The notes under the pieces were generated by a model. The model had not been told where the DNA came from. It saw only the letters and a list, made by a program, of their open reading frames with translations, and did not search any database. Shown here one piece after another: positions 1 to 45,572 of a stretch of 45,572 bases of DNA. A program made the position numbers and the translations under genes. Position 1 is the first letter of the stretch. Each line of letters begins with the position of its first letter. This DNA comes from a virus. The stretch covers positions 1 to 45,572 of IMG/VR virus record IMGVR_UViG_3300023094_000015; one strand, given 5' to 3'.

Positions 1-9
1 GGGGGGGGG
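1..9. other. Terminal G-tract, left end
   Basis: Nine consecutive G residues open the window; the right end has eight. The tract lies just past the stop codon of the endolysin gene. It may be half of a G homopolymer at the point where a circular map was opened, or a poly-G sequencing artefact. The sequence alone cannot decide. Confidence 0.6.
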
Positions 10-16
10 CACGGGC

Positions 17-562
17 CTACGTCAAATTCACATACCCCGCAGTAGACTTCCCCGCTTGGACCCGTGCGAGTAGTTGCGAGGGCTTGAAGCCGAATGACTT
101 CTCGATGTGAGGGAGGTCTTTAAACGTGCGAAACTTACCACCCCATTGCCAGCCTGCAGCCTCGAACGCGGTCACCATTTCCTGCCAGTCGATTATGCCG
201 TCTTTATCGAAGTCTTTTGCTGTGTCCCAGGATAGCTCTTCAAACTTGCCGTCGCCGTCTTTATCGTACATGATCGCGAAGTCAATAGCAAGCCCGTAGT
301 TATGGAAAGAGGATCCGCCTTTAGCGTTGGTAACCTTCTGACCCGGTTGTGTGCGACCTTGCGCGTAAAGCGCGTTTTGCTCCGCTATCGTGCGAAGCCC
401 TTGCACGACGCGGATTTTCATATTAACGGGAAAACCTTTTTCGACGGCAGCAATCGTGTCAATCACTTCCTGTCGGACGAGGGGGTGTAGTTTTTGGCAA
501 CGCTCCAGCGTCACGGTATCGCGTAGTATCATAGAGCCTATAAGTTTACCTAATTCATTCAT
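17..562 (-). CDS. M15-family peptidoglycan peptidase (endolysin) with EF-hand loops
   Basis: A 181-residue peptidase that probably cuts peptide cross-links in host peptidoglycan at the end of infection. The M15/VanY zinc-site pattern is visible: SxHxxGxAxDF with His87 and Asp94, then a C-terminal His152 in PHIE, so the likely zinc ligands are H87, D94 and H152. Between them, residues 117-128 form a canonical EF-hand loop (D117, D119, D121, D125, E128), preceded by a looser D100/D102/D104 repeat. Calcium-dependent M15 endolysins are known from phage T5. There is no signal peptide, so release through a holin fits. It is the last gene of the minus-strand arm, next to the spanin and holin candidates. 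Family assignment is firm; calcium control is inferred. Confidence 0.92.
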   Translation of the reverse strand: MNELGKLIGSMILRDTVTLERCQKLHPLVRQEVIDTIAAVEKGFPVNMKIRVVQGLRTIAEQNALYAQGRTQPGQKVTNAKGGSSFHNYGLAIDFAIMYDKDGDGKFEELSWDTAKDFDKDGIIDWQEMVTAFEAAGWQWGGKFRTFKDLPHIEKSFGFKPSQLLARVQAGKSTAGYVNLT

Positions 563-635
563 TATTTCACTAAGTTACGGAAACCCGTAAATAATTGTCC
601 ATCCAACTTATTACCTTGCCAGCAAATTAATTTAT

Positions 636-932
636 ATGATATTAAAACAATTTCTCCCCGGCGGTATTGAAAACTACAAGGATCTAGGTAGTAATTTTCA
701 GATTGTGTACAAAGAGAAATCCCCTAATAGCTTCAAATTAGCTATGGAGGCTGTACATGGTAAAGATGTAGACCAAGATTTTATCGAGAAAAGCTACGCA
801 GTAATTCATCACCACCACGGATCCGGAAGCGAAGTGTTGTACAGGGCTTTCACCTATGAGTTGTTCTCGGAAGGAGGTGCCTTTTTTAAAGACTTGTCAA
901 TCGAAAATCATTCGTATCCGGTAGAGAGGTGA
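636..932 (+). CDS. Hypothetical protein, reversed against its neighbours (moron-like)
   Basis: A 98-residue protein of unrecognised family. It is encoded on the plus strand between two minus-strand lysis genes and is followed by its own hairpin terminator at 996-1018, so it looks like a self-contained unit. The start ATG follows an A/T-rich leader. The middle has four consecutive His followed by Gly-Ser-Gly-Ser; the rest is an ordinary mixed alpha/beta composition without a signal peptide or membrane segment. I see no convincing promoter in the 73 bases upstream. Function unknown; an accessory gene expressed independently of the lysis operon is an inference from layout. Confidence 0.65.
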   Translation: MILKQFLPGGIENYKDLGSNFQIVYKEKSPNSFKLAMEAVHGKDVDQDFIEKSYAVIHHHHGSGSEVLYRAFTYELFSEGGAFFKDLSIENHSYPVER

Positions 933-995
933 TTGAATTTATCGTATATTTGAATCCAGTACAACGAAAGTATTCATTATTCTTACGTTTCATTT

Positions 996-1018
996 AACCG
1001 GGTCGCTCCCGGTTTTTT
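996..1018 (+). terminator. Rho-independent terminator (plus strand)
   Basis: AACCGGG at 996-1002 pairs perfectly with CCCGGTT at 1008-1014 around a 5-base loop and runs into six T. The T-run is on the plus strand only, so it serves the gene at 636-932. Its end touches the stop codon of the minus-strand gene at 1018. Confidence 0.8.
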
Positions 1019-1533
1019 CATTTTCTTTTAACAATCCATACCCCCGCCCCTGCCAAGAGCGCACCCAACCCAAAGATCACCCAAAACCGCGTACGGGCGA
1101 TTTCCCGCCACTTGGCGGCTTCATCTGTCTTTTCCTTCAGTAGTCCCAGGGTCTTCGTTAAATCAAGCCTACACGCTGTTACTTCCGCCTGATTAACGAC
1201 TACGATAGTATCCACGCGGGTGCTTACCTCCCGGATGGTTGGACCCTGAATGAACCGGGTGATAACCATGGTATCCATAACTCGGGTAGTATCCATGTGG
1301 ACCAGACCGGGTAGCGTATCCCGAATGATCACCGTGGCCCCCGGTGTCGTCCGTTCCTTCGGCGGGTACGTGACCGCGCAGAAGTTCGCCGCAATACCCG
1401 GGTAAGCTGCAGTAGCACGCCCGAACTGGTTCGCGGCTTTGCGTTCGGAGTAGCAGGAGGACATTAGCGCACAAAGAAATACACCGCAGACCCAATAAGA
1501 GCGAATAACAGAATGGAGATTAGTATTGCCCAT
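1018..1533 (-). CDS. Putative unimolecular spanin (lipoprotein with C-terminal membrane anchor)
   Basis: This 171-residue protein has the two anchors expected of a u-spanin. The N-terminus has a hydrophobic stretch ending in ALMSSC, a lipobox-like site at Cys27. The C-terminus has one membrane helix at about residues 150-168, followed by the basic tail KRK. The region between is a periplasmic linker with predicted beta and coiled character. Such proteins link outer and inner membranes and fuse them after peptidoglycan is cut. It lies between the endolysin and the holin candidate, where spanins are expected. The lipobox is imperfect (Met at -3), so the call rests on both anchors plus context. 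It could instead be a plain structural lipoprotein. Confidence 0.6.
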   Translation of the reverse strand: MGNTNLHSVIRSYWVCGVFLCALMSSCYSERKAANQFGRATAAYPGIAANFCAVTYPPKERTTPGATVIIRDTLPGLVHMDTTRVMDTMVITRFIQGPTIREVSTRVDTIVVVNQAEVTACRLDLTKTLGLLKEKTDEAAKWREIARTRFWVIFGLGALLAGAGVWIVKRK

Positions 1534-1540
1534 AGTAGTT

Positions 1541-1834
1541 TCACCTTACCACCGGCTTTTTATCCCCGTTCTTCACATCTTCTAGTTGTTGTGCAGGCGG
1601 GTTGACGATAACGATCTCGGAGGGGGTTCCCAGGTTCTTCAGAAGATAGGAAAGCCCTGCTACCAATGCGCCTTTACCGAGTGCTGACCAGTTAAAATCA
1701 AAATTCCCGGCGTTAATGCTATCGTAGGCGATAGAGATCACCGCTCCGATTACAGCCATTAACAGGCCACGAATGAAATCCCGGCTATTGAGCTTCCAAG
1801 CTCCCGGGGAGGTTGTTACTGTTTGTTCTGCCAT
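1541..1834 (-). CDS. Putative holin
   Basis: A 97-residue protein with two likely membrane helices: about residues 21-40 (IRGLLMAVIGAVISIAYDSI) and about 53-68 (GKGALVAGLSYLL). A polar N-terminus and a charged C-terminal tail flank them. Size, two helices, and placement seven bases upstream of the spanin candidate match small phage holins, which make holes in the inner membrane to release the endolysin. Several other small membrane proteins lie next door, so which one is the holin is uncertain. Confidence 0.6.
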   Translation of the reverse strand: MAEQTVTTSPGAWKLNSRDFIRGLLMAVIGAVISIAYDSINAGNFDFNWSALGKGALVAGLSYLLKNLGTPSEIVIVNPPAQQLEDVKNGDKKPVVR

Positions 1835-1837
1835 ATA

Positions 1838-2095
1838 TTATTTTTTATCTTGTTTACGTTCTTGGTTGATTAGGACCTGGCGGATATCATTACTCATGGC
1901 ATCCATTTTTACCTCTATCTTATCGAATTTTTTGTCGCTGTTCATCTGTATGTTAAACTGGTTCACTTCCAATGCCCGCACTTTTTCTTCTAATTGCCCC
2001 ATTCCCCTGTTATGGTTGGCTATTACCGCCCCGACTGCCAGCCCCATCGCCAGGAGGCCGCATACAAATTGCCAGAGTTCGGTAGGTCGCTTCAT
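1838..2095 (-). CDS. Small membrane protein with coiled coil (lysis module)
   Basis: 85 residues: one N-terminal membrane helix (about residues 7-27), then a long charged heptad-like helix (QLEEKVRALEVNQFNIQMNS onwards) to the C-terminus. This layout resembles XhlA-type or i-spanin-like lysis accessory proteins, but I recognise no family. It overlaps the upstream gene by four bases (ATGA) and is followed two bases later by the holin candidate, so the genes are translationally linked. Confidence 0.55.
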   Translation of the reverse strand: MKRPTELWQFVCGLLAMGLAVGAVIANHNRGMGQLEEKVRALEVNQFNIQMNSDKKFDKIEVKMDAMSNDIRQVLINQERKQDKK

Positions 2096-2460
2096 GGAAC
2101 AGGTTTAGTATTAGACTGCCAAAAATAAGCCAGAAGCCCAAATAGTAACGCCCACAGGTATATCCAGTAATAATCAAACGTTCTAAAATTGTATATATAC
2201 ATTATCAGGCTAAAGATAGCCAAAAAGAGGAATGCCTGCCTCACTACCCGGTTGAATTTCGACGGATACCAAACCATAAAGGCTATCATAGTTACCAGGT
2301 AATTAACGTCGGTCATCAGGTACTTAACGTTCCACGCCCGCGTCATTGGCCTGTCAACGGCTAATATCCAGTTTTCAATGATCGTATCGCTGAAAAGACA
2401 ATGCAACTCCGCAAGCGGCAGCGTTAAGCAAAGCAGTATACCCGATAGCCATTTTTTCAC
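2092..2460 (-). CDS. Polytopic membrane protein (lysis module)
   Basis: 122 residues with about four hydrophobic segments: an N-terminal signal-like helix, one around LVTMIAFMVWYPS, one around AFLFLAIFSLIMYIY, and a C-terminal one around YWIYLWALLFGLLAYFW. The start is GTG at 2460, embedded in the stop of the upstream small gene (GTGA overlap), which supports the start choice. Function is unknown; it could be an antiholin or an alternative holin. Confidence 0.6.
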   Translation of the reverse strand: MKKWLSGILLCLTLPLAELHCLFSDTIIENWILAVDRPMTRAWNVKYLMTDVNYLVTMIAFMVWYPSKFNRVVRQAFLFLAIFSLIMYIYNFRTFDYYWIYLWALLFGLLAYFWQSNTKPVP

Positions 2461-2609
2461 GATACTGGTGGCGGCGGCGGAGGTGAAAGAGGATTTGAAC
2501 CTATCTGCATTGTTTCGCCGGGTTGGCCGTCCTTATACGTTTGCCACTCCGCTGCTACTGCAAGGGTGGCATCAATAAACGCCTGTACTTCTGTTGCTGT
2601 TGCTGTCAT
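2457..2609 (-). CDS. Small hypothetical protein with C-terminal polyproline
   Basis: A 50-residue open frame beginning MTATATEVQAF and ending in six consecutive prolines then Val-Ser. It fills the only gap between two lysis-module genes. The start lies one base from the next upstream stop region, and its TGA overlaps the GTG start of the next gene by four bases, a typical coupling signal. Codon use looks like its neighbours. Function unknown; the proline run suggests a flexible or binding tail. Confidence 0.6.
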   Translation of the reverse strand: MTATATEVQAFIDATLAVAAEWQTYKDGQPGETMQIGSNPLSPPPPPPVS

Positions 2610-2610
2610 A

Positions 2611-2910
2611 TCATTGTTTTATTTGATTTTCAATAGTTGTTAACCTTATTTTAGCCTCGCGTTGATCGAGTTCTATATTAGTAAGACGGATATTATTTAC
2701 TCTGTCGTACTCCTTTCTATCTGATTGCATCTCTCGGAGAATTCCATTATTATCCTGGCTCACTCGTTGGGCGTCATTTATTCTGCCAACCAGACTGAAA
2801 TAAACCCACGCCGCGAAAGCTACGATCCCCGCAGCTTTCCATAGCCCTCCTAAGGTCAACCCTTTTATAGGAGTGTGCTGTATTTCTACGGACGTTTTAC
2901 GTGTTGCCAT
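2611..2910 (-). CDS. Membrane-anchored coiled-coil protein (lysis module)
   Basis: 99 residues: a cytoplasmic basic N-terminus, one membrane helix around residues 24-43 (LWKAAGIVAFAAWVYFSLVG), then a charged helix to the end. It has the same shape as the 1838-2095 protein, so the two may be partners or distant duplicates. It is the first gene of the lysis group. Just upstream the minus strand reads TAACTTTG (2915-2922), a match to the Bacteroidetes -7 box, but no TTTG lies at the right distance, so a promoter here is only a possibility. Confidence 0.6.
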   Translation of the reverse strand: MATRKTSVEIQHTPIKGLTLGGLWKAAGIVAFAAWVYFSLVGRINDAQRVSQDNNGILREMQSDRKEYDRVNNIRLTNIELDQREAKIRLTTIENQIKQ

Positions 2911-3013
2911 AGTTCAAAGTTAACAAAAGAGGCGCAGAGTAGACACCCACGCCGTAAATCCAATTTTTGTCATATTCCTATGACCACTGGTAATATTGCC
3001 AGTTCGTTTAATA

Positions 3014-3346
3014 TTATTCGTTGTCATATACTGCCGGTGCTCTTTCAGTTCGTTCCGTGTCCGCAGGTTGTTGAAACAATGGCATTGATATGATCCCCAT
3101 CGTTATCGCCTTTAAAACCAATCCCGCTTTGCCTCTCACATTCATTACATCGTACATTTCTTCAATCTTTGCCTGAACCGTTCGGGGAGATAAACATACT
3201 TCTTTCCCTATCTGGTCTGATGTATAGTCAAGTGCTAAAAATTCAACAATTCGAGCATCTGTTTCGCTAAATATGAAATCTTCTGTTTCATAATAAACGA
3301 TACGTCTCGGAACCCTGGCCTCTTTAGCGTACTTTTTCTTTAGCAT
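3014..3346 (-). CDS. LuxR/GerE-type helix-turn-helix protein
   Basis: 110 residues with a LuxR C-terminal DNA-binding domain at about 27-85. SETDARIVEFLALDYTSDQI is the first helix pair and CLSPRTVQAKIEEMYDVMNV is the recognition helix region with the typical SxRTV signature. There is no receiver or ligand-binding domain; the short basic N-terminus precedes the HTH. It sits between the tailspike module and the lysis genes, so it may time late or lysis expression, but no target is visible. Such stand-alone HTH proteins also occur as small host-like regulators. Confidence 0.8.
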   Translation of the reverse strand: MLKKKYAKEARVPRRIVYYETEDFIFSETDARIVEFLALDYTSDQIGKEVCLSPRTVQAKIEEMYDVMNVRGKAGLVLKAITMGIISMPLFQQPADTERTERAPAVYDNE

Positions 3347-3348
3347 GT

Positions 3349-4056
3349 TTATTTATTCCACGTTGAAATATTCCCGTCTACATACACGGTGATCGTTGAA
3401 CCCGCAAGTACATGCGTTCGAAGTACCGCGCCGGGGTCTTTCACCGCCATTATTTGTACCGTATCTTTCGCACCACCGGGTGCCGTTAATTCGTATCTAT
3501 ATGTGCCGTTATAAAGATTAGTGGCAAGGGTACCTACGAGCGCACCATTGTGCTGTACGCCGCCTATTTGCCGCCATGTACCAATGCCCGTAAGCCGGTA
3601 GCTATCGACAGGGTAATATATCGTTGTGTCGCGTCCTGCGTCTGCCAGGGACACTTTTGACACCAGTTCAAACCAATTGAAGTTCCAGTCGCCACCGGTT
3701 GCCTGTATGCGAATAGAAGTAACACCAGCAGGAATGACAAGATCCGTTGCAATCGTTTTCCAAACGGCCCAGCCACCCGTATTAGGGACCTGGATAGAAA
3801 GCATCTTTAGCCCCGTTGAGGTGCGGATATCAAACGCGCCCCGACTAAGTGGTGAAGCAACCCGCATATTAAAAGTGTAGTTGCCTGGTGTAACGTAATA
3901 GTCCGCGTACTGCCCGGGCTGAATATAATCCCATTGTTTTGTTGAATCTGAATCCGTACCCTTTATAAATCTCGCATTGAATGAGGTGGACGATTCGACC
4001 TGTATCCGTTGCGCATTCAGCGACGTGGTGAGCAGGAGTAATAGTAGTATTCGCAT
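3349..4056 (-). CDS. Secreted-type protein with CBM6-like domain (tailspike module)
   Basis: 235 residues. Residues 1-15 form a Sec signal peptide (poly-Leu core, cut after Ala15 with Gln16 at +1). Residues about 17-135 look like a CBM6-type carbohydrate-binding beta sandwich: the stretch from YIQPGQYADYYV to the closing FNWFELV is typical of that fold. The remainder is a beta-rich region with no family I recognise. It is the last of three consecutive genes with the same kind of signal peptide and overlaps the next by one base. Carbohydrate binding is likely. Whether it is part of the virion or exported by the infected cell is unknown. Confidence 0.65.
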   Translation of the reverse strand: MRILLLLLLTTSLNAQRIQVESSTSFNARFIKGTDSDSTKQWDYIQPGQYADYYVTPGNYTFNMRVASPLSRGAFDIRTSTGLKMLSIQVPNTGGWAVWKTIATDLVIPAGVTSIRIQATGGDWNFNWFELVSKVSLADAGRDTTIYYPVDSYRLTGIGTWRQIGGVQHNGALVGTLATNLYNGTYRYELTAPGGAKDTVQIMAVKDPGAVLRTHVLAGSTITVYVDGNISTWNK

Positions 4057-4598
4057 TAGTATAATTTATTCATTTGAAGGTTCGCCACCGAAACAATCAC
4101 ACTACCCAGCGTTGGTAAAACACTTATACTCCCCCATAGCTCTAATACATCCCCCTTGGTAGCGGTATACTGAAACGTCATCGTAGCAGTTGGTGCCGAG
4201 AAAGTAGAGGCAGTAATAATAGGCGTTTGTATCGTAAACACGCTAGACGATATATCGGCCGGGGAGCGGTTCGTTCGCCGCACCTTGTAAACAATGTTCC
4301 TGCTTAGTGCCAGCGTTGCGCCCGAATAGTTCGCCAGGATATTGTACGTTACCTCATACGTCCCGTTGTCATTAAAGGTGATCCCGGGAGAAGTAGTGCC
4401 GAATTCTATTTTAGCAGGAGTAGCTGTCAGGGTGTAGGCCGTTCCCGTCCCTTGCGAATAGATATTATTACTGGCATTCCGGGTCTTGTTTAATAGTATC
4501 GTATCACCCGTACGATTGACATACATTAGGGTATCTCCCCGGATAATAAACTGTGCCGATGCTGGAAAAGAAAGCAGTAGCAATATAATTAACCTCAT
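4056..4598 (-). CDS. Secreted-type beta-sandwich protein (tailspike module)
   Basis: 180 residues. Signal peptide at 1-15 (MRLIILLLLSFPASA), cut before Gln16. The rest is beta-rich; GTYEVTYNILANYSGAT and GDVLELWGSISVLPT resemble strands of C1q/TNF-like or tail-fibre tip sandwiches, but this is a shape impression. It overlaps the tailspike gene by ATGA and the following gene by one base, so the three are one translational unit. Possible accessory fibre or receptor-binding tip. Confidence 0.6.
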   Translation of the reverse strand: MRLIILLLLSFPASAQFIIRGDTLMYVNRTGDTILLNKTRNASNNIYSQGTGTAYTLTATPAKIEFGTTSPGITFNDNGTYEVTYNILANYSGATLALSRNIVYKVRRTNRSPADISSSVFTIQTPIITASTFSAPTATMTFQYTATKGDVLELWGSISVLPTLGSVIVSVANLQMNKLY

Positions 4599-7066
4599 GG
4601 CGCGTAAAATTTATAGGTAAATGTAAAACTATATCTGTTATTGGTAGCGGTTTGTGGTAATCCTCTTACAACCGCGCGTCCGTTAACCACATCCCCTTTG
4701 ATCTGCATGGTGGTATTATCCTCGAAAGTGATATGCCCAGAAAGGTCTTGCGTAGTAGTGAGGGCTGATGCTACCGGTAAACTAACCCCTAGCTCTGTTA
4801 CCGTTAAAGAGGCGGTTGCATCTATACTGATTTCACCCCAAACCCTCACCGTATTACCGGTTTGCTGGTAGTGTGTCACATAAGCGGTTGATGCCGCTAC
4901 GTTGGTTGTATTGGTGATCGTGGGCGTATAAGTTCCCTCCACCGTGGCGGTAACGGCTGTTGAATCCATCCACGTCGGAATGCCTCCAACCACTCCTAGT
5001 TTTTGTCGTGTTGTCCCGACCCCTAGCCTCGTCAACACTCCCGACCCATTCCGGTAATAAATATCTCCGGTCGCATCGCTACCGAGCGTCATCGTTGGGC
5101 GAGCTATGACCGCCCCTGTGCCGATGGTGCCGAGGGTTACTACACCCGCATCAGATATGGTAAATACATCTGTGCCGCTCGACTGCCCAATAAATAAGGG
5201 GATACCCGATACTCGGCTATTGGCCTGTATAACTGCGTTGGAGAAGGTTGGTAGTGCCAGATCAAAGGAAGTCGTTACATCAAAGTAAGCCCCGGTAGTT
5301 ATATTGCTGCCCGATCTGCTAAGTACACGACCGAATGCTCCTACTTTTGGTCCTGACCCGTTGCCGGCGAAGGCCGTAAATGCACCGCCTATATACGCAC
5401 CGCTACTTGAATTAGCCCCATAGGTAAAGAACCCCGCCCCTGTGCCACCCGTTGCCTGGCTATTGGCTGTCGCCACCGCAGCGTTCCCGTTCAGGTTAGC
5501 ATTGGCGATATTATTATTATTCTGCGAATAGATAGCCTGTGAGTTGCCTATGCCGGTCACGCCTTCAGAGGTAACATTCAGTTGCCTGCTTGTTTCCGTC
5601 ACATTCATAAAATCAAACTGCCCACGCATAAATCCATTTACCGTTTTATACAGTACGGCAGCGTTCTCCACTTTGTTCGGCGCAATCCATATTGTACTAG
5701 CCGGTAATACTGTCCTCATAATAGAGGTGTCCTGGTTTAATATTAAAACATTTAGGGTATTTGATGTAGTCTCTAAATCATAGCCCCCTACGCCTGCGCC
5801 TCTCAATGTGTTGCCATTTAGGGTTAAATTTCTTACTCCATTGGCGTATATATGGGATAAGACGGGATTTGCCAAATATTTAGTAAACCAGTTGCCGGAA
5901 ATAATAACATCGTTACAATAAGTTCCCAGCCCCAGTATTATATCATCGGCACCGTCCACCATCGCCTCGAAATAGTTGTTTGTTATCTGCGTATTATTAA
6001 TGCCATCAATATACAATCCCCCTTGCAAATTCCTTTCGATCTCGCATTTATCAATGGTCAAATGCTGCCCGTCTACAGAATTTGAAATATACAGCCCGTA
6101 CCTGCCATTACTATCAAATCGACACGATGTAAATTCCTGGTTGAAATTCAACGTTTGGTCCGCATGGACACCATCCCTGGCGGCTCTACTAAACTTGGTT
6201 CTGAAAATATGAGAGTAGTAAATTCCGTTCCCCATTTTCAACCCATCGTAAAAACCATCAATCGTTACAAAATCCGTCTGTATACCTCCTTCGGTATATA
6301 CTCCCGCCCCTGCACTATTGCCGAACGCTCCTTGTATTTTCAGATTACGAATAGTTGATGCACTATCCTGCTCGGACAATACAGGCGATTCCGGAACGGT
6401 AATAGATATAGCGGTATCATTAGCTGACATATAAATGACCGAACTGCCATATTCGCCACCTCCCCCTAGTATGTTGATAGGGTTTTTTGACCTTCGTAAA
6501 GTCTGGGTTATATAATAAGTTCTATTAGGAGGAAAGTACACCGTACCTCTCGATGGCGTAGCGTTAATAGCAGCTTGTATTGCTGCATAATCATCTGTCA
6601 CCCCGTCTCCTACCGCCCCATAACTAAGGACATTGTTGTAAAACATGGAGTCTCTTCCTGCACCCCCACTCCCATTACTTGCTGCCGTTATCCGGCCTTT
6701 AGCATCTACGGTTAAATTGGTATTGGTATAACTGCCCGGAGTGACTGCGGTGTTCAGTAGTGATACTACGCCGCCCGTTTCGCTCAACGGTGTGGTGAAA
6801 GTGTATGTGCCCGCTCCGCCGCCGATACCGAGTATAGTATCAACGCCTATAAATAAAGTATCCCCATTTATCCGAGGTTTAGAGAACCGGGTGCGGCCTC
6901 CGCCGTAGTTAATCAGTACACCAGTGACGCCCTTAGTAGCATTCTCAATAATAAGTTCATTATTGCCTCCCACTTTTTGCAGCCGGGTAGAATCTGCCCG
7001 GATATAATAAGTGGTTTGGCCATAACTGATAGTGCTTATAAGCAACAAGAAAATAAGAAACCGCAT
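4595..7066 (-). CDS. Tailspike with pectate-lyase-like beta-helix and N-terminal signal peptide
   Basis: 823 residues. A Sec signal peptide (1-16, cut before Gln17) is followed by a linker with the phage-fibre phrase YTNTNLTVDAKGRITAAS (about 113-130). A right-handed beta-helix begins at about 148 with the pectate-lyase_3 signature SYGAVGDGVTDDYAAIQAA and continues through Asn-rich rungs to about 450. The C-terminal tip (about 728-823, from GTYTPTITNTTNVAAST) matches a domain seen at the ends of many phage tail proteins. This is probably the polysaccharide-binding or degrading receptor protein. A cleavable signal on a tail protein is unusual because tails assemble in the cytoplasm. It follows a terminator by 13 bases. 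Confidence 0.85.
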   Translation of the reverse strand: MRFLIFLLLISTISYGQTTYYIRADSTRLQKVGGNNELIIENATKGVTGVLINYGGGRTRFSKPRINGDTLFIGVDTILGIGGGAGTYTFTTPLSETGGVVSLLNTAVTPGSYTNTNLTVDAKGRITAASNGSGGAGRDSMFYNNVLSYGAVGDGVTDDYAAIQAAINATPSRGTVYFPPNRTYYITQTLRRSKNPINILGGGGEYGSSVIYMSANDTAISITVPESPVLSEQDSASTIRNLKIQGAFGNSAGAGVYTEGGIQTDFVTIDGFYDGLKMGNGIYYSHIFRTKFSRAARDGVHADQTLNFNQEFTSCRFDSNGRYGLYISNSVDGQHLTIDKCEIERNLQGGLYIDGINNTQITNNYFEAMVDGADDIILGLGTYCNDVIISGNWFTKYLANPVLSHIYANGVRNLTLNGNTLRGAGVGGYDLETTSNTLNVLILNQDTSIMRTVLPASTIWIAPNKVENAAVLYKTVNGFMRGQFDFMNVTETSRQLNVTSEGVTGIGNSQAIYSQNNNNIANANLNGNAAVATANSQATGGTGAGFFTYGANSSSGAYIGGAFTAFAGNGSGPKVGAFGRVLSRSGSNITTGAYFDVTTSFDLALPTFSNAVIQANSRVSGIPLFIGQSSGTDVFTISDAGVVTLGTIGTGAVIARPTMTLGSDATGDIYYRNGSGVLTRLGVGTTRQKLGVVGGIPTWMDSTAVTATVEGTYTPTITNTTNVAASTAYVTHYQQTGNTVRVWGEISIDATASLTVTELGVSLPVASALTTTQDLSGHITFEDNTTMQIKGDVVNGRAVVRGLPQTATNNRYSFTFTYKFYAP

Positions 7067-7078
7067 AAAAATATTTTT

Positions 7079-7104
7079 AAAAAAGGCGGGCTATTACACC
7101 CGCC
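7079..7104 (-). terminator. Rho-independent terminator (minus strand)
   Basis: GGCGGG at 7085-7090 pairs with CCCGCC at 7099-7104 around an 8-base loop. On the minus strand the stem runs into six T. It closes the head/connector transcript just before the tailspike module. Confidence 0.85.
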
Positions 7105-7110
7105 CGATTA

Positions 7111-7656
7111 TTAACTGTTGTAAGTACATTGGTCGAAGATACCCGGTGGCACATCGTACGGACATGGCAGGTCTTTGCCGCTCCATTTTACGATAACATC
7201 CCACACAACCTCCGTTGTCTTATCTTCCTGGACAGGGTTCTTAGGAATTACCTGAACCGTGCTGTCGTTAATATGAATCTGCGAACCAGTACGGTAGGCA
7301 AATTTATATTGGCGGGAATTTTTAAGCGTGTTGTAGAAAATACAATTTTGCCGGTAATTCGGATCCTGGTACTGTGCCTGAAAATTATAACCAGTCAGCC
7401 TAGTAGCCTGGTCGCCATAGCCCGGGGACTCCACTTCCGCGCCACCGTCAAACGTACCTTTGGTAGCCGGGATTAAAATGATATCGCCAGCCGCAAATCC
7501 AGCCGTCCACTCTGCGGGGTTCGATGGATCTGTGAAAGCAAAAGATGACTTAATAAAAGCCACACTACGCACACCACCTTCTTCGATTTCTTCGCAGGGG
7601 TCGCAAATATGGTCTGGTATCAGGTCGTCACAATTCGAAGGATAATATACAGACAT
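7111..7656 (-). CDS. Structural protein, putative tail tube or neck
   Basis: 181 residues, not assigned to a family. The N-terminus is Cys-rich (NCDDLIPDHICDPCEEIEE) and the C-terminus has two more Cys. The core looks beta-rich. It is the last gene of the connector group and immediately precedes a strong terminator, a usual place for an abundant tail tube protein. That role is inferred from position and size only. Confidence 0.55.
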   Translation of the reverse strand: MSVYYPSNCDDLIPDHICDPCEEIEEGGVRSVAFIKSSFAFTDPSNPAEWTAGFAAGDIILIPATKGTFDGGAEVESPGYGDQATRLTGYNFQAQYQDPNYRQNCIFYNTLKNSRQYKFAYRTGSQIHINDSTVQVIPKNPVQEDKTTEVVWDVIVKWSGKDLPCPYDVPPGIFDQCTYNS

Positions 7657-7661
7657 GATTT

Positions 7662-8204
7662 TTAAATTTTACAATTAGGAATAGTGATACAATTCTTATC
7701 GAAGGTCATAACCACATTGTAGTTTACCTGGATAAGTCTTTGTGTGCCAAAAAGTTTCAGAGGCGTTGCCCCGTACTCCTGTTGCCACACCGCGCCGTCG
7801 TTCAGGATAGCGTTCGTAACATTTATTCTCACCGATCTGTACCCTTCGGACTTCAGGCCCCCGGTTATAGTAGCTTGAATAAACGTATATAGTTGATCGG
7901 GCAAAAGCCCTGATTTTTTTTCGTCGTAATAAATAATTACAGCCAGGCCGTAAGTATTTTGTTGTAAAGGTTCGCTGTCTCCGTATGACCTTCCTTGTAC
8001 CTGCGTACTGGATATGGTCAGTTGTTTGGAGTACACCTGCGCTGGCTTGCTGTCGTCGATACCGATATACTTTTCATCCGCGTAAGGCATTTGTTTGTCG
8101 TCCCTTAATGCTGATTTCGCAATACCGTAGGCGACCGCACCGGGGATAATACCCGCTACTTTATCACTCACGAATTTTGCTATATCACTTATCGAAAGCA
8201 TCAA
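7662..8204 (-). CDS. Putative tail completion/terminator protein
   Basis: 180 residues, family not recognised. It overlaps the upstream gene by 20 bases and lies between the connector proteins and the putative tube protein. That is the usual slot for a tail terminator that joins tail to head. The AVIIYYDEKK...LYTFIQATITGGLKSEGYRSV region could be the alpha/beta fold of such proteins. Position-based call. Confidence 0.45.
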   Translation of the reverse strand: MMLSISDIAKFVSDKVAGIIPGAVAYGIAKSALRDDKQMPYADEKYIGIDDSKPAQVYSKQLTISSTQVQGRSYGDSEPLQQNTYGLAVIIYYDEKKSGLLPDQLYTFIQATITGGLKSEGYRSVRINVTNAILNDGAVWQQEYGATPLKLFGTQRLIQVNYNVVMTFDKNCITIPNCKI

Positions 8205-8631
8205 TTACCAGTTCATTTATACGCTCGGTAGCGTAGTTAATTTCTTCAATAGATAAGTTCGCTATCTCACGCCCCTTTATTTCCTCTACCCACCTTAATT
8301 TATCAGCGTTGAACGAGTTGGTAAATCCTATGCCGTACCCGTTCGTAGTTTCCAAGACCGACCAGTTATTTTCTAACTGCCGGGTAAGGGAAACGATCAC
8401 TTTTTTATCTGCACCGCGCCCGTTCTTTTCCCGTTGTTTTAAATAACCGTTTGAATAGGTTCCTATCGGGCTGCCATCACTCGCTACGCCTTTCTGGTGT
8501 ATGCGTTCCGTCATCATTGGCAGCACTTCAATCGCTACCGGCCTTAACAGGTAATTCGGGTTTAACAAGTCTTGTATTGACTTCATTAACTCCGACGTTA
8601 CAGCGGGTAGGTTGGTGGTTATGGTAACCAT
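8185..8631 (-). CDS. Putative head-tail joining protein (gpG/HK97 gp10-like)
   Basis: 148 residues. The phrase MTERIHQKGVASDGSPIGTYS, followed by a basic stretch and NNWSVLETTNGYGIGFTN, resembles phage virion-morphogenesis (gpG-like) neck proteins, where a similar 'DG.P...YS' motif is common. Its neighbours are a connector and a tail-completion candidate. The homology is remote and not tested. Confidence 0.55.
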   Translation of the reverse strand: MVTITTNLPAVTSELMKSIQDLLNPNYLLRPVAIEVLPMMTERIHQKGVASDGSPIGTYSNGYLKQREKNGRGADKKVIVSLTRQLENNWSVLETTNGYGIGFTNSFNADKLRWVEEIKGREIANLSIEEINYATERINELVIDAFDK

Positions 8632-9131
8632 GTTACTACATTTGGGTTACTCTCGCATTTCAAACAACACTCTTCCGTGTCCATTAATAACACTCCTTGT
8701 TGTAGGGCTTTTTGATACTCAACCTGGTAAAAATCACGCAACTCCTTTGCCTCATCGCGGCCTATCGTTGTCCAACGGTTAATACGGTCGGAGGTAAGCC
8801 GGAATATCATAAGCGATACACCGAGTAAATATTTCCAGGCCGTTGTTAACTCTTCAATGTTGTCGCAAATAAGGGCGTCGTAATCGCACCCGGAATTAAG
8901 CGCATAGCACTTCTTCATTTCATTCATCACATCAAGTCTGAATTGCGCCAGTGCGAATTTCTGCACATCGTCCCATACGCCGAGGTAGCTCACTTGCTCC
9001 CCGTTCGCTATCTTATCAATGTTCTCGATACTTATTCCGGGGAGGGAGTTCAAATAAATACCGGAAGCAGGGGAATCGTAGACCCCCCGCTCACAGTATG
9101 ATAATCCGATATAGTCAATGAAGCACTGCAT
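8619..9131 (-). CDS. Putative head-tail connector
   Basis: 170 residues from the ATG at 9131, whose bases overlap the TAA of the capsid gene (TAATG). This start is preferred over a longer frame that would read 45 bases into the capsid gene. The protein is mostly helical with Cys pairs (NSGCDYDALIC, ECCLKCES). A small helical protein directly after the capsid gene is usually the DNA-packaging connector. It may also be a Bacteroidetes-specific adaptor. Overlaps the next gene by 13 bases. Confidence 0.55.
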   Translation of the reverse strand: MQCFIDYIGLSYCERGVYDSPASGIYLNSLPGISIENIDKIANGEQVSYLGVWDDVQKFALAQFRLDVMNEMKKCYALNSGCDYDALICDNIEELTTAWKYLLGVSLMIFRLTSDRINRWTTIGRDEAKELRDFYQVEYQKALQQGVLLMDTEECCLKCESNPNVVTWLP

Positions 9132-10291
9132 TATTGAGCATAACCATAACCGTATGCGTTTGCATCTTCGCTGCAATCCGTACAGTTATTAGTAATGAAA
9201 TACTTCAGTGTTCCGTTGGTGCTGTTCAATTCATCACCCGGTGCATACCCGTTACGAGGTTGTACCCACAGTCCAACGTTCTTTGAAACAATAACCTGCC
9301 ATCCGCGAGGGACAGTAGTTGTAACGCCGTTTACAGTTGTTACTGTAGGGCAATCGTAGTATTTCATCTGAACGTCAAACTCGGTAACCTGGCAGGGATC
9401 AGCACAACCGTTGAACTCTGAAACAGGTAAAGGAACGGTAAAGAAAAACGATGTACCACCCGGACCAGCGAAAGAACGCTTGTATTTCAGCCTGTCGATC
9501 AGTTTAACCGATCCCGGAGCAAATACACCGATAGTGTTTGTACCCCACAGGTCCTGCGTGTCTTTATCGAAGAAGAAACGAGGTATACCCATGCGCGATA
9601 AATCCACACCGGCGGTATTGCAGCATAAAGAAGCGCGTTGCATGTTGTATGCAGTGAATAAACCACCGCCAACGATACAAGGTTCGCCGCAAATTTCGTT
9701 TTCCTGAAAGTCTCTCATCATATCCACAATGCCGTTATCCAGTACAAGCTGGTTGCCCTGGCGTTCGATATTGATCACCTTACCGGCAGCGGATCCGATA
9801 GTTACGTTCAGACCGAACTGCGTTGCCGCATCGAGGACCAAACGACGGTTTGCCGCTTTCATAATAAGGTTGGCAGATTCAAGTAACAGACCATAATGCT
9901 CCAGCATGATACGAGTCGGAGGCGTACCTACAGTTCTTTCACGGCTCGCCTCTTCGCAGTATTGCCTTACTGTTTCATCAGAAAGAAAATGCGAAGTGCT
10001 AAGGTGTGTAAGTGTGGGTAACGTCCATTCCGCTTTGGCAGGGATGCGGTTAATATCGCAATCATCTTCTTCCTGCACCATTGACAGGGTAGGACGCTGG
10101 CGATAAGAAACGGTTAAGGGTCTGGTGTGTCCGTATTCATCATTCCCGTCATTAATCGGGTTTACGGAACTGTTCTGGCAGCATTGCAACATTGCCAGGA
10201 AACCGGCATTGTGCAGCTTTAATGAGGGGTCGTTTTCGCCTGCGACTTCACGTATAGTGCGTAGCAAGGCAGGACAATAGCCTAAAGCCAT
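9131..10291 (-). CDS. Major capsid protein (putative), Cys-rich
   Basis: 386 residues, placed after the scaffold candidate and before the connectors, the standard position of the capsid gene. Features fit an HK97-type capsid: an N-arm, then a long helix region with conserved-looking loops (GIPRFFFDKDTQDLWGTNTI, APGSVKLIDRLKYKRSFAGP). I count 14 cysteines, including CC pairs (about 37-38 and in LCCNTAGV) and CxxC or CxxxC pairs (CGEPC, CADPC, CTDC). This is high for a cytoplasmic capsid and could mean disulfides after release or metal sites. Fold identity is an inference from context. Confidence 0.75.
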   Translation of the reverse strand: MALGYCPALLRTIREVAGENDPSLKLHNAGFLAMLQCCQNSSVNPINDGNDEYGHTRPLTVSYRQRPTLSMVQEEDDCDINRIPAKAEWTLPTLTHLSTSHFLSDETVRQYCEEASRERTVGTPPTRIMLEHYGLLLESANLIMKAANRRLVLDAATQFGLNVTIGSAAGKVINIERQGNQLVLDNGIVDMMRDFQENEICGEPCIVGGGLFTAYNMQRASLCCNTAGVDLSRMGIPRFFFDKDTQDLWGTNTIGVFAPGSVKLIDRLKYKRSFAGPGGTSFFFTVPLPVSEFNGCADPCQVTEFDVQMKYYDCPTVTTVNGVTTTVPRGWQVIVSKNVGLWVQPRNGYAPGDELNSTNGTLKYFITNNCTDCSEDANAYGYGYAQ

Positions 10292-10327
10292 GATATAAAT
10301 TATTTAGAAGGTTAAGTAAAGTGGCTG

Positions 10328-11161
10328 TTAAACCGCGACTTTTGTACCGGCCTGATAATTAGTCAGACTTTCGTCAATCAGTGCGTCCAAAGCCGCGTTT
10401 TTAGGATTTTGCGAACCTGGAACGGTTGCCGGTTGGTTGTTAGGCTTGGTAGCCTCGGTGACTTTGAGGATTTTGGAGAAAGATTTGTCTATAAAAGCCT
10501 GCGGAGTAACCAACGTATGATTCTCCCCGAAAAGGTTAGTGCCGTCTTTTTTAATTAACGACAGGTTCCCGTTTTCATCAAACGTAAATTCCGCATTGCT
10601 ATCCTGAAGAGCTTTATTAAGAAGGGCGTTCGTTGCCGCTTCTTTTGCATCAGCCGGGAGATCGTCGTAAACGGTTTTGTAACCGCTTATCATGCCGCCC
10701 AGCTTCGTTTGTATCTTAATTTGTTTTAACTGGTTATCGAAGGTAGTCTGCAAACCAGTTTTGGCCTGGATTTCAGCCGCCAGTTTTTCGTTCAATGCCC
10801 TGATTTCATCAGCGTGTTTCTTGCTATCTACAGGGGCTGTTTTATCGCCCAATTCTTTTATCTTCCTTGCAAGGGCCACCGCCTTCTTGGTACTGCCGCC
10901 CGCCCGTTCAATCTCTGAAATCACTTCGTCGGATAGCCCGAAATCAGCGTAGGCGTTCTTTAATTCAGCATCAAGGCCGTTATAGGCTTGCGCAAAATAT
11001 ACCTTCTTTACATCCGGGTGGTTGTTGGTAGCAGCAGCAATGGTTAATAACTGGTTGTCAAGGTTGGTAGCAACCTCGTCGGGTATATCTGTTGAAAGAT
11101 CGCCGTCATAGGTTACTCCGGCTTTCGCCATTAACTTCTTTACTAACTCTGCTGCTGTCAT
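10328..11161 (-). CDS. Putative capsid scaffolding protein
   Basis: 277 residues, acidic and helical. A central coiled coil around 110-155 (DEIRALNEKLAAEIQAKTGL) and Lys/Asp-rich flanks are typical of scaffolds, which template the procapsid and then leave or are digested. The C-terminus is Pro/Asn-rich and flexible. It is directly upstream of the capsid gene. No protease motif was seen. Confidence 0.7.
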   Translation of the reverse strand: MTAAELVKKLMAKAGVTYDGDLSTDIPDEVATNLDNQLLTIAAATNNHPDVKKVYFAQAYNGLDAELKNAYADFGLSDEVISEIERAGGSTKKAVALARKIKELGDKTAPVDSKKHADEIRALNEKLAAEIQAKTGLQTTFDNQLKQIKIQTKLGGMISGYKTVYDDLPADAKEAATNALLNKALQDSNAEFTFDENGNLSLIKKDGTNLFGENHTLVTPQAFIDKSFSKILKVTEATKPNNQPATVPGSQNPKNAALDALIDESLTNYQAGTKVAV

Positions 11162-11164
11162 AAA

Positions 11165-11221
11165 TTATCTTCCTCCGCGTGGTTTAGTTGGGCGGGGTTT
11201 CCCGCAAGATGAACAACCCAT
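11165..11221 (-). CDS. Tiny Cys/basic peptide
   Basis: An 18-residue open frame, MGCSSCGKPRPTKPRGGR, with ATG at 11219-11221 and TAA at 11165-11167, two bases from the scaffold start. The same bases form a GCGGG-AAA-CCCGC hairpin. It could be a real micro-protein or a leader that adjusts scaffold translation. Evidence is limited to the open frame, the CxxC and the spacing. Confidence 0.35.
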   Translation of the reverse strand: MGCSSCGKPRPTKPRGGR

Positions 11222-11232
11222 AATTACAAAAT

Positions 11233-11463
11233 TTAGTTAACCGTTTCAATTTTCATCATCAAATGTGCACTCCCCGTCCTTTCCAGGTGCCGGTTCTTTT
11301 TTTCCAGTTCCTTCTTTGCCGATAAGGGTAAAAAGGTTTCTTCAGTTTGTTGAACTCCGTCAATGAGGAGCGGCGTAGTGCCGTTTGTAGTTACCGGAGT
11401 TATTACCCGTAGGTAAGGTCCATTACCGCCTAATACTGAAGGGAGAAAAGATTCACGAGCCAT
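11233..11463 (-). CDS. Small hypothetical protein (head module)
   Basis: 76 residues, no recognised family. A beta-rich N-terminal half (YLRVITPVTTNGTTPLLIDG) is followed by a charged helix. It is upstream of the scaffold in the head operon, so it may be a minor head or decoration component. The Arg/Glu-rich helix and early timing do not decide this. Confidence 0.5.
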   Translation of the reverse strand: MARESFLPSVLGGNGPYLRVITPVTTNGTTPLLIDGVQQTEETFLPLSAKKELEKKNRHLERTGSAHLMMKIETVN

Positions 11464-11493
11464 AGGTGTTAAATGATTGTGGAATAAAATTAG

Positions 11494-11523
11494 TTTGTTT
11501 ATTTGGTAGAAGGTTGTATTTTG
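11494..11523 (+). promoter_or_regulatory. Putative Bacteroidetes-type promoter
   Basis: TTTG at 11494-11497 and TATTTTG at 11517-11523 are 19 bases apart. This resembles the TTTG / TAnnTTTG promoter of Bacteroidota. It points at the two small plus-strand genes starting 16 bases downstream. Confidence 0.45.
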
Positions 11524-11539
11524 CTATCAAATATATCAG

Positions 11540-11707
11540 ATGGCAAAAGGTGATATACTGCTACGTGGGCTACCTATCGACGTTCTGAAAGTGATACTGA
11601 AAGAACAGGGTAAGGAAAAAGAAAAGCGTGGGTTAAAACAGTTTTCTATTTCAACAACAATCATTAAAATCATACGCGAATGGAGCAACAAGTGCAGGGA
11701 AATATAG
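11540..11707 (+). CDS. Small ribbon-helix-helix-like protein
   Basis: 55 residues. DILLRGLPIDVLKVILKEQG followed by SISTTIIKIIREW resembles the strand-helix-helix of Arc/FitA-type DNA-binding proteins (the 'I.LRGLP..V...L' start). It lies on the plus strand within the minus-strand head operon, behind a promoter-like site, and overlaps the next small gene by 28 bases. Possible local repressor or antitoxin-like protein; no toxin partner is obvious. The fold call is tentative. Confidence 0.5.
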   Translation: MAKGDILLRGLPIDVLKVILKEQGKEKEKRGLKQFSISTTIIKIIREWSNKCREI

Positions 11708-11793
11708 ATCCCGAAAACAACGGCTGTGCTGGTATTATGGTAGGTGTGTGGATTATAGTGTGTATAATCGCTTTAATCGCGCTGTTGAGGTAA
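11680..11793 (+). CDS. Single-pass membrane micro-protein
   Basis: 37 residues: a polar N-terminus, then one hydrophobic helix from about residue 18 to 36 (IMVGVWIIVCIIALIALLR). Starts inside the preceding gene in another frame and ends immediately before the stop codon of the opposing FkbM gene. Could act on the host membrane, for example in exclusion. Function unknown. Confidence 0.45.
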   Translation: MEQQVQGNIDPENNGCAGIMVGVWIIVCIIALIALLR

Positions 11794-12426
11794 TTACTTA
11801 TTAACCGCGTAAATAATATTGGTGCGGTTCTTATAAATTACTGGCATAGATATTAGTGCATCATAGGCTTCGGCGAGTTCGGGTTTCCCGTTATACTCCA
11901 CGCAGACCATACTTACCAAAGAGAAGTCAATCTGCCGAAGTATTTCCAGCTCCATGCCCTCCACATCAATAGTCAGAAAGTCAAATTGCGGATTTCCGCT
12001 ACGTTCCAAGAGGGTAGCGAAATCAATAACGGGGATGGTTGTTTTATTGAACTCTACAACCGGGTCTCTTTCTTTGGACTTATTTTTCCAGCGTTCCGTT
12101 TCGGTTTCCTTAATCGACGATACTAAAGAATGATCACCTCCGATCAATTCCCCCGATTCATAAAAATCTGCTTCACCGTTGTAGGAGGATACACCTACAT
12201 TGTGCAACATTACCCTGCTGAATAGTTTGCAATTTTCCTGTAATTCCTTAAATGTTTTTACGCATGGCTCCACCAGTATGCCGTACCAGCCGAGTTCAAG
12301 TAACGCGCGGGAGTTCGAGAAGGTAATACCGTCGTTGGCCCCGAGGTCCATAACAACTCCCTGGCAGCCTTCAAAATAATTCAGGATAACAGTTTGTTCC
12401 CCGTGTTGGGAATAGTCTTTAATCAT
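11794..12426 (-). CDS. FkbM-family methyltransferase
   Basis: 210 residues from the ATG at 12426 (a longer frame starts at 12459 but overlaps the upstream gene by 41 bases instead of 8). It has the FkbM opening YSQHGEQTVILNYF, the SAM-binding motif VVMDLGANDGITFSNS, the acidic ILVEP, and the FLTIDVEGMELEIL block typical of the family. These enzymes usually O-methylate sugars or polyketides. Here it is the last gene of the sugar cassette, so methylation of a glycan cap is the likely job. It converges with the small plus-strand unit. Confidence 0.85.
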   Translation of the reverse strand: MIKDYSQHGEQTVILNYFEGCQGVVMDLGANDGITFSNSRALLELGWYGILVEPCVKTFKELQENCKLFSRVMLHNVGVSSYNGEADFYESGELIGGDHSLVSSIKETETERWKNKSKERDPVVEFNKTTIPVIDFATLLERSGNPQFDFLTIDVEGMELEILRQIDFSLVSMVCVEYNGKPELAEAYDALISMPVIYKNRTNIIYAVNK

Positions 12427-12727
12427 TGGTTGGTGTTTTATATTCATCATTTGGATCATAGGGATGGGAACAAAGGCCGATTAGTATGCTGCCTTTTTTA
12501 ATTTGAAAAGAATGGGTAGTAAATGGCGGAACGGTGTACAACTCCCCGATACGCATGGGGACCTTCATGTTATCCAGTATCATCAAGCAACTGCCCTTCG
12601 ACAAAATAAAATATTCGGTTTTAATCTGGTGGTAGTGCCCGCCAACAACGCAGTCCTCTTTTATTTCCAGTATTTTACCCTCTGGGAAGTCGATTAGTTT
12701 TCGGCGGTTATCTTCATTTATTGGCAT
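12419..12727 (-). CDS. Cupin-fold sugar isomerase/epimerase-like protein
   Basis: 102 residues forming a single cupin barrel. Motif 1 is GGHYHQIKTEYFILSKGS (H31, H33, E38) and motif 2 is PPFTTHSF (H72), the expected metal or acid-base residues. Cupins of this size in sugar clusters include nucleotide-sugar 3,4-ketoisomerases and WxcM-like proteins. It overlaps gmd by 14 bases, so acting on the 4-keto sugar made by Gmd is a reasonable inference. The exact reaction cannot be read from the sequence. Confidence 0.65.
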   Translation of the reverse strand: MPINEDNRRKLIDFPEGKILEIKEDCVVGGHYHQIKTEYFILSKGSCLMILDNMKVPMRIGELYTVPPFTTHSFQIKKGSILIGLCSHPYDPNDEYKTPTND

Positions 12728-13679
12728 TGGCTAATTTTAATACTTCCGCATCCACCATAATATTTACCAATTCTGCAAACTTTACCTTCGGCTCAAATCC
12801 CAACACCTTCATTGATTTGCCAGCATCACCTATCAATAGGTCCACTTCGGCAGGACGGGTAAGCGACTTGTCATACTCTACATAATCTTCGTAGTTCAAC
12901 CCCACGCGCTCAAAAGCAAGCTGCACAAACTCTTTAACCGAATGCGTTTCCCCGGTTGCTATTACAAAGTCATCCGGCGTGTCGTGCTGCATGATGTTCC
13001 ATATCCACTCAACGTATTCAGCCGCGTAACCGAAATCCCGCTTTGCATCGAGATTGCCGAGTTTCAGAGATTGGCGGATACCGGCTTTTATTTCTGCTGC
13101 CGCAATAGCAACTTTTCTTGTTAAGAACTCTTCCCCTCTGCGCGGTGATTCATGATTGAATAAGAACCCGCAGTATATTTTCATGCCGTAGCTTTCCCGG
13201 TAACAACGAGCCATGTAATAGGCAGCAGCCTTAGATACGCCGTAGGGTGAGCGGGGATAAAATGGGGTTGTTTCTGTCTGCGGTACTTCCTGCACCTTAC
13301 CAAACATTTCGGAGCTACACGCCTGGTAAATCTTGCAGTCCAATTTTAATGACCGTACAGATTCAATTATTCGCAATAACCCCAAGCAGTTTACATCCAT
13401 CGTCATACTCGGCACATCATAGCTCCACCGAACTTGGCTCATACCGGCGAGGTTATAAATCTCATCGGGCTTTACTGTTTCAATGGCGTTGTGAATAGAA
13501 CTTGCGTCCGTCATGTCGGCGGGGTGTATCGTTATTTTGCCTAACAGGTGCATAATATTTGCGTGGCCTGGTTGCGACGTGCGTCGGGTGGTGCCGTGTA
13601 CGATATACCCCTTGCTTAACAATAGTTCAGCTAAGTAGCTTCCGTCCTGACCATTAATTCCGGTGACTAATGCGATCAT
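12714..13679 (-). CDS. gmd: GDP-mannose 4,6-dehydratase
   Basis: 321 residues of the extended short-chain dehydrogenase family. It converts GDP-D-mannose to GDP-4-keto-6-deoxy-D-mannose, the precursor of fucose, rhamnose and perosamine types. Visible signatures: NADP-binding VTGINGQDGSYLAELLL (G7, G10, G13), R32-R33 after the second strand, SSEMFG at 122-127, catalytic Y146xxxK150 in SPYGVSKAAA, and the Gmd-specific NHESPRRGEEF at 175-185. Length and motifs are complete. No GDP-fucose synthase or reductase gene is obvious nearby, so the product must be finished by the cupin, an unseen enzyme or the host. Confidence 0.95.
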   Translation of the reverse strand: MIALVTGINGQDGSYLAELLLSKGYIVHGTTRRTSQPGHANIMHLLGKITIHPADMTDASSIHNAIETVKPDEIYNLAGMSQVRWSYDVPSMTMDVNCLGLLRIIESVRSLKLDCKIYQACSSEMFGKVQEVPQTETTPFYPRSPYGVSKAAAYYMARCYRESYGMKIYCGFLFNHESPRRGEEFLTRKVAIAAAEIKAGIRQSLKLGNLDAKRDFGYAAEYVEWIWNIMQHDTPDDFVIATGETHSVKEFVQLAFERVGLNYEDYVEYDKSLTRPAEVDLLIGDAGKSMKVLGFEPKVKFAELVNIMVDAEVLKLANANK

Positions 13680-13682
13680 AAT

Positions 13683-14306
13683 TTAAATTCCTTTTAAATG
13701 AAATACTACTGATTCTTTTGGTACTCCGAATGAGTCGCCAATATACGAAAAGAATGTGCCACCTAGCGACATAGGTAAACCCATTTGATTGGTGATAATA
13801 CTTCCGGCCGACATGTCGTGTCTATGATCACTCCACGACCCTTTGAACATCCCGGCGAGCATCGCTTCTTTCCATTTGGAAAAGAACTCCACACTAATAG
13901 GGTTATCGAAATCGAACCCGCAGTATCCGGCTGAAAACATCGGCATGGTCATAGCTTCGCCTCGGGTTATACCAAAGTAGTTAAGCGTAGTGTCATTGCA
14001 CCATGACCCCACATAATGCCCGGCCTCTTCCATAAAAACACCATTCTTATCCAACCACTCCCACACGGGTTCTATATTCCCAACGGCGTATACGCTGGCA
14101 TCAAGCCAAAGTATTTTCGTAAATCTTCTTCGCCTCGCTTCTTCGATAGCATATATTTTAAAGGCATAGGGGTTTTCTTGATGAGGTGGCGCGCCTACTT
14201 CTTTTTCATCTCTGAATAAAAAAATACTTTCATCTGGCAAACTTTTTTCCAGTCTTACCTGCCCAGGCCAATATCCTTTGGTTGATAAATTAACTATTGC
14301 TCTCAT
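13683..14306 (-). CDS. Putative GT-A-type glycosyltransferase
   Basis: 207 residues from the ATG at 14306; a longer frame would read a further 99 bases into the upstream glycosyltransferase. The segment RFTKILWLDASVYAVGNIEP carries a DxS-like metal site at D69, and the N-terminus RAIVNLSTKGYWPGQVRLEKSL looks like a Rossmann opening. This arrangement resembles capsular or O-antigen transferases that use a short acidic motif. Substrate unknown. It lies directly upstream of gmd and overlaps the upstream transferase by 17 bases. Confidence 0.6.
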   Translation of the reverse strand: MRAIVNLSTKGYWPGQVRLEKSLPDESIFLFRDEKEVGAPPHQENPYAFKIYAIEEARRRRFTKILWLDASVYAVGNIEPVWEWLDKNGVFMEEAGHYVGSWCNDTTLNYFGITRGEAMTMPMFSAGYCGFDFDNPISVEFFSKWKEAMLAGMFKGSWSDHRHDMSAGSIITNQMGLPMSLGGTFFSYIGDSFGVPKESVVFHLKGI

Positions 14307-14898
14307 GGTTTGGGTTTGTCCAGTGTGTGTTTGTTTCGGTTGACGCTTCTGTGATATCGGGGTTAAAATTATAGCCGTGTAAAACTTCTGGGATATGCGT
14401 TTCAAATCTTGCCAGCGGTAGAGCTTTCTTTACCCACTCCCAATCTTCGCCGTAGCTGATAGCGGGAAAAGATATTTTTTTAAACCATTTGCTCCAGGCG
14501 CAATTCGGGAAAGGAGGGCGGTTGCAGTCTAGGTACTTCCCATCTTCGGTATTGTGTTCCACTTCATTCTTTAGCCCTGCCGTAACGATAAAAGTGGATC
14601 CGTCTGCATTAAGGCACCGGGACTTAAAAGTAATCACATCTACCGCACCCTTACAGGCTTCGTAAATTTCCTCAATAGAGTACAGACTGTCGTCGTCATC
14701 AACGAACATGAAGTATTCGCCGTTGCTTATGTTTTTTAATGCTTCTCTTTTTTCGCCGATGGTTCGTTTGTAATTATCGGTCAGCATTAGGGTTTCAATG
14801 TCCTTACCATCACACATCTTCACTGTGCGGTTGTACAGTTCAATCGCAATAGTCCAGCGCGACGGGATAGAAGGTATAAGGATGGAGAGTAGGGGCAT
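14290..14898 (-). CDS. GT2-family glycosyltransferase
   Basis: 202 residues, a small soluble GT-A enzyme. N-terminal LLSILIPSIPSRW is the usual GT2 first strand, and FMFVDDDDSLYS (D67-D70) is the metal and nucleotide-sugar site. GEKREALKNISNGEY precedes it as in many GT2 proteins. No membrane segment. Shares its plan with the next gene (14898-15446), so the two are probably an old duplication. Acceptor and donor unknown. Confidence 0.8.
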   Translation of the reverse strand: MPLLSILIPSIPSRWTIAIELYNRTVKMCDGKDIETLMLTDNYKRTIGEKREALKNISNGEYFMFVDDDDSLYSIEEIYEACKGAVDVITFKSRCLNADGSTFIVTAGLKNEVEHNTEDGKYLDCNRPPFPNCAWSKWFKKISFPAISYGEDWEWVKKALPLARFETHIPEVLHGYNFNPDITEASTETNTHWTNPNHESNS

Positions 14899-15446
14899 TA
14901 GGTGTATAGTTTTCTTGTAACATACCTATAAAAATACATCGTAGCATAAATATACTTCTCCGTCTTTATTAACCCCGATTCTTTTAACCGCGTTGCATAG
15001 TCGTAATCCTCCATAAATTGCATGTCCTTGTACCCGATCTGTAAAGCAATCTCACGGCGCACCGGGGAAAGATGGTTATTGTACCTGAAGTATGATCCGC
15101 CCTTTTCTTCGTAGTTGTGGTGCATACTTATAGTAAACCGCTTTTTATTCCTGCCGTTGGTGGTGATCTGCCCTTCAAAACCAATAGCATCAGCCCCTAA
15201 TTTTTCAAAGATGTTTTTCACATACTGTGGGCTTACCGTATCATCATCGTCAATGAAGCAAACGTATTCGCCCGTAGCTTTTTCTAATAACCGTTGCCTC
15301 TTATTTCCGATACTACCGGGCTGGTCGTCTGTTAATATCTCGACAGCGTAGTTTTCTGATTGCGCGGTCAGATCAGCCACCAACGTATTGAACATGGCAG
15401 CGCGGCGCGGGATGGTGCAGATCAAAATACTAAGGGTGTGGGTCAT
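14898..15446 (-). CDS. GT2-family glycosyltransferase
   Basis: 182 residues. LSILICTIPRRAAMFNTLVADL opens the GT-A fold, GSIGNKRQRLLEKATGEYV follows, and CFIDDDDTVSP (D66-D69) is the catalytic acidic cluster. MEDYDYATRLKESG near the C-terminus resembles the ED..l..R acceptor-side motif of GT2 enzymes. It joins the next gene by a one-base overlap. Likely adds one sugar to a phage or host glycan. Confidence 0.8.
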   Translation of the reverse strand: MTHTLSILICTIPRRAAMFNTLVADLTAQSENYAVEILTDDQPGSIGNKRQRLLEKATGEYVCFIDDDDTVSPQYVKNIFEKLGADAIGFEGQITTNGRNKKRFTISMHHNYEEKGGSYFRYNNHLSPVRREIALQIGYKDMQFMEDYDYATRLKESGLIKTEKYIYATMYFYRYVTRKLYT

Positions 15447-15709
15447 ATCAGCGTAACGTTAAACGTTCTTGTTTTATAAAACATTGATTTTATCTCGCAA
15501 ACATGAGTCCACCTTGCTATCCCCATTTCATTAAATATTGGCGTTAATGAAATAGACAAATGGGGGTCGTTTTTTACTTTTTCTAAAAATAAAGATAGCG
15601 GACAATATGAATTATCATCATGTTCCGATATTGTAAGACGCTCTATAAGTCTCTTTCTTCCATCGTCACATTGCGACATATCTGGTGCTGGTAAATTACA
15701 ATAACTCAT
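15443..15709 (-). CDS. Hypothetical protein in sugar cassette
   Basis: 88 residues with no recognised motif. Five Cys/His-containing stretches are spread along it without a metal pattern. It overlaps both neighbours by four bases, so it is part of the transferase operon. It might be a remnant of a larger enzyme or a small accessory subunit. Confidence 0.5.
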   Translation of the reverse strand: MSYCNLPAPDMSQCDDGRKRLIERLTISEHDDNSYCPLSLFLEKVKNDPHLSISLTPIFNEMGIARWTHVCEIKSMFYKTRTFNVTLI

Positions 15710-16365
15710 ACCTTAAACCCCTCCTTTCTTCTTTTAATATACGTAGCCTCATCAATCTTAAACAAACTCTCTGTGTACTTCGTTTGTGCATCCTGTACCC
15801 CGTAACCCGCCGCCGGGTGAGCGTGGAAAAATATTTGTTCATTCATTTTCTTATATTGGCCATTTAAGCGGGCAACCTGTGTTCCTTCATTGTCGCAAAA
15901 CAAGGACAAATAAATCGGGTTGTATATCCATCCGGTACGGTTGAAATAATCACGACCCGCAACGTACATAATAACGATGCTTTCCTGCTTGCCTAACTTA
16001 GCCTGGTTGTCGGCAAAAGGTTCGGGGAAATGCAGGTAGTCGTCGGGTCCACAATGTTCGCGGATAATACTGTCAAAACCCTTTCGGGTAAACCAGAAGT
16101 CGTCTGAAATATCTACGATAATATCCCAACCGTCGGCGGGAATATCGCGGTTGATCGCGTGGATCTTGGAGGTAGAGAAACCTACGGCAAACCTAACTTC
16201 CGGCGTAGTGAGGTATTCCGATATTGCCGGGTCGTCCTCATCGACCTTGCCGAGAATGGTATAGGGTTCGGTGCAGTATTCTTGAATTTGCGCAACGAGA
16301 CGTTTGAACTTTTCCGGGCGCGAACGTGAGGCGAAGTTGAAAAGTATGTGTTTATTGCCGCTCAT
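15706..16365 (-). CDS. Putative GT-A-type glycosyltransferase
   Basis: 219 residues. HILFNFASRSRPEKFKRLVAQI is a common opening of small phage glycosyltransferases, and GWDIIVDISDDFWFTRKGFD holds the acidic cluster expected to bind the metal and nucleotide sugar. NEQIFFHAHPAAGYGVQDAQTKY near the C-terminus looks like the acceptor region. No membrane segment. Start at 16365, two bases from the upstream gene's stop. Confidence 0.65.
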   Translation of the reverse strand: MSGNKHILFNFASRSRPEKFKRLVAQIQEYCTEPYTILGKVDEDDPAISEYLTTPEVRFAVGFSTSKIHAINRDIPADGWDIIVDISDDFWFTRKGFDSIIREHCGPDDYLHFPEPFADNQAKLGKQESIVIMYVAGRDYFNRTGWIYNPIYLSLFCDNEGTQVARLNGQYKKMNEQIFFHAHPAAGYGVQDAQTKYTESLFKIDEATYIKRRKEGFKV

Positions 16366-16366
16366 T

Positions 16367-16585
16367 TTATCGAGGTGTTATATGAATACCCCATCCAAGA
16401 ATAGGACGGCTTAAAAAACTTGCTTCCTTGCGAATGTTTGATGCCTTAATTATAGCATCTACGTGCTCTCTATTTCTTCGTACATCAGCAACCGGGATCG
16501 TAAAAGTTTCTTCTTCTGTTTTTACATTGATGCCTATTAATTGGTCATCATTATTTTTTAATTGAGATACTACTGTCTTTTTCAT
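16367..16585 (-). CDS. Small hypothetical protein
   Basis: 72 residues from the ATG at 16585 (MKKTVVSQLKNND). A longer frame to 16648 is possible, but its extra 21 residues look less convincing. The ITVPVADVRRNREHVDAII-type middle is mixed alpha/beta. It precedes the sugar cassette. No function recognised. Confidence 0.5.
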   Translation of the reverse strand: MKKTVVSQLKNNDDQLIGINVKTEEETFTIPVADVRRNREHVDAIIKASNIRKEASFLSRPILGWGIHITPR

Positions 16586-16679
16586 ATATAACAAAACATG
16601 GCCTGCTTCATGTACTTTCCGGTAAGAGAAAGCCAATCCACAGGCCAATAATTTTAAACGCTCTTACCAGCGTAGTTGC

Positions 16680-17009
16680 TTATACCGTTGGTTCTTCAAC
16701 AGGTGGTTCTATAGGAGCATCCGGATTAGCATTGTCAGCCGCCTCTGCTGCACCTACAACGCGGTCAATAGCCGCCTGCAATTCCGGTGAAACATTTGCT
16801 GCTGCCGCTGCTGCATCTTTCAATGCCTGAATTTCAGTAAGGACCTTACCGAGTTTTGTTGTTACCGTATCAAGTTGTACGGCTGCTTCTGCTTGTGTTG
16901 CCATGATCTTGTTTAATTTTTTGATGATTAAATAGTCTCTGTTCTTATTAAGCAGAAGCGCGGTGATACCACCGGCAGCAAGACCCAATAAAAAAGAGGT
17001 TGTATCCAT
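16680..17009 (-). CDS. Small membrane-anchored Ala-rich protein
   Basis: 109 residues if started at 17009: a membrane helix (SFLLGLAAGGITALLL), a basic turn, then a helical Ala/Glu-rich part (TVTTKLGKVLTEIQALKDAA, SPELQAAIDRV) and an acidic Pro-rich tail. The latter 74 residues alone, from an A-rich-preceded ATG at 16904, resemble stand-alone small phage proteins, so the true start is uncertain. The open frame extends further upstream through a terminator, which argues against starts beyond 17009. Promoter-like sequence ends just before 17009. Confidence 0.55.
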   Translation of the reverse strand: MDTTSFLLGLAAGGITALLLNKNRDYLIIKKLNKIMATQAEAAVQLDTVTTKLGKVLTEIQALKDAAAAAANVSPELQAAIDRVVGAAEAADNANPDAPIEPPVEEPTV

Positions 17010-17018
17010 ATAGGAATT

Positions 17019-17050
17019 TAAAGTTACAAAAGTCGTATGAAAGTTCAAAA
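17019..17050 (-). promoter_or_regulatory. Putative promoter after terminator
   Basis: On the minus strand TTTG (17050-17047), 20 bases, then TAACTTTA (17026-17019), one base off the TAnnTTTG box. The 20-base spacing equals that of the control-region promoters. It follows a terminator and would restart transcription for 16680-17009 and the sugar cassette. Confidence 0.45.
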
Positions 17051-17052
17051 AT

Positions 17053-17083
17053 AAAAAAGCCCCTACTTGGAAAAGTGGGGGCG
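17053..17083 (-). terminator. Rho-independent terminator (minus strand)
   Basis: A 10-bp stem with one G-T pair (17060-17069 with 17074-17083) and a 4-base loop runs into six T on the minus strand. It ends the portal/minor-head transcript after the gene at 17122. Confidence 0.88.
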
Positions 17084-17121
17084 ACACATTTTTTCAAATT
17101 TTAAACCGGGTGCTAATATAC

Positions 17122-18075
17122 TTATTTCCCCGTTGCCTTTTTATAATTTTTATATGCTGCCGTTGCCTCTACCCGCGCGACCACTTCAGCCGGGACCTGG
17201 CGAACGTTGACCGGTCGTATCTGGTGCCCGCAGTTCCAGCCGCCGCGATTGATAAAAAACGTTTCGGTATTGGTGTTGGCGATCATGCCGTAAGGGAGGT
17301 TGGTCTTGTGGTATATTTCTACTTTCTTCTGCCCACCGGTTGCGGAGGTGTAATACAAATCTTCTGCACGTAATAAGCGCGGTACTTCTGAAATATGAAA
17401 GTAGGGCTGATCCGTCATCGCATCGCAGAAATGTCGGGTGGTGTCAATATCAGTATTGTCGTATTTAAACCACTCGTACCCGAGATCGGAGGAAACCAGT
17501 TTAGTGTACTGCGCAGAGTATTGATTGAGCGAGTCGATTGTGACCTGCTTTGCATACCTGTCTAAATACCCTTTCTGCTCGGTATTAAGCAGCCCGTCCC
17601 GAAGTGCGGACGTTAATTTAGCATACGAACCCCCGGAAGTGATAGAGGTTTTTATAATATCGGTCACCCGGTCGGACACGTTCACGCCAATGCCGGATTC
17701 AGTAAGCAGATTCACGGTATCGGTAACGGCTTGCTTGCGTAGGGCTTTTAGAATCGGTCTGGGTTTAAATGTCGCCTCTTGCGTTTTCCAGTATTCATTT
17801 TGCAGGGTAGTTACTTCATTGAACGCCTTAGCAAATTCTTTTACCTCTCCCCGGTATTCCGGCGTAACAATAACGCGGTTTATTTTGGCTTTGATAGATG
17901 CCAGTATAGAAAGGTTTTTGGCCGTCGTTCTCACCTTGCCGTCATCGTACAGTTCAAGCCGGGCAATCTCTTTTTCTATTGCCTCAAACATTGACCGCTG
18001 CGCCTTCGGAATATTGCGGTTAAACTTCTTAACGGCTTTACCGATGCGGTCTAATATTTCAGAGTAGGTTGCCAT
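17122..18075 (-). CDS. Minor head protein, phage MuF/SPP1 gp7-like
   Basis: 317 residues. A helical N-terminal half is followed by the MuF-like C-terminal domain: TTRHFCDAMTDQPYFHISEV and, about 70 residues later, GGWNCGHQIRPV. The Cys/His spacing is the usual signature of these head morphogenesis proteins. They sit inside the capsid near the portal and may be ejected. It follows the portal gene by one shared base and precedes a terminator. MuF domains sometimes carry toxin domains, but none is visible here. Confidence 0.85.
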   Translation of the reverse strand: MATYSEILDRIGKAVKKFNRNIPKAQRSMFEAIEKEIARLELYDDGKVRTTAKNLSILASIKAKINRVIVTPEYRGEVKEFAKAFNEVTTLQNEYWKTQEATFKPRPILKALRKQAVTDTVNLLTESGIGVNVSDRVTDIIKTSITSGGSYAKLTSALRDGLLNTEQKGYLDRYAKQVTIDSLNQYSAQYTKLVSSDLGYEWFKYDNTDIDTTRHFCDAMTDQPYFHISEVPRLLRAEDLYYTSATGGQKKVEIYHKTNLPYGMIANTNTETFFINRGGWNCGHQIRPVNVRQVPAEVVARVEATAAYKNYKKATGK

Positions 18076-19904
18076 TAAACAATACTTACTTCCTCACTAA
18101 CAATCGGCATCCCGGTAATAGGGTCAATTTCCTCTTCCTCCACCGGTATAAGGTCCGCATTAGCCGCCGCTATCTGCTCTACCGCATAACCGGCAATAAC
18201 CGCCTTCTGCTCCTTCGCGTCTTTCTCTCCAAACTTTTTATCAGCTTCGATAGCGCGCTGCACGAACTCGTGAATATTGGAGCTGATTACATACGTTTCC
18301 AGGGTAATGCCTTTATTACTTAACCGGCTCATTTTATCATCTTCAGGAATATTGGCAAGCGGGTCAAGTGATAAGACCAGTTGCACTAATTCCCGTATAG
18401 CGGGGTCGTTGTTAAACGCCTTACCCGCAAACTCTACCTCCACCGCATTGGTGATAACCGGGTTTGCCTTGCTTTCCTTCAGGCTCTTCAACTGCTCTTC
18501 CAAATGCGTAGAAGAAAGTATATCATACTTCTCCGGCACCGCAATTTTCGGCACCATTTCTTTTATATCTTCCTTGTTGTAGATCATGCCGTACCTGTAA
18601 AGCGCGATCATATAATACCCCCAATCCATACAGCGCACCAGGTCCTCGGCAATAGAGTGAACCGTGTTATTTAATTCATCCTTATCCACTTCTTTCGCTA
18701 CTCCAGACTGCGCCTGTGGCGTGCTGGCAATAAACTCGAAATTGATAGAGGCAAGACCATTGGTGATATGCGACGCAACACTTTCCTCTTGCAGCTTAAT
18801 AATTTCTACATCTTTTTCTATAAAGCCCGCAGGCGGCATCGGTACATTACCCTGCCCCTCTACCGAATTAGTAGGACGCACCATAATTTTACTATACGGC
18901 CCTGCTACAACATAGCCGTTCTTGCAACCCTTGTTATCACAGCCGCATTGCGAGTCAATAGAAGCATCGCAGCCTACGTGCCATAATGGATTGTTGATCT
19001 TGCCGGTTCCGTTACAGCGCGTACACTCGTGCTGTGAGAACTCCCACCGCTCCGGGTACATGTGCATGACCTTCGCGGCCTGCAGGTCGCTGTATTCTCT
19101 TATAGCCTCGTCGAACTCTGGTATGATACCTGATATGCGGGATTCATATAACACCCTGTCTGCGGTAGCATCGGCAATAACCGCCCCTAATTTATATACG
19201 GGCAATTCCCCTAACCCATGCTCATAATCGACCTTCGGCTCCATCGTGCCGCGCCCGTCGGTCTGGTCATATCGGGTAATGCGCTCGGTAGTCACCACAT
19301 AGAACGACTTGCCGGGGAAAGCTCCTTTAGCAGTTACATACATGCAACCGGAAGGGTTTTTAAGCACCGCGTAATCCTGGTACACGTAATCGAGCACATG
19401 CTCCGCGTCGATGATCTGTATAACCGGTTTCAGGTATTCATTCTCCGGTATCTGGACCTCCTTTGGATGGCAGAACATAACGGCATTGGGATCCGTTAAA
19501 TATTTTTTAAGCAGTACCGCAAAAGCCCAGTTGGTAACGGAGCTAAATTGCGGGTAATTTACTTCGCAGTAATCTTCCAATTTCTCTCCTTCGGGTATTC
19601 GCGGCCATTCGCCCTCATAACGGATAGACCAGTCGGATGACCGGCGTATCTTCTGCAAGCTCGAAACTATCTTACCGAAATAGGGCTTTGTTTTCGGCAC
19701 AAATATTTTCTTCCGGTAACACAACACCTCTTCCGGTTCGTTGGGCCTACGCTCATTCAATAAGTCTCCGGGGAATAACCCGTCAGCATGTACCAGCATG
19801 TCTTTAGCCTCATTTACAGAACGCTCGTAAAAGCAGTGCCGGTACTTCAATTCTTCGCCGAACAAGTTTTTTAATTCAATAGGTGTAAATTCTAACTTAG
19901 GCAT
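18075..19904 (-). CDS. Portal protein with DnaJ-like Cys cluster
   Basis: 609 residues, the expected size and place of a portal (next to the MuF gene). N-terminal helical wing, then stem-like region with FIEKDVEIIKLQEESVASHI and FIASTPQAQSGVAKEVDKDELNN, which matches the clip/stem of Bacteroidetes-phage portals. Unusually, residues 294-327 contain CTRCNGTGK ... C312 ... C320GC322DNKGC327, similar to a DnaJ CxxCxGxG zinc motif, with the order C294, C297, C312, C320, C322, C327. It probably forms a zinc knob on the portal surface. The portal role is strongly inferred from context; the zinc site is read from the sequence. Confidence 0.8.
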   Translation of the reverse strand: MPKLEFTPIELKNLFGEELKYRHCFYERSVNEAKDMLVHADGLFPGDLLNERRPNEPEEVLCYRKKIFVPKTKPYFGKIVSSLQKIRRSSDWSIRYEGEWPRIPEGEKLEDYCEVNYPQFSSVTNWAFAVLLKKYLTDPNAVMFCHPKEVQIPENEYLKPVIQIIDAEHVLDYVYQDYAVLKNPSGCMYVTAKGAFPGKSFYVVTTERITRYDQTDGRGTMEPKVDYEHGLGELPVYKLGAVIADATADRVLYESRISGIIPEFDEAIREYSDLQAAKVMHMYPERWEFSQHECTRCNGTGKINNPLWHVGCDASIDSQCGCDNKGCKNGYVVAGPYSKIMVRPTNSVEGQGNVPMPPAGFIEKDVEIIKLQEESVASHITNGLASINFEFIASTPQAQSGVAKEVDKDELNNTVHSIAEDLVRCMDWGYYMIALYRYGMIYNKEDIKEMVPKIAVPEKYDILSSTHLEEQLKSLKESKANPVITNAVEVEFAGKAFNNDPAIRELVQLVLSLDPLANIPEDDKMSRLSNKGITLETYVISSNIHEFVQRAIEADKKFGEKDAKEQKAVIAGYAVEQIAAANADLIPVEEEEIDPITGMPIVSEEVSIV

Positions 19905-19907
19905 GGC

Positions 19908-20753
19908 TTACATTTTTACGCGGTCGGGCATGACCGATTTTTTTGATTGCAAAGTAAAAAGATATTGCAGCCCTAATTTATTATGCGCCGCCTTAGATAG
20001 ATTGTTATAACAGGTTTTCATAACGCTACTAGCAAAGTTTCCACCAACCGATAGCAGGTAATAATTATTCATTATGCCCGGCAGTTGCATCCCTTCCCCG
20101 TGAAGCCTATGCCAGTACGCCGGTGTCCATTTGTAGGCATGCGGCTCGATATTTAATTTTGAGGCCGCTATGTTTATCGCCAGTTCATCCGGCACCTGGT
20201 TTACAAACTGCTTCACCGTAACGCCAGGATTTTGATAGTACTTTTTCGCCAGATCAAACAACTCTTTAGCGTCCTTATTAAAATAGATCACCTCGCTTCG
20301 CCATTGGTAAAACTTTTCTTCCAACCCATGCACCTGTTTTGCTTCCAGAGGATCACACCAGTAGTGGTACATTTTATTGCCGTAATCCACGCCGGATCCG
20401 TAGTCATAAAAACCTTCGGTGATAGAGGTAAATTTTACATCCTTTAATTCATCAAATAGATGCGTAGGTGTTTTAATAGGCATCCACAACATATCAGCAT
20501 CGAAGTATAAGGTATAGTCGTACGGCGAATAATCTGCCAGGCATAGTTTGGCAGCAAAAGAAGCCGGGGTAATTTCAATAATAGTATTAAAAATAGCCTT
20601 CTGCTTTTCCGACAAGTGCGACAGCCCTGCGCCGTTGTGCAAAACGGTTATAGGAATATCTTCCACCGCCTTTATGCTCACCGCTAAATTATAGGCCATC
20701 CGTCCGTAGAAGGGCGCGCCGCTTGCAATTAATATGATGCCTCTGTTTAACAT
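19908..20753 (-). CDS. Putative glycosyltransferase (DxD type)
   Basis: 281 residues. YTLYFDADMLWMPIKTP carries the DAD metal site at 85-87, as in GT8-like and related nucleotide-diphospho-sugar transferases. GIILIASGAPFYGRMAYNLA opens the Rossmann core, and DELAINIAASKLNIEPHAYK looks like the acceptor-side region of such enzymes. It sits three bases upstream of the portal gene, away from the main sugar cassette but in the same operon direction. Donor and acceptor unknown. Confidence 0.7.
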   Translation of the reverse strand: MLNRGIILIASGAPFYGRMAYNLAVSIKAVEDIPITVLHNGAGLSHLSEKQKAIFNTIIEITPASFAAKLCLADYSPYDYTLYFDADMLWMPIKTPTHLFDELKDVKFTSITEGFYDYGSGVDYGNKMYHYWCDPLEAKQVHGLEEKFYQWRSEVIYFNKDAKELFDLAKKYYQNPGVTVKQFVNQVPDELAINIAASKLNIEPHAYKWTPAYWHRLHGEGMQLPGIMNNYYLLSVGGNFASSVMKTCYNNLSKAAHNKLGLQYLFTLQSKKSVMPDRVKM

Positions 20754-21913
20754 GGTTCAATATAAGTATAATCTACCGGGCCGGTGGTTTCAAAATATAT
20801 GGGATCGTTGCTGCTATCCATCAACATACACACCTCGCGCGTAGAAAGATTTACAATAGTTCGGTTTTGGATATTCCCGTTACAATCCATATAGCTGTAG
20901 TTGTACGTGTCTCGGTTGGTTGTACCGTCGTCGCAACTTACTTCAAAATTACCGCAAGTTTCCACTTCGCCTGCAGGGGTTGTAAAGGTAAGGTTCGTGT
21001 AGGGGCTGTAAACTCCTTCGCTACAAACAGACCTGACAGATAACACGTATTCGGTAGATGCCAGCAAATTGGTACAGCTTCCGAATATTTCAGGCGACGG
21101 ATTGTTACCAGAACAAACCGTTACGCCATTGAGCGTTAAGATATATTCGTACAACGTTGGCGGTACAGCGGGCGGGGTCCATGTCGCAGTTAAGTTAAAT
21201 GGTGCGGGCGGATCGCTGAAAGCAATTTGAATATCTGTCGGTTGCTCGCACGATTCTTCCGACCCTGCAATGCTACCGTAAATATCGGCTTCGTCATAGC
21301 TTCCATCAGGACAAGCCACGCGGTAGGTGGCGAGTTTTATATTGCCTACCGATTGCACCGGGTCGAGCGTGGTTAAAGTCACTTCGCCGGTATCCGGGTC
21401 AATAGTAGCGGATGCCAGGTAAGTGTTATCAAACCACGTTATTTCAGCAACAGGCGGGTAACAACAAATTGTATCATTATCGAAAACGTCAATAATAGCA
21501 GGTACGCCTTCTTCTATCTCACCCGCGTCATCGTCAACTAAGGATAGTTGAGAGGCTTCGTCGCACGTTTGGCAATTACTATTGGTCATGTCGAAAGGCG
21601 TGACCTGAATAACCGCCGCAGCTTGTCCAAGAGGGTAATCCAGGAAATCGGGGCGTGTGATTTCATACTCGCCATCCAAAGCAACACCGCCGAAATAACG
21701 ATCTCCTTCAATACTCACCTCGTCGTGGTTCAATGCAACAACAGTACGCTGGTGCATTTCGTCGCTCATGTAGTCGGTGGCAATCGCGTATGTCTTACGA
21801 ATCGTAACGGCCAGCGTTTGCGTGCTGCCGTCGCTTCTACGGAACCGCGTTGCTTCAGTCGGAAACTGCGCGTTTTTAAGATATAATGGAAGTCTTATGC
21901 GGTTCTTAAACAT
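20747..21913 (-). CDS. Structural tail protein with fibronectin III-like domain
   Basis: 388 residues, secondary tail component by position. Residues about 229-317 (PTDIQIAFSDPPAPFNLTAT to TNLTFTTPAGEV) resemble a fibronectin type III domain. An earlier region (about 125-215) resembles the Ig-like 'DNDT...ITWFDNTYL..ATID..TG.VTL' domains found in Bacteroidetes surface proteins. It is Cys-rich throughout. The N-terminus (MFKNRIRLPLYLKNAQFPTE) has no signal peptide. Probably tail tip or side fibre; overlaps the following transferase by seven bases. Confidence 0.6.
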   Translation of the reverse strand: MFKNRIRLPLYLKNAQFPTEATRFRRSDGSTQTLAVTIRKTYAIATDYMSDEMHQRTVVALNHDEVSIEGDRYFGGVALDGEYEITRPDFLDYPLGQAAAVIQVTPFDMTNSNCQTCDEASQLSLVDDDAGEIEEGVPAIIDVFDNDTICCYPPVAEITWFDNTYLASATIDPDTGEVTLTTLDPVQSVGNIKLATYRVACPDGSYDEADIYGSIAGSEESCEQPTDIQIAFSDPPAPFNLTATWTPPAVPPTLYEYILTLNGVTVCSGNNPSPEIFGSCTNLLASTEYVLSVRSVCSEGVYSPYTNLTFTTPAGEVETCGNFEVSCDDGTTNRDTYNYSYMDCNGNIQNRTIVNLSTREVCMLMDSSNDPIYFETTGPVDYTYIEPC

Positions 21914-21915
21914 AT

Positions 21916-22653
21916 TTATCTTATTACGAGGAAGCCACTTGCCGGACCTCCGAGATCAACATTTATAAAATTGGGAGGCATTGCATCGAACGTCGCCGAC
22001 ACCCCCATATTCGTCGGGACTCCATCGCCATCGTATATCCAAACCTGCACCGTCGGAACTGTCCCGTATTTATTCTGCATGGAGGTGGTATAAGGAATAC
22101 TAAGCGTTGACTGATTGGTGAAATTTATTATCGTGGGTTCGCATGATTCAGCGTCCGGCGAAACACCGCCGCTATTGCAATAATTGAACCCTGCAAAATT
22201 ATCATCGTTGCCATATTCTACTACGCTAGTAAAACAGTCATCCGGGATGCGCTGAAAACAGTTAGAGCAAAAGGTATCTTCGCTAATCACCACCCGGATC
22301 GCAAAACAGGCTTCCATAGAAACATTGGCGGTCATGCCAGGTAGCCCATGCGGCCAGTTAAATAACACCTGCGTATCGCTGATTTTATAGCGGTCGGGGA
22401 GTTCGGTGAACTGCACTGTAAACGATTCTTGGTCGCAGTCAAGCACCAGTCCTATTTCGATTCCCGGTTCTGTCGGATTACATAACGCAGCGATTTCTTC
22501 CGGGGTATCGGCCGCCACGACGAACTGAAAGGCAATGTCGTCATCCGCGTAAACGGGCATACAGGTATTGATCGTACCCCAGATACAATGCTGCACCTGG
22601 TTATCGCCTCCGAAGAAAACGAAACTATTAGCTGGGTCTATGATCCTATACAC
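21916..22653 (-). CDS. Cys-rich tail protein with repeated C-terminal domain
   Basis: 245 residues, family not recognised. Ten or more Cys, including CSNC and other close pairs. The last ~70 residues share a pattern with two small structural proteins at 28945 and 29157: short strand ending in a 'P.v.v.i.dG' block, then [IV]N[VI]DxGGxx[TS]G and a final hydrophobic strand (here INVDLGGPASGFLVIR). Likely a distal tail component in the tail-tip cluster. Overlaps the next gene's start by eight bases. Confidence 0.55.
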   Translation of the reverse strand: MYRIIDPANSFVFFGGDNQVQHCIWGTINTCMPVYADDDIAFQFVVAADTPEEIAALCNPTEPGIEIGLVLDCDQESFTVQFTELPDRYKISDTQVLFNWPHGLPGMTANVSMEACFAIRVVISEDTFCSNCFQRIPDDCFTSVVEYGNDDNFAGFNYCNSGGVSPDAESCEPTIINFTNQSTLSIPYTTSMQNKYGTVPTVQVWIYDGDGVPTNMGVSATFDAMPPNFINVDLGGPASGFLVIR

Positions 22654-24832
22654 TCCATTTCAGTTTTAAAGTTAATTCCGCCTCACCTCTTGCCACGCGG
22701 TAGGCTATATTGGTTATAAATCCTTTTTGAAAATCTCCATCACCACACTGAAAAGAAACATACCCCCTCGGATTTAATTTTACTAAGTTATACTCTTTTA
22801 GGCTCATAGGGTAGCGATAAGTAACATTTTCTGCTTTATATAGCGGGTCTTTCCCTACCAGCATATCATTTCGGGAAAGGTCACCATTCTCGGGCTTATT
22901 AACGGCGGCTACATTACAATCATCGGTTAACTCGCCCGTCGCAACAATATTACCCGTACCGCTGGCAAAGAATAACCGCGCGGCAGTATTAGCGAGATTG
23001 ACATACGACTGCGCTATTGACTTCCACCACCGCATGAGGTTATACATCGGACGAATGCGCCAGTTATAAGCCGTGCCGGGAGAATAAAACCCGGAGGCAT
23101 TTACAATAACCCCCTGCTCGACTTCATAGCCGTAGGCATCGCGCGTAACAACTATGATAAAAGTATCGTTGTCGTATTTGGTATCAGCTGCGCCTGTTTC
23201 AGCGAATGATTGCTGCCTTGTTTTTTCTATTGGGTACCCACCTGCAATAAAGGGGCTGGTAACATCTAGCGTATTGCTAATGGATTTAAGCGAGGTGCGA
23301 AACTCTTTATTGCTGTTAAATTCATCTAACCCATTCACCGATTCGGTTTCCCATTTCTTGTACCCGATCTTAACAATCGAATACGCATCATCGGGATCGA
23401 GCGCGAAATCGGAGCGCGGTATATTACGATGCCGCAGGATTTCTACGTCCTGGTAAAAATATTCAGTAGGTTCTATTCGTAACTGCGACCCCTCTACTCC
23501 GATGCCGATATTATCAATGCCATTCAGACCATCGAAAACATCCTTTAAGCTCACAAAGTGCTTCGGCGTTTCGGCATTGCGTAGCCGCAGGCCGGAAGTA
23601 AGAACGCGTAATGATCCGCAGCCGTCCTCCAATGCCGCATAGGGCTGGCTGTCTGTTCTGCCGTAGTAGTCTGATTTCACCGTAAGGCATCTGTCCGTAA
23701 TAGCCTCTGTTACCCTGCTTGCCGCTTCGTGTACCAGGGAAACCACTGCGTCCGTTTCCGGGCAAAGCGTAGACGCGGAAAGATCAAAGAACGATTCCGG
23801 GTCCTGCTGGTAATTGAAGGACGTTATGTTGCTTAGGTCGTTATTGATAACGAAAACGCCGTAGTAAATAAAATCGCCTTGGTTGAGTGTGATCGGTACG
23901 GTTGCCGATACATCGAACGCAACTGGTCCGTCGATATTAGCCCCGTAAAATTCGTTATTATATTCCTCTATCCAATTCGCTGCCATGCTTGCGTCAAGCC
24001 CTGCCGGTAACCGCCATAGCTTAAGCCGGAGGTATTGTAGTGCCCCTGCACCAGATTGTTGGATATTGATAACCCCCTTGTGCCTGAAGGTCGCCACCGC
24101 GCTATTAAGATCGCAAATAATATCACCCAGTAGTGTAGCCGTCCCCGTTGTTACCGGGAAAGCCGGGTAAGGTGGTATGTTGTTCGCGCCGTCGGGTGTC
24201 ACTAAAATATCGGGAGTAGTGCCGAAAGTCCCGAGGGATGAGTTTTTAATATCCGCATAAGCCGGGGAAATATAGCCCACGAAATCATCGTCGCCGGTTG
24301 TCACCCATTCTGGGTCGTCGCTGATAACGGAAGTGATCGGGTCTGCCCCGGTTTCTGCCCGGTTACCCACCTGGATTTCCTGCGCGGCTAATTGCATCGT
24401 GAAATTAAGGCCGTTATAATCGGGGAGTACTGTTAATTTATCGAAGGCTACCTGGTCGGACAGGTCAACCTTTTGGTCATACCGGTTTCGCAAGGTCATC
24501 GTACAACCCTCTTGCTCTACCGCCATCGTTACAAGGCATCCCTCAACGCCACACTTCTCTTTGTATTGCCTGAAATCTAATTTACCTGTTAGTACCTCAT
24601 CTTCGCCGCCACAGTCTGTAATCGCCTTAAAAGTGGCTTCTGCGGAAAAGCCTTGCGTTTGTTTTAGGTTGCGGAGGTAGTTAGCCGCCGCGCCATAGAA
24701 TTGCAGGTCGCTGGTACCGGCCTCAAAGAATAGTCCATGCCATTGATCGTCCCGCTTTACGCGGAGCAGAATCTCGGAGAAGCCTATCGGCTCTTCAATA
24801 GCCAGGGCATCTATTTGGAAAGTCCAGGTCAT
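22646..24832 (-). CDS. Large tail-tip/baseplate structural protein
   Basis: 728 residues, next in line after the tape measure (four-base ATGA overlap), the usual place for the distal tail/hub protein. The N-terminus (WTFQIDALAIEEPIGFSEIL) and the GKLDFRQYKEKCGVEGCLV block resemble other Bacteroidetes-phage tail-tip proteins I have seen described, but I cannot name a domain. Mixed beta structure, no coiled coil, no signal peptide. A baseplate hub or Dit/Tal analogue is the likely role. Confidence 0.6.
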   Translation of the reverse strand: MTWTFQIDALAIEEPIGFSEILLRVKRDDQWHGLFFEAGTSDLQFYGAAANYLRNLKQTQGFSAEATFKAITDCGGEDEVLTGKLDFRQYKEKCGVEGCLVTMAVEQEGCTMTLRNRYDQKVDLSDQVAFDKLTVLPDYNGLNFTMQLAAQEIQVGNRAETGADPITSVISDDPEWVTTGDDDFVGYISPAYADIKNSSLGTFGTTPDILVTPDGANNIPPYPAFPVTTGTATLLGDIICDLNSAVATFRHKGVINIQQSGAGALQYLRLKLWRLPAGLDASMAANWIEEYNNEFYGANIDGPVAFDVSATVPITLNQGDFIYYGVFVINNDLSNITSFNYQQDPESFFDLSASTLCPETDAVVSLVHEAASRVTEAITDRCLTVKSDYYGRTDSQPYAALEDGCGSLRVLTSGLRLRNAETPKHFVSLKDVFDGLNGIDNIGIGVEGSQLRIEPTEYFYQDVEILRHRNIPRSDFALDPDDAYSIVKIGYKKWETESVNGLDEFNSNKEFRTSLKSISNTLDVTSPFIAGGYPIEKTRQQSFAETGAADTKYDNDTFIIVVTRDAYGYEVEQGVIVNASGFYSPGTAYNWRIRPMYNLMRWWKSIAQSYVNLANTAARLFFASGTGNIVATGELTDDCNVAAVNKPENGDLSRNDMLVGKDPLYKAENVTYRYPMSLKEYNLVKLNPRGYVSFQCGDGDFQKGFITNIAYRVARGEAELTLKLKWSV

Positions 24833-27660
24833 AATTTGCGGAAATAATAGCGGTCGAGGTACTGCACTTTGCTTAACCCATTGGCGACCGATTCGCTTAT
24901 AAATTCTTTGTCGATGTTTACCGTTGTGTTGGATGGTTTATGCTTCATAGCCGCCGCCATCTTGTTATAATCAAAACCTTCTGTTACCGGCTTTGCGGCA
25001 ATAGCTTCTTTATTCACAAACGGCAGCATCTGTTTTGTTTCACCCGCTGTAAATACTTTATCGCGGCTCCCGAGATAAGTAAGTGTTGGTTTATCCGCTA
25101 CCCACATGGAGCCATCCGCACGATGTACCAACTCTGCGCCCGCGTCGCCCACGATACCAGCACCTGAATAAGAGCCTTTTTTACCCGTTGCGAATTTCGG
25201 TACTGGTTTAGCGGCAATCAACCCGGCCTGCAGCCCGGCAAGACCTGCGAGAATAGCTCCATATAACGGCCCGCCCACCGGGAACGGTGCAGTAAGTCCC
25301 GCGATATATGCCTGTGGGATAGCCAGCACAGCATTGAATACCGCCAGGTTCTTTGACTGTTGCGCGGCCTTTTGTTTCGCGGCACGTTCTTCGCCGTCAA
25401 TCCTTCTGCGCGATTCTCTTGCTTCTTTCTCGGTGATCGCTCCGGCTTCAAGTAGTTCTTCCAATTCTCTACGCTGCCTGGTAATAGCCGCGTCCGATGC
25501 TTCCTCTTCCTGTTGTTGAATAGTGGCTGCAATATCGGCGACCTGTTGCAACGCCCCGACGGTGGCCTGGATGTAGGATATGTCAGCGGCTTTTCTCTTT
25601 TCCGTCTCATCAAGCGTGATCTTTGTAATATCCTGTTCTGTTTTTTCGGCCTTCGCCCTTTTTTGATCTAGTAACTGCTCGTAAATTAAAGCTAAAGCCT
25701 GTTGATCCGACCCCTGTATTGCAGCCGCATCACGATTGGCTTTAATTTGTCTATCTAACTCCGCTTGCTCTCTATCTCCTAATTGCTGAATAGCATTTAT
25801 TCTTACATCTGCTTTTAGTTTTTCATTTGCAGAAACTGCCTCCAATGCACGCCGGGCCGTCCCCCCTTGTGCGGACGCTAATGCTATCTCATAGTCCGCC
25901 GCCTGTTGAATCGCAGCCACTTTTACAGCTACAATATCCGCTTGCAGTTTCGCATTAATCTCACGGATTTTAGCTGCGTTTCCATCCGCCGAAAGTATTT
26001 CCTGGGCCGCTGATAAACGAAGAGACTCTACTTGCAATTCTACCCTTTCCTCGCTTACTAAATTCAAATTCGACAACTGCGCCTGTAATCTCGACTGCTC
26101 TTCTGTTATGCTCTCTTGAGTAAGTTCGGCGTTAGACTTTTTCTCCAGTTCTTTTCGTTCTTTAAAAAACCTTTGTATAAGCAACCTTCTTTGATTCAGC
26201 GTTAAATCTTCCGCTTCGAGGTCGATCTGGAGTTTCTTGCGTAGTAAGTCTTTTTGTAACTCCAACTCTTCCGCGCTACCCTTTGCCACTTGCAATAACT
26301 GCAATTCAATGGCCGCCTGGTTATCGGCAAATGCTAAGGCACGTTGCTTCGCGGCTTCAGCGCGGGCCTTCTCGGCGGCTTCTTTGGCTTTGGCCGTTGC
26401 TTCATCATTTGCTCTCTTTGCTTCATCTGCAAGAGCCTTTTGTAAATTCAAACTGGCAACGACGGTTTGCGTATCAATTTCTTTTATAGCCGCGTTATTT
26501 TCTTCGATGGCATTATTTAGTTTTCCATAAGCCTCGGAGGTTGCGCTAAGACCATCTCTTTGCGCTCCGAGTAATGCGTTTGATTCAATAAGATTTTTTC
26601 TTTGCTCTTGTAATGACTTACCCCGTATAGCAATTAACCTACTCTCTGCCGCCCCCGCAGCCTCTGCCCTGGCAAGACTAATAGAAAGCTGTTGCTCTAT
26701 CAAGGTATTCATAGACTCAAGCGACCGGTTTTGCCTGTCGATAGCGTCCGTGGCATCGTCAATATCTTTGGTGGAACTCTTAAACGCATTAGCCAGCGCA
26801 ATCACCGCAACTATCACAAGTCCGATGCCCGTAGCTGCCAGCGCAACCTTAAACGCAACAGTCGCGGCAGTAGCCCGACCAGTAACGAAGGTGTATATTT
26901 TCTGCGCGGCAATTTGAAGCCCGGTAGCTGCAGCATCGGCAACCCTCGTCAACGCTCCCTGCTTCGTTGTAGCATTTAGCACTTGTTGAATACCGGTAGC
27001 AAGTGCCATCGCAGCATTAACCCGTAGTAATGTTTTTTGTAAATCTTCGGACTCATCGCCGAATAGCGCAACCGCGCCTTGTACGGCAGAGAAGCCCCCC
27101 GCAAGCGCGGAAATAGAACCGACCAAATTATCTACTCCCCTGGTATCGCTTCCGGCGTTGGCGATATCATTCGCCACATCCTTAATCGTGTCGTCCAATT
27201 CTCCGGCACGTTGTTTCAGTCGCTTATACTCTTCCCCCAACACACCGCCAGCAAGTGCGGCCTGTTGCATCTGGTCTTTAACCTGTTTTAATTCGCCGCG
27301 AAGCGACGCCTGTTTTGTAACGGCATCTTTCGGATCCAGCTTAGTGTAAAAGTCTTTTGCCTGCACTCCCGCACCCGCCAACTCTTTGCCCACTTGCAAT
27401 AAAAAACGATTCAGTCCCGACTTCGGAAACTGCTGCATGAGTTGGTTTAGCTTCGTGAAAGATTGCGTACTCGCGCCCGATGCGGTAGCGGCAGACTTGA
27501 ACGCCGCACCCTGCCTACCTATTTCGGCATTGGTTCTCTTAAATGTGGCGGCCAGTTCGGCATCCACCTTCCCGGTACGTTCTAACACGTCGATTCCAGC
27601 CTCTAAGCTGGAATAGTCTGCCTGAAAATCTATGATTACGGTTTGCGTTGTGGTCGCCAT
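24829..27660 (-). CDS. Tape measure protein
   Basis: 943 residues. Long Ala/Glu/Lys-rich helical sections (about 415-450 and 540-770) are interrupted by hydrophobic segments (about 270-290, VALAATGIGLVIVAVIALAN, and about 785-825). This is the classic composition of a tape measure, which sets tail length and later forms the DNA channel. It is directly downstream of the frameshifted tail chaperone genes and upstream of the tail-tip genes. At ~1.5 Angstrom per residue, a tail of roughly 140 nm would be expected. No peptidase domain was recognised. Confidence 0.9.
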   Translation of the reverse strand: MATTTQTVIIDFQADYSSLEAGIDVLERTGKVDAELAATFKRTNAEIGRQGAAFKSAATASGASTQSFTKLNQLMQQFPKSGLNRFLLQVGKELAGAGVQAKDFYTKLDPKDAVTKQASLRGELKQVKDQMQQAALAGGVLGEEYKRLKQRAGELDDTIKDVANDIANAGSDTRGVDNLVGSISALAGGFSAVQGAVALFGDESEDLQKTLLRVNAAMALATGIQQVLNATTKQGALTRVADAAATGLQIAAQKIYTFVTGRATAATVAFKVALAATGIGLVIVAVIALANAFKSSTKDIDDATDAIDRQNRSLESMNTLIEQQLSISLARAEAAGAAESRLIAIRGKSLQEQRKNLIESNALLGAQRDGLSATSEAYGKLNNAIEENNAAIKEIDTQTVVASLNLQKALADEAKRANDEATAKAKEAAEKARAEAAKQRALAFADNQAAIELQLLQVAKGSAEELELQKDLLRKKLQIDLEAEDLTLNQRRLLIQRFFKERKELEKKSNAELTQESITEEQSRLQAQLSNLNLVSEERVELQVESLRLSAAQEILSADGNAAKIREINAKLQADIVAVKVAAIQQAADYEIALASAQGGTARRALEAVSANEKLKADVRINAIQQLGDREQAELDRQIKANRDAAAIQGSDQQALALIYEQLLDQKRAKAEKTEQDITKITLDETEKRKAADISYIQATVGALQQVADIAATIQQQEEEASDAAITRQRRELEELLEAGAITEKEARESRRRIDGEERAAKQKAAQQSKNLAVFNAVLAIPQAYIAGLTAPFPVGGPLYGAILAGLAGLQAGLIAAKPVPKFATGKKGSYSGAGIVGDAGAELVHRADGSMWVADKPTLTYLGSRDKVFTAGETKQMLPFVNKEAIAAKPVTEGFDYNKMAAAMKHKPSNTTVNIDKEFISESVANGLSKVQYLDRYYFRKL

Positions 27661-27786
27661 TTAAAAAGGTAAGTATTTTAAATATTGGCCGCAGCCCGTT
27701 TGTAAAGTAAGACAAATATTCCCGGGTTTCCGCCACCCCTTTTGTTTGCAACCATCAGGAGCCAATGCCGATGCTTTAACCTTTGT

Positions 27787-28077
27787 CTATTTCTTCTGCT
27801 TTTTCTGTTTCTCATACTGTGCAAGCCTGTTGTCCAGGATTTGCCAGTAGTCCCATAAAGGTAAGCGAAAATAACTATCAATTTTCACCGGGTCATTATC
27901 CGCCATCCAATAAAGTTGCCCTACCCGGTCGTCGATGTTTCTTCCGACAATATACCGGTAAGATGCTTGTGGTGTATTTCGGCGACCATCTCCGCCACCG
28001 CTGAATACGTGCTTAAATTTCCCTCTTGCGCGGTCAAGAAAGGCACTAATTCCGTCAACCGCCTTTGCAAAAAAAAA
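27787..28077 (-). CDS. Tail assembly chaperone, C-terminal part made by -1 frameshift
   Basis: An open frame 96 codons long without a sensible start, overlapping the end of the 27921-28547 gene in the -1 frame. It begins at the T9 slippery run and reads FFFAKAVDGISAFLDRARG ... YWMADNDPVKIDSYFRLPLW. Fused to residues 1-159 of the upstream protein it gives a product of about 253 residues. This is the G/GT arrangement of siphophage tail chaperones placed just before the tape measure gene. The frame could instead start at an internal ATG (28104), but that would have its own weak start inside the other gene. Confidence 0.7.
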   Translation of the reverse strand, partial: FFFAKAVDGISAFLDRARGKFKHVFSGGGDGRRNTPQASYRYIVGRNIDDRVGQLYWMADNDPVKIDSYFRLPLWDYWQILDNRLAQYEKQKKQKK

Positions 28078-28547
28078 TCCAGCATCTTCGGGTCTTTCTT
28101 CCACCGCTTTATTTTCGCCTCGTTATACACGTAGTCGTAAGAGTATTCACTCTCGCTTTTATCGAAGTAGATAACGGATGCTAATTTATAAATGAAATCC
28201 GGGAGCACCATTAGATCCAGGCGTTCCCGTAAGTTAGCGTTGATCTGTGAAATATAGCCGATGTGAATTTTCTTCGGGTCTGACAGTATCTTTTCCATCG
28301 CCTTGCAGTGAAGCTCCAGGTATTCACGCGTCACCCGCATATCCATTTCATTGTAAATACCCAGGGCGGCGAAACCCCTGCCCGATGGCACATCCTCCTG
28401 GTTAGCGAACTCGTAGTAATCTACGCCGTCATGCGTGAAAGCCGGATTAATTCGGTACTTCTGGTCCAGTAAATAACTGCGGAAGCGCGTTCCGAAGATA
28501 CGTTTCCAGATGTTCGATAGGCGTGTACCCTTTGACCGTTGAGCCAT
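27921..28547 (-). CDS. Tail assembly chaperone (G-like, zero-frame product)
   Basis: 208 residues, helical and charged, placed before the tape measure as in lambda gpG. The N-terminus (AQRSKGTRLSNIWKRIFGTR) is basic. Residues 157-160 lie on the slippery run, so a fraction of ribosomes would make the longer fusion. The zero-frame C-terminus (LQRRLTELVPFLTAQEGNLS onward) is 49 residues. The protein holds the tape measure until the tail tube is built and is not kept in the virion. Its first 101 bases overlap the small gene at 28447 in another frame, so a later start is possible. Confidence 0.7.
   Translation of the reverse strand: MAQRSKGTRLSNIWKRIFGTRFRSYLLDQKYRINPAFTHDGVDYYEFANQEDVPSGRGFAALGIYNEMDMRVTREYLELHCKAMEKILSDPKKIHIGYISQINANLRERLDLMVLPDFIYKLASVIYFDKSESEYSYDYVYNEAKIKRWKKDPKMLDFFLQRRLTELVPFLTAQEGNLSTYSAVAEMVAEIHHKHLTGILSEETSTTG
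28069..28077 (-). promoter_or_regulatory. Putative -1 frameshift slippery site
   Basis: Nine consecutive T on the minus strand, read GAT TTT TTT TTG in the zero frame. The heptamer T TTT TTT permits a -1 slip and moves the ribosome from the 208-residue frame into the downstream frame that ends at 27787. It lies at residue 157-160 of the upstream protein. Confidence 0.7.
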
Positions 28548-28680
28548 GTTTTTTAACTTTGAACTTTGTGGTGGTTATGTAGATCAGCCATTCGGCTAAT
28601 TTGTATTTTTTATTGTGCGACCCGTTGCAGTTGCACGTACCTACTGCCGTGAATCCGAGGGCAAGAAGGTTAATCATCAC
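28447..28680 (-). CDS. Small Cys-motif protein
   Basis: 77 residues. An N-terminal hydrophobic stretch is followed by CNCNGSHNKKYKLAEWLIYI, then a beta-like tail TTKFKVKKHGSTVKGYTPIEHLETYL. CxCxG with a following basic helix suggests a metal or nucleic-acid site. It overlaps the chaperone gene by 101 bases and the next upstream gene by 11. The sequence looks protein-like, but the large overlap makes one of the two start sites doubtful. Confidence 0.5.
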   Translation of the reverse strand: MMINLLALGFTAVGTCNCNGSHNKKYKLAEWLIYITTTKFKVKKHGSTVKGYTPIEHLETYLRNALPQLFTGPEVPN

Positions 28681-28948
28681 GAAACAATTTACTTAACACT
28701 GCGTTTAACCCCATTGCCGCCACTACGACCACGAACCATTCTTTTAGGCTGCCGTGCCATACTACCCAATAAAGCGCAGTACCCCACCAGAAACAAGCAC
28801 AAATATAACATTGATATAAAGGTTTAGCGAGCCATTCGGGCAGGCGTTCATCGAGCCAGTCGCCTTGCTTCTCGAAGATCATACCCTCCCACCAAATGCA
28901 GCAATAGCCGAAAACGAACAGGGATGTTATGATAATTTTTTCAATCAT
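28670..28948 (-). CDS. Membrane protein, uncharacterised
   Basis: 92 residues with an N-terminal membrane helix (IIITSLFVFGYCCIWWEGM), a middle Cys/Trp-rich helix (CYICACFWWGTALYWVVW) and a final one (WFVVVVAAMGLNAVLSKLF). The CxxCxC-like run inside the membrane part is unusual. It sits between tail structural genes, so it may have a role in host-membrane interaction during late infection. Confidence 0.6.
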   Translation of the reverse strand: MIEKIIITSLFVFGYCCIWWEGMIFEKQGDWLDERLPEWLAKPLYQCYICACFWWGTALYWVVWHGSLKEWFVVVVAAMGLNAVLSKLFRDD

Positions 28949-29157
28949 TGCAATATTTTTATCAGTCCCGTCGCAATACCGCCGTGATCTATCACCACAC
29001 TACCGCCGACTATCTTCACTACTGTTGCCACAGAAACCGACCACTCCCCGTCAAGCAGGTAAGATATAGTGACGGTAGGAACAGCCCCAGTAAAAGGAAC
29101 GGTGGTCACCGCCTCGTTTACAAAAGTCCGATATATTACTTCACAACAAGCCATCAC
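28945..29157 (-). CDS. Small structural protein, repeated domain
   Basis: 70 residues that consist of little more than the domain seen at the C-termini of 29157-29747 and 21916-22653: TVTISYLLDGEW then SVVIDHGGIATGLIKIL. It begins MMACCEV, with a CC pair like the neighbouring protein's MTCC. Probably a small virion component. It overlaps its neighbours by one and four bases. Confidence 0.55.
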   Translation of the reverse strand: MMACCEVIYRTFVNEAVTTVPFTGAVPTVTISYLLDGEWSVSVATVVKIVGGSVVIDHGGIATGLIKILQ

Positions 29158-29747
29158 TATGAAATTATTACATATCCGGTTTCTACACCACCATTATCAA
29201 TATTGATTTCAGTAAGCACGCCATTGACGCGCACCTGCTCTATCGCAACGGCAACTAACTGAAACACGCCTTCTGATATTTCGTGGTACACGCTTATCTG
29301 CGGCGAGTTACCGAAGCTACCGGAATATAACGACCAGTCGATAGTAAGCTCTGCATCGTCGGTAAAAGGAATTAAGGAAGATTGCTGCGCGTTTATATTG
29401 CAATCGAAATCACAACCGAGATTATTTTTAACGAACGTCCCGCCGGTAATCTCAAATTCTATACAGTCGTACAATCCTGCTACTTTAAATTTCTCCGGAC
29501 CGCATGCGGCGTATAGCTGGAATACTTGGAGCTTAAACACCCCGCTGTATTGAGTGAGTAAACCAGCCGGTAAATCTTCAACCGGGATGGTAAAGAACCC
29601 TTGCGTATCCGTTTGCACTTCGCCCTCGTATTTGTTACCGAACTTATCGGTAATCACCCACCGGTAGAACGTTTCCGGGTCAAGCATCGCATTAACCTGG
29701 ATTTCGGTCTCGCATTTAGCGATGGTGTCGGTGAAGCAGCATGTCAT
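29157..29747 (-). CDS. Cys-rich structural protein, repeated domain
   Basis: 196 residues. The N-terminal part carries YRWVITDKFGNKYEGEVQTD and looks beta-rich. The C-terminal ~70 residues contain ISVYHEISEGVFQLVAVAIE and end EINIDNGGVETGYVIIS, the same pattern as the 28945 and 21916 proteins. Cys pairs near the start (TCC) and in CDFDCN. It follows the terminase by a four-base overlap. Possible tail or head decoration. Confidence 0.6.
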   Translation of the reverse strand: MTCCFTDTIAKCETEIQVNAMLDPETFYRWVITDKFGNKYEGEVQTDTQGFFTIPVEDLPAGLLTQYSGVFKLQVFQLYAACGPEKFKVAGLYDCIEFEITGGTFVKNNLGCDFDCNINAQQSSLIPFTDDAELTIDWSLYSGSFGNSPQISVYHEISEGVFQLVAVAIEQVRVNGVLTEINIDNGGVETGYVIIS

Positions 29748-30994
29748 AACTTCAAGTTGTGTTTATGAAACGTGTTAAGGTAATACCTGAAACAATCAAG
29801 CGCATCGAGTTGCTTCGTGGGATCCTTCCGGTCTGTCTTGTCGAGCGAGCCATCCGGCAACACTTGCGCATGTTCTAAGTCAAATATAAGCCCTTTACAG
29901 TTTATTTCATCCAAAGTTACTTTTTTTGAGTGAAGTATAGAATTTACCAGTACCCGGTTTTCTTCGAGCGATGGGTTTACTGTATGCACTTTGATTTGGT
30001 TGATGGATAGGTTTAACTGCGCCTTAATCACCGTATAGTAGTTGGTGTTATCCTTAACGAGTGCGCTTGAAGCCTTGCCCGTTGCGTCCCCGGTTACGGT
30101 GAACAAGCAGCCCCCGTATTTCGCTTTGATGTAATCGCATAGGTTGTAGATGTTAGAGCTTTCCAGTTTTATCTGCTCAATACCGCGTATCTCGCCGCCG
30201 TAGTCCTGAAATACCCCGCAGGTGATTGGGTTTCGGTTGAAGTCAAAGGATAACTTCACATCGAAGGCCCGGTTTAATTCAGTCCTACCTACATGCTTCT
30301 CACGGCTATAGCAATACGCCCATGAGTCGAGGGATTCGGTAACGAAGGAGGCAAGGTACTCTTGCGCGAAGGTGAGCGGGTCAAGCTGCAGCCGCGCCTC
30401 TTCCACTTCTGCCGGATCAATATATGGGTTCGATACCGTCGGCATCTGCGAGAAAGTCCAGTCCTGGTACTTATCGACATTGAGCGAAAGATCGTAGAAG
30501 TAATTGTTTTTTCCTTTCGGCGTGGATAAAAACCACGCATCGCCTTTCATATCCGTTAATAACGGGCGAATAACTTCGGTCCAGGCGTATTTGAGATTCG
30601 GAACGGTTGCGGCTTCATCCACAATAACCCGCTTGTATTTTCTTCCCCGTATAGTATCGGGTGTATCGAGCGACCACATTTCAATAATGCCGCCGCCGAT
30701 AAGTTGTATGCGTTTTTCCTGCTCTGCTTTATGTTCGGTGATTGCGCTCGTGATATTTACCACCGACCGCCATACTTCCATAAGCATTTTGTAAGTAGGA
30801 GCGAAATAAGCAACCGGAAAGCCGTTCAATGCGCCGTTCCCTTCATCGTCGGGAGATAGCATCAACTCTTCGGAGAGTTTGGTCTTACCCCAACGCCTGC
30901 CGCAGCAAAGAACGTTAAACCGTTTCTGTTGATCCAGTACCTTCTGTTGATTGGAGTGGAGCGTCGCCAGGTGTAGATGAAATTCCTTTATCAC
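29744..30994 (-). CDS. terL: Terminase large subunit
   Basis: 416 residues. The packaging motor: ATPase Walker A GRRWGKTK at 32-39, Walker B VIVDEAA at 123-129, coupling motif FLSTPKG at 155-161. The nuclease domain has SFDFNRNP (D251), TVTGDATG (D303) and DALDCFRY (D397, D400), the expected metal-binding acids. The length and order are complete. Its start overlaps the small-subunit gene by 80 bases, in line with the usual tight coupling. No intein or insertion seen. Confidence 0.96.
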   Translation of the reverse strand: MIKEFHLHLATLHSNQQKVLDQQKRFNVLCCGRRWGKTKLSEELMLSPDDEGNGALNGFPVAYFAPTYKMLMEVWRSVVNITSAITEHKAEQEKRIQLIGGGIIEMWSLDTPDTIRGRKYKRVIVDEAATVPNLKYAWTEVIRPLLTDMKGDAWFLSTPKGKNNYFYDLSLNVDKYQDWTFSQMPTVSNPYIDPAEVEEARLQLDPLTFAQEYLASFVTESLDSWAYCYSREKHVGRTELNRAFDVKLSFDFNRNPITCGVFQDYGGEIRGIEQIKLESSNIYNLCDYIKAKYGGCLFTVTGDATGKASSALVKDNTNYYTVIKAQLNLSINQIKVHTVNPSLEENRVLVNSILHSKKVTLDEINCKGLIFDLEHAQVLPDGSLDKTDRKDPTKQLDALDCFRYYLNTFHKHNLKL

Positions 30995-31346
30995 GGATTA
31001 TTTTTACGTGTGTTTCGGTGATCATTGCCTTCCCGTCCGCACCGGTCAGTTCGGTGCGTTGATTGTCTTTCCAGCCCATGTTCTTTAACGCGAAGATAGA
31101 GCCGGTGCACATTTGGCCTGCCAGGGCTTTTTCGTAACCCATCTCAACCCGGAGGCGCGCTCTTTTAATCATGTAAGAAAATTCGCCCTTCTGTTCGTAG
31201 TCGTAAAGCGATTGACGCGACTCAAATCCTAAAGAATAAGCAAGCCCGGTTATCGTGGGCTGCTCTTTATCCAGGGTCGCGAAGTAGGCTTGTATATCGG
31301 CCTCCAATGCGCCAGGGTCGGTGTATGCTGCGGGTCGTCCTGCCAT
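30915..31346 (-). CDS. terS: Terminase small subunit (putative)
   Basis: 143 residues from the ATG at 31346 (MAGRPAAYTDPGALEADIQAY); another ATG lies two codons upstream. The TITGLAYSLGFESRQSLYDYEQKGEF region is a helix-turn-helix of the type used by small terminases to bind packaging sites, and MGYEKALAGQMCTGSIFALKNMGWKDNQRTE resembles the oligomerisation and linker region of these proteins. Directly upstream of terL. Three CGGAAT repeats at 9-bp spacing lie just before the start and could be its binding site. Confidence 0.85.
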   Translation of the reverse strand: MAGRPAAYTDPGALEADIQAYFATLDKEQPTITGLAYSLGFESRQSLYDYEQKGEFSYMIKRARLRVEMGYEKALAGQMCTGSIFALKNMGWKDNQRTELTGADGKAMITETHVKIIRDKGISSTPGDAPLQSTEGTGSTETV

Positions 31347-31359
31347 GTGCATAAAGCTA

Positions 31360-31386
31360 CGGAATTTTCGGAATAATCGGAATTAT
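31360..31386. repeat. Three CGGAAT repeats at 9-bp spacing
   Basis: CGGAATTTT, CGGAATAAT and CGGAATTAT begin at 31360, 31369 and 31378, so the same six bases recur once every 9 bp. The array lies between the iteron region and the terminase small-subunit start. A packaging-site (pac/cos) or TerS-binding role is possible; this is an inference. Confidence 0.6.
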
Positions 31387-31432
31387 GTTGGCCGTGAAAC
31401 AGTTTCGGGGTGGAACAGGTAATGAAATAAAA

Positions 31433-31621
31433 GGTAACAGGGTAACAACAAGGTAACAGGAAGAAAAGTTATATATTATATTGATAATCATAGTAGGTAA
31501 CAACAGTAACACCATATTATCGTTTTGGAGTATAATATAAATTTCATCGTAATATATTAATATAGGGAAACTCGTGCTACCCGTGTTACCTTGTTGATTA
31601 TCAAAGGTAACACCTGTTACT
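31433..31621. repeat. GGTAACA iteron region, possible origin
   Basis: Direct copies of GGTAACA at 31433, 31441, 31452, 31496 and 31606, an inverted copy (TGTTACC) at 31584, and near-copies at 31418, 31505 and 31615. An inverted pair TTGATAATCA (31481-31490) and TGATTATCAA (31595-31604) brackets an AT-rich core. The stretch 31347-31619 has no gene. It separates terminase from the primase-helicase gene, so a replication origin or an operator is likely. Confidence 0.7.
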
Positions 31622-33896
31622 AAAAACCGCCGAAATCTGTGGAAACCGTCCCCGGCATCTGTCTTAGCGGCTCCCCATCGGCCTCGTTAAAGCCGGTATA
31701 AAGCCAATAACCCCTCGTGTTTTTACCGGCAATTTTTACCTGCTGGCTCTGTAAGTCAAATACCGCAGCCATTGTTTTGCCTATATTGTTGGGATTTATT
31801 TTAAGCGAAGAGCTTTTAGCATTAAGGTGCATAGCTATTTCTGTTGCAGACATAAACCTCCCTTCGCCTGGATTTGCAGGCTTAAAATATCTGGCCAACA
31901 ACTCTTCCTCCGGCCTCCTGAACCTGTAATCTTCATTAATATATTCCCTTATCGCCTTATCCTCCGCATCAAGCTCATAGTCAAATCCGCTATTGTAAAG
32001 GTGCCACGCCTGCCCCCAAACCTTATTTATATCTACATTCTTTTTATACCCCCAATCAATACTGACGATGTTAAAAACCAGCCACCGGGTATTTTCTTCA
32101 TCATACAAAAACTCCTGCACATTGGACGATGCCCAAAAGTTACAACGGCGTGGCGCAGATACTTCGTGAGTGCCGTATGACCTTCGCTCCTTAATCGCTG
32201 ACTTGGAAATATCTGCCTTTAGCTTGTTAATATCGACACGGGAAAGCCCCGCCAACTCTTCTATGTTGTATATAAAGTTTTCACTAAACCGAATCTCTGT
32301 GTCCTTTTGATTGCCTCCAATGATGGGCGACTCTGTGAAATATTTATCTACTCCCCAGGGCGAAAGGTTGCGGATAAAGGTTGATTTGCCCGTTTCCTGT
32401 TTCTTGCCGAATAAAACCATTACGATTCTATTTTCTTTCTTCCCGAGACCGCAAGCAATACACCTAACCAGGGCTTTTTTAAATTGTTTCTCCCAAAACC
32501 CGCCGTCATCCGTCTTAATGTAAGAGGCAAGGTCGGCAATATGGTCTTTCCCGTCGTAGGTAGTGGATTTAAAGTAGTCGAGTATCGGATCATAAGACCG
32601 GATAAATTCAGACCGCAGAAGCGATTTTATATCAGTAAGGCTGTATTTAAACCGCGCCATTGAGGTCTGCCTGTATATTTCGTCCGCGTTCACATCGGTG
32701 TAAATAGATGAGCCAATAGCGGACATTTCGGCCTGTTGCGATACAATGTTTAGTTTAAAGTCATATCGTTTGTTAAGCCATATTTGTATTTTCTGTACCG
32801 CCGGGAAGTCTTTATAACCAAATTCGTTGGCATATTCCCCAAATACCCGCTCGATAAGCATTTCAACCCGCTCTCGGTTTGCTTCGTATTCCTGGCAAAT
32901 AGTAACAACCTCGTCCCCCTTCGGCTTCTTTCCTTCATGCAGCCAGTCATAAACCAGGTGTTTTTTCAGCCGGAAGTTTAGCTTTTCAAACGCTGCCTCG
33001 ATATTAAATGTAGCGTGTTGTGATTTGTATAAGTGGTAAATGTCGTTAATGGGCTTTATGAGCCGTTCATTTGAAATATTGGTCTGATCTCTAAACCTTT
33101 TTATCACCATTGATTTACAATAATCAAGCGACATACCCATAATATTACAAGCCCCGGCAACAGAGATAAGGAATGACCATTTTTGCCCTTCGCTGAAAGA
33201 ATATAAAATATTAGCTCGTTTGACAGCCTCATTAAAATTATATTCACTATCCGCTTCGCCTACCGGTTCAAGTACGGTTTGTTCTGACCCAAAGTGCTGC
33301 TTGCGTTGCAGGTAGTCCGGGGAAGGTTCCGAGATTGGGATTTCTTCAAAGTTATACCTGATTTTTGCGTCTGGGTCGTCCGACACAAACCGAAGCCTAA
33401 CGATATCGTGCAGGCCGGGATCTATATTAATTCCCATGTGCTGCTTCATACCGTCAACAATGGAAAAGAAAGCATCTTTATGATGGTCCGGATTTATCTT
33501 AACTACGAATGTGACACCTTCGCCTGATACGGATAAGAAAGAGGCTACTACAGACTTCATCCCAAATATTTGGTCCCGCACCCCACCCCAGTCGGTTACA
33601 TGGAGGTTCGATTTTTTATCTATATCGAGATTGAGCAAACCCGTGTGATTAACTACGTTGTCGGTCTTCCTCCACTCTTTACAAACTGCCGAGATAGTGA
33701 GCGACGGCAATTCGTTTATCTTATACATTTTCTTTTGCTCGGAGTCCTGAATACTTCGGTACTTATCAGCGATCACACGATAATAACCCTGTTTTATGCG
33801 ATCCATTTCAGTGTAGAAGTCTGTGTCGTAGGGGCGGCAGCCCGGTCTGTTTTTCCACGCTTTGTAAGCGGATATTGGGATGATAGGATTTGTCAT
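31620..33896 (-). CDS. Primase-helicase with VirE N-terminal (BT4734-like) and VapE domains
   Basis: 758 residues. N-terminal BT4734/VirE_N-like region (about 15-190), with HTGLLNLDIDKKSNL and SFLSVSGEGVTFVVKI. A middle helical part follows (about 220-320, similar to a PriCT-type linker). The C-terminal VapE/DUF5906-like ATPase has Walker A GKKQETGKST at 497-506, NIEELAGLSR (Walker B acid E546/E547) and SAIKERRSYGTHEV. It presumably primes and unwinds the origin. It overlaps the next small gene by one base and its stop lies right beside the iteron region. Confidence 0.85.
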   Translation of the reverse strand: MTNPIIPISAYKAWKNRPGCRPYDTDFYTEMDRIKQGYYRVIADKYRSIQDSEQKKMYKINELPSLTISAVCKEWRKTDNVVNHTGLLNLDIDKKSNLHVTDWGGVRDQIFGMKSVVASFLSVSGEGVTFVVKINPDHHKDAFFSIVDGMKQHMGINIDPGLHDIVRLRFVSDDPDAKIRYNFEEIPISEPSPDYLQRKQHFGSEQTVLEPVGEADSEYNFNEAVKRANILYSFSEGQKWSFLISVAGACNIMGMSLDYCKSMVIKRFRDQTNISNERLIKPINDIYHLYKSQHATFNIEAAFEKLNFRLKKHLVYDWLHEGKKPKGDEVVTICQEYEANRERVEMLIERVFGEYANEFGYKDFPAVQKIQIWLNKRYDFKLNIVSQQAEMSAIGSSIYTDVNADEIYRQTSMARFKYSLTDIKSLLRSEFIRSYDPILDYFKSTTYDGKDHIADLASYIKTDDGGFWEKQFKKALVRCIACGLGKKENRIVMVLFGKKQETGKSTFIRNLSPWGVDKYFTESPIIGGNQKDTEIRFSENFIYNIEELAGLSRVDINKLKADISKSAIKERRSYGTHEVSAPRRCNFWASSNVQEFLYDEENTRWLVFNIVSIDWGYKKNVDINKVWGQAWHLYNSGFDYELDAEDKAIREYINEDYRFRRPEEELLARYFKPANPGEGRFMSATEIAMHLNAKSSSLKINPNNIGKTMAAVFDLQSQQVKIAGKNTRGYWLYTGFNEADGEPLRQMPGTVSTDFGGF

Positions 33897-34114
33897 TATT
33901 CAAGTATGTTTGAATCAATAAATTTATTATAAAGCCCTTTGAATCGAATATTTATTACACTCTCTTCGACCCATTTTTTATTGATCCTGTATCGACAATC
34001 CCTATTTGTGTTTGAAACAAAAAGTTTAACCTCTGTAATGGTACCCTGTTTAATAGATAGCCCGTCCAGGTAGTGGACCTGTTCGTGAACATCGTACATT
34101 GTTTGAGCTGGCAT
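33896..34114 (-). CDS. Small hypothetical protein
   Basis: 72 residues, no recognised family. HEQVHYLDGLSIKQGTITEVKLF has the 'V.YL.G..I..G.I..V' rhythm of a small beta-barrel (SH3-like). It follows a hairpin terminator and overlaps the primase gene by one base. Might be a cofactor of the replication protein; this is a guess from position. Confidence 0.55.
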   Translation of the reverse strand: MPAQTMYDVHEQVHYLDGLSIKQGTITEVKLFVSNTNRDCRYRINKKWVEESVINIRFKGLYNKFIDSNILE

Positions 34115-34118
34115 AAAA

Positions 34119-34161
34119 ATAAAAAAAGGGCTGTGAACCCGCGACGATCCAACAACCCTTT
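34119..34161 (-). terminator. Hairpin terminator (minus strand)
   Basis: AAAGGGCTG at 34125-34133 pairs with CAACCCTTT at 34153-34161 (nine pairs with one G-T) around a 19-base loop, then a T-rich tail on the minus strand. It would reduce transcription entering the primase region. Confidence 0.5.
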
Positions 34162-34176
34162 AAACGTTACTGTAAA

Positions 34177-34210
34177 ACGTAGTATCTATGTCGCGGAATA
34201 GTTACTACGT
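34177..34210. repeat. 8-bp inverted repeat
   Basis: ACGTAGTA (34177-34184) and TACTACGT (34203-34210) are perfect inverted arms around 18 bases, overlapping the stop codon of the VRR-NUC gene. Could be an mRNA hairpin protecting the 3' end or a protein-binding site. Confidence 0.45.
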
Positions 34211-34822
34211 CGTGAATAATAAAGGTACATAATACCTATCAAATATTTGCAAATACTCTTCGGGTGTGTGAATAAATTCGTAGATACCACCCGCCTTTCT
34301 TACCGCCGCTTGCTGCTTTAATTGATCTGCCCGAGGCTTGTCACGTCCTACCTTTATTTCCAGGTGTATGGATCTGCCTGAAATTATTAACGCTGTGTCG
34401 CTGGTGCCTTTTTTCGTCGTCCCGGTAATCCACTTATCGCCAATCTTCCGGCCGCTGGTATTAATTCTATTGGCGTGGCAGCCCATCCATGTGGCGTGAT
34501 TGATTACAAACTTCGTCAACCCATTCGCGCTCCCCACCTCCGGCATATCCGGCTCGATGAATCCATGATCTTTGATACAGTTGGGGAAGTTCTCGGTGTC
34601 GTATTTTAACTTCGCCGCCCTGTATCGTTCAATGACTATAAGTGACACCTTCGCCTTAACCTTCCTCGGCTTCCGTTGTAACTCCTTCAGCACCTTCTCC
34701 GCGTCCTCAACCCGCGTGATTGGCAGTTGCACCAGGGCTTTGTCCGCCGCGAGTTGGACGGTGATGATATTGCGATTTGATAGCCCCCATATCCTTTGCT
34801 TGATGGTGTCGAGAGGGGTCAT
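34205..34822 (-). CDS. VRR-NUC-domain nuclease (putative)
   Basis: 205 residues. The C-terminal third has GTSDTALIISGRSIHLEIKVGRDKPRADQ, with D141 and the E-x-K pair, the pattern of a PD-(D/E)xK VRR-NUC fold, followed by the QLKQQAAVRKAGGIYEFIHTPE helix usual in the family. The N-terminal half is basic and helical. Probably a recombination or repair nuclease. It shares four bases with the next gene. Confidence 0.75.
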   Translation of the reverse strand: MTPLDTIKQRIWGLSNRNIITVQLAADKALVQLPITRVEDAEKVLKELQRKPRKVKAKVSLIVIERYRAAKLKYDTENFPNCIKDHGFIEPDMPEVGSANGLTKFVINHATWMGCHANRINTSGRKIGDKWITGTTKKGTSDTALIISGRSIHLEIKVGRDKPRADQLKQQAAVRKAGGIYEFIHTPEEYLQIFDRYYVPLLFTT

Positions 34823-35067
34823 AAATCAAGTAACGTCTGTTGTGAATATAATTGCTTGCGTGACCTGCGAACGTTCGGGATGTCGTGTTTAATGCCATCA
34901 ACCGTCATCTGTAACCGGTATTTAATCCATCCGAGACTATCTAATTCTGCAATAGCGTCGTCAATGTTTTTTTTTGTTTCATGTGGATATAATTTATACA
35001 CGCCGTCGATCGTGCATTTGCCGTGTGCTTCAATGGAAGATAGTATTCGTTTGGACAAATCTGTCAT
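34819..35067 (-). CDS. Small winged-helix-like protein
   Basis: 82 residues. A helical region (KRILSSIEAHGKCTIDGVYK...NIDDAIAELDSLGWIKYRL) has a winged-helix rhythm, with a basic C-terminus (VRRSRKQLYS). DNA binding is plausible. Function unknown; overlaps the nuclease gene. Confidence 0.5.
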   Translation of the reverse strand: MTDLSKRILSSIEAHGKCTIDGVYKLYPHETKKNIDDAIAELDSLGWIKYRLQMTVDGIKHDIPNVRRSRKQLYSQQTLLDL

Positions 35068-35117
35068 TGTTGAAGTTTTAAAACCGCCCCTGCCCCAGGC
35101 CAGCGGTTGTGAAGAGA

Positions 35118-35408
35118 TCAGAAGGGGAGCGTGTCATTGGGAATAATACCGCCCGACGGTGAAGCGTCCTGCTCGCTTGGGCGTTGGTAGTTGTCAACTA
35201 CCATGTAAGGCTTACCCTCACGCGACTTCAGTAACTGCAATTTAATTTGCTTTTTGCCCTGGTACTCTGAAATTAATTGCGGGTTCTTTTTACAGAACTC
35301 AAACAAATCATTCATTGTGATAACCACACTCGCCAATACAAAATCGGGAGCGTTCGGATGTTTCGGGAAAACCCTCACGCCTTCCGGTAAAACTTTTTCG
35401 TCTGCCAT
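35118..35408 (-). CDS. SSB-like protein (acidic DTLPF tip)
   Basis: 96 residues. The core (DFVLASVVITMNDLFEFCKK...KKQIKLQLLKSREGKPYMVVD) looks like a small beta-barrel with an inserted helix. The flexible end finishes IPNDTLPF, which resembles the conserved acidic-hydrophobic tip that SSB proteins use to recruit partner proteins. It lies among DNA-metabolism genes. It is not a canonical OB-fold SSB by motif, so single-strand binding is an inference. Confidence 0.6.
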   Translation of the reverse strand: MADEKVLPEGVRVFPKHPNAPDFVLASVVITMNDLFEFCKKNPQLISEYQGKKQIKLQLLKSREGKPYMVVDNYQRPSEQDASPSGGIIPNDTLPF

Positions 35409-35448
35409 GTTATTTGTGCTACTGTAACCGAGTAGCGCGGTTTATCGT

Positions 35449-35925
35449 TTAATTATTTAATATAAAATGAAGTGTGCCCTTACTGCTTATAGAAAACTTA
35501 TCCATAGTTTTTTTATAGGACATTCCAGATTCTGTGTGGTACTTTCTTATTGCCTGCTTATCATGTTTTCTAACAAAAGAAGTTGCGTGTAAAGCCCTTG
35601 CATATCTTATATGTTCGGGTATGTCCATCATGTTTTCAGACTCTGTACCTATTGCAATATTTAAAAAGGAATTGTTTAACTTATTGCCGTCCAAATGCCT
35701 TACGACAATGCCCGGATGAAACATTTTATCTCCATACTTTTGATACGCTTGCAGACGATGATATGAAACCTGGAGATTAACTTGTTCTTTTATTTTTTTT
35801 ATAGTAAACCTGGCGTAGCCCCTTGTATCTATCCTCAACTTTTTCTTTTCACCGTTCTTATCTATAAGGTCGCCGCCCTCGGTAATTCTATAGCCCTTTT
35901 TATAAGCAAGTTCTTCTTTTCTCAT
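35449..35925 (-). CDS. HNH homing endonuclease (putative)
   Basis: 158 residues from the ATG at 35925; a longer frame starts at 35940. Carries the HNH core YHRLQAYQKYG (H56), VRHLDGNKLNNSFLNIAIGT (H77 and N81/N84/N89), typical of phage homing nucleases. The N-terminal YRITEGGDLIDKNG and RGYARFTI resemble NUMOD-type DNA-binding parts. A free-standing selfish gene in the early region; it follows the terminator-bearing genes upstream. Confidence 0.82.
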   Translation of the reverse strand: MRKEELAYKKGYRITEGGDLIDKNGEKKKLRIDTRGYARFTIKKIKEQVNLQVSYHRLQAYQKYGDKMFHPGIVVRHLDGNKLNNSFLNIAIGTESENMMDIPEHIRYARALHATSFVRKHDKQAIRKYHTESGMSYKKTMDKFSISSKGTLHFILNN

Positions 35926-35956
35926 AGTTCGAATGTACAACTTTCGAACCGAACAT

Positions 35957-35988
35957 AAAAAATAAAATGCCGGTCTTTTTCACCCGGC
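35957..35988 (-). terminator. Hairpin terminator (minus strand)
   Basis: GCCGG at 35969-35973 pairs with CCGGC at 35984-35988 across a 10-base loop, with flanking T-rich minus-strand tail (A-run 35957-35967). It would separate the small genes from the HNH gene. Confidence 0.5.
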
Positions 35989-36022
35989 CTGCGACTCGCT
36001 AAAAGCCCGTAGGCCGTTCCTT

Positions 36023-36187
36023 CTACTCCCCCGCCATCTTTACGGCTTCGTCTGCGGCCGCTTTCAGGGCGGCTACTTCCGTTTCAATCGAGGCGGTTAA
36101 TTCGTTGCGGAGTTTGACTCTCTCGGATAAAGGTAAGGAGAGGGCTTTCTCGGGGAGGGTTTTGTGTTGGCGTTTTACTTCAGTCAT
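36023..36187 (-). CDS. Small hypothetical helical protein
   Basis: A 54-residue open frame: MTEVKRQHKTLPEKALSLPL, then a long charged amphipathic helix (LSERVKLRNELTASIETEVA, ALKAAADEAVK). ATG at 36185-36187, TAG at 36023-36025. No known family. The helical composition and the downstream terminator support it as a real gene. Confidence 0.5.
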   Translation of the reverse strand: MTEVKRQHKTLPEKALSLPLSERVKLRNELTASIETEVAALKAAADEAVKMAGE

Positions 36188-36205
36188 ATAGATTTGAGTT
36201 GTTGT

Positions 36206-36415
36206 TTACAAATATCCGAACGCCATCGCAGCGACCTCACCAATGTCTAACAGGCTTTCCGTTTCTTCGTCGGTATCTTCCTTATAAAATTCGCCGATCT
36301 TTTCATCTAACGCATCCCACTTTTCAGCCTTTGCTTTCCACTCGGCAATTTGTTTTGGTGTAGGTGTTTCTTTTTTCGTTCCTTCCCTGCGCGTGAAGTG
36401 CGCTGACTGTTTAAA
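36206..36415 (-). pseudogene. Coding-like open frame without a start codon
   Basis: 69 open codons, with protein-like sequence (TPTPKQIAEWKAKAEKWDAL, then a Glu-rich acidic tail ending GEVAAMAFGYL). No ATG, GTG or TTG precedes the coding-looking part in this frame; an in-frame stop lies at 36416-36418. Either an unusual start is used, an indel has moved it, or it is a gene remnant. Confidence 0.4.
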
Positions 36416-36425
36416 TTAATAATTT

Positions 36426-36650
36426 TTAACGCAAGATCGAGTCGATGCTCCGAGCATCAATAGTCTTGGTTTTGCCACCGTCAAGCATCACTATAAATCC
36501 GCTTACAGTTGTACAGTGCGACCCGCCTTGATTAGCTGCAATCCACACCTCGCTAATTATTGATCCGGTTAGCGTGTCACGGCCACTTGTAAAAGTTATC
36601 TTACAACCCAATAAAGAAGGTTTTGATACTACGCTAAATGTGTTGTTCAT
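36426..36650 (-). CDS. Small hypothetical protein
   Basis: 74 residues with a beta-rich pattern (CKITFTSGRDTLTGSIISEVW, FIVMLDGGKTKTIDARSI). No signal peptide or recognised family. Overlaps the upstream gene by four bases. Confidence 0.5.
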   Translation of the reverse strand: MNNTFSVVSKPSLLGCKITFTSGRDTLTGSIISEVWIAANQGGSHCTTVSGFIVMLDGGKTKTIDARSIDSILR

Positions 36651-36847
36651 TTGTTTATTTGTTTTGAATGATTAATACACTTCCCTCCATACAACTGTTC
36701 CTGCGCGGTGAGGGTGCGCCCGCAGGCGAAGGTAGAACAGACTACCGGTTCCTCGGGTTCGGTCTGCCACAGAGCGCGGTCTAGAAATAGCCGAAGTTCT
36801 GCCGACTGTTTCGCTCCGAGCTTCCCTCGTAGATCGTCCTCTTTCAT
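36647..36847 (-). CDS. Small zinc-ribbon-like protein
   Basis: 66 residues from the ATG at 36847, which overlaps the upstream stop by four bases (ATGA). Longer frames would read into the upstream gene. A helical N-terminus is followed by CSTFACGRTLTAQEQLYGGK and C59 with a following His (CINHS). Cys spacing suggests a small zinc ribbon. Function unknown. Confidence 0.6.
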   Translation of the reverse strand: MKEDDLRGKLGAKQSAELRLFLDRALWQTEPEEPVVCSTFACGRTLTAQEQLYGGKCINHSKQINK

Positions 36848-37092
36848 ACATTCACCCACTGTTTTAACTCCTTCCCCGCCGCCTCGAGTGTCCAAGGGCA
36901 GTAGCAAGGGATCTCGGCTATTGCCGACCAGTAGATCAATCCCTGCTCCCTCGTTACCCGCATCCCCTCGAACCTCTTGGCCGCTTCGTCCAGCAACCTA
37001 CGTACCTCCCCGCGGTAGATAGCCACGTCCTTACCCTGCTGCTCGTCGTAGCGGTCGTTGTGCATAGTGGCGTATATGTCGGATTGGTTCAT
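36844..37092 (-). CDS. Small hypothetical protein
   Basis: 82 residues from the ATG at 37092, in ATGA overlap with the YopX gene. Charged helix (DEQQGKDVAIYRGEVRRLLD), then CYCPWTLEAAGKELKQWV. Longer starts would run into the upstream gene. Not recognised. Confidence 0.55.
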   Translation of the reverse strand: MNQSDIYATMHNDRYDEQQGKDVAIYRGEVRRLLDEAAKRFEGMRVTREQGLIYWSAIAEIPCYCPWTLEAAGKELKQWVNV

Positions 37093-37493
37093 AAGAGGTC
37101 GGGATTTTGATGGATGTTGCCGATGATTTGGTAAGACTTGCCCGCTACTGGGCAACCCAATGGTTCGCCACCCTCCCAATAAAAGCCTATCCCCGACCAG
37201 TTTTGTAGCTCATACCCATCCACCTCAAACTCCCATTCGCCGAATAATATCTGACCTTTCGATCCGTTGGCAGCAATCAATATATCCCCCTCATAAATAT
37301 CCACGCCGTGTTTATCCTGCAGGCCGGTTGATTGATCTCTTGAATACTCTTTATCGGGGTAACATCCGACTGACCACCGCTCTCCATTATCCGGGTTTAA
37401 TCTTAAATCCATCCATTCCCAGCCTTTTTCTGTCAGCCTCTCGTAACCGACTATTTCGCTTTTGTGAGTTATTCTAAATTTTATCTGTCTCAT
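37089..37493 (-). CDS. YopX-family phage protein
   Basis: 134 residues. The YopX pattern is clear: IKFRITHKSE start, DKHGVDIYEGDILIAANG middle, and GNIHQNPDLL end. The family is widespread in phages of Firmicutes and Bacteroidota but its function is not known. A second copy is at 45114 on the other strand. ATGA overlaps with both neighbours indicate one transcription unit. Confidence 0.88.
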   Translation of the reverse strand: MRQIKFRITHKSEIVGYERLTEKGWEWMDLRLNPDNGERWSVGCYPDKEYSRDQSTGLQDKHGVDIYEGDILIAANGSKGQILFGEWEFEVDGYELQNWSGIGFYWEGGEPLGCPVAGKSYQIIGNIHQNPDLL

Positions 37494-37690
37494 ACTTTAC
37501 GTTTTAAGTGGAATACAGCGACGGTGTGTTCGTCAACAATAGCATCCGGATTGCCCGACCACTGCACGATCACAACTTTATTTATCCCATGATAATTATC
37601 AACTACCATGTGAGTTGAGTACTTACAGGCGGATGAGCTTTGTATTGTATATCCTTCTTTCATGCTTCCTGGTTTAAGGCTTGCGCCCAT
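37490..37690 (-). CDS. Small hypothetical protein
   Basis: 66 residues, beta-like (VVDNYHGINKVVIVQWSG...VDEHTVAVFHLKRKV). Its start shares a base with the stop of the RecA-like gene (TAATG). Family unknown. Confidence 0.55.
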   Translation of the reverse strand: MGASLKPGSMKEGYTIQSSSACKYSTHMVVDNYHGINKVVIVQWSGNPDAIVDEHTVAVFHLKRKV

Positions 37691-38541
37691 TATTTAGATA
37701 ATTCTGTTTTGCGATCCGTAACAGCTTTAGCAAACGCCTTGTTTTCGTGCAGACTGTTGTTGTTAAACCATATAGTCTGCAACCCTTCCACCGTCGTTGC
37801 CGCGTATGCCGAAGCTATCGCCTCCGCTGCCGGGTCGATTGGGGGAACAACTTCAATGCCTTTCTCGCACCAGTCGCGTATCAGTTTGCCGGTTGCTTCT
37901 GTGATTACGAACGGATCCAGCTTATCAAATAATTCCGTACGGTCTTTAGATGCCGTTGCGGTATGCGTATCGCGGTCGATATTCAAAGACACGGTTAATT
38001 CGTATTCCCAGCCCTCACGCTGCAAATCTTTCATGCCGAGTTTTTTCACCTTCTTGTCATCGGTCATTACAGTTTCCATCTTCGAGCGGGTACAGGTAAT
38101 AACGTGTGCCGGGCATTGCAATACCTTTTGAACAAACGCATCGTGACGGGGTGTAGTTTGTGACCATGCAGACCAGGTATTGCCTTTGAATTTCGATTGG
38201 GCTAATTTCTCATTGATCTCAATACAACCGCCGGGGCCATTCCACTCATGGGTAGAACTGTCGATAATAATACACTCAATACCAGCAGCAAGGCAAGTGT
38301 CTATTGCCTCTATGTATCTTTCCGGGGTAAAAGGGGCTTGCAGGTCAATAGCATTGAACCCGCCTAAATGATCGTAGAGGGATGCCGAACCGTTCTCGGT
38401 GTCGATAACGGCAATTTTCTGCCAGTCGCCAACCAGACCCTTACCCATTAATAAGGCGGAGTATGTTTTACCCGCTCCGGCAGGTCCCGAAATGTTCAGC
38501 CGTAGCTTTGATTTCTTCCGGGTAGCTTTAATTAATTGCAT
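37690..38541 (-). CDS. RecA-like phage ATPase (Sak4-like recombinase, putative)
   Basis: 283 residues. Walker A GPAGAGKT at 19-26, IAVIDTENGSASL after the second strand, Walker B IECIIIDSS (D94), and a helical C-terminal section. The single-domain shape and placement with replication genes match Sak4-type annealing/recombination ATPases of phages. Another AAA_24-type NTPase role cannot be excluded. It is the first gene of the minus-strand early operon, 18 bases downstream of its promoter's -7 box. Confidence 0.78.
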   Translation of the reverse strand: MQLIKATRKKSKLRLNISGPAGAGKTYSALLMGKGLVGDWQKIAVIDTENGSASLYDHLGGFNAIDLQAPFTPERYIEAIDTCLAAGIECIIIDSSTHEWNGPGGCIEINEKLAQSKFKGNTWSAWSQTTPRHDAFVQKVLQCPAHVITCTRSKMETVMTDDKKVKKLGMKDLQREGWEYELTVSLNIDRDTHTATASKDRTELFDKLDPFVITEATGKLIRDWCEKGIEVVPPIDPAAEAIASAYAATTVEGLQTIWFNNNSLHENKAFAKAVTDRKTELSK

Positions 38542-38559
38542 AGTTGAATAGTTTAGAGT

Positions 38560-38592
38560 GCTAAGATAAGTATAAACGTTTCAACCTGCAAA
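38560..38592 (-). promoter_or_regulatory. Leftward early promoter
   Basis: Minus strand: TTTG (38592-38589), 20 bases, TATCTTAGC (38568-38560). The spacer contains GGTTGAAACGTTTATAC. The rightward site at 38854 has the same spacing, same -7 box and a near-identical spacer. Confidence 0.7.
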
Positions 38593-38625
38593 ATAAATGT
38601 TTGCAACAATGTGTCAAAATTAATA

Positions 38626-38658
38626 TTTGCTATTCCAGTTGAAATGCTTAAACTTTGC
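38626..38658 (+). promoter_or_regulatory. Rightward promoter for the HTH gene
   Basis: TTTG at 38626-38629, 20 bases, then AAACTTTGC at 38650-38658, six of nine bases shared with TATCTTAGC. Just upstream of the HTH gene at 38664; its transcript would have almost no leader. Confidence 0.5.
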
Positions 38659-38663
38659 GGTAT

Positions 38664-38840
38664 ATGAAAAAGTTAACAGTAAAACAGTATGCAGACTTTT
38701 GCGGGATAAGTACGCAGGCTGCCCATAAGAGAATAAAGAACCCGCAAAGGTTTCCAGAGATCATATCTTTAGAGAAGTTTGCCAGGAACCTCTTCTTTGT
38801 AGTGGTTGACACCAAAAAAGCAACGAGGTTGCAAAAATAA
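38664..38840 (+). CDS. Small helix-turn-helix protein, candidate regulator
   Basis: 58 residues from the ATG at 38664; a TTG frame begins three codons earlier. KKLTVKQYADFCGISTQAAHKRIKNPQRFPE has a MerR/excisionase-like turn: a short helix, GIS turn, and a recognition helix with AHKRI. It is the first rightward gene of the divergent region, between the two promoters sharing an ACGTTTA-bearing spacer, so it may be a repressor of both arms. No dimerisation domain is visible. Confidence 0.7.
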   Translation: MKKLTVKQYADFCGISTQAAHKRIKNPQRFPEIISLEKFARNLFFVVVDTKKATRLQK

Positions 38841-38853
38841 ATATTCAGATATA

Positions 38854-38886
38854 TTTGGTTGATACGTTTAAACTATATATCTTAGC
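38854..38886 (+). promoter_or_regulatory. Rightward early promoter
   Basis: TTTG at 38854-38857, 20 bases, TATCTTAGC at 38878-38886. The spacer GGTTGATACGTTTAAAC closely matches that of the leftward promoter, and TTGATAC/GTATCAA arms flank the -7 box. It would serve the small genes from 38917. Confidence 0.7.
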
Positions 38887-38916
38887 GGTATCAATCACAA
38901 TAAAAACTTATCAATT

Positions 38917-39069
38917 ATGACAAAGAATGGAATTACTGTAGTCTACGTTCGCAGCAACGAGGCTTACGATATATACCGGGTTATGGGCAACGGGTTTAGC
39001 AAGTACGTTGAAATGCCACGAAATTGCGGCTATACAGAGGAAGACGTTTTAAACGATTATATAGACTAA
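38917..39069 (+). CDS. Small hypothetical protein
   Basis: 50 residues (ITVVYVRSNEAYDIYRVMGN onwards, ending in an acidic TEEDVLNDYID). Begins 31 bases after the rightward -7 box. First gene of the plus-strand early transcript. Compact alpha/beta composition; early expression suggests a host-takeover role, with no family support. Confidence 0.6.
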   Translation: MTKNGITVVYVRSNEAYDIYRVMGNGFSKYVEMPRNCGYTEEDVLNDYID

Positions 39070-39071
39070 CT

Positions 39072-39127
39072 CTCCTGTTTCCTGATAAGTTCAGGAGCAG
39101 TACGTCAACCCGCCCCAACAAGGCGGG
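39072..39127 (+). other. Two tandem stem-loops
   Basis: CTCCTG (39072-39077) pairs with CAGGAG (39092-39097), and CCCGCC (39109-39114) pairs with GGCGGG (39122-39127) across seven bases. No T-run follows, so this is not a simple terminator. The gap to the next gene is otherwise empty; processing or attenuation is possible. Confidence 0.4.
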
Positions 39128-39167
39128 ATTTGGCGGTGAGAAAATTAATCACAATAAAACATAGAAA

Positions 39168-39293
39168 ATGAAACAAGGTAATCCAACAAAAAGATTTGGC
39201 ATAATAACAAATGGAGGTCGCGCGCCTGTTCCTTCACGGTTTAAGAACCAACGCCAACGCCATAAACACCTTCGTTCAAATCCCAACGCATAA
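39168..39293 (+). CDS. Small basic protein
   Basis: 41 residues, Arg/Lys/His-rich (SRFKNQRQRHKHLRSNPNA). ATG at 39168 after an A-rich leader, TAA at 39291, then the next gene starts at 39297. Nucleic-acid binding is possible. Supported by position and start context only. Confidence 0.5.
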   Translation: MKQGNPTKRFGIITNGGRAPVPSRFKNQRQRHKHLRSNPNA

Positions 39294-39296
39294 TCC

Positions 39297-39593
39297 ATGT
39301 TCTCCCTCACCACCGCTTTCATGCGCCCGTATATCGTCACTAAGACCGATTACTTCGGTAAGGACTACCAGGCTACGGTACTGCTGACGGACAAGCAAGC
39401 CCGGGAGCGAATTGTAGACGGGAGGCTGACAGACGGGAATAATTACAACAGACTGTGGGATCAGTTTAAGGAGATTAGTAAGGAGACGAAGGAATACCGG
39501 GATAGCCTCCACGTGCAATATGGAAGCGCACCGTCCGCCTATGCGTACGAACAGAACCAGATTAAGGAACAAATTAAAAATGAAGAGATATGA
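39297..39593 (+). CDS. Hypothetical protein
   Basis: 98 residues with a short beta-like N-terminus (YIVTKTDYFGKDYQATVLLT) and a charged helical C-terminus. Not recognised. Follows the basic protein by three bases and overlaps the HNH gene (ATGA). Confidence 0.55.
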   Translation: MFSLTTAFMRPYIVTKTDYFGKDYQATVLLTDKQARERIVDGRLTDGNNYNRLWDQFKEISKETKEYRDSLHVQYGSAPSAYAYEQNQIKEQIKNEEI

Positions 39594-40105
39594 ATACTGA
39601 ATTTAAAGGAACGCCGGGTAGCCTCTTAGATTCTATTGGCAGGCGCAATAGATCGCTGTCCGACATATCGTGCTCAAATTGTAAGAAAATGTTTAGACCT
39701 AAGCAAAGTTCAACTAAGTATTGTTCAAAAAGATGCCTGTACGAAGGAAGGTCCTTTGTGCCGCACAACAAGGGAACGGCGGGTATTTACAAGAACAAGA
39801 TGGGGTATGAGGTCTTAAAAATAGACGGCAAGGAGTTTAAGCATCATCGTCTGATAATGGAAAAACACCTCGGGAGAAAGTTACTTATTACCGAAGATGT
39901 TCACCACATTAACGGCATAAAAGACGATAATAGAATAGAAAATTTAGAGATTCTTTCTCATAGTGAGCATACTAAAAAAACAAATTCTCAGCGCATCTAT
40001 AAAAAAGGAATTAAAATGAACCTTTCTGAAGACGAGCGAAGCAGGCGTTCATTACAGATGAAGCTAATGAGACAATCCATCATCACCAAAGCCCTTAACC
40101 CATGA
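39590..40105 (+). CDS. HNH homing endonuclease with zinc finger
   Basis: 171 residues. An N-terminal zinc-ribbon (C28, C31, C45, C49) is followed by an HNH core: FKHHRLIMEKHLGRKL, EDVHHINGIKDDNRIENLEI (H105/H106, N114, N118) and SHSEHTKK. Typical free-standing phage homing nuclease with a DNA-binding tail. It does not interrupt a recognised gene. Confidence 0.87.
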   Translation: MNTEFKGTPGSLLDSIGRRNRSLSDISCSNCKKMFRPKQSSTKYCSKRCLYEGRSFVPHNKGTAGIYKNKMGYEVLKIDGKEFKHHRLIMEKHLGRKLLITEDVHHINGIKDDNRIENLEILSHSEHTKKTNSQRIYKKGIKMNLSEDERSRRSLQMKLMRQSIITKALNP

Positions 40106-40341
40106 GTACAACAGCCGACAACCGCTTCTACAGAGAGGCGCAGCCTGACCTCTCTGCCTCCATTATCGAATCCCTCCCCAATACCCTCGAAGGGTTCGCC
40201 GATATGATCTATGTTGCTGTATTGGACGGTAACACGAATGACGCTATCACCTGCATCCGCGAACAGATCGCAGCGGGCAACCGGGAGCAGGTCGTGAGAA
40301 GTGTCGGGGAGAAATTAGTCACTTTAATCGAAAACCTTTAA
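40102..40341 (+). CDS. Small hypothetical protein
   Basis: 79 residues, acidic/helical (TLEGFADMIYVAVLDGNTND...IREQIAAGNREQVV). Overlaps the HNH gene by ATGA. No family recognised. Confidence 0.5.
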   Translation: MSTTADNRFYREAQPDLSASIIESLPNTLEGFADMIYVAVLDGNTNDAITCIREQIAAGNREQVVRSVGEKLVTLIENL

Positions 40342-40343
40342 CC

Positions 40344-40448
40344 ATGCCCCCACCCTACGCCTGCTCCCTAGACACCACATTATTAATCGCCGGGATATTC
40401 CTTATTATTTTGATATGGGTATTCGGGCCTAAAAGATTTAGACAATGA
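40344..40448 (+). CDS. Membrane micro-protein
   Basis: 34 residues: a polar-proline start, then one membrane helix (LLIAGIFLIILIWVFG) and a basic end. ATG at 40344, TGA overlapping the next start by ATGA. Probably inserted in the host inner membrane early in infection. Confidence 0.5.
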   Translation: MPPPYACSLDTTLLIAGIFLIILIWVFGPKRFRQ

Positions 40449-40639
40449 CAAGAGTTCCTGACCTCGCTGTTTATATGTTCTTTAGTTGCGGCGTTGTACT
40501 TATAATTATGGCCGTGGGTATGTTATGTGTAAACATAACTGTAGCCAAGAACGAACTTGAAGAGGCGAAGCTAGATACGGATATGTATAGACAACAGTCT
40601 GAATATTTGGCTAAAAAACTAAAAGAAGCAATACGATGA
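40445..40639 (+). CDS. Membrane protein with helical tail
   Basis: 64 residues. Membrane helix (FFSCGVVLIIMAVGMLCVNI) then a charged helix (ELEEAKLDTDMYRQQSEYLA). Its start is coupled to the preceding micro-protein by ATGA. Unknown function. Confidence 0.5.
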   Translation: MTRVPDLAVYMFFSCGVVLIIMAVGMLCVNITVAKNELEEAKLDTDMYRQQSEYLAKKLKEAIR

Positions 40640-40833
40640 GTACTATAACGCAACGAGCTCTGAATCCAATAGTTAATATGTTCTATTGGGGAGAGGGGAG
40701 GTACTTTATTTTGACACTAAGTTTGTTGTTAGATAAATTATTAGCCCTGCCGGTAAAAGAAGTTTGTGTCGGGGCGTCAGTAAGTGAATATATATTCGAA
40801 GTAATTGTCAAACTGATAAAAGAAACAGCATGA
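40636..40833 (+). CDS. Small hypothetical protein
   Basis: 65 residues with a hydrophobic middle (FILTLSLLLDKLLALPV) that could be a weak membrane segment. Overlaps both neighbours by four bases. Unrecognised. Confidence 0.45.
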   Translation: MSTITQRALNPIVNMFYWGEGRYFILTLSLLLDKLLALPVKEVCVGASVSEYIFEVIVKLIKETA

Positions 40834-41396
40834 AGAAATATATCGTCCTCCCCGGCTGCACCCATGCCAGGGAGAAGGAAACGATGGAGGAACCAAAGTA
40901 CCCAGATTTGAGCATCCCAGACCCCTTTAATTTTTTGGAAGAGGCATGGCTTGCTGAATTGGCTGTGCATGAAAAACATCTCGCCTCCCTTCCCGTCCTA
41001 CCTCTCTCCGGGTTCACAGGATTGAAGGAAAATGATGTGCTGGAAGTTGGTGTTAACTGTGAAATATTGGAGGGGTGTGCAGCAGTAGGCGGACCAGATT
41101 TCCTATCTCCCATACCCGCGCAGCAAGAGAAGAAAATGATAAAGAGCACGCGAGATATACTAAAGGAAAATATCAGTTGCGATTGCCGCGATGTTTATTT
41201 TGAAAGAGGAATGCCTGACCCGCATTGTACTTTTTGCGACAGAGGTAGCGAAATAGAAGCAATGATGCAGGAATATGCAAATCAATTTACCCCCGTACAG
41301 GATGGAGTAGAAGCGGTGGACTGGGAACAGGCATTTGATGATGCACAAAGTATGCACAGGGTTGAATTTGTTAACTATTATAAAGAGAAAAAATGA
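40830..41396 (+). CDS. Hypothetical protein with Cys cluster
   Basis: 188 residues. Acidic N-terminal half; the C-terminal half has ENISCDCRDVYFERG followed by DPHCTFCDRGSEIEAMMQEY, i.e. CxC plus CxxC, a possible zinc site. No catalytic motif. ATGA overlaps on both sides. Confidence 0.6.
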   Translation: MKKYIVLPGCTHAREKETMEEPKYPDLSIPDPFNFLEEAWLAELAVHEKHLASLPVLPLSGFTGLKENDVLEVGVNCEILEGCAAVGGPDFLSPIPAQQEKKMIKSTRDILKENISCDCRDVYFERGMPDPHCTFCDRGSEIEAMMQEYANQFTPVQDGVEAVDWEQAFDDAQSMHRVEFVNYYKEKK

Positions 41397-41605
41397 GCAA
41401 GGCTTACAACGCAGCGTTTCACCGTAAGAATGGATTAAAAGGAGAAAACCTGCAATGGTGCTGGGACTTCGAGAACAAAGTAGAATCGCTGAAAATCTTA
41501 AACATTATTGGCAATAGTCTAACCGAGAAAGGTCGGAAAGCTAAAGCGGAATTGCAAGAGTATGTATCACAACATGGTGAGCGTTATTTAGACCTGACTT
41601 GCTAA
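41393..41605 (+). CDS. Small hypothetical protein
   Basis: 70 residues, charged helix-rich (NGLKGENLQWCWDFENKVES...KGRKAKAELQEYV). Not recognised. Followed by the TnpB gene after 45 bases. Confidence 0.5.
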   Translation: MSKAYNAAFHRKNGLKGENLQWCWDFENKVESLKILNIIGNSLTEKGRKAKAELQEYVSQHGERYLDLTC

Positions 41606-41650
41606 TTACACCACCTCCGAGTTGTACGACATTTTTAAACAAAGAGCGAA

Positions 41651-42814
41651 ATGATCCGAACATACAAAAGAAAATTATGCCTTACTGTGGCGCAAACTAA
41701 ACGGCTGGAAAGCTGGATTGGAACCGCACGTATGCTGTATAATTTGGGTATGGAGGTGAAGATTGCTGCGTATAAAGCAAATGGATCTACGGTTACAAAG
41801 TACGATCTGGGCAAGCAAATAACACAGTTGAAAAAGGATTATTCGTGGATTGCAGACTTGCCTGTATCTGTAACCGAATCTGTGTTTTCTCAACTGGATA
41901 ACTCATTCAACAGATTCTTTAGAACGGCAAAAACAGGAGGCGGGTTTCCTAAATATGCCAGTAAGCGTAAATACAAGTCAATTAAACTCAAACAGAGTTC
42001 GGGAGTGATCCGAATAGACGGCCATCATTTAAACCTGCAAAAAATTGGCACTGTAAGACTGGTTAAGGACGCTCCCATTCAAGGGGACATTTTTGATGTA
42101 ACGATAAAAGTTGAGCCTACGGGGATGTTCGCATTTATCGGGTGTAAAAACGTACCGCCACAATTCGTTAGCGAGAACCAAGCTATAGGATTGGATATGG
42201 GTATTTCAAAGTTTTGCATTGATTCAAATGGGGGCTTTATCGAAAATCCTCAACACTTCAAAAGGTATGAACGACAACTACGGATCGAAAACAGGGCATT
42301 GGCAAGAAAGAAAAAGGGTTCAAACTCATGGAAGAAGCAAAGTAAACGTTTATCGCTTCTTCATCACAAAATCGGGAATGTTCGCCGCGATTTTCTCCAT
42401 AAAGAAAGTACCAAAATTGCAAAAGCCAATTCTGTTGTCTACCTGGAAGATTTGAAAATCGTAAACATGGCAAGGAATGGCAATCTCTCGAAACACATTC
42501 TTGATGCGGGATGGGGAGCGTTCCGAACTATTCTTGATTACAAGACTAATGTTTTTAGGGTCAATCCAAAGCACACTAGCCAAACCTGCCACGAATGCGG
42601 TCACGTTGATTCTAAGAGCCGTATTAGCCAGGCAGAGTTTGTGTGTACAGAATGTGGGCACATTTCAAATGCTGACGTAAATGCAGCTAAAAACATATTA
42701 AGCAAGGGCATTGCTTTAGATCGCAAACGTGAGCCAATAGGCTGTGCGTTGGTCTTGGAGCCGACAAATAACGGCAAGTCAGCCTATCAATCAATAAGTT
42801 TTTATAACTATTAA
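41651..42814 (+). CDS. tnpB: TnpB (IS200/IS605 OrfB), intact
   Basis: 387 residues, an RNA-guided DNA endonuclease of the IS200/IS605 type. The RuvC-like sites are complete: IGLDMGIS (D182), VVYLEDLKI (E266) and SNADVNAAKN (D342). The zinc ribbon is also present (C313, C316, C332, C335). N-terminal AQTKRLESWIGTARMLYNLG and FPKYASKRKYKSIKL match TnpB. No TnpA is nearby. TnpB proteins use a guide RNA from the gene's 3' end (omegaRNA), which may lie around 42700-42820. It is inserted among small early genes on the plus strand. Confidence 0.93.
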   Translation: MIRTYKRKLCLTVAQTKRLESWIGTARMLYNLGMEVKIAAYKANGSTVTKYDLGKQITQLKKDYSWIADLPVSVTESVFSQLDNSFNRFFRTAKTGGGFPKYASKRKYKSIKLKQSSGVIRIDGHHLNLQKIGTVRLVKDAPIQGDIFDVTIKVEPTGMFAFIGCKNVPPQFVSENQAIGLDMGISKFCIDSNGGFIENPQHFKRYERQLRIENRALARKKKGSNSWKKQSKRLSLLHHKIGNVRRDFLHKESTKIAKANSVVYLEDLKIVNMARNGNLSKHILDAGWGAFRTILDYKTNVFRVNPKHTSQTCHECGHVDSKSRISQAEFVCTECGHISNADVNAAKNILSKGIALDRKREPIGCALVLEPTNNGKSAYQSISFYNY

Positions 42815-42825
42815 ATCAAAATATT

Positions 42826-43392
42826 ATGCCTACATGGATACAAGCAAGTGAAAGACTTCCAAAGCGTTTTTATGATGAAACGTATTATGTGAAACTCGAT
42901 AACATGTTGCCTCGTTTGGGCTTATTTTCTCGGCGAAACTTGGAAGGGGTTTATGATGATTTAACCAAAGAGCCTTACCTAATTGTTCTGACAAACGGAG
43001 CCGCACCAGAATTTGAAGTATCTGTCGACAAGTTTACTGGTGTCCAATGGCTCGATGAAGCCCCCGAATCCCCTGCACCGGGAGTGGAGGAAGGAATGTA
43101 CCTCTTGACGAAGGAGCAATTAAAAGAGGTTTGGGAGGCATCATTTGACTGGCATTATAACAATGCTTACGGGGAGGTGCCAAATAAGAAACCAGACTTC
43201 GATACTTACGTTTCTACCCTAGCCGGAGCCGCCTCTGCATCTAAGCGGGAAGGAGGGGAATTAAACGCCATACAACGCGCCAAGCTGGAAGGTGAGATAC
43301 TGGATATTCTTTATGAAGCCAATGGGACAGGATCCGGGAGCGAAGATATTTACCAACACCTCAAACAGCATTACACAATCATTAAAAAATAA
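42826..43392 (+). CDS. Hypothetical protein, DUF551-like N-terminus
   Basis: 188 residues. WIQASERLPKRFYDETYYVK ... GVQWLDEAP resembles the DUF551 type often found in phage accessory regions. A second, acidic helical part follows. Starts 11 bases after the TnpB stop. Function unknown. Confidence 0.6.
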   Translation: MPTWIQASERLPKRFYDETYYVKLDNMLPRLGLFSRRNLEGVYDDLTKEPYLIVLTNGAAPEFEVSVDKFTGVQWLDEAPESPAPGVEEGMYLLTKEQLKEVWEASFDWHYNNAYGEVPNKKPDFDTYVSTLAGAASASKREGGELNAIQRAKLEGEILDILYEANGTGSGSEDIYQHLKQHYTIIKK

Positions 43393-43397
43393 AAGTT

Positions 43398-43592
43398 ATG
43401 ACAACCGAAGAGGCAAACTTATTAATACCAGAAAAGTCAACTATCATTTTTGCCAGCGGAGAATACGTGGTTGCAGGTGTGAGTAAACAATTTGGAGTAA
43501 CATGGATTGATATTTATGACGAACCACCTTCTAAACATGTGGACAGGTTGAAGGCTGACAGTTGTGAATTACCTAAACCCCCTCAACAATAA
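43398..43592 (+). CDS. Small hypothetical protein
   Basis: 64 residues with a beta pattern (KSTIIFASGEYVVAGVSKQF...VTWIDIYDE). Close spacing with the previous gene. Not recognised. Confidence 0.5.
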   Translation: MTTEEANLLIPEKSTIIFASGEYVVAGVSKQFGVTWIDIYDEPPSKHVDRLKADSCELPKPPQQ

Positions 43593-43613
43593 TCATTAAA
43601 CCAACTAATAACG

Positions 43614-43982
43614 ATGGAAAAGGAAATACTGGAAGGGAATAAGCTCATGGCGGAATTTATGGGAGCGGAATGGAAGAAGGACGATTACGGAGATTTCGGC
43701 TATTTTTTTCCCGACTATTCGCACAGACCAACTGCTGAAACTGCATTAAAATACCACACTTCATGGGATTGGATTATGCCGGTAGTGGAGAAGATAGGTA
43801 CAAAGCCGATCTGCTTTAATGTCAATATAAACACATTTGACGGATGCGGAATATACGATGACAATTACAAACGGACAGCGCAAGGAGTAACAATGTCCGG
43901 GGGCATCAATGGAACTCTAATTCAGTCAACGTGGAAATGTGTAGTTCAATTTATTAACTGGTACAATAAACAAGTGAAATGA
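43614..43982 (+). CDS. Hypothetical phage protein
   Basis: 122 residues. EGNKLMAEFMGAEWKKD...YHTSWDWIMPVVEKIG is a pattern I recognise from uncharacterised Bacteroidetes-phage proteins, with no function known. TGA overlaps the next start (ATGA). Confidence 0.6.
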   Translation: MEKEILEGNKLMAEFMGAEWKKDDYGDFGYFFPDYSHRPTAETALKYHTSWDWIMPVVEKIGTKPICFNVNINTFDGCGIYDDNYKRTAQGVTMSGGINGTLIQSTWKCVVQFINWYNKQVK

Positions 43983-44116
43983 AAAAGTACGGAATAAAAT
44001 ATGAGGCATACGGTGGAAATGTTTCTTACGTGGAAGTAATGGCTCATAGCGAGCAACATGCCTTGTCGATGATCAGTTACAAGGAAATATATTTCATTAA
44101 AATAATTCAACCATGA
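43979..44116 (+). CDS. Small hypothetical protein
   Basis: 45 residues (IKYEAYGGNVSYVEVMAHSE ... IYFIKIIQP). Both ends overlap other starts and stops by four bases. Short but with natural-looking sequence. Confidence 0.5.
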   Translation: MKKYGIKYEAYGGNVSYVEVMAHSEQHALSMISYKEIYFIKIIQP

Positions 44117-44251
44117 TACCTAAAGAGACGCAAGAAAAAATAAAAGGATAAGGAGATAGAAGCGACATTAGATTCGCACCCCAGATGTATGACCTATCGG
44201 CCTGCATTAACGAGTGAAGGACTTGTCTTAGCCCCGTTCGAACAAAGATAA
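44113..44251 (+). pseudogene. Frameshifted small gene
   Basis: ATG at 44113 overlaps the upstream stop (ATGA) but stops after MIPKETQEKIKG. The next frame continues DKEIEATLDSHPRCMTYRPA and ends at 44251. Removing one G at 44147-44152 would restore a 45-residue frame. The MIPKETQEKI start is like that of other phage proteins. A sequencing error is also possible. Confidence 0.55.
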
Positions 44252-44262
44252 TAAATTCGAGA

Positions 44263-44706
44263 ATGATCAAAGCATACAAATACAGATTATTGCCATCAGA
44301 GGAACAAAAAGCAACGCTGGATCGTTGGATTGGGGCGTGTCGATTTGTTTATAACCTGGGGCTTGAATCTAAGATTGCAGCGTGGACTTCTTTAAGGAAA
44401 AACGTAACCTCATTTGATCTTATAAAACAGCTTGTTGAGTTGAAACAGACAGAGTGCTCATGGCTGAAGGATTGCCCAGCACAATCTCTTGAGTCTGCTT
44501 TAACAAATTTGGATGTGGCGTTTAAAAAGTTCTTTAAAGGAGAAGGAGGATTTCCAAGATTTAAAAAGCGATCTGATCGGCAAACGATCCAATTCCGGCG
44601 GTGGGCAACGGTTAAGGATAGTAAAATAAAGCTGACTAAAATAGGCTTGATTGATTTCATTCAGCACCGACCGCTTGGAAACGGGGAGATGAGTTGGTTG
44701 GTGTAG
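44263..44706 (+). pseudogene. Truncated TnpB (5' part)
   Basis: 147 residues matching only the N-terminal part of TnpB (ATLDRWIGACRFVYNLGLES, PRFKKRSDRQTIQFRRWATV, IKLTKIGLIDFIQHRPL). RuvC sites and the zinc ribbon are missing, so it cannot cut DNA. It differs from the intact copy, so it is a separate lineage. The frame ends in a tail with a stop inside the following gene; the break from TnpB-like sequence is about 44670-44680. Confidence 0.82.
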
Positions 44707-45107
44707 CAATTTGTGGGCGACCAGTAGGTCGAAAGGTTGACTATACAAAGGTTATTGATGTTGCCCGTTGTTGCGTAAAAGAGAATGTACCAAACGGCTG
44801 CTCCAAACTATATGCAACCTGTGCAAGAATTGCAAAAGAAATGGGCTATGAAAAGATTACAACATACATACTGGAATCGGAATTGGGAACAAGTTTAAAA
44901 GCATCCGGCTGGATTAATGAGGGCGAAGCTGGTGGGAAAGCATGGAATAGCAGCGGAAGCCGCGTAAGGAGCAATTATGAAATTGATTTATTCGGCATAA
45001 GACAAAAAGCCCCTGAAGAAAAAAAATATCGCTGGGCAAAGTATTTGAACAAGTCAGATGACTTCGCCCTCACCTCCCAGGAACTAATCATTGATAAATT
45101 AAAATAG
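44694..45107 (+). CDS. XF1762-like protein, N-terminally truncated
   Basis: 137 residues from a TTG at 44694, in a frame without an ATG start. DELVGVAICGRPVGRK, VIDVARCCVKENVPNGCSKL and TTYILESELGTSLKASGW are the block pattern of the phage XF1762 family (GNAT-like fold). The family's N-terminal part is missing; the upstream DNA is TnpB. This suggests that the TnpB fragment replaced the 5' end. It may be translated weakly or be inactive. Confidence 0.7.
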   Translation: MVGVAICGRPVGRKVDYTKVIDVARCCVKENVPNGCSKLYATCARIAKEMGYEKITTYILESELGTSLKASGWINEGEAGGKAWNSSGSRVRSNYEIDLFGIRQKAPEEKKYRWAKYLNKSDDFALTSQELIIDKLK

Positions 45108-45113
45108 AAAAAG

Positions 45114-45551
45114 ATGAGAGAAATAAAATTTAGAGCATGGGATACATTGAGAAAAACAATGTTCTACAAAGATTCAGTATCCATAAGCATTAATGGAGCC
45201 GTGCATTTTTTAGAGACTACCGGAGAATGGGAGGTTGACGCGTTCGAGAATGGAACAACTGGAAATCGTATTAATCTCATGCAATTCACAGGTCTCAAAG
45301 ACAAGAACGGAAAGGAGATATATGAGGGAGACGTGGTGAAATGGGACGATGGATCAAATGAGAAATATTGGAGGGTAGCTGTTTGTTTTTGGGATGACAA
45401 ACAAGCCATGTTCTCATACAGGGTTATTAAAAATACTCTACATGAGTTGTCGTGCGAAGAGGGTCACGTGTTTGGAGGCAACTTTTATTACAGAGATGGA
45501 CGTCAACTGATTGTTTGCGGCAACATCTACGAGAATCCTGAATTGATTTAA
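45114..45551 (+). CDS. YopX-family phage protein (second copy)
   Basis: 145 residues. IKFRAWDTLRKTMFYK, LKDKNGKEIYEGDVVKW and NIYENPELI match YopX; compare the copy at 37089. It is the last gene of the plus-strand arm and converges with the endolysin gene across the contig ends. The two copies have clearly diverged. Function unknown. Confidence 0.88.
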   Translation: MREIKFRAWDTLRKTMFYKDSVSISINGAVHFLETTGEWEVDAFENGTTGNRINLMQFTGLKDKNGKEIYEGDVVKWDDGSNEKYWRVAVCFWDDKQAMFSYRVIKNTLHELSCEEGHVFGGNFYYRDGRQLIVCGNIYENPELI

Positions 45552-45564
45552 TCGCCCTCTTTAT

Positions 45565-45572
45565 GGGGGGGG
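45565..45572. other. Terminal G-tract, right end
   Basis: Eight G close the window, 13 bases after the last stop codon. Joined to the left end they would form a G17 run in a convergent intergenic spot. See the left-end entry for the alternatives. Confidence 0.6.

Follow-up and report, generated by a model that had tools for sequence, protein, structure and literature searches.

Three consecutive genes of a siphovirus-like phage, among them a tailspike gene, encode proteins with Q-rule signal peptides. Export of these fibres, followed by a stay in the periplasm and joining of the virions at lysis, is the best account that we can give of them, and our confidence in it is evenly balanced. The window analyzed here is the whole stretch of DNA, 45,572 bp in length, and corresponds to a complete virus record of IMG/VR; its terminase, tape measure, portal, capsid and tail genes lie on the minus strand. 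The minus-strand order runs from a putative tail-tube gene through the three signal-bearing genes to a gene with a LuxR-type HTH and then the lysis region, which encodes an M15 peptidase. The relevant features are as follows.

7111..7656, minus strand: putative tail-tube gene directly upstream of the spike, assigned by position and conservation, without a family match
7078..7105, minus strand: hairpin with a T run, resembling an intrinsic terminator, in the gap that separates tail-tube gene and spike
4595..7066, minus strand: tailspike gene, 823 aa, with a Q-rule signal peptide (PF13229, 1.2e-16; PF12708, 1e-9; phrog_2234 tail spike, 7e-9)
7019..7066, minus strand: spike signal peptide, residues 1-16, MRFLIFLLLISTISYG, then Q17 (signal predictor)
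6827..7018, minus strand: module at the N-terminus of the mature spike (residues 17-80), conserved among secreted proteins of phages and of Chitinophagaceae
5759..6634, minus strand: pectate-lyase-like/beta-helix spike body, residues 145-436 (domain matches)
4595..4598, minus strand: ATGA stop/start overlap of the spike and 180-aa genes (sequence)
4056..4598, minus strand: 180-aa protein, Q-rule signal peptide at residues 1-15, window 4554-4598 (open reading frame and signal predictor)
3349..4056, minus strand: 235-aa protein, Q-rule signal at residues 1-15 (window 4012-4056), CBM6 at residues 33-132 (CBM_6, 4.8e-14)
17..3346, minus strand: regulator and lysis region downstream of the three genes, with the LuxR-type HTH gene, small membrane proteins, a lipoprotein spanin candidate and the M15 peptidase

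The first-pass annotation had reported three consecutive genes with signals of 15-16 residues and A or G before Gln, and all three were found where it had placed them. The N-termini are MRFLIFLLLISTISYG followed by QTTYY (823 aa), MRLIILLLLSFPASA followed by QFIIR (180 aa) and MRILLLLLLTTSLNA followed by QRIQV (235 aa), each combining a positive N-terminus, a hydrophobic core, A/G at -1 and Gln at +1. The SignalP-type check was run with our own rule set, which is blind to Gln at +1, and it flagged 3/3 proteins. Beyond these three, it flagged only one other of the window's main genes, at 40636-40833; this call is weak and non-Q and needs a later start codon. Random N-termini of the window composition passed the predictor in 0.28% of cases and passed with Q at +1 in 0.01%, while the chance of Gln in 3/3 is ~8e-5 at the window Gln frequency of 4.4%; these values rule out a chance origin of the signals. 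Gln is found at +1 in ~71% of Bacteroidota signal peptidase I substrates (PMC5837995), and we observed it in 23/24 distinct signals of Bacteroidota phage fibres. The cleavage motif and this Gln are kept, with the core drifting among hydrophobic residues. A dual start yielding a cytoplasmic form was also considered and rejected, as no ATG, GTG or TTG immediately follows the signal, and Gln is the first residue of the conserved module.

The identification of the longest product as a beta-helix tailspike is supported by the PF13229, PF12708 and phrog_2234 matches and by its place in the tail module, and its pectate-lyase-like body follows an N-terminus that stays constant while the C-terminal bodies are swapped. 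It shares a common fold family and a modular build with the beta-helix tailspikes (phrog_2234, PF12708/PF13229). Unlike this spike, known tailspikes are, to our knowledge, not Sec precursors. No recognizable family was found for the 180-aa protein. The CBM6 domain of the third protein scored 53.2 bits with PF03422 (curated cut-off, 28.9), and no relatives of either protein were found among the viral contigs searched. The ATGA overlap at 4595-4598 and the TAATG overlap of the 180-aa and 235-aa genes at 4056 are consistent with translational coupling of the three genes, in line with their initial description as one translational unit. Sites similar to the terminator-like hairpin were found in the related phages L082, L083 and L181.

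Elsewhere in the window, the gene order at 17122-27660 is unusual, with the tape measure and distal tail genes between terminase and portal and not behind the tail tube. A sugar/glycan block (GDP-mannose 4,6-dehydratase, FkbM methyltransferase and a glycosyltransferase-like gene) lies at 11794-16365, between the scaffold and portal genes, and might modify host or virion glycans; glycosyltransferase-like genes occupy the same position in L181. Runs of G at both contig ends (1-9 and 45565-45572) are possibly a sequencing or assembly artefact.

The N-terminal module of the spike was traced through related genomes. Phages L082-L085 were found via the capsid protein, and searches with the module brought in L088, L096 and L181, as well as L148, L149 and L151. 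This places the module in seven related phages or contigs and in three other (pro)phages or fragments, namely L148, L149 and L151, whose structural genes are different. The gene right behind the tail tube in L082-L085 encodes a Q-rule signal and then the same ~60-residue module, and a Q-rule signal is found on the post-tail-tube gene of every relative checked (L082, L083, L084, L085, L088 and L181). In every intact homologue, phage or host (~60), the signal directly precedes the module, which was seen only behind such a signal. The bodies that follow include pectate-lyase-like, GDSL esterase and other types, a combination of constant N-terminus and swapped bodies that is expected of spikes. 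L096 is filed under a Candidatus Saccharibacteria MAG and carries a Chitinophagaceae-type phage spike; it is probably misbinned. No match to the module was found in PDB, NCBIfam or Pfam, and its AlphaFold2 model (pLDDT 69, pTM 0.36) was too weak for a fold search.

The same signal, the same ~60-residue module and fibre-like C-termini also occur in proteins encoded by Chitinophagaceae chromosomes. Unlike the spike gene, the genes concerned belong to the host, lie outside prophages and are arranged in tandem, in some cases next to very large RHS-like proteins. The arrays were found in 16/246 family genomes sampled and the module in 14/398 genomes sampled at the order level, both counts including a few matches that are the prophages L148, L149 and L151. 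Many chromosomal copies adjoin SusC/SusD-type genes or RHS-like genes of very large size and have no phage genes around them, and one pair of module proteins (L097) carries S74 chaperone domains. As the chromosomal proteins are secreted proteins of the host, the signal and module together form a true secretion unit. At several loci (L146 7846-17000, L138, L150 5502-16000, L180 and L144), genes for secreted proteins of ~770 aa and ~366 aa and for a giant RHS-like protein are neighbours of the secreted fibre-like genes; the clusters with the giant protein could be a polymorphic toxin system or a surface system. We rejected a single recent capture from the host, because the arrangement is conserved across relatives; the module tree gives no direction of transfer between phage and host.

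A separate and independent indication of entry of the fibres into the periplasm comes from the Bacteroidota O-glycosylation motif D-S/T-(A,I,L,M,T,V), which is used only on noncytoplasmic proteins (PMC12871550). Compared with shuffles, the three exported proteins of the window carry the motif above chance (12 vs 4.7 expected), while in the remaining structural and packaging proteins it falls below chance (7 vs 17.5 expected; Fisher p = 1e-5, exported vs other proteins). In the related phages, we counted 58 motifs vs 24.7 expected in exported fibres and 6 vs 19.1 in head and tail-core proteins (p = 1e-14). Two signal-less L082 fibres have 1 motif vs 2.4 expected, and host Q-rule secreted proteins are enriched 2.4-fold. 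The excess holds outside the module (39 vs 23.9 expected). Within the module, the spike has the motif at residues 25, 69 and 76, and the first and last of these positions carry it in 32/33 and 28/33 homologues. Glycans are probably attached at these motifs, judging from the sequence pattern and the known host pathways. With a signal in every intact homologue, near-universal Gln at +1 and this enrichment, the original assignment of the three proteins to Q-rule signal peptidase I is well supported.

Similar rows of genes are found in cultured phages. Cellulophaga phages phi10:1, phi19:1 and phi46:3, phage Ingeline and phi18:3 (L184 41847-48878, L188, L189, L191 and L196, respectively) have 3-5 consecutive signal-bearing fibre genes, nearly all Q-rule. 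As in the window, the fibre or spike rows of phi10:1 and phi19:1 (Assiduviridae), phi18:3 (Pachyviridae) and Ingeline (Duneviridae) lie between the tail core and the lysis genes. The Cellulophaga rows differ from the window in that the N-terminal modules are unrelated, the O-glycosylation motif is not enriched and the records are silent on export. The structural proteomes of the Cellulophaga isolates were characterized in Holmfeldt 2013, as stated by PMC11946311. In phi10:1, the five consecutive fibre genes gp091-gp095 all have Q-rule signals, and the GenBank notes of gp091-gp094 give experimental MS/MS as the source of the annotation; among eight head and tail-core proteins with the same kind of note, the signal is present in 0/8 (Fisher p = 0.002). 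The pattern is the same for phi19:1 gp101-103 and phi18:3 gp085-087, and the MS-noted phi19:1 gp104 has a signal without Gln at +1. In total, ten Q-rule products of phi10:1, phi19:1 and phi18:3 are recorded in GenBank notes as MS/MS-detected in virions, in preparations that may include co-purified vesicle proteins. The motif stands at 0.33-0.7 of expectation in the Cellulophaga signal-bearing fibres, so its enrichment is a trait of the present phage group, and O-glycosylation is unsupported as a general reason for fibre export.

Signal-less versions of such spikes also exist. The spike bodies of phi4:1, phi17:2 and the crAss-like phi14:2 are 44-49% identical to that of phi10:1 gp093 and of the same pectate-lyase kind, but they have another N-terminus and no signal peptide and are the cytoplasmic-route versions; those of phi4:1 and phi14:2 were found in virions by MS/MS. 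Export hence goes with the N-terminal unit and is not required by the spike body. No signals were identified on the fibre genes of B40-8, P12002L, P2559S, P12024L and the examined part of phi38:1, and the many cultured Bacteroidota phages that make signal-less fibres were counted against the export route. In the cultured Flavobacterium phage FCL-2, gp71 (L100 45363-45806) is a secreted Q-rule protein of 147 aa with the bacterial fibre-like motif VGIATTTPTETLDVNG, encoded far from the tail genes.

A C-terminal motif shared among fibres led to metagenomic phages with apparently non-Bacteroidota hosts, and these also have signal-bearing fibre genes. There are three in each of L005 (7677-11559) and L061 (1270-5900), two in each of L067 (7401-11722) and L004 (7168-11122), and two of fibre type plus one of 76 aa in L006 (4996-8626); those of L010 (8393-10669) are tail-fibre-like. 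Gln is not always at +1 in these six phages. The export route may thus be broader than the Bacteroidota.

In the route that we favor, the three proteins would form an adhesion apparatus (the beta-helix spike, the CBM6 protein and one of unknown kind) synthesized as Sec precursors, which would leave the cytoplasm through the host Sec translocon. Host signal peptidase I would cut before Gln and host glutaminyl cyclase would cap the new N-terminal residue; cleavage and pyroglutamate capping are inferred from known host pathways. The fibres would then fold in the periplasm, probably O-glycosylated at D-S/T-x, until holin and endolysin mix cytoplasm and periplasm and the fibres can attach to otherwise finished virions. 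Such attachment at lysis would have to outrun dilution, which counts against it. The first-pass annotation had set cytoplasmic virion assembly against export to act outside the cell. This contrast is probably false, since Q-rule fibres are MS/MS-recorded virion proteins in Cellulophaga phages; export and virion membership go together there and, by analogy, probably here. The fibres are thus probably part of the virions of this phage, by analogy because the spike module shows no visible relationship to the N-termini of the Cellulophaga fibres. As the module is also found in non-phage Chitinophagaceae secreted proteins, its partner need not be a virion.

This last point favors a role solely outside the virion, at the infected-cell surface or after release at lysis, in receptor masking, superinfection block or stripping of polysaccharide for progeny exit. 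The periplasmic motif signature, the CBM6 domain and the terminator that parts the three-gene unit from the tail-tube gene fit such a role as well. We nevertheless consider it unlikely, given the virion records for analogous fibres in three Cellulophaga phages, the constant position within the tail genes and a swapping of bodies like that of virion spikes. The signal could also be inefficient or retained, leaving a cytoplasmic virion pool in which the hydrophobic N-terminus is perhaps an assembly anchor. The signals are short (15-20 residues) and virions of related systems do contain fibres, but a cleavage motif and Gln+1 kept despite the drifting core, the 23/24 signals with this Gln and the lack of an internal start directly behind the signal make this quite improbable, and the motif enrichment behind the signal speaks for an actual stay in the periplasm. 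Least probable, and by our estimate very unlikely, is a moron, a host secreted-adhesin cassette carried for lysogenic conversion outside the infection machinery. The tandem arrays in the sampled Chitinophagaceae and order-level genomes would supply such a cassette; against it, the genes keep the same place in related phages, the module appears independently in three other (pro)phages, and the short-module tree, with its long branches, does not show the phage rows nested in one host lineage.

Tailspikes and the Q-rule are already known, and phage-encoded Q-rule proteins were noted as host-secretion-adapted in Porphyromonas gingivalis phages; those are five genes of unknown function, with tail fibres not named among them (PMC10367356). 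What appears to be new is the secretory signal on rows of virion fibre genes, together with the periplasmic motif signature. No earlier description of either, or of a class of tail fibres with signal peptides, was found in the literature searched.

The assembly of tailed phages is taught as entirely cytoplasmic. Our results suggest that some tailed phages pass their host-binding fibres through the bacterial secretion pathway before these join the particle. More tentatively, and with some doubt, we propose a two-compartment class of tailed phages with a cytoplasmic head and tail core and with Sec-exported, cleaved and pyroglutamate-capped periplasmic fibres (O-glycosylated in Chitinophagaceae phages), the halves joining only at lysis. 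The export route can be tested now, as cultured phages and MS data sets of their virions are available. If fibres use the Sec route, recombinant fibres produced without export may miss the native form, and signal peptidase, glutaminyl cyclase and periplasmic glycosylation would all have a part in shaping host-range determinants. If the two-compartment reading is true, virions would be unable to bind receptors or lose their DNA before release.
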